This document shows, piece after piece, positions 1-64,000 of a stretch of 64,000 nt of DNA. This DNA comes from Polytrichum commune (Eukaryota; Streptophyta; Polytrichopsida; Polytrichales; Polytrichaceae), in the NCBI GenBank assembly GCA_950295325.1, contig OX485804.1:1798001-1862000 (forward strand), in the 5' to 3' direction. The notes beneath the pieces were generated by a model. It searched no databases. It was not told the DNA's origin and saw nothing but the letters and a program-made list of their open reading frames with translations. Position 1 is the first letter of the stretch; the number at the start of each line of letters is the position of its first letter. The position numbers and the translations under genes were made by a program.

Positions 1-1393
1 AGAGGGAGTGACCCCCCCGAGAGGTAGATGCAATTAAAAAAACATCCTTTTTATTATGTTTTCAAAGTATGATGGAAGGTGTAATAAAAGGGAGCTGTGA
101 TTTTAACAAAAATACTTGCAGTAACATTTGGCCTTAAAAAATTGATGATTTTTTTTTCAAAACACCATTTCTCTGTTATGATCACCGATTTTTATAGTGA
201 AATTTTTTTTGCCTCTCTTGTTGCAAAAGCTGTATGACCATAATAGTGGATAATGCAAGCCTTGAACTACAAAGTTGTTCCTTAGTCACCTAGAAGTTGT
301 GATTGGCCATTGACTAATATTGACTATTAGATATTTGAGTACTTACTAATATCTATATTTTTAATATTAAATAATTTACAGTGAACTTCGCCTCACTAAA
401 ATGAACGAAAAATAATGGAAGTGGGTCATGTGCTCAGGTTTTGGGAATATCTATCATTTATCCAAAATTAGTAATAAAAGGAAGTGGGTCCCATGGCACA
501 TGTGTCCAAATAACTGCCATATAATATTCTTATCTCATAGAAAATGTGAAATACGCATGGTCATTGCAATGTGATCCAAACACAAGTTATTTGATTGGAG
601 GTGTCAAATATGGTTACTATATTGATTATAATTGAGGTTGTTTACCACAAAATATAAAGGCTCATTTTCTTTAAATAAATTTGGAAAAATATTTAGGTTG
701 CATATATATTTATTATTTAAAAAAAAAGTTTGTAGACTCTTTATAGGTTTTTGGAATTGTGAGTTTTTGGGGAATTTATTAAAATAGTTTAACTTGCCTA
801 AGATGCTCATTTTTGTAGGTCGCATATGGTTTTTTAAATTAATTAATTAATTAAAATGGTAGATTCTTTAGCCTTTATTAGATCTATATATAATTTTTGA
901 AAATTTTCCAAATTATCTGAAAGTTTGTCTTAGGCTTTTAGTTCTCATTACTATCTTAGGCTTTCCGATTCATCATGATCACATGGCCAAACGACAAGGA
1001 GCTTACAAAATGACCATGTATGTGCATGAGTGAGCAAATATTTCTATATATAGGATGATGGGTTCAAACACACACTTGTAATTGATTCAATAGTCCTTTG
1101 GTGTAAAAGTGACCATTTGGCAAATGGCTATTTTGACACAAAGGACCATTGTGTCAAATGCAAGTGTGTGGTAGTACCCACAATTCTAGTAGTGTGTGGA
1201 CACCTTGAATCCTGTTTCATGCAACATTGTGAGCAAGTACTACAAAAATATTTGCTTGAAGATATTTAATACTCTACCAAAATTCAAGAAGTGATATAAA
1301 TCCACAAAAATATTTTAATAAAATATTTTCAGACAACTCCTTGTTCATGCTTATGGCAAAGTTATGTCAAAATCAACCATGCACTTTAGTAAA
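1..1393. other. AT-rich intergenic DNA, no gene seen
   Basis: I see no convincing coding region or complete element here. The open frame around 604-825 on the minus strand is low-complexity, lies in AT-rich DNA and has no recognisable motif. The first 30 bases contain a C7-GAG string like the right terminus of the hAT-like MITE at 1757-2098, so a fragment of that family could begin outside the window, but this is too short to call. Confidence 0.5.
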
Positions 1394-1610
1394 CTAAGTA
1401 TAATATTAAGTGTCACTTACTATTGAGAATTACACATTCCTATATCTTTATACTGTTAATGTAAATTTTAACCAAGTAAAGATGTTGATGTTCTATACTG
1501 TCCAAAAAACCAATTCGCCCTTTTTTGGTAAAAGATGGGATGAGTTAACAACTATAGCATTTGCATAATTCCAAATAGTAAGTGACACTAAATCTCATAT
1601 TTAATGTGCT
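1394..1610 (+). mobile_element. MITE with AGTGTCACTTACTAT terminal repeats, copy 1
   Basis: The left side carries AGTGTCACTTACTAT and the right side its near-exact reverse complement (ATAGTAAGTGACACT). On both sides these are preceded by degenerate ACTAAATAT...ATTTAGTG sequence. The interior (ACACATTCCTATAT, ACCAAGTAAAGATG, TGCATAATTCCAAATA) matches the copy at 35161-35385 in the same order. No coding capacity is seen. The structure fits a non-autonomous DNA transposon of about 0.2 kb. The exact outer boundary and target duplication are not clear, so I do not assign a superfamily. Confidence 0.6.
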
Positions 1611-1756
1611 TTTTTTTTCAAGGTGAGGTGATGTTTTTGGAAATTGTAAATATGCAGGCACCATCATGTCAATACTGCCTCATCCCTTAATTAATAAAAC
1701 TATAGAGTTCTTGCATCCATATTCTGTGCTCCTTGCAATCCATGAGGAATTTGTGC

Positions 1757-2098
1757 CTCGGGGGGGGGGGGGGGGCAGTGTGTTAAAAAGTTAAGGATAT
1801 AGGTGCGAACAACCACTATTTTATAGGGGGGTATTACTTTCAATTCTCTTCTTTTTTTCACATGCTATCATTATGCAAATTTCTACTTTGGGTTAATAGA
1901 AAAATGGCTTGCATTACTTATAATTCCAAATTACCTATTATTCCATACCCTATAGTACTTTAAAGATGTCCAATGTCATTTTTGATACCCTATATTACTC
2001 TAAAGTCCAATTATAAAATTTTGCCCCCATGTTTTTAAAATACCCTATCATTTGTTCGCACGTATATTGCTACTCCAACCAATGACTACCCCCCCGAG
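1757..2098 (+). mobile_element. hAT-like MITE, copy 1 (8-bp TSD ATTTGTGC)
   Basis: A 342-bp unit starts CTCGGGGG and ends CCCCCGAG, and is flanked by a perfect 8-bp direct repeat ATTTGTGC (1749-1756 and 2099-2106). Inside the G/C tracts the two ends share YAGT and, after an equal 17-bp spacer, ATATASGTGCGAACAA in inverted orientation, giving an imperfect terminal inverted repeat (TIR) of about 45 bp. The copy at 50784-51123 has the same ends and about the same length with a different 8-bp TSD. An 8-bp TSD is typical of the hAT superfamily, but the G-run terminus is not the usual hAT CAGGG end, so the assignment is inferred. No ORF. Confidence 0.85.
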
Positions 2099-2106
2099 AT
2101 TTGTGC

Positions 2107-2544
2107 ATGGAATTCCCAAATTGTTAAGAATTGTGTGTCATCCAGTAAGAAACACATAGTTTTTGCATTTTCATGTATGAGTACTGAGAAATCGGGTTCA
2201 ACTCAAAGTGGTGTCCCTACTTGAGAAAATAAGATTCAGTATGTAATATGTTCGCCATAGCTAGTTTTAGCTGAGCTTCAGCCATGAAGCTTGGTTGAGG
2301 GTGATAATTGTTGCAATACACGGCGAATGTGATGTTTACAAAATATCTTCTTGAGATGAGTTAGGTGCTTGGCGACTGGTACTTTTTCTCAAATTTTGTT
2401 GAATTAATTGTAGGTCAGGATTGCTACAGACACTCAGAAACACTTACACTCCTTTCTTCGTCGATTCTTGCACTGACATTGAAAGGTGATGTGAGCATTT
2501 ATGATGTTTTGTTCAACAAGGGTTCCGCACCCGCTTCCTTCGAT
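2107..2544. other. intergenic, nothing recognised
   Basis: No repeat with another copy in the window and no convincing coding region. The open frame starting near 2365 runs into the dispersed repeat that begins at about 2545. Confidence 0.4.
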
Positions 2545-3830
2545 TCCATTTCTATTGCTTCAACCAACAATAGCATTCAACTGGCAAGAGCTGCAGTGAA
2601 CATGGCGCTTCTATTGCTTAAGTCAATCTTCCGTGAATCGATAATTTATACATGATTCCTCAGTCACAATGTGTAAACCCTAAATTGCAGCTCGCAACCA
2701 CAGACAGAAAGATTCCTCACAGTTTCCTGCCAAAGATACATGTGGACGCCTTACTCGCAGTCGAAATTCAGATTCCATCATACTCTACCAAATGCACTGA
2801 TCACCAGATATCGTTTCACCTTTGCAGGACTCCTCGAGGTAAAGATGTGACATGCCCTCACCAACTTGCCTGCACAAGGAGAATTTCTGGTGCTGTATGA
2901 GTTGGCCGATTGTACTGTACCTTTGGTGGGGCTTTTTCTTCGGAAGTGACACCAATGGATTTGTTTGCTGGTATGATGATTGTCATAGTGTGCACATGAT
3001 CCATACCTACAGTAACTACAATCTAAGCGATTCTGCCATCGAATGGCCTCCGGCCGACACCTGTTCTCACATTTTCCAGCCGAAATTGGATATACCCCAA
3101 GCTGATGATGCGAAATCCAAATCCTAATTCAGCTGAACCATCCCACTTTCATTAATACAGTCTCAAGTCATGACTCATGGGATGGCATGAATAAGCACCA
3201 CATTTGAGAAGGACAGGCACCTAATTCTCAAGTAATCACATAAATGCTTACCAAGGTAAAGTGGATCTGGATTTCAATTTTTCTATCGAAGCATTGCACC
3301 ACGGTGTAGTTACTGAATGAGAACCGTTGAGTTCTCATATGAGAACAGAAGGTGCTGCGAACTTGAGATAAAGAGCAAGAAGATTCGGATGGTAATAATT
3401 CCTTCACAAACCAGTCGAATCTTTGGGAGCAATAATTCACCAGAAAACAACAAGATGAGATGTTAGGCAGAACTTGCTTTGTTCTCCTTTGACGAAGCTA
3501 AGTTGCAATCCCACTCCAACTGGCAAAACCCAAAGCCTTAACCCTGAACTTGCCGAGCGCTCAAGAATTGAGTCATTCTTCATTCAGGTAACAACCAACT
3601 GTAAATTCAGGTTACAAATTTTTTCCACCTGAGATTGAGAAGCTGATAATGAGAATTCCAAACTTAAAGATTGGTTGCAGCTAAAACATCCCATTCGATC
3701 ATTATTGAATCTCAAGCCATGAATGCAAAGCTCCATGCTTGGTGAAGACAGGTCGCCTAGTGCCGCGGGGAACGCCTAACCTCCAAGCAATGACTTGAAT
3801 GCTAGCCGCGGCGAAGTGGATATGGATTTC
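2545..3830. repeat. 1.3-kb dispersed repeat, copy A
   Basis: This segment aligns by eye along its length with 16283-17525. Shared landmarks in the same order are CAATAGCAT, CGGACGCCTTACTCGC-like, TGTATGAGTTGGCC, GGTATGATGATTGTCA, CCGGCCGACACCTGTTCTCACA, AGTCATGACTCATGG, GAGAACCGTTGAGTTCTCAT and CATCCCATTCGATCA. Open frames in copy A (2652-2900 and 2852-3127, plus strand) are not kept in copy B, where indels and stops differ. It could therefore be a decayed gene or a transposon interior; I cannot name the parent. Divergence is considerable, so the duplication is old. Confidence 0.75.
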
Positions 3831-3879
3831 AAACTGTTTTGGTTTAATCATAATCCATTAGTTTGAATTTTCTATTTCC

Positions 3880-4240
3880 AACTTGATTGATTGATTCATT
3901 CTTCTAGTTGGAACTATCTAATTCCAATAGATTCATTCACCCATTCTCCTAGGTGAAATTGTTTAATTCAAATTATATTCATTTATTCATTGAGAGTTAC
4001 CTAGCTATATTGAATAACATCCATCCGTTGGGAATTGTCTAACTCTGATTCATATCTTCTAGTTGGAGATGTCCAACTCTTAGTTGGAATTGTCTAACTC
4101 TAATGCAAAGATCTTCAATTGGAAGCTGTCTAACTCCCGTGCATAATTCCTTTGTGAATTGTCTAGTGCTTGTGCACCATTCTTTCTTGGGTTGTCTGAC
4201 CCATTTCTTTCTTTGTAGTTGTTTGACTCCAAACACCATC
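3880..4240. repeat. degenerate minisatellite (AGTTGGAATTGTCTAACTC-like)
   Basis: About ten diverged units of roughly 25-40 bp contain variants of TTGGAATTGTCTAACTC (for example TTGGAACTATCTAATTC, TTGGAGATGTCCAACTC, TTGGAAGCTGTCTAACTC). The opposed open frames over 4039-4303 are by-products of this array and are not genes. Confidence 0.6.
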
Positions 4241-6639
4241 TACTCACATGCTATGTACATCAAAGTATGGATAGTCTTTATTTCTTGTTTAATCAAACAA
4301 TAAATATTTTAATCTAAGCATATCACAATGGGAGCCAACCATGGTGTACAATGTACATTTACCTATGTGTCTCATCACTTTTGTAATAAGGTAGAGAAGA
4401 ATCTAGGCAATCAAACAAGGGAGGAGGGGGGGGGAGGTTTGACTTGGTTTGAGAGTGTACATAAATCTTGATTTGACAACCTTGTCTTGTTTGTTCGTTG
4501 TCACTCCAAAATAACAAGTTCATTGCTCAATTCTCATATTTCTCACTTATATTTGTGGACATCATCAAATTCCAATGTATATGTGGATTTCAAGCTATGA
4601 TTCTAGGGCCCGTGTGAGAACAAGTCCTTGAAGGCTCAAAATCATTTTGCAATGAATGTTAGTTTATAATATAGGTATTTGTAACTTTGTAGGATCCGTT
4701 AAAATCACATCATCAAATACCTAATATGTGTTCATTTCAGGGATTTCATGTCCATGTCCATCATTACCTGTGACAACAACGTGATGCCAAACCCAAAAAT
4801 GTAAACCTGATGGTTTACCTAGGGGTAAAATCACACGGTCAACCCCTTGGTCAACGGTTTGCTCAATTGCAAAGAAAAATAACTAAAAAGTCCAAAATTT
4901 TTGGACTAATAGACCTTCTTGACTACATGATCCAAGGGTCCAAATTTTTTTGAAATTTTTTCTCTTTGGTTTAGTAGTTGACTACTCTAGCTTGACTAAT
5001 GCAGTCGACCAAGAGCAATTGACTACTAGGAAATAATAAAAAAATTAAGTCAAAAACATTATAATTTTTTTGGATGGTAAGATCTTGCATCTTACCAGAT
5101 CTAGCGGTCCATGTATTTTTTTTTGAATTTCCTCTGTATACAAAAAACTATTTTTAGAAATTGATTGCTAGTAGTTAACCAAAAAAATTAATTTTAAAAC
5201 AAGATTTGTTGTAGTAACAAAAAAACTATGTCAACAAGCGTCACGTCTTGATGTGATGCAACGTGATGGCATCACGTAATTTGGAATGTGACATGACACC
5301 CAATGGCCGTGTCACGTCCATTTGCACACCCTTGGTTTTTTAGACTGACCCCCCATTGCATGGTGATAGTAACTTGCAGGCAAAACGACTCTTCATTTAT
5401 TCATCCTTCCTTATTCATTTATCTATCTATCCACATGACTATGGTGAGCCTCATGCTTCCTCACCCTAGGTAATGGAATAATAAGACCATGGACTAGGAA
5501 TAAACATACATTGTGATTCTCAAAAAAACAGAAGACCTAAATTTTATTTTCACACCATAGTCCTCATGGAACATGGCATCTCTTTATTTAAGAAGACGCT
5601 GGAGAGATCATGAACCTCAACAATGTTACATATCTATACACACCTTAGATTATATAATATCATGAGGATCGATCCAACATTGCCATCCTAACACCCAGGC
5701 TCCGTGAATTTTCATTCATAATATTGTAACAAGGTAATTCCAAATGTTAAAATGCATTCAATGAAACCTTTGAAAAGTCTAACATTGTGGCACAAGAATG
5801 GATCATAATTCCACAAACAAAATGTTGAACCTGCAATGGTATAATTACAATAAGTAATTTAGTAGCCTAAAGTCAGCCTTTTAGGACCAAGACCTCATCA
5901 GTTATCTTGACCTTGTTTTTGGTGGCAGATTACCGAAGGTATGAGTTGGATTGGGAAAGGTATGGATGACCAATCAACTTCTCAAATTGAAACACTTCCA
6001 CAGTTCAAACTTCAACTCAAAATGAGAAGGTAATCGATGATTCTATATAGAAGCTACTATTGACCAGGATTGTGCATGTTAAATATATGCACTTCATACT
6101 GTGATCAGATCCACAGTTTTCTAAGTCCAATGTTTTCTTGCCAATCTGAATATTTTGGTGTCTCTTTGATATCCAGCTCATGAACCATTATTACCTCATT
6201 TACTAACTCGACACAATCAATCCATTGTGTTCAATCTAGCTCGTATTTTTCTTTCAATTATTTTTAGTCCAAGCAGGTTGACGTGAATGGTTTTTGCTCA
6301 GGAAATTTGAAGCAATTCCTGAAGTTGTTGAATCTGAGCTGTATTTCCAAGAGATTTAAATGGATGTGATTAAGAAGAACATCCTGGGTGCAGAATTGAG
6401 GATGGACAATTTCAGAATGAAACTAATTCAAATACTTATTCGTGATAATTTGCAGATGTTATAGAGAACCAGTTGCCTCTTCTAAGGACTAGATTTCATT
6501 GCAATCCTAGCTTGTTGAGTACCTAAATAGGTAATAGAGGTAAGTTCAATATAGGAACATAAATGTCAAAATCTTTACACTTCCTTAGCACCATCTGGCA
6601 TGGTGTTATAGAAATGTGTGCCTTAAATATTCAATCACT
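4241..6639. other. AT-rich intergenic DNA, no gene seen
   Basis: No supported coding region. The only notable structure is a cluster of short GTGATGC/GCATCAC-type inverted repeats at about 5240-5280 (CGTGATGGCATCACG). The rest is unique AT-rich sequence with short homopolymers. Confidence 0.4.
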
Positions 6640-6760
6640 CAACACTACACTAAATATTGCATTTAGTGTCATCATTTATGTTTGTCTTGCTTAATATCAA
6701 TTGTAAAACCACTTGTGTAGTGTCGCTAACACTAAATGTAAACCTAACCTTATTTGTCAT
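6640..6760. mobile_element. MITE fragment with CACTAAAT...ATTTAGTG ends
   Basis: CACTAAAT-ATTGC-ATTTAGTG near 6648 and an inverted AACACTAAATG near 6738 resemble the subterminal palindromes of the MITEs at 1394-1610 and 35161-35385. The interior is different. This is probably a relative or remnant; boundaries are uncertain. Confidence 0.3.
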
Positions 6761-8407
6761 TCCTTGTAAATTTTCTGGGGTATTAATTATAGATGCACAA
6801 TGTTGCAATCACTCACTTACTAAGTGATTTTCATCCAAATAATCATCCATGACTATATTTAGTACAAAATGTTAAGAAGCAAAATATACCAAAAGTGGAT
6901 GAAAAGAAAGTAAGTTAGGATGACAATGTTTCTAAACTCATTCATAAAAATCTTCATTAGAAAGAACTGAAATTTAGCATGTCTAGACAAACCACTGGTC
7001 CAAAAATATAAGAATGCACTCGTGGGGACAAAAACATCAAATGACAACAACAAAGCAACAACATAACAACCATAACTTTGAATGTTTGTATTTCATGTTT
7101 GCCAATCACCATGTTTGTGTAATTTCACAATGTAGTGTATATCATATTGACGGTTAGAATTGTCCAAAATTCATACCTAAATCCAAACATACTTATATCC
7201 TAGTTCTAAGGAACTCCAAATTCCCAATTTAATTTAGCCCAAACTAATTTTCTCAATTGGATTTCATTGCTTTCTTTAGGGTGGTGCTCAATGCCTACAC
7301 AACCCTAAGAATTTTCTTTTGTCGATTGTGTAGTCCCATACGAAGGGGCACTTTACCCCTTCATGAGCTTCAGAGCCCATGGCCATTGAAATCTTAAATC
7401 TTTTGTTGTTGGAAAAGGCTTAGACCATCTCACTTCACTTACTGCGTCTAGAAGGTTTGGAAAGATGAAAAACCTACTTGGTATCCTACATGGGAAAAAT
7501 AATGGATGATGTAACAATTCCATGGTCTGTAGATTTTGCATGAAGCCCACTTCAAAGAAATGGGTTTAATACAAAACCGGGAGATCTTGAAAGTTCAGAA
7601 TTTCAGAATTTTTTTATTTGATTAATAACTTATTGTGTGGAATGTTCCTCACAAATCATAGGAACTTGACAATGGAATATCATTCAACTGAAAGTCGGTT
7701 GCGTATGTTTAAGATTGTACAATTATTCAAAGGCTCATGATTACACAAAATTTAGTTTCAAGTTTTCAAGGTATGTTGGGGGTAATATGCTCTTTAGATG
7801 AGTTCAAAAGCGTCACAATTTCATTGTGACAACCCTAAGGGTGAGTCATTGGGGTATATAGCCAAAGGAGCTTTAGAATCAAAACAAGGTTTTATTGGTT
7901 AACAATGAAAAAAATTACATTTGGGTCCGAATGGAAAGTATGAAACTGAAAAGTGGCATTAATATCCCACCACAATTTTGACTCAAGAAAATGTCTCATT
8001 CAATTAAGAAACCACATTCCAAGATCAATCTTGAGCCCAAAAATAAGGTTAATTATGAAGGGGTGTTTTGAACCCCAAGCTTCTTTGACATCGACCCCAA
8101 TGTTCACAGACCACCCTAACTTAGTTTCCTACTCAAACAACTATTTTACTCAATGTCAAATTCAATCACCGAATGTGTGAGCTCACACTAATCAACATCC
8201 ACCCGCACTAATTACCTTGCAATTGTTGGGTGGCAACTAGTCTACTTAGAAATTGTGATATGACACTTGGTGGTACATGACAAATCATGTAGACCACTGC
8301 AATCAAACATGATACGCCAATTTAAATGCCACATCAAATTAGATGTTTACCACAGTTGGTTAAGAAATTGACATAGCCAGTGTGATGCTTTCGACCACAT
8401 CCAGCCT
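6761..8407. other. intergenic DNA, no gene seen
   Basis: Several short open frames exist on both strands (for example 6859-7053 and 7353-7550 on minus, 7953-8180 on plus). None shows a motif, a second copy or supporting splice signals, so none is called. Confidence 0.4.
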
Positions 8408-9053
8408 TATCGTAGACATGCTACTGACCGTGCAGCACCACTTACCGTGCATGTCACGATACTCCACCATGCCACTTACCGTATACTTTTAATCTCGGCC
8501 GTCAAATTATATCACATGCAATCTCAATTGTCCGATGTCTCTCAAACTCAATCATGACCGCGCCAATGACCTAAAACATCACTGTCAACTCACACTCATC
8601 ATGGAGTTTCCTTCAATCAAATCACATAGCAAGGTGTAGATGTAGCAATTTGATGAAGATGAAAAGAGCAGACCTTGCCAGGGCCAAAAAAGAAGCAAAA
8701 ATTCAACAACAACTTGAGAAGAAAATGGCTACACAAGTCAAAAGGACAATATCAAAACCTCATCAATTTCCTATGCCTACAAAGAAGAGGGCAACATTTG
8801 TAGCTCCTTTAGTGAAACCTAACATGCACGGTTAGTGAATGGCACATTGATCACACATTGATGCATATAGTTGTGAACTTGATTGTAGAAAGGTTACAAC
8901 TTTTCAAATACAATTGTCATTTCATTTTACCACAATACTCTCATCTCATTTACTAATTACAAATTTTAAATTTTTTTAAAAAAAAGGTTTAACCCACCTT
9001 GTGGAAAACCATTTGAAACCCAAATATGCACGGTCAGTAGCATGTCTACGATA
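8408..9053. mobile_element. unit bounded by a perfect 27-bp inverted repeat
   Basis: A 27-bp sequence at 8408-8434 (starting TATCGTAGACATGC) is found perfectly inverted at 9027-9053. Further related strings inside (TTACCGTGCATGTCACGATA near 8442; ATGCACGGTTAGTGAATGG near 8822) extend the inverted symmetry. The unit encloses a small polar open frame (8650-8835). A short non-autonomous element or a hairpin/small-RNA locus would both fit. No target duplication was found. Confidence 0.45.
8650..8835 (+). CDS. small basic Gln/Lys-rich ORF, unknown
   Basis: This encodes 61 residues, strongly basic, with a heptad-like stretch AKKEAKIQQQLEKKM (about residues 12-26) that could form a short helix, followed by a Pro/Lys-rich tail. 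It lies inside the 27-bp inverted-repeat unit, is not spliced as read and has no paralogue in the window. It could be a fragment of a longer exon or chance. No family recognised. Confidence 0.2.
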   Translation: MMKMKRADLARAKKEAKIQQQLEKKMATQVKRTISKPHQFPMPTKKRATFVAPLVKPNMHG

Positions 9054-10193
9054 TAACTTCCCTAAAAGCTTATTTTTCTCTTTCTCCTCAGAAAATCTTT
9101 AGGAATCGACCGACTGAAGGCAACACATCCGACAAACCGATCAGGATTATCACGAGCTCTCCGCAAGAATCCTATCAAAGTGGCTACCGACATCGCCAAG
9201 CCGTAGCCTGGCTGACAAATTCTCGCCTAGCGTAGGGGCTGGCAGGGCAGGGCTCACATGACCAAAAGTTGACACTCACGGTCAAGCGAATCCTCACACA
9301 GGGCAACGATGGGGCCCTGGTTGTCTGGTTTCATTGCTGATGTTCCGTTTCGACATGATCTCAGACACGGTCGAGGCACATTATTCAAGCCTGGCCCATG
9401 CATTTCAACCCCCATTGGATGCGGTCATTCTCCACCTGTCTGTGGCCCGGGTCCACATTTTGGGCTACTAAATCTCCCTCCTGGCTAGTCTGTGGCATCA
9501 TTCTCAAGTGCACTGGATCCCTTCTTCTGTTTTTTCAGCCTCCTCCTCTCTCTCTTCTTCCGTGGCAGGAGATTCTTGAGTGCTGATCTTGCTTTCCGCA
9601 GCTTTTGGTTACCCCTCTCAGACTCTCTCCTGCACGGGGTACCTTGAGTTCGAACGCTCACTCTTTCAAGAATACTCGGCAGAATTTGCGCATTTTGGAG
9701 CCGAGGTTGTAGTTGGAGAAGGCTCGCGTGTGCACACTCTCCGGTGGTCGTCTGAGTTCACCATTCTTGTGGGACGTGAGTTACGAATTTCTATTTATTT
9801 TAAAATTTCTCTAACAAGCTGTGAGGCTTATTTTGGAAGGGGATAATTTGTTTGAGTCTTTGTTTGGTGTTGTTGCTTCTGTGAGCAGTAAGATGTGTTT
9901 GTCTGGTCTTAGGAGCCGTTTTATCATCTGCCATGCCATTCTTCCTCTCAATGTGTTCAGTGGTGATATTTTTTCTTTTCTCCTAACTCTTGTGTGGATA
10001 CTACACCACATGCACAAAACTTAAGCAAATGACGTGCAGTCACTTAGTCTTGATCAGGTCTTGATCAGTGGCCATATTGTGGTTGATGGTCCTTCTTTAA
10101 ATGCTGAACCCTAGAGTACACTGTCTTCCTTGGTAAGCTTGGATAATCACCCCAACAATTACACATGATTGTTTACATACCCTTCATCATGAG
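9054..10193. other. GC-richer, gene-like DNA without a supported model
   Basis: Composition shifts here relative to the flanks (more GC, CT-rich tracts near 9540-9570) just upstream of the three-exon gene starting at 10251. This stretch may hold its promoter, 5' UTR or upstream exons; CAG acceptor-like sites occur. No open frame is distinctive enough to call, and the open frames at 9398-9846 lack recognisable motifs. Confidence 0.35.
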
Positions 10194-10250
10194 TTGCTAA
10201 AACCTGGGAGTGACTGTATGCAGGCACATTTAATCATCTCTGAAACAATC

Positions 10251-11206
10251 ATGGCATTGTCCAGAAACAATGCAGGCCATGACAGTGATGGAGCTGCCAG
10301 AGTTGTGGATGGCGGCAATGAAGCTGATGATGTTGAAATTTTTGATTGGTTGCAAGCACAAATGGCTCCCAGCTCGAACTTCATGGACCCTCAGGAGAGC
10401 CAGGGGAGCAACGACCTTACTCCAGAAGCAAGTAATATTAATAATCCTGAATCTCAAGGGAGCAACAACATCACAATCACTTCTCATCATCACATGGTAC
10501 AGTTGCACACAATAGTCAAGTTTTGGTTTCCTTTTCAATTCTCAAAAGTCGTGATTCAACTACTCCCTCAGTGATAGCATCTGTCGCCAAGAGAATCCAT
10601 GTGTTTGTGATTGACTAGACTCAAAGTCCCTCTTGTTTCTTGCCGCCTGTAAGAGTGTTTCAGTGAGTCATCCCTGTATAATGGCAGGGTTCAATAGTTT
10701 TCATGACAGAAGCTCAATCAGTGCATGCATCCATCACCTCTTTGTCAGGGCTGATGGTTTCTGATGGTTTAACAATATTTTCCTACTTCATACTTGAATC
10801 TTGCAGGTCAACAACACTAATTATACCAGTGCTATTAGCCAGGGGCAACATGTCAATGGTAGCACTACCCATGTAACTTTGAATGGAGGTATGTAACATG
10901 GAATTGTGCTGAACTTCATCAACTTGATTCCATGCACACAATCGAGTTACCGTTTCTCATCATACTAGAGCAATGTGCATGGATATAGAGGGAGATAACC
11001 ATTAAGAATTGGGTATTAATACATGTTCTGATTTTTGCTAGCTAGTAGATCTATTAACTATTATATTGTTGTGATGGTGTACAGATCCCCCCCTGGTCAG
11101 CCCATTCAACCAATTTTCATGTGATTGTGATGACGACGACGATGATGATTGGATCACAGAAGTCATTGAGTCTGGGATTCTCGACATTTGTGAGAGGGGG
11201 CGTTGA
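10251..11206 (+). CDS. three-exon gene for a small acidic protein of unknown function
   Basis: I read three exons: 10251-10496, 10807-10888 and 11085-11206. Introns begin GT (GTACAG, GTATGT) and end in TTGCAG and GTACAG. Phases agree (0, then 1) and the spliced frame is open for 149 codons to TGA at 11204-11206. The protein starts MALSRNNAGHDSDGAAR, is rich in Asp, Asn, Ser and Gln, contains two SQGSN-like repeats (ESQGSND, ESQGSNN) and ends with an Asp run followed by WITEVIESGILDICERGR. The frame is open upstream to 10194, so more N-terminal sequence or an upstream exon joined at the CAG before 10224 is possible. A degenerate paralogue lies at 13235-13445. The clean splicing argues that it is or recently was functional. 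No known domain is recognised; the acidic tail only suggests a protein-interaction role. Confidence 0.55.
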
Positions 11207-11443
11207 AGGATATGTTGGTCCTTGAGGAGAACCCGGTGCCACACCTGCCCTGCCCCAGCACCATGATGAGACAGAAAGATTATTATCAAGCGCCTCTGTT
11301 GTTCTGGTGACTTGTAACAGTAGATTGTATAGTATAGTATAATAATGCAGAATTTACTTCAATCCCTGATACAGCTTTCCCCTAGTAAAGTAAGTTGATT
11401 GTGCTACATGTGTAATGTCAACAAGCCTAGCAAGAGGGGCTGG

Positions 11444-11683
11444 CGAGAGGGAAGTTTTGCATTAAGCATGCCTCTCATTCATCCAACATAAAAGCTTTGA
11501 AATAGTATGTAGTCCATAGAAAACCTTTTTTGATCTATTTGACATTGGAATTGCTTTCCAAGATCTCAAAGTAGTTTAGTTGAAGTCACTTGAGATGAAA
11601 CAACCATAAACATATATGGGGTCAATTTTTTATTTTTCTAATGTCAGATAGAATGGACGTACGGATGTAGGAGATAGTTCCCT
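11444..11683 (-). mobile_element. MITE with GAGAGGGAA...TACCTCTCATCC ends, copy A
   Basis: About 240 bp in reverse orientation relative to the copies at 39419-39656 and 41679-41925. It begins GAGAGGGAAGTTTTGCAT, then CCTCTCATTCATCCAACATAAAAG and a TTGAAATAGTATG block shared with copy B. The far end (GTACGGATGTAGGAGATAGTTCCC) is a diverged inverted counterpart of the first. It has no coding capacity. Three diverged copies with inverted ends support a MITE family; superfamily not assigned. Confidence 0.55.
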
Positions 11684-11829
11684 TTGGGTGGATTGACTCT
11701 GTAGTTTTTGATGTGGCGTAGTGCATTGTCCTAGTGAAAGAACTTTATTATCCAATGTATTCAATAGTAAAGGTGAAATATTTCTTGATCAATGATAGCC
11801 GTAATTTTGTTTGTGGTTGGCAAGAGGTA

Positions 11830-12189
11830 CACTAAATAGTCCTATTATTGTGGACCACAATAATTTTCTAGAGCCCAAGTTAATTCTTATGATAAGAATT
11901 AATGTGCGTCACATTAATTTCAACCCACCCTAATTTTCTAGTAAAAACTTAGCATAAATTTTTTCTAGAAAATTATTGTGGGTGATTTTTTATTCTTTTT
12001 GTGTTACTTTTAATGTATGGTGATTGTTTCATTTCATGTAAGATATTGATCGAAAGTCTCAAGGAAATCTGAAGAGAAAACCCCATGTTTTGGACCCATG
12101 TTAATTCTACCCCAATCGGGGAATCAATGTGGCCAATGCTAATTATTTCCACACTATTTTTCCACCCACAGTAATAGGACTATTTAGTG
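11830..12189. mobile_element. 360-bp MITE, CACTAAATAGTCC ends, TA target
   Basis: The left end CACTAAATAGTCCTATTA and the right end, its inverted complement, match for about 18 bp, followed by a shared TGTGG. TA dinucleotides flank both sides. A second, internal inverted repeat (CACAATAATTTTCTAGA near 11860 against TCTAGAAAATTATTGTG near 11962) would let the single strand fold further. TA flanks suggest Tc1/mariner-like mobilisation, while the CACTA start alone would suggest CACTA; the flanking triplets (GTA, TAG) do not match as a 3-bp TSD, so I favour the TA reading. No ORF. Confidence 0.7.
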
Positions 12190-12192
12190 TAG

Positions 12193-12789
12193 CTTCAAAG
12201 TCAATGCTAAAATGTTGAAGCAGAAGTTTCAAAGCTGGAGAAATGATATGTGGTTCTACAGTGGGGGCACATTACCAACCATACTGCCGAACACAACCAT
12301 TTTGTCATTTTATAGATTGGAGTTGTTAATGATGTAACAAGTGTGTCAAATACCAGAGTTTAAACTTTGCTGTGGAGCTTACAAACATTCAGCCCATTAA
12401 AGAAACTGCCGCCTCTGCAAAGGTGTTGACATAGTTGACCATCATTTCCTTGAGGAAAAAAATGAACTTCTCCACAATTCAGCAACGTCCTCCATATTGA
12501 AAACTGTAAACATCAGCCGGAGGCAAAAAGCGGCAGGTGCGAGGTGCGTGGAGATGAGTGAATTGACCTTGCTGCACTCATCATGAATCATGACACCACT
12601 TCTCTCATACTTACTTGCGTCCAGCAAATCTCTCTTGCTCTCTGTTGTAATTTACTTTCCTCTCTGTTACCTCACTGATTGGGTGTCGGCTTCGATCGTA
12701 CTCTCTGGACCACTCTGCAACTCCACACGAGAACTCCATAAAGCCATATCCGTCCTCAAGATCGAATCCAGTATCCCGGTGCTCGTTCT
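12193..12789 (+). other. possible decayed exon DNA upstream of tandem duplication
   Basis: An open frame from 12590 runs into the tandem duplication that starts at 12790 and ends at 12817 without a recognised motif. The opposed frames at 12611-12870 are no better. Given the neighbouring gene-derived sequences this may be an exon remnant, but no function can be given. Confidence 0.3.
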
Positions 12790-13233
12790 GAGTGGTTGCT
12801 GTGGCCATGGCCCATGACCATGGTGATCAGGCCTTGAGGTTACGGATGCGAACTGTTTTGGTGCAAACACCGGGCTTTTTGTTCATGTGAGCGTTTCTGA
12901 AAGCAGTTCTCCTCACATGGATTGTTCACACAGGAATGCTGCCTTCACATATTGGCGCTTATACCTATTCATCATCATGAGTTGCTAACACCCGGGAGTG
13001 GTTGCCTGCAGAGTGGTTGCTGTGGCCATGGCCCATGACCATGGTGATCAGGCCTCGAGGTTACGGATGCGAACTGTTTTGGTGCAAACACCGGGTTTTC
13101 TGTTCATGTGAGCGTTTCTGAATGCAGATCTCTTCGCAGGGGATTGTTCACACAGGATTTCTGTCTTCACATGTGGGCGCTTATACCTATTCATCATGAT
13201 GAGTTGCTAACACCTGGGAGTGGTTGCATGCAG
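12790..13233 (+). repeat. 221-bp tandem duplication (two units)
   Basis: Units 12790-13010 and 13011-13233 are near identical. Both run from GAGTGGTTGCTGTGGCCATG through GGTTACGGATGCGAACTG and ATTGTTCACACAGG to GAGTTGCTAACACC and a TGCAG. The unit ends at a splice-acceptor-like CTGCAG/ATGCAG preceded by a GCTAAC branch-like string, the same configuration found before the three-exon gene at 10224. The duplication is younger than the dispersed repeats around it. Confidence 0.85.
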
Positions 13234-13234
13234 G

Positions 13235-13445
13235 CGCACTTAGTCAACTACGAAACAATGGCTACATCAAGGAACAAGGCAGGCCACAAGGGCGATGCAG
13301 CTGCCAGAGGCGTGGATGGTGACACTGGATGCGTGCATGGTGACACCAGAGGAGACGACATTGGATTTGTCGAATAGCTGCAAGCACAATTGGCTCCCTT
13401 GAACTTACTGGATGCTAAAGGCCAAGGGAGCAATATTGCATCTTG
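13235..13445 (+). pseudogene. degenerate paralogue of the 10251 acidic-protein gene
   Basis: The sequence matches the first exon of the gene at 10251: MATSRNKAGH against MALSRNNAGH, then GDAAARGVDGD, and after a TAG stop the same LQAQ-APL and a QGSN motif. The in-frame stop at about 13375, where the intact copy reads Asp-Trp, and later length changes show loss of coding capacity. The upstream acceptor region (GAGTTGCTAACACCTGGGAGTGGTTGCATGCAG) is also shared. The downstream exons of the intact copy are not found here. Confidence 0.6.
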
Positions 13446-13659
13446 ATTAGAAGTACCGATATTGTGACACCCTTGGTCAGGATCCTTGGTTAGAAGAGCA
13501 ACAATATCGTTACCTATGATAAGATGCAATATTGCTTCCCTGGCTTTCAGCCCCCATTAAGTTCAAGGGAGCCTATTCAGCTTCCAGCCATTCGGAAAAT
13601 TCAACTTCAACGTTCACAACATTAAGATTTTCAATGTTGTAATGCAGTTACCCAATGTT

Positions 13660-14480
13660 ATAGGAGTCAGTGCCGGCGGCATCTATGGAATGTACTGCGG
13701 CAGTCTCCAATGCCTCTGAGATTGAACATGACACCGTGTCCTCCTTGAGGACGGACATGTCCTTCTACAACGATGGTCTGGGTCGCTGATCTCTCTCGCG
13801 AATGGCTAAAATACCGGGCGCTTAGTGCTCTTGGGTTATCCACCACAAGCTTGTGGTAAGGTTTGGACTATACAACATCACCTCTTGGATATTTGTACAT
13901 AAATACGTGTGGATGTGTCGCTTCTTCAAGCTCAAGCATCAAGTAGATATTAGATACCATACAACAACAATAGTGTTTTCAAGAATTTTACTCAGAATAC
14001 CTGATGCTGTTATCTTTGCAAGCCAGATGTGGATTATAGAATGGTACCATCGTGCCTTCTGAATAACAAGCATGTTACTTCTGGCTATTGAAGTTAGTAG
14101 GTCCACACTGTAATTTTTTATTTACTTCCTGTTAACAGAAAAAGATACTTGGCGTGACGGTGGCTGCTATCACGTATTGAAGAGGAAGCTGGTGAAGAAT
14201 CTAAGCATAAGCTGGAGGCAAAGACGCAGAAAGGAGCATCAAGTAGAGGAAGAGGTTAAGATTAGATGAAGAGCTGAAGCAGATCAATGAGGCGGTACGG
14301 AAACTAAGGAGAATCGTGCAAGTCCTTTCGGGAGTTGAATATGAGAGTATGTGAGGATGATTGAAGTGTATTAGCATGGTACAACATGGATCTGTGCTTG
14401 ACCAAGTTGCAAAAATGGCCTTCAAGTCTCACACGATTCTATATGTATTGATCATTGTGACATTAAATTCTATGAAAATG
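13660..14480 (+). pseudogene. decayed gene fragment, copy A (paralogous to 31830-32710)
   Basis: This stretch aligns with 31830-32710 over its whole length; landmarks are CATGCCTCTGAGATTGAA, GACATGTCCTTC, GCCGGCGGC/GCCGGTGGA, CAAGCTTGTGGTAAGG (a donor-like site) and TTTCGGGAGTTGAATATGAGAGTAT. The last part, 14247-14354, reads RKRLRLDEELKQINEA then VRKLRRIVQVLSGVEYESM and a TGA stop, typical coding sequence for a C-terminal helix. A TAG at 14244 and frame breaks elsewhere interrupt the frame upstream. The product is unknown; the Lys/Glu/Leu-rich end could be a coiled coil. Confidence 0.5.
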
Positions 14481-16282
14481 GTGAGTGCTTTGATTATGTG
14501 ATATGCAATTGGAAGTATCTGCATTGTCAAAGAATCCAGTTGCGACAACTGGAATCACAAGAGTAGAATTAGGTAGTGCTTTAGAATAGAGCTTTAAAGT
14601 GCAAATCTGTGATTTGGTCCTTGACTTTTGTGATACGAACTCAAGTGCACCCACGGTCAAAGTTAATTTGAGATAATTTTGCGAGGAATCCTACTCTTAA
14701 AATATTGCAGAACTTGTCACTTTGCTCAGAGCCTCACCAACAGAAACAAATCTGTGCTATTAGCGTCACTCCATATATAAGGTCTCTCAGTACGAATTGG
14801 TGTTGGTCTAGCCTAAGATTCTCTAGGGCTTTGCAGATGGAAGCAGTAATGATCTAACTTAATTTTTAGAAGGAGCTGCAGTATCGCTGGAATTCACTGG
14901 AGGGATTTGGTTCTTGTCAGTATCTTCAAATAAACCATTCCAAGCTACTAAATGATACCACTCATCAATAGGTCCTGCATAGGTAGACTCAGGTGCATTC
15001 CAGACACCCTTCCTGACTTGCTCAACCCTCCAAGTTTGCATGTTATGGAATGCTTTCGATTTTCCAAAGTTTCACAAGGAATAATAACTCAAAGCAGGGA
15101 CGCAGTCATCTCCGCTAGTTGTGATCTTGTACATGCCTCCTTGGGACTCTAGGTGAAAATATACCATGCCTCCGTTGCATTAAATATCTGCTAGTTGTTC
15201 CATTTGGCCTTGTAGGTTTTACGTTGTCTGAAGCAAAGATACCGTGCCTCCAGTGCATGCTGTGAAGAATGGCGTGAAATGTACTTAGCAGAGAATTCAA
15301 GAATTCAAGAAACCCATGCATGACTAGTGATTTCATAGGAAGATCAATGCCATGGAAGTCTCCAACCCTTGAGATTGTGAGGTAGAGTTTAAAATGAAGA
15401 ATCTGCTCAATGACTCAAAAAATGTAGGCGTACAGGATGGCCTATGATGATGGTTCGAGTAGGTGGTGAGTTGTTAACTTTCATCTATCTGTGTTCATTG
15501 AATTATTCTGATTGAAGCAATATGTCACATATTGCTTGAACCCATGCCAATTGGTTTTTTACTATCTTTAGGTAAGCTAGTCACTGAACCGAAATGGAAC
15601 TGTCTTGTTTACAATCATACTCATGTTAATGGCGAGTCGTTGTATTTAGTTTGTGTCATTAATTGTACACACATGAATTTCGGACAATTTACCCATCTTT
15701 CCCCTTGTGATAAACTGCTCAGAGTTCCATGTGACTTACTAAAACAATTGGTATTGGGAATATTGTTGCTATAAACGTATCATTCAAGAAAGAGATCTTT
15801 ACAATTACCAAAGCTATTATGTAACACACTCTTGTATCGGCTGGGGGTTCAATTTGATATAACGCACTCAGTGTAATTATGTAACGCATTCATTGGGATT
15901 CAATTTAACTATCTTCAGCAGGTGACTGGTGGAGACCAGTGTTGCATTGCTCAGTTTGAACCAGTCTTCAAATTGTTGTCGGAAACAGATTGAATATTTC
16001 AAAAAATGGTAATCATCGCATACTTATAACAAAGTGTTTGAAGTTACCGAAAAAATAGAAGTTTACACTCTTGAACTCCCCTTCTCACCTTATTTTAAAC
16101 TCTTGCCAAAGAGGTGAAGTCTAGGTTAAACCTGAAGAGGCGACGCGAAAAACTCCATCAAAACTTCAGAGATACATGAAATAGGATAGAATTTGGATTC
16201 ATTGCGTGCATATTTGCATGTAATTTAATGCAGAGATCAGTCTAAACAACCTCCTTACAAACGGAGAATTTCCGGCGCTATA
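14481..16282. other. intergenic, with one possible minus-strand exon
   Basis: The only frame with protein-like composition is 14859-15041 on the minus strand, which includes VRKGVWNAPESTYAGPIDEW and ends in a stop. It has no partner exon that I can place and no recognised family. Short CATGCCTCCGTTGCAT/CGTGCCTCCAGTGCAT repeats occur near 15165 and 15245. Nothing else is supported. Confidence 0.3.
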
Positions 16283-17525
16283 TGGATTCTAATGCTATTG
16301 GTTCAACCCACAATAGCATCCAACCGGCAAGAGCTGCACTGTAGGCGGAATATGGAATGTTGAACAGAATTAAGCAATTGAAGCGCAAAGAAGTCTCACA
16401 GCTTCCTGCGAAAGATACATTCGGACGCCTTACTCGCGGTCGAAATTCAGATTCTTACCATATTTTTCCAACTGCACCGAACATCAGATATTGTTTCAAC
16501 ATTGCAGGCCACGGAGAGGTAAAGACGTCGACGAGACATGTCTCTCACTAACTTGCCTGCACGGAAGAATTGCTGGCGCTGTATGAGTTGGCCAATTGTA
16601 CTGTACCTTCGGTTGGGCTTTTTCTTCGGTAGTGACACCGATGGCATTGTTTGCAGGTATGATGATTGTCACAATGTGCACATGATCCATGTCTAAAGTG
16701 ACTGTCATCCAAGCGATTCAGCCATTGAATGAGCTCCGGCCGACACCTGTTCTCACACTTTCCAAGCGAAATTGGATATATCGCAAGAGATGATAAGGAA
16801 TCCAAAATCCTATAGAGGTTGAGTCAGCAGAAACATCCCACGTTTCATTAATTCAGTCTCAAGTCATGACTCATGGCATGGCACGTTTGAGCGAGACAGG
16901 CTCGTAATTTTCATTTAATGGCCTAATTGCTACCCGAGGTAATGTGGATCTGGAAATTGAGCTTTTTTATCGAGGCATTGAACCGTGTGGTTACTGAATG
17001 AGAACCGTTGAGTTCTCATGTAAGAACAGACGGTGGTGCAACTTTGCGAGAAAGAGCAAGAAGATTCGGATGACAATAATTCAATCACAAACCCAGTCGA
17101 ATCTTTCGGGCCAATAATTCACCAGAAACAACACGATGGAATGTGAAGCAGAACTTGTCATATTCTCCTTATACAAACCTAGTCACAATCACACTCCAAC
17201 TGGAAAAACCTTAAACTTCGAACTTGCCGAGTGCTCAAGGAATGAGTCATTCTTCATTCAGTTTTCAACCAACTGTAATATCAGGCTATAGATTTGTCAC
17301 CTGAGGTTGAAATGCTGATACTGAGAATTCCAAACCCAAAGATTGGCTGTAGCTGAAACATCCCATTCGATCAATTACTGAATCCCAAGACATGAATGCT
17401 GGCATGGCACGAAGCTCCACGTTTGGTGAAGCCAGGCCCGCTTTAATGCCGTTGGGAGCGCCCAATTTCCAGCAATGACTGGAATGCTAGCTGCGGTTAA
17501 AGTGGATATGGGATTCAACTGCTAT
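16283..17525. repeat. 1.3-kb dispersed repeat, copy B
   Basis: This is the diverged second copy of the segment at 2545-3830, in the same orientation and gene-free as read. Many substitutions and small indels separate the two. The copy is followed within 30 bp by the 130-bp repeat that also occurs at 33528 and 34985. Confidence 0.75.
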
Positions 17526-17554
17526 GAAGGCATTGCACCATGCACTACTAGAAT

Positions 17555-17695
17555 CCAGTAGATTTAATGTCATATTTGTTTGTCAACTTTGTGACATTCT
17601 TAGTTTCCACTAAGAGAAAGTGTCATATTTGTGACATTGTTGTGCTCAGTATGTTGACATGAACGTAGTTAAAACACATTATTGATGGAGTTCTT
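17555..17695 (+). repeat. 130-bp dispersed repeat, copy 1 of 3
   Basis: It shares TTTGTGACATTCTTAGTTTCCAC, GAGAAAGTGTCATATTTGTGACAT, TTGTGCTCA and a final AAAACNCATTA with 33528-33660 and 34985-35110. No coding capacity and no clear TSD. It may be a solo piece of a larger element. Confidence 0.65.
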
Positions 17696-18214
17696 CACTC
17701 AGAAATGCGGACTTATGAAGGTCCTGCAAACTTGCAAGATTTTGAGGACCTACTGTTTCTCTGGATTTTGTGGTTGGCCCAAGGCAACAATTCCTCATAA
17801 AACAACCGCATGAGATGTATAGTTACGTTCCCGTATACATAAGGTACATATACCGAATACCACCACCACCTTTGTATCCCTGTCATACACTAGTTTGAGT
17901 TTGTGCCATCCCGGCATGTTCCACCCGTGCGTATGCATTAATCCTCTAATCTATCGGTCAACCGTTCTAGAATGTGGAACGGTGACAACAATGGATCCAT
18001 ACTATCCCAACCTGTAACACTTGTGCGTAAATTTAATATTTCGTGAAGATATAGTTGAAAATCGCTTCCATATATCTATATTAACCCCTCCCCCCCCCCC
18101 CCACCATGGTAAGACCCCCTAACCACAAGCCCTTGCATATTGGACACATACTGACGCCCTTTGCCATTTTCAACTGTCCATGTACGCTTCCTTGCCCTTG
18201 CCACAAGGTCCTTC
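17696..18214. other. intergenic with C-run
   Basis: No gene. A run of 14 or so C residues lies near 18088-18102. Poly-C/poly-G tracts recur at 1760, 31135, 39968, 51108 and 57388 and are a compositional peculiarity of this window. Confidence 0.4.
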
Positions 18215-18400
18215 CATATTAAGGTAAATGTGCCTAATTTGGTCACCAATATTTATTGCACACCTAATATTTTTGATTGGTATGTGGTTAGGTGTGGCTC
18301 CAAGAACATATACCGAAAAGTTAGATGTTTAAAAGAGATTGGAGTAAGTGCTCAAAATATGATGGCCATTCTAGGCTCATTAGTCAAAATATTAATTGTA
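18215..18400 (+). repeat. diverged dispersed repeat (partner at 39745)
   Basis: It shares AAGGTAA, TTTGGTCAC, GTGGTTAGGTGTGG and GAAC blocks in order with 39745-39925. The open frame 18161-18487 spans it, but the frame is not conserved in the partner, so I do not call a gene. Confidence 0.4.
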
Positions 18401-18490
18401 GGGGTCCTATCTGACCATTTAATGAGCATGAGTATCATCGCTTTGATGACATTGAATAAGATAATTTTGTATGAGCTCCGTAAATAATGA

Positions 18491-20473
18491 GGCAAATGGC
18501 TACGGCCTCAATTTGGATTCACTAACCATCTTGTACCCATTGTGTGTTTCATATCGTGGGAGAAGTTGGCTAGTTAGAAATAAGTAGCCATTCAAGACCC
18601 ACCTACCTTACCGCTTCCCAACCCCATGCCACTCATTCAATTCACCAGCCCCGTGCCACTTGCTCAATAGGTTCCCCATCCTTGACCCCCTCCCAAGGCT
18701 GGCATAGTGTGAAGTGTGAAGAATAGTGGGCCCAAGGGGTGCATTGGATTTCCAAACTTGTAGCACACAAGTGTGCCACATGATGGGTATTAATTATCAC
18801 TATAATTTACAAAAAATACATACTAGTTATGGTGTAGCATTAGGATTATTTTTCTTCATAATGTATATATATTATGAGTATATTATGCTCTATGGATGAT
18901 GACACCTATACGCAAACGTACAACAAGGGCATACATAATAAATAAGAGATTATTGGATGTTGGGTCTAGGGCTTAATGCAAAGATTATCTTGGAATATTT
19001 GCTTGTTTTACCCAATTTATGAATGGCTCATCCAATGTCATTGTTTGTCACCAACATGCCAACACCCTAGGGGAAGACCTTAGCAAATCATCAAAGCCAT
19101 TAAAAAACAAGAGTTGGTATATTCTTGGAAGAGCACATAAGATGTGCCGGAAGATAGCAGAAAGGTGAGTTGATATAGAGATCCATTGATTGATCTCATG
19201 GGGCTTTGACATTCATATGGAAATTGTAGGGTTATGCAACTTGGCTTAATGTGGACTTATGATTTGAGCAAACACATCAAGGTAGACTTGAAAATGGTAA
19301 TTTAAGCATTGGCTACGATTATATTCATGAACTTAGATACCAATTTGTATAAGTTACATCTCACATTGGATGAAAGAGTCTTTCATGATACATATTGCCA
19401 TGATAGATGATCAATTGAAACATGGCAATTACAAAGAAAAAGAACTAGTTCTAGCTTGCTTATTGAAGCCACCACTTCACAAAGATGGAAAACCCACCCC
19501 TCATTGTCTTTGCAATGGGCTAGAGAAGACGAATCCATCATAATAACAAAGTCTAGAAACATCTCAAAATCCCAAGTCACACCATCAAACATCTCCAAAC
19601 ACAACTCTACACCACCGTATTACACTCCCTCTTTGCCCTTATCCTTAATAAACAAATATTCGACCAACACCCAATAAACACCTCTACTCGACCTCCCAAC
19701 CAAACCAATACCCTCCTCCCCCCCTCCTCGAACATGATATCCCTAGACAATTTACAAAATCTCAAGAAAGGTGTAACTTGACCTTTTTGCCCAAGTTGAC
19801 TGATGGTCCCTTGGGTCGCCCTTTTAACATGGTATTCATAAAACATCACATGGCACACAATAATGTCATATACAAAAATGTCATATGTGGTCTTCTCAAA
19901 TGCAAGGGATGCCAACTATAATTGGTCTCTAGAAGCAATTTTTGCCAGCTACACAAGTTTTTCCAAAGTTCAAGTGCATCCATAAGACTAGAAACTAAGT
20001 CGGCCTTGAAAAGAACCTGTCATATGTAAATGTGACATTTTCATGAATACTATGAATTTTTTTGTTCTTTGGTGACATAGAACATGGCATCTCCAAAAGG
20101 GGAAGTAGCCTTTAGCCAGAGAGGCTCTTCATTTACACTTGTTTCCATAGGAAGTTGGCAATTCTATTTATTATTATGCAAAAAACATCACAAACAGTGT
20201 TCCCTCCCACAACATGTAAGGAGCCGCCCTTCTCCAAACCAATAGAAGAAATGAGCATGAAACTAGACCTTGAAACCCTCAAATGAACAAAATTTGGGTT
20301 CCACTTTTCTTGGATGACAAGGGATTGTAAAGAAATGAAATCATCCATGTTCAAGTAGACCATAAATTTGATCCTATAAAAATTGAGTTTATTGGCCCCT
20401 TTCTTGGTATCTAGTATTTATTTTTATTTTCAAAATTATTGTATGCCCACATAACAACAGGTATAAGGTACAT
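18491..20473. other. intergenic DNA left of the 10.2-kb element
   Basis: No supported gene. Open frames at 19383-19915 on both strands lack motifs and second copies. The last four bases before the element (ACAT, 20470-20473) are the left TSD. Confidence 0.4.
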
Positions 20474-21389
20474 AACACTATATTCGTTAATCGGAGACTT
20501 TGGAAAGTCTCAAAATCAAATTCACCCATAGTTTGGGATGCCAATATTGTGAGCATACATTATAATGGGAACATTGGGAAAATGATAGTTCATAAGTTTG
20601 TACGCAAAGAATATTCACATTACTAAATATAGTAATTTTAAATATCGTGATCAAAACATGAACTTCACATGGAAAATAACAATCAAATCTCCCAAAAAAT
20701 GGTTTTATGTCATTATAGAGTCTAGGATGCGCATCCCATATGGAAAGGTCTTATTGAATTAGATGGCATATCCCAAACTTATTTAAAATAAGTTTGAATG
20801 CAGCCGCAATACAACCAAGTCTATACAATGCCCCTATTTTCACACTAATTCCAACCTATGTTATGTCCACCGAAAGATGTATCCACAAACACACCCACCA
20901 CGATTGTCCCGTCAATATTGTCAGCCGATCGGGAAGAGAGTTCACATTCATTATCTAAAGACGATGCATATGTCGACAACACAAAGGCACTATCTACTAC
21001 ATCCACTACCATCACACCTAAAAAACAACCATGAATGGACAACCGCATAACCGATGCTATGCAAATAAGAGTGGACACACTATATGTGAGTATATATGAC
21101 CTACAATACATACATTTTCCAACTAAAGAGACAATAATGACTAGCAAACCAAAGACACGCTCGCATTGTGGACATTAAAAAGTAGGTGTTGGGATACCAT
21201 TGGAGAACCTCATAAATAAACACGAACATGTGTTCCAAAACAATCCATGGTCAGGTGTAAATAATCCTTATTTTTCCATTCCAATAAACATGGGCATCAC
21301 ATGGTGTTATTTATTATCTTTAGAAGGCGTTGAAATGATTTGTTAAGTAACCATGGACATGGTTCTACATCAATACAAGACATGATTTT

Positions 21390-22440
21390 CACATATGTTC
21401 ACAAACGCGCGGTCGTAAAGCACATTCCATTTCATGATCAAATTGTGCATGGGACAAACAACACATGATGTTAAAGGTCACACGATACATATATTCACAT
21501 TGGTGTCAAAGAACATTATACATGCATATGAAAAAAACTGAATGATATGGATTTAAAAATATTAGTCGCATACACAGTCGATACGATGTATGTCGTCGAT
21601 TATAGGCCCAAAATACAACAATACGACTTGGGATATACGAATGGGCGTTCGTATACCTCCCTATACATATTCCAGGAGGGTATCTTTATGAACGGCCGCG
21701 TGTATGTCACATGTTGTATTTTTTATGGCAAATAAAATTTAGACTGTAATAATTGTGGTATTTTACGGATGTACTTTCGCAAAACGTATGCCATCATACG
21801 GGTATTTGGGGCAATTGGATTGGTATACTCCATACGAATGGCCGTTCGTAAAGCTTTGGTAGGTATCTTTATGAATGCCCATTCGTATATCATCGTGACA
21901 GACTTGTATCATATATCATCATCATATTTGGGTCGATGCATAGATGTGTCTATGTATGGATGTTGTTTGGATACATAGACCATATTCACAGGTGGTATTT
22001 ACAAACGACCGTTCATAAGGCTTTGGGTCATATCTTTACGAACGTGCGTTCGTATATCACCATGACATATTGTTTGGGTCTATGCATAGATGTATGTCCA
22101 TCTATGGATGTTCCTAGACACATAGACCATACTCATAGGTGGTATTTACGAACGCACGTTCGTATATCACTATGATATATTGTTTGGGTCTATGCATAGA
22201 TGTATGTCTATCTATGGATATTTCTAGATACATAGACCATACTCACATGTGATATTTACGAATGCACGTTCGTAAACTCTTAGCCATCACATGTGATTGA
22301 ATCATTAATACAAATGCGTTCATTTGTGATTTACGAACGCGCGTTTGTAAACTCTCAATCACCATATATGTTTCAACCAATACTACAAATGCGTTGATTT
22401 GTGATTTACGAACGTGCGTTTGTAAACTCTCAACCATCAT
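21390..22440. repeat. scattered degenerate copies of the CGAACG/CGTTCG palindrome
   Basis: Between the left arm and the inverted-repeat unit, isolated variants of the 22-bp palindrome occur roughly every 60-120 bp (for example near 21640, 21840, 22035, 22147, 22256, 22333 and 22405), with GTCTATGCATAGATGTATGTC spacers repeated around 22080-22205. Open frames here are by-products of the repeats. Confidence 0.6.
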
Positions 22441-22494
22441 CTATGTTTGAACCAATACTACAAATGCATTGATTTGTGATTTGTGATTTATATT

Positions 22495-22946
22495 TGTACC
22501 ATAGGTTGGTTGAAGGCTTGAAGCTTTGAAACATTGGATCTGGATTCGGTTTGCGAAAACCACCTTTGACCAAAAACGTTAGCTAGTCATAAGGACCCGA
22601 AAACTCCACTATAGGTTGTAGAAGGTTACAAATGCCAGCTCTAAGCTTATATTATGGAAACAACATCTAAAAGTTGGCCATTCAGACAAAAAACGCGAGC
22701 TCGTAGGTAGTGTCCAAGACATATTTTTTAGCCTTAAACGGAAGTTTAAGGCGATCATACGTCAAAGGAGTTTTCTAGAGATGCACTAGGTTAGGAGGTG
22801 TTTTTGCAAGGCTTGGAAATGACTAGCAACAAAAGAGTTAATGTAGCAAGGAAGGACTGCAAACACCCATTAACAATGAGCTTTCATATATACGTACTAT
22901 GCAGCATTTCGTTGCTACGCAGAAGTTTACGAAAATGTGGGCCGAT
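22495..22946 (+). repeat. left outer arm of 6-kb inverted repeat
   Basis: About 450 bp, starting TGTACCATA-GTTGGTTGAAG and continuing through GGATCTGGATTCGGTTTGCG, CCGAAAACTCCACTATAGG and GCAAGGAAGGACTGCAAACA, is repeated inverted at 28140-28580. It includes a small stem, GCCTTAAAC-GGAA-GTTTAAGGC, whose arms are kept in the right arm while the loop differs. No gene. Confidence 0.85.
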
Positions 22947-24044
22947 GTTTACGAACGCCCGTTCGTAAATGTGCATCGAGGTTTACGAACGCCCGTTCGT
23001 AAATGTGGGCTGAGGTTTACGAACGCCCGTTCGTAAATGTGGGCTGAGGTTTACGAACGCACGTTCGTAACTGTGCAACACTTGGTTGCTGCGCAGAAGC
23101 TTACGAAAATGTGGGCCGATGTTTACGAACGCCCGTTCGTAAATGTGCATCGAGGTTTACGAACGCCCGTTCGTAAATGTGCATCGAGGTTTACGAACGC
23201 CCGTTCGTAAATGTGCATCGAGGTTTACGAACGCCCGTTCGTAAATGTGCATCGAGGTTTACGAACGCCCGTTCGTAAATGTGCATCGAGGTTTACGAAC
23301 GCCCGTTCGTAAATGTGCATCGAGGTTTACGAACGCCCGTTCGTAAATGTGGGCTGAGGTTTACGAACGCACGTTCGTAACTGTGCAACACTTGGTTGCT
23401 GCGCAGAAGCTTACGAAAATGTGGGCCGATGTTTACGAACGCCCGTTCGTAAATGTGGGCCAAGGTTTACGAACGCCCGTTCGTAAATGTGGGCCAAGGT
23501 TTACGAACGCCCGTTCGTAAATGTGCGCCGATGTTTACAAACGCACGTTCGTAACTGTGCAGCATTTGGTTGCTGCAAAGAAGTGTACGAAAATGTGGGC
23601 CGAGGTTTACGAACGCCCGTTCGTAAATGTGCGTTGACGTTTACGAACGCACGTTCGTAACTATGCAGCACTTGGTTGCTGCGCAAAAGTGTACGAAAAT
23701 GTGGGCCGAGGTTTACGAACGCCCGTTCGTAAATGTGCGCTGACGTTTACGAACGCACGTTCGTAACTATGCAGCACTTGGTTGCTGCGCAAAAGTGTAC
23801 GAAAATGTGGGCCGAGGTTTACGAACGCCCGTTCGTAAATGTGCGCTGACGTTTACGAACGCACGTTCGTAAATGTGCGCTGACGTTTACGAACGCACGT
23901 TCGTAACTATGCAGCACATGGTTGCTGCGCATAAGTGTACGAAAATGTGGGCCGAGGTTTGCGAACGCCCGTTCGTAAATGTGGCCGAGGTTTACAAACG
24001 CCCGTTCGTAAATGTGGTGGAGATTTACGAACGCCCGTTTGTAA
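22947..24044 (+). repeat. palindrome satellite array, left (about 26 units)
   Basis: The unit is a 22-bp near-perfect palindrome with 10-bp arms TTTACGAACG and CGTTCGTAAA around a variable 2-bp centre (CC, CA). Units are joined by 8-10 bp spacers (ATGTGCATCGAGG, ATGTGGGCTGAGG). Every two to eight units the array is broken by a spacer containing GCAGCACTTGGTTGCTGC, itself a hairpin. Open frames reading RTGVRK or YERPFVN on either strand are artefacts of this array. Confidence 0.95.
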
Positions 24045-27000
24045 ACCTCCGGAATACGCAGCGGTATATGCGGTGGATATACGTTGTACGTACATGAAGT
24101 GTGTAGTGTGGACGCATAGAAATGTGATATGCGCGCACTCCTTCAAGTCTCTAGAGCAGTCTCTAGAGCATGCCGCAAAAAAAAACTATGGTGTGGGGGG
24201 GAAGACCTTTAAGTACTGCTCTAGGGCGATTCAAAATCCCTTGGATGCTCTTTAAAAAGCGGATTCCCGCCGCCTAGCTTAACCTAACAATATGTCATTC
24301 TATCCATGCGAAACATGTATGACGCTATGTATGGAACATGTATGGCATGCATGCAACATATTGAAAATATTAATGTCGCTCGCACACCTTACGTGTTACC
24401 AAGGCCTCAGGATAAAAACATAAATACTATAATAGTCAAATGTTATTGAAATATGATGATGCTTAACATTAAATAAATGATTTGCGACCAAGTTATGAAA
24501 TCCAAGTTTTTGGGCAATTGATACCTATATGTTACCAAGGTCTAAGTGATATATATATATATATACATATACACATACATACAATGAGGTAGGAGTGGGT
24601 CAAAATTAGTTGTGGAGGCCCCTAAAATTGTATATATTATATGATTCACATCAAAACATGTCCAGAATATGCTCACTAAGTGTGTGGACACCAATAAAAA
24701 GTCTGATTAATTTGGAATGGCTTGTAAGGTAGAGGAAGGATATGATATGAAACCATACCTAAATATAATGTAGGTCTTAATTTAAGTGCAAACCTAGATG
24801 TGAAAAGATTGAATTAATCCGGAACGTGTGGCAAGATTGAAATTAATTTGGAATGGTACATAAGGTAGAGTAAGCATATGAATTCAAAACATACCTAGGT
24901 CGAGTCACACTAATTGCATGTTTTTGCATCCTACGAGAAGTAGGTGCATAACTAAAAGTATTCATTTAAAGTTGAGTCTTAAGACATGCATGTTAGAATA
25001 AGATTAAGTATGGACTGTGTGATCAAAATGCACTCAACATTATTAAGGTGAAAGAGGAAGAATTCCAAACTTCACTTTTGACATAAACCAAAGTTGTATC
25101 TTAAATCCAATTTTGAATCTTGAAATGACAATCGGCATGATTCTCAATAGTTGTTATTAACCGGATGAAGCAATATCCAATCCAACCAACATTGGTAGAC
25201 CAGTTGGACATGCCCACATACCACAACATGGCCACATATTTTGAATATTGGTAAGATTAATAGATTTAGGGATGTAGGGTTTAGGGTTTGGGGTTAGGGT
25301 TTGTGAAAGTTGTGCATGTCCGATAGTTAATACAATAGATTACACACACAAACGATATTGACTACTCAATAGCCCATATTGCACTCACTTAATTATGTAG
25401 AATGCACATTTTATACTTGCCAAACATCTGATCACATGGCTCAAATACACTTAGTTCAAGTTGAAGTTAAAGTTCAATGCACTATACAAATGTTAGTTCA
25501 AGTTGACACATAATTATATGAATTGATGACATGTTCGAAATTGAATTTCCCTCCACCTCTACTAAAATTAAGTTCACCCCCTCCCCCCTCCCCCCTCCCC
25601 CCTCCCCCCAATCTCAAATTGTGTATTTTATGAAGCTAATAATGATTATAGGAACTAATGAACAATTTGAAAGATATTTCATTCTTGAAAACAAAATATT
25701 TCAAAACACCATATGAGCATCCTTGGGGTTGGATTCTTCATCAAATTTCTACTAAATGATGTGCATTGTTCACTACAAATTTATACTCCCTATGTACCTA
25801 ATGTTTACAAAAGAACCAAATGTATAGGGACTAATAGAATGGGGAGAAAAAATTCATTTGTTTTTATACTAAGCTATTCAAATCAATATGATAAACACCT
25901 ATACTACATATACATAATACAAGACATGAATTAAGCATGCCTTCATTACTTACAAATTTTACTTTTATTTTCATGCAAGAGAGTCATCGAACGTTTTTCC
26001 ATCCTAACAAGTATGGACAAGGTAGTCATATTATGACTTCCTCCATAATATGACGACAATTCATGTATCGTAACTTGGATGAAACTAACACATTTCAATG
26101 GTAACAAATTCCCTCCCCACCCCTATCCCATCCCATCCCAACCCATCCCAACCCATCCCAACCCATCCCATCCCATCCCAACCCATCCCATCCCATCCCA
26201 TCCCCTCCCCACACCCCATCCCACCACATCCCAACCCTTCTCACGTGGAGGAGGCCACGTAGCAACGATAGGGAAACCCTAGCGGCGTTGGCTACCTCCC
26301 CGCACCCCTTCTTCTCCTTTCATTGTCATTTGGAGCATAGAAAGGAGAAGCAGAACGCTGAGCACATGCGGAGCGGAGCTCTTGTCATTTCTTTACTCAT
26401 ATCTTTTCTTTGTTTTGTTGGCGCGCGTGTTTGAGAGTCGCAGATTTCTTTTGAGAGTTGCAAGTTTGCTAGTAGAGAGCTTGAGAGCTACAAACTTGAA
26501 AGTTGCATACACATAAGAGTTGTTGCAAGGGTTTGTATGTAACGTGCGAGGGCTTAAGAGTGTGAGGGAGGAATGACTAATGTGAGGGTGCAGTAGATTG
26601 AATTTACAATTCTGAGGTTTTCGAAGTTTTTCACTAAATGAGGAAGCACAAGTTTTGGATGTATACCAATTCAACGTGCATAGTGTAATCCTCCTGAACT
26701 CACTTCCTTCACATTTTGAAATTTTTTTCATTGTTGAATTCCATGTGTTTTTTTCCATGTATGTTGAGCTTTGGCATGTTTTGTTTGCAAGTTTCCCCAT
26801 GTTTTTCGATTTAGTGTTCTCTCACAACCTGAAACTCGATTATGTTTTCATTCGGTTGTTTCAATTTTTATCGTTCTCAAGTTTTATCTTCACTTGCAGT
26901 ATGTAAAGGCACCAATTCAAGGTTGATAGGTATCAATCACAAACCAAAAGTGGCAAGATGGAATGGACAAATCACTGATACATATCAACCACTCCATTAT

Positions 27001-27074
27001 AGACCAATGCATATTTGTATTTGTTTATATATGAATATAAGAAACATATGTACATGCGTAAATACCGGAGCATG
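24045..27074. other. central spacer of the inverted-repeat unit
   Basis: About 3 kb of single-copy DNA between the arms. It contains an AT microsatellite (24549-24570), telomere-like TTTAGGG units (25275-25303), (CCCCTC)n at 25577-25608 and (CCCATCCCAA)n at 26104-26225. A CACGTG-containing, GC-richer stretch at 26235-26400 (AACCCTAGCGGCG, a plant 5'-UTR-like string) may be a captured promoter or 5' end. The minus-strand open frame 26393-26800 shows no motif and I do not call it a gene. Confidence 0.5.
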
Positions 27075-28121
27075 TTTACGAACGGGCGTTCGTAAACTTC
27101 AGCGCAACAACCAAGTGCTGCACAGTTACGAACGTGCGTTCGTAAACGTCGGCTTACGTTTACGAACGGGCGTTCGTAAATCTCGGCCCACATTTACGAA
27201 CGTGCGTTCGTAAACCTCGGCCCACATTTTCGTAAAATTCTGCGCAGCAACCAAGTGCTGCATAGTTAGTAAATGTGCGCCGACTTTTACGAACGTGCGT
27301 TCGTAAACGTCGGCCCACATTTACGAACGTGCGTTCGTAAACCTCGGCCCACATTTTCGTAAAATTCTGCGCAGCAACCAAGTGCTGCATAGTTAGTAAA
27401 TGTGCGCCGACTTTTACGAACGTGCGTTCGTAAACGTCGGCTCACGTTTACGAACGGGCGTTCGTAAATCTCGGCCCACATTTACGAACGTGCGTTCGTA
27501 AACCTCGGCCCACATTTTCGTAAAGTTCTGCAAAGCAACCAAGTGCTGCATAGTTAGTAAATGTGCGCCGACTTTTACGAACGTGCGTTCGTAAACGTCG
27601 GCTCACGTTTACGAACGGGCGTTCGTAAATCTCGGCCCACATTTACGAACGTGCGTTCGTAAACCTCGGCCCACATTTTCGTAAAATTCTGCGCAGCAAC
27701 CAAGTGCTGCATAGTTAGTAAATGTGCGCCGACTTTTACGAACGTGCGTTCGTAAACGTCGGCTTACGTTTACGAACGGGCGTTCGTAAATCTCGGCCCA
27801 CATTTACGAACGTGCGTTCGTAAACCTCGGCCTACATTTTCGTAAAATTCTGCGCAGCAACCAATTGCTGCATAGTTAGTAAATGTGCGCCGACTTTTAC
27901 GAACGGGCGTTCGTAAACCTCGGCCCACATTTTCGTAAACTTCTGATCATCAACCAAGTGTTGCACTGTTACGAACGTGCGTTCGTAAACCTCGACGAGT
28001 ATTTACAAATGCACGTTTGTAAACCTTGGCCAACAACAAAGGTTGCATATTTACGAACATGCAATTGTGAACTTCGGCGTAATAACCAAGGGCTGCATGT
28101 TTACGAATGCACGCTCATAAA
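27075..28121 (-). repeat. palindrome satellite array, right, with 161-bp higher-order unit
   Basis: The same 22-bp palindrome is arranged in inverted orientation relative to the left array. Here a 161-bp higher-order unit (three palindromes plus the GCAGCAACCAAGTGCTGCA spacer and TAGTTAGTAAATGTGCGCCG) repeats at least four times in near-identical form (about 27230-27860), implying recent local amplification. The far right end decays into diverged units after 28000. Confidence 0.95.
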
Positions 28122-28580
28122 CCTTGGCTACATACAATGAAAATGTGCACCACCCCCCTGCTACAATAATCAATAGCGAATAGGAGTATGTGTATATGAA
28201 AGCCCATTGTTAATGGGTGTTTGCAGTCCTTCCTTGCTACATTAATTCTTTTGTTGCTAGTCATTTCCAAGCCTTGCAAAAACACCTCCCAACCTAGTGC
28301 ATCTCTAGAAAATTCCTTTGACGTATGATCGCCTTAAACTTATGTTTAAGGCTAAAAAATATGTCTTGGATGCTACCTACGAGCTCACGTTTTTGGTCTG
28401 AATGGCCAACTTTTAGATGTTGTTTCCATAATATAAGCTTAGAGCTGGCATCTCTAACCTTCTACAACCTATAGTGGAGTTTTCGGGTCCTTATGACTAG
28501 CTGACGTTTTTGGTCAAAGGTGGTTTTCGCAAACCGAATCCAGATCCAACGTTTCTAAGCTTCAACCAACATATGGTACA
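28122..28580 (-). repeat. right outer arm of 6-kb inverted repeat
   Basis: This is the reverse complement of 22495-22946 with scattered substitutions. It ends CCAACATATGGTACA. Directly outside both arms the sequences differ, so the symmetry stops here. No 8-10 bp target duplication is evident at this inner boundary, so this may be an internal part of the 10.2-kb element rather than a separate insertion. Confidence 0.85.
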
Positions 28581-29490
28581 TTTTCAATAACACCTTCAAC
28601 ACCTTTGTTTTGCCAACACTAAGGACTATGTTATCTTAGAAGGAGAGCAGTAATAGGAGAATGCCAACAATGAATCTACTCTTCAAATCCCTCTTTCAAC
28701 ACTTTGTTGCTTGTTTTCCAAGACTGTTGTCTGTCTGGACTGCCTCACATTTCTAGGTCTAAACTTACAAGCATACACACCTTCTCTAAGAGTCTAAGCT
28801 ATCTTCACATATGTGTACTAAGAGAGCCAAAAGGTTCTAGGACAATCTTTATATACCTCAAAACAACTACCTACTAGGTGGGTCAACTTGGTAGGTTACC
28901 ACCCTGTCAAAACACTGCAACTAGCTGTCCTCACGCGTTTTTGCCCTTTGTCCAATACATGACCAACTGGCATACAAAGGTCATAAAAAATGATCAACTA
29001 GTCACAGAAATGCAATGCTATTTAATAACTTTGGACCAACAAGTCATTATCTGACCAACTAAATTATTAACACCAAATAATTACTACTACTGAATAAATT
29101 GCTCAGTAGTAAAACAGTAAAAAACCAATTAGTGGACGTTTTAACAACTAATTGCATTAGGGACAAATTTGACGTCAACTAGTAAACTAACATTCTTTTG
29201 CCCTTTCGACAATTCGCGACCAACTAGTTAGTTTTTGATGGGTTGGTTTACTATGAACATTTTATGTTCTTAAAACACGGTGCTAACTTCTACCTTAACT
29301 TCTATCTTATCTATGTTTGTGCAAATAAATGAAACCACTATACATATTTGCAAACACACATTCGTAAAAATACGTAATGTTGATTTACACATTACACATT
29401 ACACTGATTTACGAACGGTTGTTCGTAAATATGCTACCAAAATCTACTTTAACAATTGAATGTGGATATACTTTATATTGTGCATAAAGT
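28581..29490. other. right arm of 10.2-kb element, no gene
   Basis: Unique AT-rich sequence with AACTAGT/CCAACTAG-like short repeats. Two isolated palindrome variants lie at 29345 and 29407, the second (TTTACGAACGG-TTGTTCGTAAA) only 60 bp before the phosphatase-like fragment. Confidence 0.4.
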
Positions 29491-29862
29491 ATGGTCTTGG
29501 AGAACACGGTGCCCATTTTCAAGTTCCTCATCTGTGATCTCCCAAGCCCTTGCCTCGTTCTCGGCCAAGAAGTATGTGATGAGCTAATTGACGAGAATGG
29601 TGTGCCAATGCCCAAGTTTGGTGGTCGAGGCGGAGGGCAACATTTCCTCAAGGTCTTGAGGTCCAGGTTGTGGCTAGAAGCCCCCCTATTGGAGGGAGTC
29701 CCCCACGGGAGCTGGCCAACTCTGGAGAACACCCTCCTCATCGACGACAACACCGCCAAGAGCCTTCTTTGTCCCCTCCTATTCTTTCACCGTTGCTCTC
29801 ATTTTCTTGCATCTGCATGTTATGCACTTTACGAGCGCCCATCCCAAACCGCCCCTCCTTAA
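29491..29862 (+). pseudogene. FCP1/CTD-phosphatase-like HAD domain fragment (captured, broken)
   Basis: The 124-codon frame carries features of the C-terminal half of plant FCP1-homology HAD phosphatases: CLVLGQEVCDELIDENG, a KFGGRGGGQHFLKVLRSRLW stretch that could supply the conserved Lys of the K-x-L-x-x-W region, and ENTLLIDDNTAKSLL, the NTLLIDD motif that binds Mg in HAD enzymes. The N-terminal half with the catalytic DxDGT motif is missing, and the usual NP..aIfP sequence after SLL is scrambled, probably by a frameshift near 29775. In another frame the sequence stays open to 30263. It lies inside the 10.2-kb transposon, so gene capture is the likely origin. The family call is from motif memory, not a search. 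Confidence 0.5.
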
Positions 29863-30640
29863 TTTACCCACTCCACTCTGTCTATGATATTGTTTCACAG
29901 GTCGTTCCACGCTCGTTTGGTGGCCGACCCTCCTTGACTTCTTCATTGGAGACGCCCACAACTCAAGGTTGCATCTTCCGAGTCCGATCGTTGTTTGGCC
30001 CTCCGGAGAAGTGCAAGACATCCTCTCTTGCAGATGCCTTTGTATTCCACTACAATACCACTTCGTATAATTCGGGAGCGCGTTTGGACATATTGAAGAA
30101 CGACACATATTCGAGGCCAGTCAACAAACTTGGCTATAGTTGCGGGCCGGAGATTTTCAAAGCTATAGAGGCCATTGGAGCATTACAGAGAGTAGCCACC
30201 GTAAAAGATAAGGACATGGCCACGAGAAAAAATATAGTGGGACGTACTAGTGGGACGTACTAGTGGGACTATAAACGCCTACGGACTCCCTAAATGTGTG
30301 TAGGGGTAGAGCATAGTGCTTGGTTATCCATTCTATTTGAAGGTCTTCAAGACATTAATGGTATTTCCATTATGTTTGTATTTCAAACCCGTTGAATAGA
30401 TTCAATTTCCAATCATTCTCCACATCTTCCTGTCCATTAGCAACAATTTGTCATTTTATACACATATGTTTTCATGTATGATTCATTTTTTTGTTCACTT
30501 TGATGCATTTATGTTGATGATTATATCCAATGTTATACATATGGTATTTTAATGTTGTTAACATTGGCTCAAATTTGAAAACCACGTCCTTGAATAGTCT
30601 CAAAATCATCAAAAAGTCTCCGATTACCGAATATAGTGTT
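29863..30640 (+). other. possible captured exon tail and right end of element
   Basis: The frame to 30263 contains IEAIGALQRVATVKDKDMAT, plausible coding sequence but not recognised. GGGACGTACTAGT is directly repeated at 30239-30266. From 30270 to 30611 I see nothing; the last 29 bp form the right TIR. Confidence 0.35.
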
Positions 30641-31790
30641 ACATGTCTATGTCCTTTATTCACTCCATTAAAAAAACTAAAAAAAAACTAAAACAAAAAC
30701 ATATGGGACCCTAGGAGTGCACCTCTATAAAAACAAATTGGCATACATGTGCAAGAACCACATATTTGTTTAGGGGATACTTATATTATTCATTGATTTT
30801 TTAGGGACCCTAAATATTATCCTACTTATCACCATATAGGTAATTATAGATTCTCAAATTGTGCAAAATTAAATTGCACCTTACTTATTCATAAGAATTA
30901 GGGGTTTAAATTTTTCCCTCATGATATTGGAGTGGACTTCCTTGTTTGTTGATGTTTTTCACATAACGGAACCAAGAAAAAAGACAAAACCTTTAAGCAA
31001 TCTGAAGATGGTGTGACCGTGCAGTTGGGGGAGCTGTCAAAATGACAATGGAAAGGGAAAACTAGCTCAAGGTGCTTGGGTGTAGGCATGGTAAAGTGGA
31101 CCAAAACAATGCTCTAGTATACTAAGACTTTTTTTGGGGGGGGGGAGGGGGAGGGGGTTGAGTCAAAGCCCTAAAGTAGTGGCAAAGTATTGTTTAGATT
31201 GGATTTTTTTTGATGATGAACTCTATTGTTGTGTTAATACTCAAAGATAGAATATCAAGTTGAGATCTTCAAAACTTATCATGAAAAGTGATGCTCAAAA
31301 ACACATGATTGAAGTTGGTTGTGGACAGACTTCATGACCTTAAATACTTTGAAGTTGGAAGGTTTTTCAAATTCCTTGAATTCATTATCTACTTGAAAGC
31401 ATCATCACAAAACCTTATAGAAAACCACCAATTTAATGTAACTTTATCATATTTAAAACTAATTTTAGGCAATTACTTGTTCAATATTGCCTACTTGCAC
31501 CGTCTTCTAAAATATGTAGACTTTTCTTGGAATTTTTTTTGTCATCATAAATTTCTTGGCTTTGTAGATTGACATTTTTTAAAAATGTTTACGAATTATT
31601 TCTTCACAAAATTCAAAATTAATGTATACTTTTGAATTACTTTCATTTGAACCTAGACAGGGATCATGAGTTGTCCACTTTACTGTGCTTGCACCCGCTT
31701 CTACCAAAAAAATCTCCTCATCCATTTTGCTTGTTTCCTCCACGACAAACCAAAGTTCATCGACCAAATCTTATTCAAGTCTCAATTGAT
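30641..31790 (+). repeat. 1.1-kb dispersed repeat R, copy 1
   Basis: It aligns with 51818-52870 (shared ACATGTCTATGTCCTTTATTC, GGCATACATGTGCAAGA, TGTTGATGTTT-TCACATAA, GGGGGAGCT, AACTTTATCATATTT, TTCTTGGAATT). Copy 1 has an approximately 90-bp stretch near 31225-31315 missing from copy 2 and a G-rich tract at 31134-31157. Its first base is the base next to the right end of the 10.2-kb transposon, so the transposon inserted at or made the edge of this repeat. Open frames on both strands are not conserved as proteins. Confidence 0.8.
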
Positions 31791-31829
31791 TACTCACCCC
31801 AGTCTCAATAAGAATGACTGACCTCAATG

Positions 31830-32710
31830 GCCCTTGAAGTAAGAACCGTCGGTGCCGGTGGATTTGGGTCCTCGATGTCTGTGGATTGTACCCCAGGACT
31901 CCAGGAGTGTTCCATGCCTCTGAGATTGAAGATGGCACCGGATCCTCTTTGGGTACCGACATGTCCTTCAACAACAATGGCTTTGGGCGCCGACCTCTCT
32001 CCTGGATGGCTACAATGCCGGACGCTTAGTTCGGCGACTGCTCTTGGGATGTCCACAAGAGCTTCAGGTAAGCTTCGGACTGTACAAAATCACTTGCTCG
32101 ATATAAGTTCAGAAATACATGTTAATGTTTAGCTTCTTCAAGCTCTCGCATCACGTATTTTTCAGACACCATACAGCACCAATAGTGGTTTTCAGGATAC
32201 TACTGAAAATACCTGATGCTGTATCCTTTGCTAGCCAGAGTCCAGACATGGATTACAGAAATAGAAGCATCATGCCTTCTGAGTAACGAGCATAATACTC
32301 TGACTATGAGTTACTGAGTCCACATTGCAGTTTTCATTTCGAACAGAATAAAAATACTTTGCACTATGGTTGCTGTTATCGCAGATTGAATACGGAGCTG
32401 AAGAATCTAAGCTAAGCTGGACGCGAAGACGCAGAAGGGAGCAACGAGTGGAGGAAGAGGCTTGATTAGACGAAGAGCTGAAGCAGATCAATCAGACGCT
32501 ATAAGTGATAACGAACTCTTGCAAGACCTTTCGGGAGTTGAATATGAGAGTATTCGAGCATGTTGATAGCATAGTGTGAATGGTACAACATGGCTCTGTG
32601 ACTCACCAATTTGCAATATGGGCTTAATGACTGACTCGATTCTAAATGTATTGATCATATGCGAATTCTATTCTGTGAAGATGGTGAGCGATTTGATCAT
32701 TCGATTTCCA
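31830..32710 (+). pseudogene. decayed gene fragment, copy B (paralogous to 13660-14480)
   Basis: The reading SEIEDGTGSSLGTDMSFNN and then GRRPLSWMATMPDA followed by a stop is cleaner here than in copy A (SEIEHDTVSSLRTDMSFYND). The following CTTCAGGTAAGCTTCGG contains a good donor (CAG|GTAAGC). The C-terminal helix sequence present in copy A (LDEELKQIN) is recognisable near 32465-32495 but out of frame. So each copy is broken in different places, which suggests independent decay of two duplicates of one spliced host gene or captured gene. Function unknown. Confidence 0.5.
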
Positions 32711-33289
32711 ATTGGTACATAGAATTAGAAGAATAATTGAGTGGTGTGCGGTATGTGGTAAGAATACCCTGACCTCAAACTTTGGGAACGAATGCTAAGA
32801 AGAGATTATGTCCTCATGAATAGAAGTCACTACACCCAATTGTAGCAGCAGGTAGGCTCAAAGGCTTTTGTTGGCAGGCACCCATGTCCTGATGAACATA
32901 ACTTCGACTGTTTGTAGCATCAACTGGCTTCATATTTGGACCAAGTGATCAGAATGTTCGGTCAACAAGTAATGAAACAGCAAACAGTACACGCGCCATG
33001 GAGGTTGTATGTGCAAGAGTAGTGCAGTTGAGGACATGTTCAGTGGTTTTCGATCATTTCTTACACAATACACTACAGGACCTGATTGATCATGTAACAC
33101 CATATCTGTTCCAAAAAATCCCTAGCTAGAACTACATTAGCTAGGTCCTACTCAAAAAGGATCATCCTTGTGATCTGGCTGTGCCTCGGGACCGGGTAGT
33201 GATGCATCTGGGAACCAGAATGAATGAGTAGCTCTCATCCTCACCATCTTCATCGTGAACAGTAATAGGGCTCCTCACACGCATACATC
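32711..33289. other. intergenic, nothing recognised
   Basis: No repeat with another copy in the window and no supported coding region. It lies between two gene-derived stretches and may be UTR or intron. Confidence 0.35.
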
Positions 33290-33290
33290 G

Positions 33291-34397
33291 TTATTTCGTT
33301 CTGTGACTTTCGAAGGCAGAAGCAAACTCAACCAATATAGAAAGTTCCTCCCCAGGAAGTGGCCCCTCAAATTTCACCCTATAAGACTCCTCGACTCCAT
33401 CGATGACTTCGAAAACCATATCTGAACTAAACGACGTCTATGTGTGTTTAGATTCGCATGCGTGCTGATGACGAAGATGATGGATACCTCACACCAGTGG
33501 GATGTTCTTCAGACACCACTGGAATCCAGTGGATTTTATGGCCTAGTCGCTTGTCAACTTTGTCACATTCTTAGTTTCCACTGAGAGAAAATGTCATATT
33601 TGTGACATAATTGTGCTCAATAAGTTTACATTAACAAAATCAAAACGCATTACTGAGATTATCTACACCAGAGCACAAGTCTGATGATGATTACTCATAG
33701 TTAGCAGTGCAGGCCTCTGCCTCCTGGAATTTGCAGCCGTTGTGTGTGTCAACCTCCACACCCGCCGCACCCTTCTCTAATCGCAGCTCCTCCACAGGTT
33801 TGGCCACAGCTGCATCACTCTCCAACCTCTGCAGGTAGACAGGGATGATTCCCAAAACCAGTTTTTCATCAGCACTATAGATTCGCAACAGTGCTGATCA
33901 TCTACAGTCTCAAATATTTCGGAGGGTTAGGCAACTGACACCAAAGCTTTGAACCTACAATTACAACAAACACATAGATGTACATACACCAACGTCCAAG
34001 GATTATGGGCCATAATGCATTCAAGCAATACTTAGAATTATTATCTATTAAGCATTCTCTTCACCACCACGGTCACTAATACACACAGTAACTCAATAGC
34101 AGTAGGACCACCGAGTGAAACAATGGTTGAGTCATGGTGAGGTTCTAGTTCTCATCTAATTTGCACAGGAATTTGATCAAGGGTGAAGAACTTAATTACC
34201 CTGGTCGGCTGCATTTCAGGGACATCATCCGAATGAATGACAGGGGTGGTCGCTAGGTTGTTGTTGTTGTTACCATTTGCAATTTCCATCTCGCCTGCAA
34301 ACCTCTTCAAAAGTGCGCCTTTGAGTCCATTTCCTTTCATGGTGCAGCTGGTTGCACGAAGGAACCTAGTTGGGAGCACTTGACGTGGACCTTGCAA
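33291..34397 (-). CDS. possible three-exon gene, unknown product
   Basis: Three minus-strand blocks read like exons. The first, up to 34397, contains TMKGNGLKGALLKRFAGEME, an Asn run and PVIHSDDVPEMQPTR and then AGG|GTAATT, a possible donor. The second, 33691 to about 33895, preceded by GATCAG, reads LLRIYSADEKLVLGIIPVYL and then QRLESDAAVAKPVEELRLEK. The last, 33291-33421, preceded by TTCAG, reads MVFEVIDGVEESYRVKFEG and then PLPGEELSILVEFASAFESH and a stop. The 130-bp repeat at 33528-33660 would lie in the last intron. Joins between blocks are not verified for phase, and the plus strand over 34380-34697 is also open with polar sequence, so the model is tentative. No family recognised. Confidence 0.3.
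33528..33660 (+). repeat. 130-bp dispersed repeat, copy 2 of 3
   Basis: Same family as 17555-17695. Like copy 1 it is preceded by GGAATCCAGTGGATTT (GAATCCAGTAGATTT in copy 1), so the repeat starts a little upstream of the core in these two copies. Confidence 0.65.
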
Positions 34398-34984
34398 TGG
34401 GTCGAGGACGACACTACAACAAACGGAGTCCTAAAATCTCACCACAAGCACGAGTCTAGAACTGTTAGTGAAAGACCTAGTAAGTCTGCTGAGACTCAAA
34501 TAATGCCTCAAAGTGAGGTGCAGGAAGCAAGCGTGAAAACTCAGCTGAGTGCTCAAAACGATAAGGAAGCATCGTCGCCGCTACCAGAAGGACTGCTGCT
34601 TAGTTCTCCACAGGGTTATAAATTTCAGTTTCAATGGCCGCCGCTGTACTCACTAAAGAAGGCTCAAACTCTACAGACAGACAGAAAGTCTAGCTAGCTA
34701 CACAATGTCACATTAAAACAGTTGCCAACTGTAGCCTACACCCAAACCTGGACAAACCTGGAGAACTCAGTCATGACACTCTTGAAACTCCCTTGAAATT
34801 CTGAAATGGAAGCATGAATGTTAGCTAGTATCATTTTCCCCTACACTGTCAGTAGTTGTCATCACAACCATGAGGTCCCGGTCACTCAAGGATGTTGAAT
34901 TTGTAACCTGGGTTCGCCACAGTGTACAACAGTACTTGCAGATTGATGTAATTTAAGATAGAGGTGGAGTGGTCTTGAAGACGA
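34398..34984 (+). other. open polar frame, strand uncertain
   Basis: The plus strand from about 34380 to 34697 encodes a Ser/Gln/Lys-rich stretch (SERPSKSAETQIMPQSEVQE) with codon-like structure. It lies back-to-back with the possible minus-strand gene and could instead be a separate exon. No motif, no paralogue, no clear splice signals. Confidence 0.25.
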
Positions 34985-35110
34985 ATTTAATTTCATATTC
35001 GTTTGTCAAATTTGTGACATTCTTAGTTCCCACAAAGAGAAAGTATCATATATGTGATATTATTGTGCTCAATAAGTTGACATTAACACAATCAAAACGC
35101 ATTAGTGGGT
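34985..35110 (+). repeat. 130-bp dispersed repeat, copy 3 of 3
   Basis: It contains TTTGTGACATTCTTAGTTCCCAC, TGTGCTCAATAAGTTGACATTAACA and AAAACGCATTA as in the other two copies. It lies only 50 bp from the MITE at 35161. Confidence 0.65.
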
Positions 35111-35160
35111 TGTGTCTTTGTTGTTCGGGTATGGACCTTAATTACAACCAAAGTAGGACT

Positions 35161-35385
35161 ACACTAAATATCGGATCTAGTGTCACTTACTATCCAAAGT
35201 TACACATTCCTATATATTTTTATTCTTAATGTAATTTTTACCAAGTAAAGATGGTATTGTTCTATAATGTCCAAACAACGAATTTGATCTTTGTTGGCAA
35301 AAAACAAGATGTACAATGAAGAATTATGAAATTGCATAATTCCAAATAGGAAGTGACACTAAAAATCATATCTAGTAGTATGTGT
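35161..35385 (+). mobile_element. MITE with AGTGTCACTTACTAT terminal repeats, copy 2
   Basis: About 225 bp. The left end reads ACTAAATATCGGATC-TAGTGTCACTTACTAT; the right end inverted reads ACTAGATATGATTTT-TAGTGTCACTTCCTAT. The interior matches 1394-1610. Non-coding. Confidence 0.65.
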
Positions 35386-36707
35386 ACAATATAATTTATT
35401 GAGTTCATTCTTTTGAATGTTGCTACTATTGAATTTATAGGAGAGACACCTATTCCCCATCAAGACCCCATGGGCAATCTATAGGGTACCGGAATTTTGA
35501 TTAGGTTGGCATTGAATTTCGATCAAGCATGCATTGGACTGAATTTTGATTAGGCCACAATCAATGGTGCCATGACACATGTCATGGTTTTGAGTGCTAA
35601 AGTGAGGACGAATGAAGAGGTAAAATGAGCGGTGATTGCAAACTTTAGACATTGGAAGCATGTGTGGGCCAAGTTTCGGCTTCAAACATTCACGTAATTT
35701 CAATTTATGAAATAAAAAATATGAAAACAATTGCAGCCCTCTTGCTAGTATCTATCTTCCTCAACAAGAAACATTTACACGGCCTAACACTTCTCCAGAT
35801 CTAGCGCAGAATCTCTTAAGTGATCAGTTGAGAGCCTCTAGTCTAGTTCAAGTCACTATTAACATACAAAGTCCCATCTCCCCACATGCTGACAGACTAG
35901 AGAATTGCAAATCTACCATACTCACAAAAGAATCTCGATTTTCTCAGCACATGGGGGTGTCGGGACTTATATCCTAGTAGTGACTTGAACATGAAATCTG
36001 ATGCAAGAAAGAATTGAAAACTACATGTGCAAATTACCTGGTAGCTTTAGGGCTCATCTTCAGTGGAGGAATTTCCAAATTAGTAGAATATAGTGCCACA
36101 TTTGCTTTCTCAGAGAAGTAATCATGGAAGTAATCATGGTTGTTTGTCATGTTCTGATCAGGAGACCTGGAGCAAAAACAAGTTTCAGCTTCAGATGATG
36201 TTCGAAAGATATGTACCTTAGTAATTTTCTTTTTTCACATCAAGGGAGGAATTATTAGCTTCTGAACAATTTCGTTTCTTCTGCAGTAGACCAATGAATT
36301 AGGAAACTTGGATAATCAAGTCATGTTCAACATATGATGATTAGGAATCCATACCCGACACAAAATAGTCAAAGTCCAATCACAGACCAGAAAATGCGTT
36401 CTAGATGACATATCAACTTTAACAGAAAAATTTGCAAATCTACCCCCTGATAGATTTGCAAACATTTCAGGTGAAGATGATGTGTATTCTAAGGACGCAC
36501 TTTCTGGTCGTGAATCAATGAATGTATTACGGTGATACATAACTCAAGCTTCAGAACTCTAAGAAAGCAATGACACAGGCTGAGAACTTGACAGATCATA
36601 AATTATGCATCCAGTGCCAAAGTGAGCCCTTAACAGGGCAGAATCCTGAACTACTTACCAGGAAGCCATGAGGGATTTAGGCACCCTACTATGTCCTCCC
36701 TGCTGCA
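35386..36707. other. intergenic, nothing firm
   Basis: A 60-bp sequence at 35445-35500 (CCTATTCCC...ATCTATAGGGTACCGGAA) recurs near 44950-44995. The open frames 35479-35730 and 36316-36540 on the minus strand have no motif. Confidence 0.35.
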
Positions 36708-37395
36708 CAAATTTCCAAATTTTCTTAGATTATGCCACTCTTCAAGATCTAGCAAGTAAAGGATCTCGATTGAATAGAGAAATCATCTGAAATGTAATCA
36801 ACACACATTGCTCATGAAAAGACAGTTTAGAACATGCCATTGGTTTACTCATGGAAATTGCTAGACATTGAATGTTGATCTACCTGTGTTCTATGATCTA
36901 TGAATGTTCCAGGAGCACCTCATGCAATGTAGCTAGCCAGTCTCTCGTGAAGCAAGATCATTGGGACTCTGAGAAGTGGATGAACTTAACTTGTCGAATT
37001 CAACCTACAAGCTGCAGAAGCTCAATAAGTTTTAATGTTATATTCATACTACTCCAAATTTCCAAAATCTCTTGAATTTTGTCACTCTTGAAGGATCATA
37101 ATCGAATGAAGAAAACATCAACTTAGTTAACACACCTTGCTCATAAAAAGACATTCTAGAACATGACGTGCCTTGTCTTCTCATACAAATTGCTACACAT
37201 TCCAATGTTGATCTACCTATGTTTTACCAATGTTCTACCAATGTTCTACCAATGGCCCAGGATAACCAACACTTTCGCACAAGGCCATTGAAATGGCCAA
37301 CCTTTTGTGAATCAAGAGAGTTGTGACTTGAAAAATAGATTAACATATGCTTTCTAGTTCAACACAAAGGATGCAAAAGTTGATTTTATTTACAT
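36708..37395. repeat. diverged tandem duplication, unit about 340 bp
   Basis: Units 36708-37048 and 37049-37395 share CAAATTTCCAAA, TCACTCTTCAAG/TCACTCTTGAAG, CTCATGAAAAGACA/CTCATAAAAAGACA, AGAACATG, AATTGCTA-ACATT and AATGTTGATCTACCT in order. In the second unit ACCAATGTTCT is further triplicated (37220-37250). It may represent repeated exons or introns of the minus-strand sequences that follow. Confidence 0.6.
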
Positions 37396-37589
37396 TAATT
37401 ACATATATCATGCTCCAGCCACACCCATTATTGACCCTCAAGATGAGTGAGCCAAACCATAATGTTGTCAATATTTGTAAACACTTGTAGTATTATAATC
37501 TAGTCTTTACCACCAATACCTGTCAAATACTTTGCAATAATGCTCATGAAGTTTTTGCAAATCTATAATATACGTAGATTTGTAGCAGC

Positions 37590-38620
37590 TTAATGAGCAT
37601 ACTGCAAAGCGTGGGACACGTCTTGGTCAAGACTGATGCAACAAAGACATTCAATTATGGGTGCGTCCGAAGATGGGAGACTAGAAGTCTTGCAACAATC
37701 TAAAGAAGCAAAAATATAGTCTCCAAATTCTTTGCAGCTAGCACCAAGGCATGAATTAATCACAAGCCACATGTTCCGTAATTTCCTAGTAAATTATAAG
37801 TTCATAAACCAGAGAGGCCAAACCAGAGGGGCCAAGAGGCCACCCCATCACTAAACACCACACAACCAGAGATACAAAGAGTCTTCAATGAAGGCTCCAG
37901 CTTGTTTATGAGACCAGAGCCACTCCATTGACAGCCATGGCCACAAGATCCCAAAAGACAAAACTTCCCAACTCTCATACCACCTAACACAACTGTAACA
38001 CAATAATTGCAACACTTGAGTTACATGATAACAACAAAGTAGATAGCACAAATCACAAATAACTAATGCAAGTAAGTGACCTCAATCTTCATGATACTCA
38101 TACATGTCACCACCTCACCCAAAGAGAAGATACTCACCAATACTCCATGATTTGTGCAGCTTTTGGATGGAAACAATAGTGTGCTTGCAACTAAGTCTTG
38201 AACACAAGACTCAAACAATCTCACATCAGAGATACCGTTGATAAAAACACCAAAATTGTCCTCAATCGCCACAATCAGATATGTCAACATTTCATCCCAA
38301 AGAGAAGATCAAATACTAACCAAAACTGCAATCAAGACAAGTTGAACAGTGAGAAGACTTGAACACGTTGTTATCAACAAAGATAACACAAATTAGAATT
38401 CAAACTGTAACTGTACTCAATTTGCATAACTCTCGCGGACTTCAACATGACTTCACCCAAAGAGAAGATAAGATACTGACCAACCCTCCATGATCTGTGG
38501 GGTTATCTTCTGCAGGCTCATGAAGGTGATCATGGTGTGGGGGACTTCGCCATTTAGTGTCCAAGGCCTCTTCGAAGCCCCAAGGGGCTGGCATCCTAAG
38601 AGAGCTCTCCAAAAGACTAC
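37590..38620 (-). pseudogene. possible decayed multi-exon gene with repeated exon, unknown
   Basis: Minus-strand frames have protein-like content. About 38620-38430 reads FEEALDTKWRSPPHHDHLHE and then NPTDHGGLVSILSSLGEVML; 38290-38063 reads AIEDNFGVFINGISDVRLFE and then SKSCTNHGVLVSIFSLGEVV; 37990-37802 and 37772-37590 follow (CKEFGDYIFASLDCCKTSS). The block NHG-LVSI-SLGEV occurs twice, and CCAAAGAGAAGAT at DNA level three times (38112, 38295, 38458), so an exon-sized unit of about 170 bp was duplicated in tandem. A helical-repeat protein is one possibility, not shown. Stops between blocks make it a fragment or pseudogene as read. Confidence 0.35.
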
Positions 38621-39418
38621 ATTGTGAACAAGCCTCTAAATATCCTACTTAAAGCCACTCTAAGTCCTACAAGAGCAGCTCCACGCTGCTAACTAAGCTC
38701 TCCAAAAAACTTCATTGGGAAGTCTCCAAGTGTCTCAATTAATACTCTAAGGCTGCTCCATATCTGCATAGTGAATGAAAACCCAAACCCCAAGTCCCAC
38801 ATATTTATATGCTCGAAGTACAGGCTGGGCTAGTGGGATCGGGTAGGAGGACTCGTGAGACAGAGTACGAATTACCAAACTTGATGCTAAAGTACGGACT
38901 CAGTGGATTCAAGGCTTTGCTGATATTGGATGGTTGAAGTTGAAGTTAGTACCAGTTTGCAGGACATGGCATGCAGTGCCCGGGAAGTTTTTGGGCACAG
39001 TCGGTCAAGATCCCACTGATTCTAAATCCAGCTGGTCACATGCATGTTGACATCTTCCGGTTTTGCTTTATTCATTTAAGGTATATTCCATAGATTCCTC
39101 TAAAATGATTGGTAATTTTCCTGAAGGCTGCAACTTCAACCGGTTATTTTCTCAAACTCAACCGGTTCATTTGTAACTAATCGCCGGTTCTTTCCAGACA
39201 TAGAGGGCATCACTAACCAAGTTACATGATGATCTCTTTTCAAAGAAAGATAAGAACTTATAATTTACAATTGTTTGGTAAGACGTTCATAGAGTACAGC
39301 CTGAGTGATCCTCATAGACGGGGAATTCCAAATTTTCAAAAGGAGGATTATGCTTATGTTACACACGATCCCACATATTACAACCAAGAAGGTGTGTAAT
39401 GTTTCGGACCCGATTGAA
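38621..39418. other. intergenic, nothing firm
   Basis: Short direct repeats of AGAGCTCTCCAAAAGACT/AAGCTCTCCAAAAAACTTCATTG occur at 38600-38720. An AACCGGTT-rich stretch (39130-39195) contains CAACCGGTTATTTTCTC and CAACCGGTTCATTTG. No gene. Confidence 0.35.
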
Positions 39419-39656
39419 TAGAGGAAGTTATGGTATACGAGCGTACCTCTCATCCATCCAACGTCAAAAGTTGACTCCCTACAAGTTTGTTGTTGATTCA
39501 TCCTAAATCACCTCAAGTACACTACTTTGGAGTTCTTTAACCTAATTTTGGTGTCCAATCTACGAACAGAAATAACCTTCATGTTGCATACTATTTCAAG
39601 GCTTTTACATTGAGTGAAAAAGAGGTACTATGCTTGTATGCAATAAATCCCTCTTT
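39419..39656 (+). mobile_element. MITE with GAGAGGGAA...TACCTCTCATCC ends, copy B
   Basis: The left end GAGGAAGTTATGGTATACGAG-CGTACCTCTCATCCATCC and the right end inverted AGAGGGATTTATTGCATACAAG-CATAGTACCTC form an imperfect TIR of about 40 bp. About 238 bp, non-coding. No convincing TSD was identified. Confidence 0.65.
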
Positions 39657-39744
39657 CTGACACTAACAAGTACCTGCTAGTGTGAATCTAGCTCACTTGC
39701 CAAAAGTTGGCATAGTGATAATCAACTTAGTTCGGCCGATTTTC

Positions 39745-39997
39745 CACTAAGGTAAGCAACTTGATTTGGTCACTTATCTACATCAACCACTTATATTTCA
39801 ATGGTGGGTGGTTAGGTGTGGATCTATGAACGGACATCTAAAAAATATGTGTTCAAATAAATATAACATGTATTTAAGCAAATCTAAACATATTGTCAAT
39901 CTCTTGACTTTTTGGTTGTTAGTAAAGATGAGGTGGCAAGCAATTAGGTCACCCATATCAGTGAGGATCCCCCCTCCCCTCCCCCCCCCCCCCCCAA
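39745..39997 (+). repeat. diverged dispersed repeat (partner at 18215) plus C-run
   Basis: 39745-39925 matches 18215-18400 in blocks (GTGGTTAGGTGTGG is exact). A long C-rich run (39968-39996) follows; the partner has a C-run on its other side, so the two tracts are probably unrelated to the repeat ends. Confidence 0.4.
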
Positions 39998-41678
39998 AAC
40001 ACTAACGAAACTTTGAATTTCAACCCTCAAACAAAGGTAGGAAGGAAATAGGGCTACCTCTAGTGCACTCAATTTTAGCAGAATGGGATAACCAAGAGAC
40101 ATCACATACTTGAGTGGTAGAGGTTCTCAAACGGAAAGTGCGTAATCTAATGATTTTTGCCTTCTACCTTTGAATTTCATTGTTTGATTGATTGGTGGGA
40201 TCAATTTGTTTTGGGTCATGCAAACTAGATTGTTCCGCATTGCAATGTATGTGCACAAGAAGATGTTTTCGGTGAGATTCGATTTCCTTAAACTGACGGT
40301 TGGTTTGGGCTTGGATATTGAGGATATTGATTCTTCTCCTATCTAATAAACAAGCATACGCAGCTAATGAATGATGGGGTATCTTGGAGAGATGCAAGGG
40401 AGAATGGTGCATTATCATTGCAAGTGTATGTTGAAGCATTGACAAAACCCGAGGTTGTGATTCTTAATGCCTTTGCATTCGCATGTGTACATTTATTCCT
40501 TTTCAGTCATGAAATTCTTAAATGTTTATTCGTCTTCAATCTAACAACTTCTTATTTCTAGTTGTTTGTCTATTGCCCAAGTGCTTATGTCCACGCATGA
40601 ACATGTAGTAGTCATCTCCTCATTGCATTCACGGGAGACTTTGCCATTTACGACGTTGGGATCGCTTTGTTGTGTGATGATGGTCCACCTACACTCCCTT
40701 ATGGAAGTAGAATGAAGTCTCATCCCCTTGGTGATGATAATGTACTAGTTCACAAGGTGGCTAAATGCTATCGCATTAGTAATTAAGTGTGTCATATTAT
40801 GCAAGGCATTCTTGTAGTAGTGTACCACTTGGAATTTGTCTTTGAGTGCCTTAAGGCCTAACTGTTTGGTTTTGTGCTTGCAGATTGTTAGATTTCATCG
40901 AGTCTCCCCCTAGGTTGGTGGGACTTCCTACACATGCAAAGAGTGTAGCTTCAACATATTAATTGAGTATCATGGTTTGATGGGCAATGCTATCATGTGA
41001 GCAATGAGCAGTAAGCGGTGAGGAGTGCGTGGTGACATGTGAGCAGTGACAAGGAAAAACATCATGGAAATACATGCATGTGTATCCTATAACTATGGAT
41101 TTATGAGAGAATTTGGGAAGTTCAAACAAAATATTATTGGAGAATTATTGAAACAATGCTATTGATTTTGAATTAAAAGAATGAAAGGCACACTTTGGAG
41201 AATGTGAGAATTGTGATTATGTTTTAAATAGTGATGTAGAGAGTGTAGAATCACATATGAATTGAAGTTTAACAATTATGATTGTTGAGGATAACCAAAT
41301 AAAATATGCCTAGAAATGTATTCAAGATGTTTATTTGGAATCTTGCGTTGAAGCTCCAATTAATTATGTCATTTACCCTGTTAAGTGGTAAACAACATTA
41401 TGCGCAATTCGGATTCTATGTAAACTCATCCATGCGAAGGTGAAAACATAGTGATTTATTTTACAACATGTAAATGGGATATTTTTAGATGTTTTGACTT
41501 TGGAAATAGAGTCCAAAACCCCGACTTAGACTAGTGGAGTCGAATTGGAATGAATCGGCCCTCAATTTTGTAGAGGGATTTTTTAATGCTAAAGCTCCTT
41601 CATCCTCTAATAGATGAGTTTACACAAATGCCACAAAATTAATCCCAAGCCCTTATAATTGAAATGGTAAGTGGGGGA
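39998..41678. other. intergenic, no gene seen
   Basis: Several short open frames (40164-40445 and 40541-40723 minus, 40367-40561 plus) have no motif, second copy or splice context. A GAGCAGTGA-type short direct repeat lies near 41000-41050. Confidence 0.4.
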
Positions 41679-41925
41679 GAGAGGGAATCCATACAAACAT
41701 ACTTCTCATCCATAATCCAACATAAGCACTTGACCCCCTATAGGGTTGTTGCCGATTCCTCTCAAATGACTTCAAGGTAGACTGATTGGGGTCTTTAAAA
41801 CTAACTCTAGTGTCAACTTAGTATACTTTAAAACGTAAGTTACATCCGAACTGCATACTACTTCAAACCTTTTCATGTTGGATGATGGAGAGGTACACTC
41901 GTATACCAGAATTCCCTCTCTCTCT
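41679..41925 (+). mobile_element. MITE with GAGAGGGAA...TACCTCTCATCC ends, copy C
   Basis: The left end GAGAGGGAATCCATACAAAC-ATACTTCTCATCCATAATCC and the right end inverted GAGAGGGAATTCTGGTATACG-AGTGTACCTCTCCATC are the best-matched TIR of the three copies. The right end runs into a (CT)n microsatellite (41916-41935), so the boundary is blurred. Confidence 0.65.
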
Positions 41926-44900
41926 CTCTGTGCATACATGGATTGCATCATTCTCAACCTTCTGTCCATGCTCTGCAAGAATCCAATCACCCATTTCATG
42001 AGCCTCTGAAGGAATACAGCCAGGACTAATATGGTACAGTGCAGTGTAGTGTGCATAACGTGACCGTATATTTCCTCCGCCACTTGAATCTATGCAGAGC
42101 CGCTCAGGGTTATCGTCATCACATGAACTCTGAATCTCTCTGCACGAATGGAAATCAAAATCAGCGTCACCCTCACACGGCCTCAGCGGGCCTCTCAAAT
42201 TGCATGCAGGGAGCTGCCCACCACCACCCTGCAGGCTCGTCAACTTCGAACTTCATAGCCATCATGTGAGGACCAGCGCATGAATCACGGCTTTGGTCTC
42301 CAATCAGCACATGAGGACTGCCCAGCTTAGCTTTTGACGTCACTAGTACAATTCATCTCAACTCAGAACAACTGAATCCTTGCATCCAGCACATGAATTA
42401 CGGCTCCTTGGTCTCAAATCAGAACATGAGAGCCAACTACACTACATATCCTATTTAGTGGCATTTGGTGTTTTATGCCACTGTGGTAACTTGTTTTCTA
42501 AGGACACATCTTATTGATAAAGTTTGCAAGTTACACTGTCATCCCAGCTTACTTTTAGTTCAGCCAAATGTCAGTTACTGTAACAAAGTTTGGTGCATTC
42601 TGCATCCACACATGTTTCTATTATCATGGACGATTGAATTTTGGATACAAAATCACTTTATAGTCAGTGATAGTAATTGCAATGTTGTAATCTATAATGC
42701 TCAAATTTTCTTACAAGGAATGACAAACAATGTCTAGGTTCACATGGAGTGTTCATGTGACACTACACGGGTGGTTTACAATTAATGTTGAGCAAGACCA
42801 TTAATATATCACTAGTGACACTATAATACAATATTTAATTTGGTAATTCTTAAGCTTAGTGCAATTCTTCTCAACATAACACATATTGCGAAACCCCGCA
42901 TGTCATGCAGCCTGACATAAGCTAGAAAAATCCAAAACGGTGAATGACCACTACTGGTGCACTAGACTAGGGGTAGAATGGTTCTTGTGTGAACCCAAAA
43001 TGACCAATTATAAAAGTGTTGGCCCGAACAAAGATGCAATGATAAATGGGATGTAGTGATTGACCGGATAGGTGTTGTTCCCCACCCCTTGCGATCACTT
43101 TTGGGTGCCAGTGAGTTAACCATGTTGTGTGCATTCATATGGAATAGTAAGATATTTTGATGCTAAAATTAGGACGACTCTACTATACAAGTGGGGGGTT
43201 TGACTTACTTGTCTTGTTGGGAAACTCAAAATAAATATTTACATGAAATAAAATCATGAACCAGCTTGCATTCCTCATATTTCCTCTACTCCATCTTTGG
43301 AAAATATTGCACAAATTTCAGGCTACTTTTGCTGGCTGATTCGGCTTATTTTCACTGTTTCCTGTATTACATCTACCTTACGATATTTTGGAGGCCGGAG
43401 TACGTGATCTAATCCAGTGCAGTACAGTACATCATAGCACATGGCACGGTGGAGAATGCTCATCAAATGTTGTATCAATCAATCTCTTAACTTTAGCAAG
43501 CACTTGACAATTTCAACAGCCAGGTGTCAAAAGCACATAGACTTTCCAACTGGTGCCAAAGGTCATTGAGTCAGCTCTACTCTAAGTTTCTGACAAGTTT
43601 CCCACCCAATAGAGTTACATGTAAAGCCCCTCATAAGAAAGACAAAACCATGGGTTTAATCCTTCTTTGAGAAGACTTTAATGTTAGGAGCTCATAGCTC
43701 GTCTAGCGTTGGAGCATTTTTATGAAAGTTGGGTGGAAATTTTTGGGACTCCTTTCATTTTATGTCTCAAATTTTGTGATAATTTTGTGATTTAAAATAA
43801 GGTGTGCACATAAGACCCGTTGTGTTTAATTCCTAATCAGCCTATGCAAGGTTAACTTGGCCCACCCATCCTCGTAGGACAAGTTAGAAAGCCGGTTTTT
43901 TATAGCCCAACACAATTCCTCCCTTATAATGGAACTGCTCTATAAATGTTTGACATTTGTCACCTTTATGGTTGAAGGGCATCATATCCTACAGGTGTTT
44001 TTTTGTTGATCCCTAAATGCAAATGATTCCCAATTAAAAAAAAATTACATGACTATCAACTGCAATGTATCTTAAATATTGTGTTGGACATGTGTTGGTG
44101 GGTGTAAATCCATGCAGAAGGAGTGCAATTGTGCCACGATTGAATCAAATTACAAAGCTTCCCAAAAGATTACAAGATAATGATGTCAATATCTGTGAGC
44201 TTATTTGAGTAGGTATATTGCTCCTCTATTGAATGAGGGTAATATCTTGTCATTTGGAGAGGATTTGAGTGGAGGTTCAATCAAAAAACCAACCCCCAAT
44301 TTAATTTCTCAATGGTTGCCCCCTCACCACTATTGAAATCCCTATTATAATCTCCTACATAACAACATTTAAAATATGGACTGTGAGTAGTCACCTCTAA
44401 CCTGCAAACATCTAAGGTGGATGAGGCTAATGTGGACATTTTTAGCTTTATGGAATCATCCAACCCATGAATTCCACCATTAGAAGCTTGAGTAGGTTAG
44501 CAATTACGAATCGAGACCAAAGAATTTGAAATTGTTGAAATCGGAGTTGAGGAAGGTGTTGATCTAGGCTAAGAATCTAAGATTTCTCGACTTCCCAATG
44601 CGGTGTTATAGGGGGAAACTCTTTTATCATTCAATGTTGTGTAAGTGGACAACATCAATAATAGATTGTACATGGGTTATATGCCAATGAAAACCAAATT
44701 GAATGCCAATATTGGTTGTGTTATGTCTCTAAAGTGGTCACATGTAAGATAAAGTGTTGCCCAATTGTTTTTCCAATATAGAATACCCACAATACAAGTT
44801 GGTCAGCACCTCACAACCACATGCCGCCTCCTAATTTGTCCAAGTTGGCATCTCCTAATTTACCCACCTCAGGCACAAAAATCAAGCATGTCATACTTAG

Positions 44901-45300
44901 GGGTATAACCCTCAATCATGGAGGATGGTGGATGTATAATTGAGGTACCTATTCCCAATCAATGCCCCATCTATAGGGTACCGGAACCCGGGAGTCATCG
45001 ACAAGGAGCACAAAGTCCTAAACCTAGTCATCTTTGACGGCCGTATTAGCTTATAGGTGCGGTGCATGCAATGAATTAGGAGTTGCAAAAAAGAAGTGGG
45101 GTCATTATATATATACTTACTCACTCTAAACTTTGTAATATCATACTTGTGACAATCAAAGTGCATGTAATATTAAGAGGTTCTATAATGTTAACATGGA
45201 TGCGTGACAAAAGAAAATTAGTGTGGCATGTGAGAAATATGGAATAACACAACCTCAACAATGGACTGCTCTTCATACTTTTGATAACAAGGGATTTTTT
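41926..45300. other. intergenic, no gene seen
   Basis: I find no recognised gene. The frames at 41863-42243 (minus) and 42465-42737 (plus) are unremarkable. Unique AT-rich DNA continues to about 45300. Confidence 0.4.
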
Positions 45301-45843
45301 ATTTTACTTTTTTTGTGCAGGAGCAATGCCCTAACTTGGTTAGAATATGGAGTCAAGTCTATGTAACATTACAAAATGAAAGTCTTCTCTTTTTATTTTT
45401 GCTTTTGGATGCTTTCCATAAGGCTTTTGTACTTTCAAATGAAGATGACATGTTGGTTGATTCCTTTGATAATTGTCCTAAAGATGGGCCACCGATCTTG
45501 ACACCTTTGGGCGGTGCTCAAATAAAATCAGATTAAAGCGGCCTGAGTGGCTATGCCAACGGTGATGACAATGTCAAGCTAACGACAACAAGTGACGGTG
45601 AATGGATCACGAGAAACTCTAGCGGGATCTAACTTAATGTATCCGCGATTGCTAACGGACAACCATGGGCATGTTGAAGAAAATCAAAAGGTTTGTAAGC
45701 TATGTGTCTTATGTGGTCATTCTAATGCTCAATCGGACGCCTATATTTGTCAAATGGTGTATGGCAAGGTGTGTAGTCATGAAGAATATCAAAATAACAT
45801 GTGTTATGATAAGATTGGATTATGTAAGGTAAGCGGGTTTTAA
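45301..45843 (+). pseudogene. Cys-rich open frame, possible exon remnant
   Basis: From 45592 the plus strand encodes 83 residues with a clustered Cys pattern (KVCKLCVLCGH, then YICQMVYGKVCSHEEYQNN, MCYDKIGLCKV), ending before a GGTAAG donor-like site at about 45828. The preceding frame (45315-45536; DDMLVDSFDNCPKDGPP) is also protein-like but is separated by stops. The Cys/His spacing could be a degenerate zinc-binding region; I cannot name it. Confidence 0.25.
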
Positions 45844-47000
45844 ATTGTGGATACTTTTAGTTATGCAACCATTTCTTAATATAGAATATGCAATTAGTGC
45901 AAAATGACTAAGCTAACTCAAATCATGCATGTAGTCATTTCCTCCTAAGCTTTTGGAATTCATACGAATATCTTATCCATAATTTGTCAAACTGAAGATT
46001 GTATTTCTTATGGAATGATCATATAGGTCCCCCTCCCAATTATATTGAACAATGAGCCTAGAATGTTGAACGAATGTTGAGCACATAGTCTCGTCTTAGG
46101 TGCATACTTGACCACAAAACACTCAAGATAAATAAGCGTTTGTTATTAAAAAAAACTAGTAAACGAATTAGGGTTGCTTACCTCACTCAAAACATAGACA
46201 TTATGTTAGGTTTAGTAGTGTGCACAATTGGGAGTGCACATGTGAACATTTCACTAGAGTAAGTCTAGAAATCCTCACTTTGGGCTTTAATAAATTTAAC
46301 CCTTTTATTTCAATTCTAAACTGTAAAACAACATTCTTTGTGATTTGGGAGTGCCCACAACAGCCATATACTTCAATTCCGATTTCTTCTCCACCTTTAA
46401 ATATTTATAGGTGTCAATAATCTTGGTGGGAACTTGTAGTCAAGACCTCAAAGCCACATACCAAGTTAGAGAGAGTTTTGGGTTACACCACCAAAAATTT
46501 TAAGACGGTTCATTGTCCCAATTTAATAAATGAATAACAACAACATGAAGTCACCCTAAACATAGGCTATGGTATATTAGCAAGAAATATATTATTATTT
46601 CAATCACAAAGTTAATGGTTCGCTAACACAAGCAAACTGGATAGAGCTCTTGAAACCTACTTCACCAATAAAATCAAAGGAACATATTCTATTTTTAGTA
46701 TATATAAGCAAACCTTAACCCTTCTACCTACAAAACCACAATGTAATAAATGTATATTGATTCCAACACTAGAATTTGTCCCAAACAAAAAAAAAAAAAA
46801 AAACCCTTATATTGATTGGATTTTATATATATGTATATTCATTCAAACCCCCCGGGTATGCAACTTGTAGTTAGTTTTTGCTCTCACTTAAATAACCCAA
46901 AACACCAGGGTACAGACTCTCAAGGAAGGCTTAACTAGTGTCTATTACAGGCATTTGTCACTTCATAGTTCCTTAATTAGACCAAAGGGTTGCTATCTTC
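45844..47000. other. intergenic, no gene seen
   Basis: It contains an A-run of about 19 (46784-46802) and AT-rich unique sequence. The open frame 46220-46420 has no motif. Confidence 0.4.
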
Positions 47001-49050
47001 ACTCTAAAACATGACTGGTATGTCTTTCACTCTCTTTCTCTCTCTTGGTTTCCTCTCACTGTGTCTCATTCAGTAGGGTATGTGTGTTAGTCTCAGTAGT
47101 AACCATCTTGCCATGAGATTTGAGTAGAACAATAGTCTTTCGAGAACAATAGTCTTTGAGTAACACAATTGTTTTTGATAACCATTGGCCAATGCATCTT
47201 CAATTCAAGGCAATTCCTTTATTACTTGGTCAATGTTAATTCCAATACAAAACAATTGTTTATTCCTTATCTCCAGATTTAATCATTACTCACAACTTAT
47301 GCAATTAACCATAATCAATCAAGCTATAGTCTTGGTCGCCCTGCACAACCTGCAACAACAACAACCAAGGTAACACACCAGATAATAATTGATAATATTT
47401 ATTTGCACTTCGTACTCAAAGACCTAATCTCTTGACTAATTATCGACTCACACTTCAATTGGAATGAGATTAACTTATGCCTAGGTTTCCTTTATACTCC
47501 AAAGTTAATCCTATTCTAAGTTCATTGAATCTCTCTTATATCTCTCATTTTTCTTCCTAATCAATTGATCAAAAGTGATTTCTCATCACTTCAATTGATT
47601 AAGATTCTCTCCTTAAACTCACTTTTCAAATGATAACTCTAACAGCCTAATATATCAAATTCAACTATGATCTCTTTTCGGCCGCACTATCGTCACCTCA
47701 CTCTTTTCTGCCTCTCTTCTGGTTAACAATAATCATTTCACCTCATGGGCGGCCCTTTGGCCTTACACTTCACCTCAATGTTTAACTTAAGTCTCAACAA
47801 TAGCCCATAGTGACACTATATGTTGATTAACTCTCGGCTCTGACACTTGGCCTTCTGCCCTCTCACAGGGTCCCTCGCTCATAAGTTCCACTCCAGGCTG
47901 ACGCTCAAATTTCCAACTTCTTCTACCACTTGGCCATGGTTCAACTATGTTCTTTCAATTCCTCTGTCCATAGTTTTATGCCTCTTCTCTCCCTCTCGTC
48001 ATTCCTCTCTTGAATTCTATCTTTTCTTCCAGATCTATTTCTCAATTCGACCACAGGTTTCTCTCACAATCGATCGATTTACCCTCTCAGTTTACGAGAC
48101 CAATAGGTGCAACTATATTCCACTTCCCTCCATATGCTCATTGTTACACCAATTTTGATTTACTCGCTGATAATTCTCGCTCTCACTGCGTCTCATTTTC
48201 TCTCAATTCAATCTCACCTTCTTCGGCCAAGAATATAACATAAGCTCGGATTATAAAGGACTCCCCTGCCCATAGTTTGACTCAATTCTTATTTACGTTA
48301 CTCTCATATCTCTATCTCTATATTCCTCGCAACAGCGACTGTTCACTCAATCTTAGCTTCCTTCTTCAACAATGCTCACACTCTTGACTCACAGTTCCTC
48401 TTTACTCAGCCATATTCAATTACTCACACTCAGACGATAGTTACACAATATTCCATCTCTTGCAGTAATCGTCTTCACTTCATTATCATTCCACAATTCC
48501 ATGTACGTCTCTCAATCTCATACTCTCTGTTGTTTCTCAAATTGCTCAACTCCTTTCCCACTTTACTTCCTCCGCAACAGTTCTCATTTCTCATTTCTAT
48601 TCCGATTATAGGTCACTCAGTTATGCTTGTCAATCCATACTCAGATAAATGTAATTGTTTCCACATACTATAGTTTCCAACCTCTCATTCATGTATTCCA
48701 CTCACAACAATAGTTCGACATTGATTCAGCCATCAACAATAATCAAAAAGTAAAATAAACATAAGCAGAGTCTGGCAATCCTGCATTCACTGCTGTAATT
48801 GCTCAGTTTCCTCCTAATATAGTTTCACTATTATCCTCGCACAATCATTGTCGAGGGAGACAAGTCAATTTGTTCTACACTGCGCTCAACAATGATCTAA
48901 GAAATGTCTGCCTTCTTCTCCCGCGCCAGCCCTCTTACGGGAGCGGGGAGACGATGGTAGTTACTGTAACTACCTTTTCTGCCTATAGTTCAATTATTTT
49001 CATCGATCGGGATGAACTTCATCCTACTTCTTCTCTCTAGCCTATGGTTG
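47001..49050. other. 2-kb pyrimidine-rich tract with CAATAGT strings
   Basis: The plus strand is strongly enriched in CTC/TTC and in recurring ACAATAGT or CAATAATC strings (for example near 47129, 47728, 47798, 48160, 48708, 48738 and 48890). The open frames at 47847-48243 are by-products of the biased composition. The internal repetition is too degenerate to define a unit. It could be an aged minisatellite or a retroelement UTR; nothing coding is supported. Confidence 0.4.
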
Positions 49051-49689
49051 AACTATTTTGCCAAAAAATGTGGCTTACACAACTCCCGTATTATATGGTC
49101 CTGATTATAATCACTTATGATGCGTTTTAGTCCAATATTGAGTGACACAATTTGTTTTAATATAGGAAGTTTAACCCTTGTAGCCCTTCTAACAAGGAAT
49201 CCAAAAATGTAATTATATATAGGAAATGAATATATTTTGAAGCATATAATTGCATTAAAAACCTAATTATATGATTTTTTTTAATACAGGTACCATAGGT
49301 CAAACTACCCAACTTTTTGGACTTTTTAATAAAATTTTAACATTGTGAATGAATTATAATTTTAATGGGAGGCAACTATTCGTGGCCTATAATTTTAATG
49401 AGAGGCTTAATAAATATGCAACCCAACTTTTTTTTCATCTCATTTTATTTAATTTGGTCTTTACCCAACTTTTTTTTCATCTCATTTTATTTATATTTGG
49501 TCTTCACCCAACTTTTTGATCATTTTAATTTGATATAATTTGATATAATTTTTACAAAAGCCGTCCTCTAAGCCGTTTTAAGTATGATGCCCCCTGCGTA
49601 TAATATGGGAGTTGCATACCCGGGTCAAACCCAAACACAATAGCATTCCCAAGTACCCAAATGCTAGCCCCATTGTATTGAACCCATAA
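49051..49689. other. AT-rich DNA, possible arm of DUF7869 relic
   Basis: The sequence contains duplicated CCCAACTTTTTTTTCATCTC strings (49423 and 49465) and CCCGGGTCAAACCC near 49620. The last part (from about 49620) resembles 53370-53500, the non-coding arm of the DUF7869 element. An AACACTATATTCG terminus is not found here. Confidence 0.4.
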
Positions 49690-50265
49690 TGAACATAGAC
49701 TTACTAGTAGTTTATTATAATACAAAAATATGCTAATATAATATTAGATCGAGCACAAAAATGTTGGATATTATAAATGGTTGTTCACAACCAAACAACT
49801 TAACTTCTACCAAGCTCTCATAATTTGGCTTGATTCCTCCATGAGGTGAGCAAGGTTGTCTTTTGCCAATGTTCTAAACTTTTGATGGATGGACAATAAT
49901 TATCCACTATAATTTTTCCATCGTTTCCATGCTTTGAACATGGAATTTGTGTCTATCCAAGTTGGACCATGCTCAAAATCCACCCTCCGACAAAAATGGT
50001 GATTTGTATCCCAATTTGTGTAATGACACATCACATCTTCATTTTGTGTTGTTGGTCGGTATTACTCCACTTGAATCTGTTGGAAATGAAGACGAGAAGT
50101 GCAAAATTTGCTTGAGACAAAGCTCTAACCACCCAAAATGGTTTAGCATATGTCTCATCTCCAAGACGCAACACGAGCATATAACCTTCGTGACAATCCA
50201 TTACAACACGGAGAGATAGTTGGGGACGATTACTAGCGGGCCCAACGTAATGGTTGAACATTAGC
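49690..50265 (-). pseudogene. DUF7869 transposase-like gene, C-terminal relic
   Basis: The minus strand aligns with the 3' third of the gene at 53509: NHYVGPASNRPQLSLRVVM against DHYVGPASSRPPPSFRIAV, DCHEGYMLVLRLGDETYAKP against DCHEGYMLILRPGDETYAKP, then W-V-RALS-NF, and the nucleotide similarity continues through the region coding for the PSWVDTDSIFIAWKP part and into the 3' flank. Frame changes near 50080 and elsewhere break the frame, and everything N-terminal of the YVGPA block is missing, lost at about 50265. The catalytic region is therefore gone. It is the oldest-looking of the three copies and is closest to the 53509 subfamily. Confidence 0.8.
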
Positions 50266-50775
50266 ATATTAGACATTGTACATAAGTAGGTTTAATTTAG
50301 GTCGCACTATTCAATAATGGTTATGTAGCAGTCATTTGCTACTTAATTTCTTTGACCAAAACTTGCATTTTCAATTTCCCGTAATATGAATATCTCCTTT
50401 CTCCAATTTTGCCTCATGTTTGGGATGTCCTACAAAAATAATCTTAATTTGAGTTCCTAATGGAGTTGTGCTTTCATTTCTGTATGTTTTAATGTAGATC
50501 ACCACTCTTAATGTGCACATGTTTCAATTTCACACACCATTCCCTAATATTTATGTGATTTTTCCTATGTAAGCAATTCTCATGTATGACCTCAAAAGTG
50601 GAATCTTCAAAAGATTAGTGGGGCTGCAAATGAAATCATCTTTTCTCAAGTTATTTTCTTGCAAAAATAGTATCGCATTCCTCATAAAGAGCTATAGTAA
50701 ATTTTCAAACTCCAATTACATTAAGTACCAATGCAAGGATCTACCTTTTGATTTCAAGGGATATAAAGTTACTAA
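50266..50775. other. intergenic, no gene seen
   Basis: Unique AT-rich DNA between the DUF7869 relic and the hAT-like MITE. The small frame 50582-50779 runs to the TSD of the MITE and has no motif. Confidence 0.4.
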
Positions 50776-50783
50776 GTAGCAAA

Positions 50784-51123
50784 CTCAGGGGGGGCAGTGT
50801 GTTAAAAAGTTAAGGATATAGGTGCGGACAACCACTATTTTATAGGGGGGTATTACTTTCAATTCTCTTCTTTTTTTCACATGCTATCATTATGTAAATT
50901 TCTACTTTGGGTTAATAGAAAAATGGCTTGCATTACTTATATTTCCAAATTATCTATTATTCCATACCCTATAGTACTTTAAAGATGTCCAGTGCCATTT
51001 TTGATACCCTATATTACTCTTAAGTCCATTTATAATTTTTAGCTCCCATGTTTTTAAAATACCCTATCATTTGTTCGCACGTATATTGCTACTCCAACCA
51101 ATGACTACCCCCCCCCCCCCGAG
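50784..51123 (+). mobile_element. hAT-like MITE, copy 2 (8-bp TSD GTAGCAAA)
   Basis: A 340-bp unit from CTCAGGGGGGG to CCCCCCGAG is flanked by perfect GTAGCAAA at 50776-50783 and 51124-51131. It is over 90% identical by eye to copy 1 at 1757-2098. The main differences are homopolymer length at the two ends (longer C-run here, longer G-run in copy 1) and a handful of substitutions. Copies this similar with intact TSDs suggest fairly recent activity. Confidence 0.9.
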
Positions 51124-51131
51124 GTAGCAAA

Positions 51132-51817
51132 GGTTAAAGTTTCTAAGCAATTGAAAATTTAGGAAGGGCTGCCAACCCTTTTGACCCCTGGGTCCCTTTC
51201 TACCGATTTCATAGCCTTTTGAAATTGTTAGATTATAATCTCCACTGCCAATTGCCCTTCCAATTTGTCCACCTTGTTGCTTAATTAGATTCAAATGCAT
51301 CTTATATAGTGAAAGTAAATACCTAATAAACACAAATATAGTTGACTATTTGTCTACAATATTATGTTGCCATTATTAAAAAAAAAAAAATCAATTGTTG
51401 ATTTTAGCATTTGAAGCTCTATTGCAAAGGTAGCTTGAGGGTCAATACTTAATGTCATGTCACCCATGACCAATCACACCAATGGGTTTCAAATACTAGC
51501 AGTCATAGACTCCAAAAAGATTTTACCAAAATAAAATAAAATGGGGAGTCCAAGCTATTGAAAAGTAGTACTTATGTAAATGGAACAGACAATGGAACGC
51601 CATCACTAAATACATAGAAGAGTCTCAACTCCTTCACCTTGACAATATAGCCCTTGATCACAATCTACTCCTAGAGAACAACTTCATCAGGGATACAAAC
51701 ATGAACACTACCCTACCCTCAGTCAACTTGTGCATCAACTTCTCACAATGCAAAGACTATCGATTCATTCGACCTCCGATCAACGCCCACAACCTAATTC
51801 TATAGACATGTAAAAAG
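51132..51817. other. intergenic, with a 27-bp palindrome
   Basis: No gene. The notable structure is ATAGACATGTA-AAAAG-TACATGTCTAT at 51802-51828, which overlaps the start of repeat R copy 2. Confidence 0.45.
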
Positions 51818-52870
51818 TACATGTCTATGTCCTTTATTCAGTCCATTCTAAAAAAAAAAATTAAAAATCCATAAGGGTCCCTAGGATGGCACCTCTATAG
51901 CAAAATTGGCATACATGTGCAAGACCCAAGTATTTGTTGAGGGGATACTTATCTTAGTCATTGATGTTTTTGGGACCCTAAAAAGTATCCTACTTATCAA
52001 AATTTTCCTCCACCATATAGGTAATCACGGATTCCCAAATTGTGCAAATTTAAATTGCACCATATCTATTTATAAGAAGTAGGGGTTTAGTTTTTTTTTC
52101 CTCATGATATTGTAGTGGACTTCCTTGTTTGTTGATGTTTGTCACATAATGGAACCAAGAAAAACGACCAAAGATCTAAGCAATCTAAAGATGGTGTGAC
52201 AGTACGGTTGGGGGAGCTATCAAAATGACAATGGAAAGGGAAAAGTAGCTCAATGTGCTTGGGTGCATGCATGGTAAAGTGGACCAAAATAGTGCTCCAG
52301 TATACTAAAAACATTTCTTCTTCTTTTTTAATATTTTTAGGGGGTGGGCGGTTGAAAGCCCTAAAGTAGTAGCAAAGTGTTGTTTAAATTGGATATTTTT
52401 TCATGATGACCTCTATGACCTTAAATATTTTGAAGTTGGAAGTTTTTTTCATATTTCTTGAATTCATTATCTACTTGAGGGCATCATCACAAAACTTGGT
52501 AGAAAACCACCAATTTGATGTAACTTTATCATATTTTAAACAAATCTTAGGCAATTACTTGTACTGTCTTCTAAAGTATATAGACTTTTCTTGGAATTGT
52601 TTTTGTCATCATAAACTGCTTGACTTTTTAGATCAACATGTTTTTGGAATGTCTATGAATTATTTCTTCACAAAATTCAAAGTTAGTGCATGCTTTCGAA
52701 TTACTTTCACTTGAACCTAAGTAGGGATCATGAGTTGTCCACTTTACCATGCTTGCACCCACTTCTACCAAACCAACCTCCTTTTTCATTTTGCTTGTTT
52801 CGTCCACAACAAACCAAAGTTCATCCACAATGAACCAAATCTTATCCACATTCATTGAAGTCTCATTCAT
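51818..52870 (+). repeat. 1.1-kb dispersed repeat R, copy 2
   Basis: Second copy of 30641-31790, in the same orientation. It lacks the approximately 90-bp insertion and the G-tract of copy 1. Its end lies about 100 bp left of the DUF7869 element that starts at 52977. No protein frame is conserved between the copies. Confidence 0.8.
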
Positions 52871-53508
52871 GTTTCCAACAAATCACCACTATTTTTTGTA
52901 ACATAAGTTAACTTACCCTCCAAAAAGATCTCAACCTGATACATTTAAATACCTAACACAACAATTGAAGACAACAAACACTATATTCGTTAAATTGAGA
53001 CTTTCTCTAGTCTCAAATTAATATATGGATCAAACAACATTCCGTGTTCCGAAACTATATTGAGAATGATCTCAAATATATTATATGTTCTAATATCCCA
53101 AATCTATTATGTGTGGACATAAGCACATGTGGTAGAGCACTCAACACCAACTTCATCTACAAAAACACTTTGGGTAGAGCACTCCAAACTAGTTTCACCC
53201 AAGAAACATATAAAATGATTTCTATTATTAGCATGGTCAATAAAATATAGACATTGCAACATACAAAGTGCATGCAATAAATGCATTTTTCTTCAATGGA
53301 AAATTTAGTCCCAAACTTAATAAAAAAAATGAACTTCACAACTGTATTGAAATATAGTAAATGGATATTCATCCAACCCCAAACAATATAGCATTCGCAA
53401 GTTCTACCCAAACTTTGCCCCAAGTTTGAGGAGCACACATATGAGTAATATATATTCGTCGAATTACATATTACACTATAATCATGCTAACACAATCCTA
53501 CCAACTTC

Positions 53509-56500
53509 TCATTCAACGTGGGTTGCTTCTTCTGCGATCTGAGCAAGGTTGTCTTTTGCAAAAGTTATGTACTTTTGAGGGATGGACACTGATCCACTAT
53601 GATTTTTCCGTGGTTTCCATGCTATGAATATGGAATCTGTATCTACCCAAGATGGACCGTGCTCAGAATCCACCTTCCACCAAAAGTTAGGGTTTGTATC
53701 CCAGCCTGTATAATGCCGAACAACATCTTCATTCCATGCTGTCGGTCGGTAGTACTCTACTTGTATTTGTCGAAAATGAGGGCTGGAAGTTACAAAATTT
53801 GGTTTGGACAAAGCTCTTGCCACCCACACTGGCTTTGCATATGTCTCATCTCCAGGACGCAAAATGAGCATATAACCTTCATGACAATCCACTGCAATGC
53901 GGAAAGATGGTGGCGGACGACTACTAGCAGGCCCCACGTAATGGTCGTCCACATCAAACTCCTCTCGAACCTCTCCATTTCCCAAAAGACTAGCCTCCGA
54001 AGCTTGTACATTGACACGTGTTTGTGGCCAAAACCCATGCCTTAAAGTAAGGGGTGTATCTTGATGAAGGTTTGCCAAAGCGCCACGAACACGTGTCCAA
54101 TATTGTATCCAACTTCCGTAACGAAGCCAACATGATCCACCAACATCCGCTACCCTCAAACTCTCCCAATATTGTATGAAGCCTGATATGCCTTTACAAA
54201 TGTCCTCCAAATTCTTCATGGGTATTGGTTTGCAAGGCTTAGGCTCTCCGTCAGGCAACATCGTCCTTCCTTCTCCATCAACACGCCATACAAGGAGACC
54301 CTCCGGCGGGCTCCAGTCTTGTGATGTGCACAACAACTTGTATTGCATGGCGGGGACACCATCGTCACGCACGTAGAACCAAAATTGTTGTGCCTTCGTA
54401 TGCCCGATCAATCGGTGAGCTCCGCTTCGAATATACGGTTCTATAAATGCCTTGAAGTCTGGAACCTCCTCGATCATATGGGGGATGACGGGAATGTTCT
54501 CCAAATCCATGTACGACTTCATCAACAATGGGATTGTTGGAAAATCCTCCTCGCGCAACTTCATGCTCCACCGCCCAAAGGACGCATCAATATCATCGTG
54601 CGTATGGCCTACCAATAGAAAGGACACAAAAACCTCCTTGAAAATGCCTTTCGCAACCAACAACGACCAATATGCAAAAACATATCTACTTTTATTGTCC
54701 TTCGCACAATTGTCCAATTGGACACGCAGAGTTGGGGGCAACTTCTTGGCAATCACATCTTCACTTGGTGGCTCCGGCAATGAGTGCACGCATACATCTC
54801 TTCCATCCAAGACCGCTTCATATAGAGGTGTTGATCCCGAGTTTTCAAATAACAATCTTGATGAATAGGACGGCGGTTTCTCCAAATCACGTAAAAGCTT
54901 TGCAAATGACCCTATCGTGTGGTTTGAATCCGCCGGATACAAATCAAGAGCATAATGAGCATATTTGACATCACCATGCCCATGTGCAATCATTCCTGCA
55001 AAGGCAACCCAATGGTTTAATATTCAACTATAACACCAAAAAATTCACATGGTGTACATGTATGGCCCCAAGTACAAACCTAAACGCACAAATTTGTGTT
55101 TAGGTAATGCAATGCAATTGTTATCAAAATCACCTGTAACCGAAACAGGAAGCTTAAAAAGGCCGTCCGTGGCTTTGATTCGATTTGCAAAACATGGTGA
55201 GGCTGTTTTGGCATGGTCCATCTTGTCATGGATGATTGTAAGGACTTCCAAAGGCCTGGAGATGGACAAAGCTCTATTTGTGTAGTAATCATTACGGTGT
55301 GCCTCTTGCATGTTCACATGCTTGAAATAGTTCATTTGATGTGCGGCATAGGACTCTGTCCCCATCGTGTGTGCATCTCGAAGGCGTTTCAACTTCTCGC
55401 ATTTGGAACAACGGGCAAATTTGTCGCCTCGTCTTTTTGTGATGTATTCGCTAAAGTGAGATTTTTTGATAGCACTCAGTTTCGACAACGAAATTGGGTC
55501 CAACCCGGCCTTCTCGCCAACTGCGTTTACGTCCAACAATATGTCTTTCCATTTCGTGCCTGTAGGAAGAACCTTCTCCACAACCTTTTCACCGGTTGCG
55601 AGTGTGCGTGTTTTGTGCGGCATTGCATCGGCAAGGGGGACAATGATGGTTGCCAAAGTGGCTGTTGCTTGTCTCGTTGCTTCTCTTGGTTTCTTTAAGC
55701 CCATGTTCCTATGGTGACGGGCACGGCGGCCTTCATTGGCATACGCGGCTTGTCTATAAAATTCCGCTTTCGACACACCATGAATGGTGTACCATGCCGT
55801 ACAACACACGTCTATGCTCTCAAGGGTGATGACCTTGCGACCCGCTCCGTTCACATGTATCGCCCTATGGACATCAAGTTTTTGGTGGATCTTAGACGGA
55901 AATCTCCAAGCCACATTTCTTCACGGATGGCCTTCAATTTATCTCTTGGGAACAATTGGCAACAACGATGTACACAACAATCCTTCGTAGCAACTTCTCT
56001 AATAGACTCCTCACAGAGCAACCTTTGACGTTTACACTTATTTGCAGATGGAGTAGGACGTGTCAATGTTTCGTACTTCCGAAGGCCTTTGCGTGGCCGA
56101 ATGTTTGTTTGGAGCTCCTGTTGGATTTGGACATGTCGTCGCTCATGGTCGCGCAAGCTAACCCCCTCAATTGTCACATTCCTCAACGGCCACCTTCGCA
56201 ACGAGAACCTATGAGTTGGATTGACTTCCGAATGTACGAGTGATTCCAATATAACAACTCCAACGTCCTCGGTGCCAAGGGGGTGTTCATCAATGCAATC
56301 TTGTGGATGTGTGTTACGACAAATACCCTCCGCCACAGCAACTCCACTGTCATTAACAAGTACCACATCCAAATTCACCCATGAAGCTCGTGAAAGCCCC
56401 GCACATTCCACAATGGGGCAAAAAGGGTCAGATGGCGAAGGACTCCCCAAATGACCTTCATCTGCACTGTCATCAAAACTATCCTCCCCGACAATGTCTA

Positions 56501-56597
56501 GCTCATCCCCAGACAGAGATTGGGTGCTGCCCATGTCTTCAGAGAAGGAATCCCCTCTTCCACCAACTCCCTCCATTACGCCTACACACATGCACAT
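53509..56597 (-). CDS. DUF7869 domain protein, probable transposase (one likely frameshift)
   Basis: Exon 1 runs from about 56597 (or the internal Met of MEGVGGRGD, 56573) to 55134; an intron of 138 bp (55133-54996, GTGATT...TTTGCAG) joins VSVTG to MIAHGHGDVKYAHY in frame; exon 2 ends at the stop at 53509. Domains in order are an acidic Ser-rich N-terminus; a Cys-rich basic stretch (KDCCVHRCCQLFPRDKLKAI); a region with CSKCEKLKRLRD (possible Zn site); and the DUF7869 core with KMDHAKTASP, VQLDNCAKDN and GHTHDDIDASFGRWSMKL. The Asp residues of these three motifs are good candidates for an RNase H-like acidic triad (inference). In exon 1 the frame shifts at an A5 run on the coding strand (55879-55883), which looks like a one-base loss, so this copy is probably inactive unless it is an assembly error. 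Total length is about 850 residues. The gene sits in the transposon starting at 52977. Confidence 0.8.
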
Positions 56598-56779
56598 GAA
56601 ACCTCAACAAACATGGACACAATGTAAGGGTCCAAAAGAATCAAATATTGGAAAATGCAAAACATCACGATGAATGGGGACACTGAGGATCAAGACATTT
56701 GCAACACAAATGCAATGTGAGCTCCCAATACTGTGCGCCAGTCCACAAAATGTTCCACAAAATATTTTGGGTGGGAGTT

Positions 56780-57485
56780 TGGGTCGGCCGACCTAAACCC
56801 TGTGGCACCAGGGATTGAGGGCCATCCCCACCTTGCCCGTGGGATAGGGTCGGGTTCCGGTCGACCGACTCAAACCTTGTACAATGATGGGTTGAGGGCC
56901 ATTTAGAATTCCATCACACTGTGGGGAAAACTTTGGGTCGACCGACCCAATTCTTGTCATGGTCAACTACAACCGCCGAAACTGGGGAAGGGGTTTGGGT
57001 CGACCGACCCAAACTTTCAAAGGGTAAACCCACCCACACTCAGAAGGGGTTTGGGTCGGTCGACCCAAACTTTCACAGGGTAAGTCCACCCACACCGGGA
57101 AAGGGTTTGGGTCGGTCGACCCAAACTTTCACAGTGTAAATCCACCCACACTGGGATGAGGTTTGGGTCGCTCGACCCAAACATTACATATGATGGGATA
57201 AGGTTCCTACTCTGTCCGTCCAAACTTTCTGAGTACCTTGGGTAAGGGCCATTAACAATTCGTTCACGATGTGCGAAAAAGTTTGGGTCGACCGACCCAA
57301 ACCTTCTAAAAGGTTTTACGATAAACGCCCACAGTGGGGTAGGGGTTTGGGTCGACCGACCCAAACCTCACAAGGGTCAGAGTAGACCCCCCCCCCCCAA
57401 CACTAGTGAAGGGGTTTGGGTCGACCGACCCAAACCTCACAAGGGTCAGACTGGAACCCGCCAACACTAGTGTCGACCGACGTAT
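56780..57485 (-). repeat. palindrome array upstream of DUF7869 gene (about 11 units)
   Basis: Units spaced about 55-120 bp apart carry 9-bp arms TTTGGGTCG and CGACCCAAA around a variable 2-bp centre (AC, GT, GC). Positions include about 56785, 56850, 56934, 56996, 57050, 57107, 57164, 57284, 57347 and 57416. Spacers share GGGTAA-CCACCCACA and CACAAGGGTCAGA strings. A C-run (57388-57398) lies between two units. By analogy with subterminal repeats of CACTA elements these may bind transposon proteins; their place just upstream of the gene also allows a regulatory role. Confidence 0.85.
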
Positions 57486-58119
57486 AATACAGCGTATAAT
57501 GCGGCATATAATGCAGCGGATATTGAGAGGTGTGTGGAATTTCAGCTCATTGCAAAGTTCACTGCGGACTTGCATGCTGTGGATAGGTCCTCATGAACAG
57601 CAGCGTGAACGAACCTCGAAGTACAGCTCCGACTAAGAGTTCTCTCTACGAATTCAGGAGTGGGAGAAGAGCAAAAAAAAACCAACTTTTGGGGGGTGCG
57701 CCCCTTTATACTATCCACCTCCACTTGCCCGACTTCCTCATTGGATGCCTTTCCCGCCTTGTTATTTCAAACCTCCTGACAGAATTCCCCGTTTTCTGTT
57801 TATTGTAGAAAATGCGCATTTTTCAATGCCCCTCTCATACCCCAGCCGTCATATGATTTAGTCTATGATATTTAATCTTTTTTTGGTTTTGTGTGTATAT
57901 GACATACGACATTGGGAGGAAGGGTGGCGGCCACATTAATTTTTTCAAGTGTCACAACGGTATATTTTAACCAATATGCATACCCAACCACAACTCCATT
58001 CAATGCTTTCAAGTGCAAACCTATTTCGGTGGGGTTGGGGCCATTTGGAGGCTGCAATTATGAGAGAGTTTCCAAGGCTTGAGGCCATTGTCATGATGAA
58101 TAAAATTATTTATTTGTCT
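57486..58119. other. possible promoter side of element, then unique DNA
   Basis: A TATAATGCGGCATATAATGCAGCGGATATT stretch (57484-57522) gives weak TATA-like sites for the minus-strand gene. From 57640 to 58119 I see no gene, terminus or repeat. Confidence 0.35.
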
Positions 58120-59340
58120 CCCCTAAACCCTAAACCCTAGAACATTGCTCTATTATCTCGCATGGAAGTGTGGCAATGATAAACGTATGTAACACTATAT
58201 TCGTTAAATTCAGACTTTCTCTAGTCTCAAATTAATATATGGATCAAACAAAAACTTCTACAATGTCACCCTAATGCATCATATACATATTAAATGATGA
58301 TATTGATCTACTTTAATTCAAACATTACGGTATGGCATTAACCAATATGTAGACAAAAGAAGTCTAAACATTGTGTAACGCCTTATGGTAAGAGTCACTA
58401 AATACAATAGTTAAAGTGGTTATGAAGATCCTCGCAAGGGGAATTATTAATTTTGAAATCAAATTATGTCATGACAAAGTTCATTTATTGTTCCAAATCT
58501 GAATTTGCAACAATGCAAGTGACAAGAGCTTTTATATATAATATGTTGTCATCCCTAAACCCTAAACCCTACAATATTGTCCTCTTCTCTCGCATGCAAG
58601 TGTGGCAATGACGAATGTATGTGGACGTCGATAAGGGGATACTAACTACCAATGTGGCTTTTTAGTTCAATATTTCCATGCTAATTGAATCCATCCTCAA
58701 GTTCACTTCAAGCTTACTAATGTGTGTGAACAAAACATCCAAAGTTGAACCCTAAACCCTTATAACATCCACAACATGAAATTATACGTATTGACTAAAC
58801 CATACACCAATTAGTATATCATGTTTAGACGTTCCAAATAACATATTCACATGATCAAGATTGTGGTCACTATAACCTTCCTATTAGACTCTTCTTAATA
58901 TATAAACAACATTTCTTATATCTTTCTCCATTATCTAATATACGTGGAGGGAACAATGAACAACAACACAATTGCTTGCATGGCTTCATTTGATGTTGTG
59001 CTTAACCGATTTACGTTTATATCACATTCCATATATTAAATACATCACGAACCATAGTTTATTGGCGACTATGTGATTCATCAAAGGGAGCAAAACATCC
59101 AAAGTTAGACCCCTAAGTCCTAATAACATCCACAAAATGAAATGCTATTTGAATAAACACAAGACCAATTAGTATATCACGTTTAAACGTCCCAAATAAC
59201 AACTTAACATACTCAACATCATCTTTACTATAACCTTCCTATAAGACTCTTCTCACCAGTAAGTCAATGTTGTACGTTAATATTAGATAGATTAATATGT
59301 TATAACCATGACTCCTAAACCCTAAACCCTAAACCCCAAA
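58120..59340. repeat. tandem-repeat field with telomeric CCCTAAA motifs
   Basis: CCCTAAACCCTAAACCCT occurs at about 58122 and 58552, each followed by the same 60 bp (CATTGCTCTATTATCTCGCATG-like, AGTGTGGCAATGA). CCCTAAACCCT-type motifs recur at 58751 and 59313. A second pair of about 170-bp units (58735-58905 and 59090-59255; ACATCCAAAGTT, ACCAATTAGTATATCA, ACTATAACCTTCCTAT) and a third pair (58950-59095 and 60629-60770; ATTGGCGACTATGTGATTCATC) are also present. The field looks like an aged, partly subtelomere-like tandem array broken by insertions. Confidence 0.6.
58191..58255 (+). mobile_element. isolated DUF7869-element terminus (left-type end)
   Basis: AACACTATATTCGTTAAATTC followed by the AGACTTTCTCTAGTCTCAAATT hairpin and AATATATGGATCAAACAA is almost identical to 52977-53040 over about 60 bp and then diverges. 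It interrupts the telomeric-motif repeat exactly after GTATGT. No partner end is found, so it is either one end of a much-deleted element or a one-ended remnant. Confidence 0.65.
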
Positions 59341-59953
59341 TCTTGTAGTTGTTCAGTGCTACCTCCATATACAAACAACATCAAGTTTGTCTTGCGCCAT
59401 TATCTACACTACTTGAAAATCATGACCAAATCAACAAAAAATCAACAGAACTTTGTCGATCCGGGCACTGCAATGACCGATTTCACTGATTTTTGAATTT
59501 TTGTAAAAATCAACAGTTTACTGCCTACATTTTTGTTGATTAGAATAGTACAATGACCAAATCAACAAAATTTTAGTAAATGTGAAATCTTTTTTGAATC
59601 TTTTTGGGAATATTCTAGGATCTATTGGAATATTGTAAAATCTTTTTAATTTTTTGCAATTTATGGACTTGTAAGTGTATGGGTATGGAAATAATTACGA
59701 ATTCAAAGGTGTTTAAATATTATAAATATTATATTAGTTGATAGTTAATATTATATATGTATTAATATTAATATATTAATATGTATAATATGTATATAAT
59801 ATATGTAACATATAATATATATATGTATATATATGTATGTATGTATGTATATATATGTATGTATATATGTATATATATAATATATGTAACATATCTGTAT
59901 ATAATATATGTAACATGTATGTATATAATATATAATATATAAATATGTATACA

Positions 59954-60168
59954 TTTACAGTAAATATATACAGTATATATTTACTGTAATTATATACAGT
60001 ATATATTTACTGTAATTATATACAGTATATATTTACTGTAATTATATACAGTATATATTTACTGTAATTATATACAGTATATATTTACTGTAATTATATA
60101 CAGTATATATTTACTGTAATTATATACTGTAATTATATACTGTATATATTTACTGTAAATATATACAT
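59954..60168. repeat. 26-bp AT-rich palindromic tandem array (about 7 units)
   Basis: The unit TTATATACAG-TATATATTTACTGTAA is nearly self-complementary (TACAGTAAATATATA against TATATATTTACTGTA) and lies inside the CACTA element. A further AT/ATGT microsatellite precedes it (59750-59950); open frames of Tyr/Ile-rich sequence there are artefacts. Confidence 0.9.
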
Positions 60169-60235
60169 CAAGTAGGTAGTAAAGAGAAATTAGTGGCCTT
60201 ATTCTAGAAAGGTTTAAAACACTCCATTTATATCA

Positions 60236-60430
60236 TGTGTGATGTGATGACCTAGTGGTTAAGGCACATGTGTGGGTATCACTAGGTGCAAGGTTCGATT
60301 CCCGTGGCTGACACCTTCGGCCTTGGCCTTGCCACCTATGTGAGTGGTAGGTAGTCTATACTTGTAGGTGAGGTATATGTTGAGGTTTATTTGGGAGGGG
60401 TTAGGAATTGCAGATCTGACATTTATTCAT
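60236..60430 (+). mobile_element. tRNA-derived SINE
   Basis: A box A-like TGACCTAGTGGTTAAGG at 60247-60263, resembling the D-arm of Ser/Leu-type tRNAs, and a perfect box B GGTTCGATTCC at 60292-60302 are spaced as in an internal RNA polymerase III promoter. The downstream tRNA-unrelated part (ACCTTCGGCCTTGGCCTTGCC..., GGTAGGTAGTCTATACTTG) is about 110 bp. Pairing of the arms is too poor for a functional tRNA. The 3' boundary and TSD are unclear; the following T/A-rich tract may be its tail. It is nested in the CACTA element. Confidence 0.65.
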
Positions 60431-60616
60431 TTTTTAATTTTTAATGTTATATATATATATATATATAATAAGTTTTTTTAAAAAAATATTTTTGTGACCA
60501 TATCAACAGAAAAAATCAACAAAATTGTGTTACATCATGTTCAGGTCAACGCGTCCTAAGTAACAACCGCGACCAACGCCTTTCTGTTGATCCGGACGCA
60601 AAATTTTCTACTAGTG

Positions 60617-61248
60617 CTAATATACTTGGAGCGAACCTTCAATAACAACATGATTGCTTGAAGGGCTTCATATGATGTTGTGGTTCTCCGATTTGCTTTT
60701 ATATCACATTCCAAGTACATATATCACGATCCATGGTTTATTGGCGACTATGTGATTCATCAAAGTGAATATCTAGGGGATACTCTATAAAACTTGAGCA
60801 TGTTAGCATTTTGAAATAAAGATCATGCAATTCCAAACCCTCACAATATGCACTTGGGGAAGGTATTCATTTAGGCTCCACATTCAAATATCCTCAATTT
60901 CCGAATTTCATGTTGGGGGGTGGGGATTGTCTTTTTTATTCATTGCATATTGTGTGAGTTGTTGGCATCAATGGTAAAGTCTATTGTATTTGGCACGTAA
61001 TTGTATTTTTTTTATAACGTGCTCAAACAAACGAGAAACCAATGACTTCAACTTGTTTGGAAAATTTAGTTAATGGTGTCATGCAAGTAGGAATTAAGTA
61101 TTAGTGTTAGCATAAAGTTGCGTTGTAAAGATGTATTAGTTGTATAAATGGTTTAGTTTTTTAGAATACCTCATTTGATGTATACCTTAGGCTACTCCAA
61201 AGTCTATTCAAAATTGTACTACCCGCTAAGGGTTTACTCCTTAGAGGG
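60617..61248. other. continuation of repeat field, then unique DNA
   Basis: 60629-60770 is the right half of a repeat unit also found at 58950-59095, split from its left half by the CACTA insertion. From 60771 to 61248 I see no gene. Confidence 0.45.
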
Positions 61249-61815
61249 ATGGGAGTTAGGGTTCCCCGTAACCCTATTCCCGTTGCTGCCCTAATCACGT
61301 TGGCACCCTATTCGCGCGGTTGGGGGCCAATTCCCGAGGGTAACAAAACCCCAGCCGCCAAGCATTCTCCTCCTTTCTCTCTCTCTCTCCCGCCAACCTT
61401 TCGCTCCGCGCCTCTTGTGGAAGCGCCGCCTCTCCTGAAGCGCCGTGGCGATTCAGGGTGGCGCTTTTCTTTACATTCCTTCTCCACCCTTTTTTCTTCT
61501 CCTTCCCTCCCTTCTCTTGCTGTAGCGGGAGATTGCACTAGTGTTGCAATATATAGCATTGTTGAAGTGTTTTCCAGATTGTTGAAGGGTTTTCCAACAT
61601 TCTGTGTGAGCTTTAGGCAGTGCTTGCGAGAGTTCGAAGTGCGGATGAGTGCATGTGAGTGCTTGTGAGTGCATGTGAGTGCTTGTGAGTACATGTGAGT
61701 GCTTGTGAGTACATGTGAGTGCTTGTGAGTGCATGTGAGTGCTTGTGAGTGCATGTGAGGGCTTGTGAGTGCATGTGAGTGCTTATGAGTGCATGTGAGT
61801 GCTTGTGAGTGGTTG
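61249..61815 (+). other. GC-rich gene-5'-end-like stretch ending in a minisatellite
   Basis: A GC-richer, CT-rich stretch (61250-61520, with AGGGTTCCCCGTAACCC and CTCTCTCTCTCCCGCC) resembles a plant promoter/5' UTR and keeps an open frame of 139 codons (61249-61668) rich in Pro and Ser, but with no motif. It runs into a 10/20-bp tandem array of GTGAGTGCATGTGAGTGCTT (61645-61815). A captured gene 5' end or an old promoter is possible; I do not call a protein. Confidence 0.35.
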
Positions 61816-62033
61816 TCAGATTAGGAAGTTCTATAAGAGATACAAAAGTGATACAAAAGTGCTTTCAGAGATTTAGTTATTGTTTTGAGAGATTCAGTTG
61901 TTGTTTTAACAGACTCAGTTGTTGTTTGAGAGTTACAATTGTTGTTTGAGTGATTCTGAAGAGACTCAGGAGTTGTGTGAGAGATTGTGGGTTTATTGAG
62001 AGATTCAAGAAAGGTTTAAAATCTTTGGTAGTT

Positions 62034-64000
62034 AACACTATATTCGTTAATCGGAGACTTTTGAAAGTCTCAAAATAAAATATGCCCATAGTTTGGGATG
62101 CCAATATTGTGGGCATATGGAATGTTGGGAACATCAAGAACATGACAATTTAAAAATTCGCACGTAAAGAATATTCCTAATACTAAAAATAGAAAATTGC
62201 AATTATAATGAAAACGTGAACTCCATGTGGAAAATAACAAGCGAATATAAAAAACAAATGGTTTATGTCATTATAGAGTTTGGGGTGCGCATCCCATAAG
62301 TAAGGTTCTTATGGTTTTGGATGGCACATCCCAAACGTATACCACAATGGAGTGTGACAAGTCTACTAAGTCTATTAAAAACCAAGACTACTAAGTACTA
62401 ATGTTTTTTCCCGCCGTTAACTTTCACCTATGTTATGTTTACCCATCTCCATCTTCCGCTTCATATCCATTCTCGGCGTCATTTTCCGCAGCTGCAATAC
62501 GTGCCAAGTTGTCTTTGGCAAAATCTATATGTTTTTGGGGGATGGTCATTGCTTCTGTGTTGGAACCTTTGCGCGGCTTCCAAGCACAAAGTATAGTATC
62601 CGTGTTTATCCAAACCGGTGTGTACGCTGAGTCCACTGTCCACTTAAAATTCTTTTTGGTGTCCCAACCTAAATAAGTGCGGAGCACGTTGTGGTCTTTA
62701 GTGCTTGGACGACAATATTCCACCTCAATTTGACGAAAGTTGGGGTTAGTTCGAACAAAATTGGGTGAAGACAATGCTTTTACCAACCAAATTGGCTTGG
62801 GATGCTCCTCATCCCCAGCTCGTACGAGGACCAAATACCCTTCATGGCAATCAACACCTACACGAAACGACGGTGCCGGTCGATTGCGGGCAGGGCCAAC
62901 GTAATGCTCGTCCATTGCGAACTCTTCACGAACGTCTCCATTGCTGAAAAACATAGTATCGGACTCGACAACCGTCAAACGACTTTGTGGCCAAAATCCT
63001 TGTGTCAAAGTCGTACGGGTGTCGCCACCAAGTGTTATCAAGGCTGAGCGAATGCGATCCCAATACGCGATCAACGGTTCATGGGTATCTCTAACACGTC
63101 TTGTGATGTCCTCCTCGCACAACTCTTTCCAATATTCAATGAATCCGGATATGCCTTTGATGATTTCCGGCCCATTCCTCATGGGTTCGGGTTTGCAAGG
63201 CTTTGGTTCCCCATCCGGGACCAAACATTTCCCATCATTGTCTTGACGCCATACGAGTATACCATCATCCGGGCCCCAATTAGGAGATGTGCACAAAAGC
63301 TTGAATTGCATGGCCGGGAGACCATCGTCCCTCATATAAAATCGGAATTGTTGTGCTTTGGTATGCCCCACCAAACGGTCCCCTCCCTTCAACATGTATG
63401 GCTTGATGAAGGCCTTGAAATTTGGTACTTCCTCAATCAAGTGCGGAATTACTGGCATATGGTCCAAATCCATATACGATTTCATAAGAAGAGGTATGGT
63501 TGGAAAATCTTCTTCATGCAACTTCATGCTCCACCGTCCGAATGATGCATCAATGTCGTCGTGTGTATGTCCCACCATCAAGAAAGACACAAACACCTCC
63601 TTGAAGATTCCTTTCGCCACGAGCAATGACCAAAAACAAAATACGTATCGACATTTGTTGTCCTTCGCACAATTATCAAGTTGAACGTGGAGAGTTGGAG
63701 GCAATGGTTTTGCACAAATGGGCTCTCCGGGTGGTTCTGGCAATGACGACATACAAACCTCCTTCCCCAAAAGCACTGCCTCATAAAGGGATGTGGTTCC
63801 ACAACCATCAAAAAGTGCACGGGAAGAATGTACCGGTGGCTTCTCAAGATCGCGCAACAGTTTTGCAAATGAACCCACCGTGTGGTTAGCATCCCCAGGG
63901 TAAAAATCCAAACCATAATGGGCATACTTTACGTCCCCATGGCCGTGGGCAATCATACCTGGAAAAAACAAACGATGCGTGACCAAAATAATCAAATAAC
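62034..64000. mobile_element. DUF7869-encoding DNA transposon, second subfamily (runs off window)
   Basis: The unit starts AACACTATATTCGTTAATCG and then the perfect hairpin GAGACTTT-TG-AAAGTCTC. Its 400-bp left arm matches the left arm of the 10.2-kb element. The minus-strand gene inside is intact as far as visible. The other end lies beyond 64000, so the TSD cannot be checked (left flank AGTT). Confidence 0.75.
62439..63958 (-). CDS. DUF7869 domain protein, probable transposase, 3' exon (partial gene)
   Basis: The last exon begins at 63958 after TTTTTTCCAG and reads (G)MIAHGHGDVKYAHYGLDFYP; the acceptor is at exactly the same codon and phase as the intron in the 53509 gene. It is open for 506 codons to TAA at 62439. 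Conserved landmarks are VQLDNCAKDNKCRYVF, VGHTHDDIDASFGRWSMKL, HTKAQQFRFYMRDDG, DEHYVGPARNRPAPSFR, VDCHEGYLVLVRAGDE and IPQKHIDFAKDNLARIAA, with an acidic C-terminal tail (ENDAENGYEAEDGDG). The upstream exon with the first Asp motif lies outside the window. No stops or frameshifts are seen, so this copy could be active. It is clearly diverged from the 53509 protein, that is, a different subfamily. Confidence 0.85.

Follow-up and report, generated by a model that had tools for sequence, protein, structure and literature searches.

The question raised by this locus is whether DUF7869, a domain without known function, belongs to a transposon, and if so in what role and in which kind of element. 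In a 64-kb stretch of the Polytrichum commune genome (the whole stretch analysed, hereafter the window), two genes with this domain lie close to short sequences resembling transposon ends. The initial annotation of the window had proposed that DUF7869 proteins are the transposases of a terminal inverted repeat (TIR) family. Our literature search found no paper naming DUF7869 or PF25273.

DUF7869 genes and element ends in the window

The features of the window are listed in Table 1. Both DUF7869 genes, encoded on the minus strand, matched PF25273, with 144 and 138 bits. Their 3′ ends were located 532 bp inside the 52977 terminus and 405 bp inside the 62034 terminus in the same relative orientation, as had been claimed, and their second exons are 65% identical. 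The predicted acidic motifs were also found. Exon 1 of the gene in the 52977 element ran in two frames, broken between ~55851 and 55920.

Table 1 Features of DUF7869 elements in the window
Feature	Position	Strand	Remarks
Non-autonomous clade A2 element bounded by target site duplications (TSDs), 10,167 bp	20474..30640		TIRs at both ends; TSD ACAT (20470-20473, 30641-30644)
51 A2 palindromes TTACGAACG-NN-CGTTCGTAA, ≤2 mismatches	21832..29428		In the 20474 element; 5 distinct flank contexts
NIF-type phosphatase gene fragment	~29488-29796		Inside the 20474 element
DUF7869 C-terminal remnant	49822..50255	-	55-73% identity to E1
Clade A left terminus AACACTATATTCGTTAAATTGAGACTTT	52977..53004	+	
DUF7869 exon 2, including stop codon	53509..54995	-	QLDNC, GHTHDDID (Asp motifs 2, 3); 92% identical to intact E1
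DUF7869 intron, GT..AG	54996..55133	-	Junction as in E1
DUF7869 exon 1, start codon uncertain	55134..56576	-	HDKMD (Asp motif 1)
9 clade A palindromes TTTGGGTCG-NN-CGACCCAAA	56778..57434		Directly upstream of the DUF7869 start
Clade A left-terminus fragment, 61 bp	58191..58251	+	98% identical to 52977-53037
Clade A2 element, left part	62034..64000	+	Right end outside the window (G000:C2:1876108); 16,075 bp in total
DUF7869 exon 2, clade A2	62439..63959	-	65% identical to the 53509 exon

The end sequence AACACTATATTCG occurred exactly at 20474 (+), 30628 (-), 52977 (+), 58191 (+), and 62034 (+); when up to two mismatches were allowed, six matches were found in the window against 1.77 expected from shuffling. 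The element at 20474-30640 was the only TSD-bounded pair within the window, and a tblastn search with the gene of E1 as query (E ≤ 1e-8) detected no DUF7869 in it. The right end of the 52977 element was absent from the window, and 52977-58190 is not a complete element. The fragment at 58191 comes directly after 58114-58190, a unit of a local direct repeat; no such fragment follows the other unit (58546-58622). The 62034 element has no TSD because its flanks, AGTT and ACAT, differ.

Termini and target site duplications

Genome-wide, the 17-mer AACACTATATTCGTTAA was present in 594 + 589 exact copies, and its reversed control in none. The full-length DUF7869 elements that we read were 12-25 kb long and bounded by inverted terminal repeats of ~23-28 bp, as is characteristic of TIR DNA transposons; the 28-bp length for clade A was taken from copy E1. 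The elements fell into four DUF7869 clades (A, A2, B, and C) with three kinds of terminus.

A 4-bp TSD was observed in 34 of the 36 end pairs of the four clades together. Clade A showed it in 10/10 pairs and in 2/2 short deletion derivatives, and clade C in 9/10 pairs, with L062/L063 as the exception, and in 2/2 further ones. In clade A2 one of two pairs had it, the other being the 62034 element. Clade B gave 10/10 after the border was moved one base inward, the initial scripted placement having shown no TSD. The borders defined in this way were AA..TT in A, A2, and C, and AT..AT in B. Furthermore, with 40 of 4122 candidates scored, paralogous empty sites were recovered for no fewer than 6 of 10 insertions. 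Fixed-length TSDs and intact empty sites are general traits of cut-and-paste TIR transposons; these elements insert with duplication of a 4-bp target.

Position and motifs of DUF7869

In the clade A range, 10 of 14 scored DUF7869 genes had an end in the correct orientation no more than 4 kb away (random mean, 0.057), eight of them at 1341-1349 bp. Hand comparison gave similar pictures for clades B and C: 9 of 12 clade B termini had a scored DUF7869 gene 1491-1593 bp inside, and 6 of the 8 best-scoring clade C genes were 1622-1814 bp from an end. Moreover, seven further clade B copies were picked for having a listed right-type end; in all of them (7/7), a left terminus with at most one mismatch lay no more than 60 bp from where the gene position predicted it. 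The expected partner of end or gene was missing for 4 of the 14 A-range genes, 3 of the 12 B termini, and 2 of the 8 C genes; one partnerless A-range gene (C1:33993299) has a 692-aa frame typical of clade B. Most DUF7869 genes sampled in the A range and in clade C thus had a terminal repeat nearby, and the fixed place and orientation of the gene, together with the 4-bp TSDs in four clades, bear out the placement of DUF7869 in a TIR transposon family.

The four clades share a common element plan down to 24% identity of DUF7869, and the Asp residues of the three motifs were invariant across them. The clade C copies that we read carry internal stops. The intron noted initially is supported by the relative E1 (donor TTACAG/GTGAAC, acceptor CATTGCAG/GA, slashes marking the splice sites), and the clade B frame crosses the same junction without an intron. 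No relatives of DUF7869 were found in IMG/VR or GTDB genomes by pattern-based scans, and none of exon 2 in plasmids by tblastn.

AlphaFold2 models of the two exon-2 proteins in the window, built from a shallow alignment, reached a pLDDT of 32.8, and neither sequence nor profile comparison of DUF7869 with solved PDB structures gave a match. Hence, no model being usable and no PDB sequence matching, we infer an RNase H fold from the order of the motifs. The proposal of an RNase H-like DDD enzyme therefore holds at the level of motifs, through the invariant Asp residues. Judging from sequence, DUF7869 is very probably the cut-and-paste enzyme of large multi-gene elements in the Polytrichum commune genome; the reaction would be carried out by an RNase H-like fold with the Asp residues of HDKMD, QxDN, and GHTHxDxD. 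DUF7869 would thereby gain a concrete role with testable ends, TSD, and gene map.

Whether the superfamily is a new one, as the initial annotation had suggested, is doubtful, the main rival being Sola. Sola transposons have a DDD transposase, a 4-bp TSD, and lengths of 2-9 kb, some exceeding 15 kb; their ends are very variable, with TIRs of 11-1124 bp, and they occur in the moss Physcomitrella, according to the Sola sections of PMC10741241. By description, the DUF7869 elements agree with them in DDD motifs, TSD length, TIR length, and size to over 15 kb, and it is about an even question whether they are giant Sola elements (Sola1, 2, or 3) whose transposase goes by a different name, DUF7869. 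If so, the novelty comes down to the domain label and the cargo. What sets the DUF7869 elements apart, again by description, is the divergent multi-gene right arm and the clade-specific palindromes, neither of which those sections mention (PMC10741241).

Clade-specific palindromes

Every clade also had, unmentioned in the initial annotation, its own palindrome of a 9-NN-9 format, in 21-51 copies per element. Own-motif counts in six elements were 32 and 41 (A), 28 and 51 (A2), 21 (B), and 28 (C), while all 18 off-diagonal cells of the cross-table, and the remaining window, gave 0. The two commonest palindromes occurred 9731 and 3737 times genome-wide. The arms carried 1.81-1.96 bits against 0.14-0.58 bits in the flanks 6-30 bp away (A, A2, and B), and the spacer varied freely in A and A2 (0.35-0.49 bits). 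With coding regions approximated, only 2 of 33 E1 sites were in coding sequence; as with VANC-type motifs, the family-specific motif is repeated chiefly outside the coding sequence of the element. Clusters were located upstream of the DUF7869 start.

The palindromes are putative sites for an element-encoded dimer, either DUF7869 itself or an ORF1-3 protein, which would act sequence-specifically on the element's own copies. By analogy with VANC acting on VANDAL in Arabidopsis, the dimer would most likely keep element promoters and introns accessible (anti-silencing). The sites could instead belong to DUF7869 alone and serve an internal transposase or autorepression role rather than anti-silencing. 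The presence of DUF7869 in all four clades and the clusters upstream of its start are consistent with this reading, which we nevertheless consider rather unlikely: the terminal repeats of the six cross-tabulated elements contain no palindrome, and neither do the two short TSD-bearing A derivatives.

The evidence for a requirement of the palindromes in cis was mixed. Of the short elements, all four from clade C retain 9-22 palindromes, whereas both clade A deletion derivatives, which have TSDs, are devoid of them (0/2); since these lack any, the palindromes are not strictly required in cis, unless the deletion postdates insertion.

Many palindromes sit in tandem arrays (largest flank-context groups, 43, 24, 18, and 12), as would be expected if they were a by-product of satellite growth that binds nothing. 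This is improbable given that the number of different flank contexts in which the same arms are found is 11 for E1, 9 for E2, 20 for the 62034 element, and 13 for B, that the spacer is free to vary in A and A2, and that four clades have four sequences in one format. In clade C, most palindromes belong to one tandem array (3 flank contexts), with mostly imperfect arms, conserved flanks (1.07 bits), and a constrained spacer (1.6 bits); because of these features, the clade C pattern could represent tandem copying.

Taken together, we consider it likely that these large multi-gene TIR transposons have DUF7869 as their DDD transposase and that the clade palindromes bind an element-encoded dimer.

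Other genes of the elements

The right arm contains a conserved unclassified gene, with a relative of ORF1 in all four clades, and a NIF-type phosphatase in three. Clades A and A2 share conserved ORF1-3; the conservation extends to ORF1 and ORF2 in B and to ORF1 in C. A divergent DUF7869 lay within 22 kb of the phosphatase at 30 of the 76 loci used (random, 0.26), which is a lower bound because one locus outside the 30 also has DUF7869. Between E1 and E2, Ka/Ks was 0.19 for DUF7869 exon 2, 0.09 for the phosphatase, and 0.26 for ORF5; for ORF1-3, Ka was 0.12-0.15, and Ks exceeded 2 or had reached saturation. The comparable genes thus show signs of purifying selection, and the phosphatase and ORF1-3 represent unexplained transposon functions.

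The phosphatase as the reader of the palindromes is weakened, because the clade C element that we read has palindromes and no detected phosphatase. ORF1 and ORF2 of A, A2, and B had no Pfam match above the cut-off, and nothing significant emerged for clade A in NCBIfam or PHROGs, or for ORF1-3 in a PDB profile search, where the best match of ORF1 was a Cas1 (E 0.044, not significant). By eye, DGQHS in ORF1-3 looked ParB-like and FNVFGGSK resembled a C-terminal SAM (methyltransferase) motif; with no significant Pfam, NCBIfam, PHROGs, or PDB profile match, a ParB plus methyltransferase function is no more than a hunch.

The conservation of ORF1-3 would also fit a transposase encoded there, with DUF7869 as a passenger. 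We regard this as quite improbable. As far as the alignments of ORF1-3 show, invariant Asp residues in DDE/D order were seen in DUF7869 only; the distance of DUF7869 from one end hardly varies within each clade; and two short derivatives that keep their ends retain much of DUF7869, maybe by chance.

Comparison with known systems

Kinship with CACTA/Chapaev (CMC), to which the initial annotation had pointed as the closest group, is hardly credible: TIRs, a 4-bp TSD inside the 2-5 bp range given for the CMCT clade, and CAC within the A and C termini are shared, but the CA..TG termini and the C(2)C and H(3-4)H motifs described between the second D and the last E of CACTA, Mirage, Chapaev, and Transib (PMC12730594, CMC/CMCT sections) are absent from the DUF7869 elements, which end in AA..TT or AT..AT, show no PF02992 match, and have ~40 residues between the Asp motifs with, provided that the Asp of GHTHxDxD is the third acid, neither motif in the stretch from Asp 2 to Asp 3. 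The fungal DNA transposons carrying TET/JBP, as introduced in the same source, likewise have an additional enzyme gene beside the transposase; the passengers here are a NIF-type phosphatase and an unclassified protein instead (PMC12730594), and the TET/JBP family was not among the Pfam matches of the element proteins.

The palindromes resemble VANC target arrays in design, a likeness of motif layout. VANDALs are Mutator-like elements. In Arabidopsis, the VANDAL/VANC accounts in PMC5735166 and PMC10398659 likewise describe a short family-specific motif in introns and upstream regions, often in tandem, which differs between related families. The VANC21 motif, in contrast, is the non-palindromic 9-bp YAGTATTAY (PMC5735166, PMC10398659), and Mutator-like TSDs are given as 7-12 bp against the 4 bp of DUF7869 elements (PMC10741241). 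We propose, as a tentative and somewhat doubtful extension, that the DUF7869 elements form a separate superfamily in which the putative dimer (ORF1-3 or DUF7869) reads the palindrome of its own clade only, against silencing or for co-regulation. If this is true, code and reader would change together, so that sister clades of one genome would have no cross-talk, and VANC-like sequence-specific self-recognition would have been invented independently. The palindromes of four clades in one genome offer a natural experiment on how selfish DNA recognizes its own copies. Should the system prove unrelated to VANDAL/VANC, having two such cases would point to sequence-specific self-recognition as a strategy that recurs among plant transposons.

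Terminal repeats, target duplications and empty sites

The five exact copies of AACACTATATTCG in the window, which spans C2:1798001-1862000, were confirmed. When the Polytrichum commune assembly (408 Mb, 64 contigs) was searched with the 17-mer AACACTATATTCGTTAA, 594 forward and 589 reverse copies were observed, and none of the reversed control. Pairing of termini was examined in the first 100 listed places, namely contig C1 up to 48.0 Mb. In this range, 18 neighbouring plus/minus pairs were separated by less than 25 kb, and the length was 14.4-18.1 kb in 15 of the 18. An exact 4-bp target site duplication (TSD) flanked all 10 clade A-type pairs that were fetched out of these 15. Furthermore, the joined flanks of these 10 insertions were compared with the genome (40 of 4122 candidates scored), and junction-spanning matches of 85-99% identity revealed paralogous empty sites for at least six of them (E1, L005, L007, L009, L013, and L017). 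With paired inverted ends, 4-bp TSDs, and empty sites, the terminal inverted repeat (TIR) transposon context proposed for DUF7869 was borne out; the DUF7869-bearing unit with AACACTATATTCG ends is a transposon. The element starting at window position 62034 is probably rearranged, because its flanks (AGTT and ACAT) differ.

A GAGAC (or GAGCC) motif was observed at the inner TIR end of E1, the 62034 element, and clade B elements. It recurs, direct or inverted, in the first 45 bp of most of the six ends compared, and is possibly a candidate subterminal transposase site.

Features in the window and elsewhere in the assembly (C1, C2, C3, C7, contigs)
Feature	Location	Observation
Element, clade A2	window 20474-30640	exact 4-bp TSD, ACAT; DUF7869 not detected
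DUF7869 C-terminal remnant	window 49822-50255	55-73% identity; outside the window's one TSD-bounded element
Local direct repeat	window 58114-58190 and 58546-58622	telomere-like CCTAAACCCTAAACCCTA; terminus fragment at 58191 adjoins the first copy, not the second
13-bp unit array	window 59895-60219	A+T-rich; also readable as nested inverted repeats
10-bp tandem array	window 61608-61847	GAGTGCATGT / GAGTGCTTGT type; shortly precedes the 62034 terminus
Element, clade A2	window 62034 to C2:1876108	16,075 bp
E1, clade A	C1:32031646-32047678	16,033 bp; terminal repeat 28 bp
Terminus run	C1:21183774-21974313	12 AACACTATATTCGTTAA termini within 0.8 Mb, 10 on minus strand; perhaps nested or local insertions
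Four clade C termini	C3:17877971-17894103	three exactly 5,544 bp apart, same strand; suggests tandem array of element or its target
L054/L055, clade C	C7:2065544-2077540	ORF1 relative at 8378-8863 of the reversed element

Position of DUF7869 in four element lineages

The two minus-strand DUF7869 (Pfam PF25273) genes described initially were confirmed, with their 3' ends 532 bp inside the 52977 terminus and 405 bp inside the 62034 terminus. A search of the genome, the one source of all DUF7869 data here, gave 150 scored matches among 1491 candidates. In the C1 range of the terminus list, a correctly oriented terminus was located within 4 kb of 10 of the 14 matches (random, 0.057), and the distance was 1341-1349 bp in eight of these 10. 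Such a terminus was absent from the other four, one of which (C1:33993299) had a 692-aa frame, as in clade B.

When one protein per lineage was aligned, identity to clade A was 63% for A2, 44% for B, and 24% for C, and the Asp residues in HDKMD / IDGMD, QxDNC, and GHTHxDxD were invariant across the four clades. Clade A2 (window 20474 and 62034; L026 elsewhere) has the same AACACTATATTCG end as clade A. The clade B terminus is ATGGGGATATTAACTAAAATGAG, and by manual comparison a scored DUF7869 lay 1491-1593 bp inside 9 of 12 exact left-type termini. For seven further B copies, picked because their right-type end was already listed, the gene position served to predict where the left terminus should lie, and in 7/7 it was found no more than 60 bp from there. 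A border one base further out gave no TSD; since the outermost base differs among copies, the border was shifted inward to precede ATGGGG, and 10 of 10 pairs showed a TSD with a match no longer than 4 bp. The clade C terminus, AACACCGGTTTCGTTAA, occurred in 37+36 copies (control, 0). Six of the eight top-scoring DUF7869 matches of the genome search, three of the eight read as sequence and the rest assigned by score, were placed by hand 1622-1814 bp inside it. A 4-bp TSD was observed in 9 of 10 clade C pairs and in 2 of 2 further pairs.

Other genes of the elements

In E1 and E2, two clade A elements, DUF7869 is oriented toward the left end. A second gene set is oriented rightward and comprises, in order, ORF1, ORF2, ORF3, an NIF-type phosphatase, and a short ORF5; ORF1, ORF2, and ORF3 are probably exons of one gene. 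The 62034 element showed the same order, with identities of 33% (ORF1), 36% (ORF2), 30% (ORF3), and 44% (phosphatase). In clade B, matches at 23-36% identity were obtained for ORF1, ORF2, and the phosphatase, and none for ORF3. The phosphatase scored above the Pfam cut-off (PF03031) in A (2.1e-15), A2 (2e-16), and B (2.6e-11). In the right arm of L054/L055, hmmsearch detected an ORF1 relative (E 4.5e-6 among 991 ORFs; the next best, in control sequence, 0.38), and neither ORF2 nor the phosphatase was detected in that element. Clade C may represent a simpler version of the element.

Comparison of E1 with E2 gave Ka/Ks ratios of 0.09 (phosphatase), 0.19 (DUF7869 exon 2), and 0.26 (ORF5); for ORF1-3, Ka was 0.12-0.15 and Ks either exceeded 2 or was saturated. 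Furthermore, a divergent scored DUF7869 lay within 22 kb of at least 30 of the 76 best phosphatase matches, taken from 150 scored among 1242 candidates (random, 0.26), and five pairings were in non-divergent order. The 30 is a lower bound, because one phosphatase locus without a scored DUF7869 does carry one at 97% identity. Fifteen phosphatase matches were 100% identical over 234 aa, pointing to recent spread.

Clade-specific palindromes

Every element carried 20-bp palindromes of one format, in which a 2-bp spacer separates two arms of 9 bp each.

Palindromes by clade (copies per element counted with up to 2 mismatches)
Clade	Palindrome	Copies per element	Distinct flank contexts	Exact copies in genome (reversed control)
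A	TTTGGGTCG-NN-CGACCCAAA	E1 32, E2 41, 52977 copy 9	E1 11, E2 9	9731 (0)
A2	TTACGAACG-NN-CGTTCGTAA	62034 28, 20474 51	62034 20, 20474 5	3737 (0)
B	CCACGGGTG-NN-CACCCGTGG	21	13	819 (0)
C	GGTGAGGCA-NN-TGCCTCACC; second arm with one or two changes in most copies	28	3	

Palindromes of a foreign clade numbered zero in all 18 off-diagonal cells (six elements, four clades), and none was found in the 42.8 kb of the window that precede 52977 once the 20474-30640 element is set aside. The sequence GGTGAGGCANNTGCCYCACC gave 245+263 strand matches in the genome (control, 0). Among the first 100 listed A palindromes, 81 were located on the inner side of an exact terminus at a distance of at most 18.1 kb, against 4.2 for random placement. 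The arms of A, A2, and B held 1.81-1.96 bits, and flanks 6-30 bp away 0.14-0.58 bits; the spacer was free in A and A2 (0.35-0.49 bits) and less free in B (1.0). In clade C the flanks (1.07 bits) and spacer (1.6 bits) were conserved too, as would be expected of a young tandem array. The palindromes clustered in the regions upstream of both DUF7869 and ORF1 and in the intervals separating ORF1, ORF2, and ORF3; in E1, 2 of 33 fell in coding sequence, which, approximated by hand, has a coverage of 51%.

Among the non-autonomous copies, the 20474-30640 element, in which DUF7869 was not detected, had 51 palindromes, and 9, 21, 16, and 22 were retained in four clade C elements of only 2.6-4.4 kb (TSD in 4/4). 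In contrast, palindromes were missing from two short, internally deleted clade A elements of 3.6 and 4.8 kb, which are flanked by the TSDs ATGT and CACT.

Proposed mechanism and comparison with known systems

Judging from the order of its Asp motifs, DUF7869 would be the cutting and joining enzyme: the first motif is followed by the second and, about 40 residues on, the third, an arrangement like that of an RNase H core that lacks a large insertion. Being symmetric and clade-specific, the palindromes are putative sites for an element-encoded homodimer. DUF7869 or ORF1-3 would be a likelier reader than the phosphatase, because DUF7869 and ORF1 were found in all four clades and the phosphatase in three.

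No paper naming DUF7869 or PF25273 was found in the literature searched. Nor did any of the titles listed for bryophyte or moss transposons concern such a palindrome-tagged system, which is weak evidence of absence. The kinship with CACTA/Chapaev suggested initially was not supported, as two defining features of that group fail. The best-known parallel is VANC, which, according to PMC5735166 and PMC10398659, is an element protein that binds a family-specific short motif and removes silencing marks; the motifs lie in introns and upstream regions, where they form tandem arrays, and differ between related families. The likeness to the clade palindromes is one of design rather than of demonstrated homology. 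As for the elements themselves, the features of Sola given in a review passage (PMC10741241) fit them, in a comparison by description rather than by sequence, and we consider it about an even call that the DUF7869 elements would belong to Sola.
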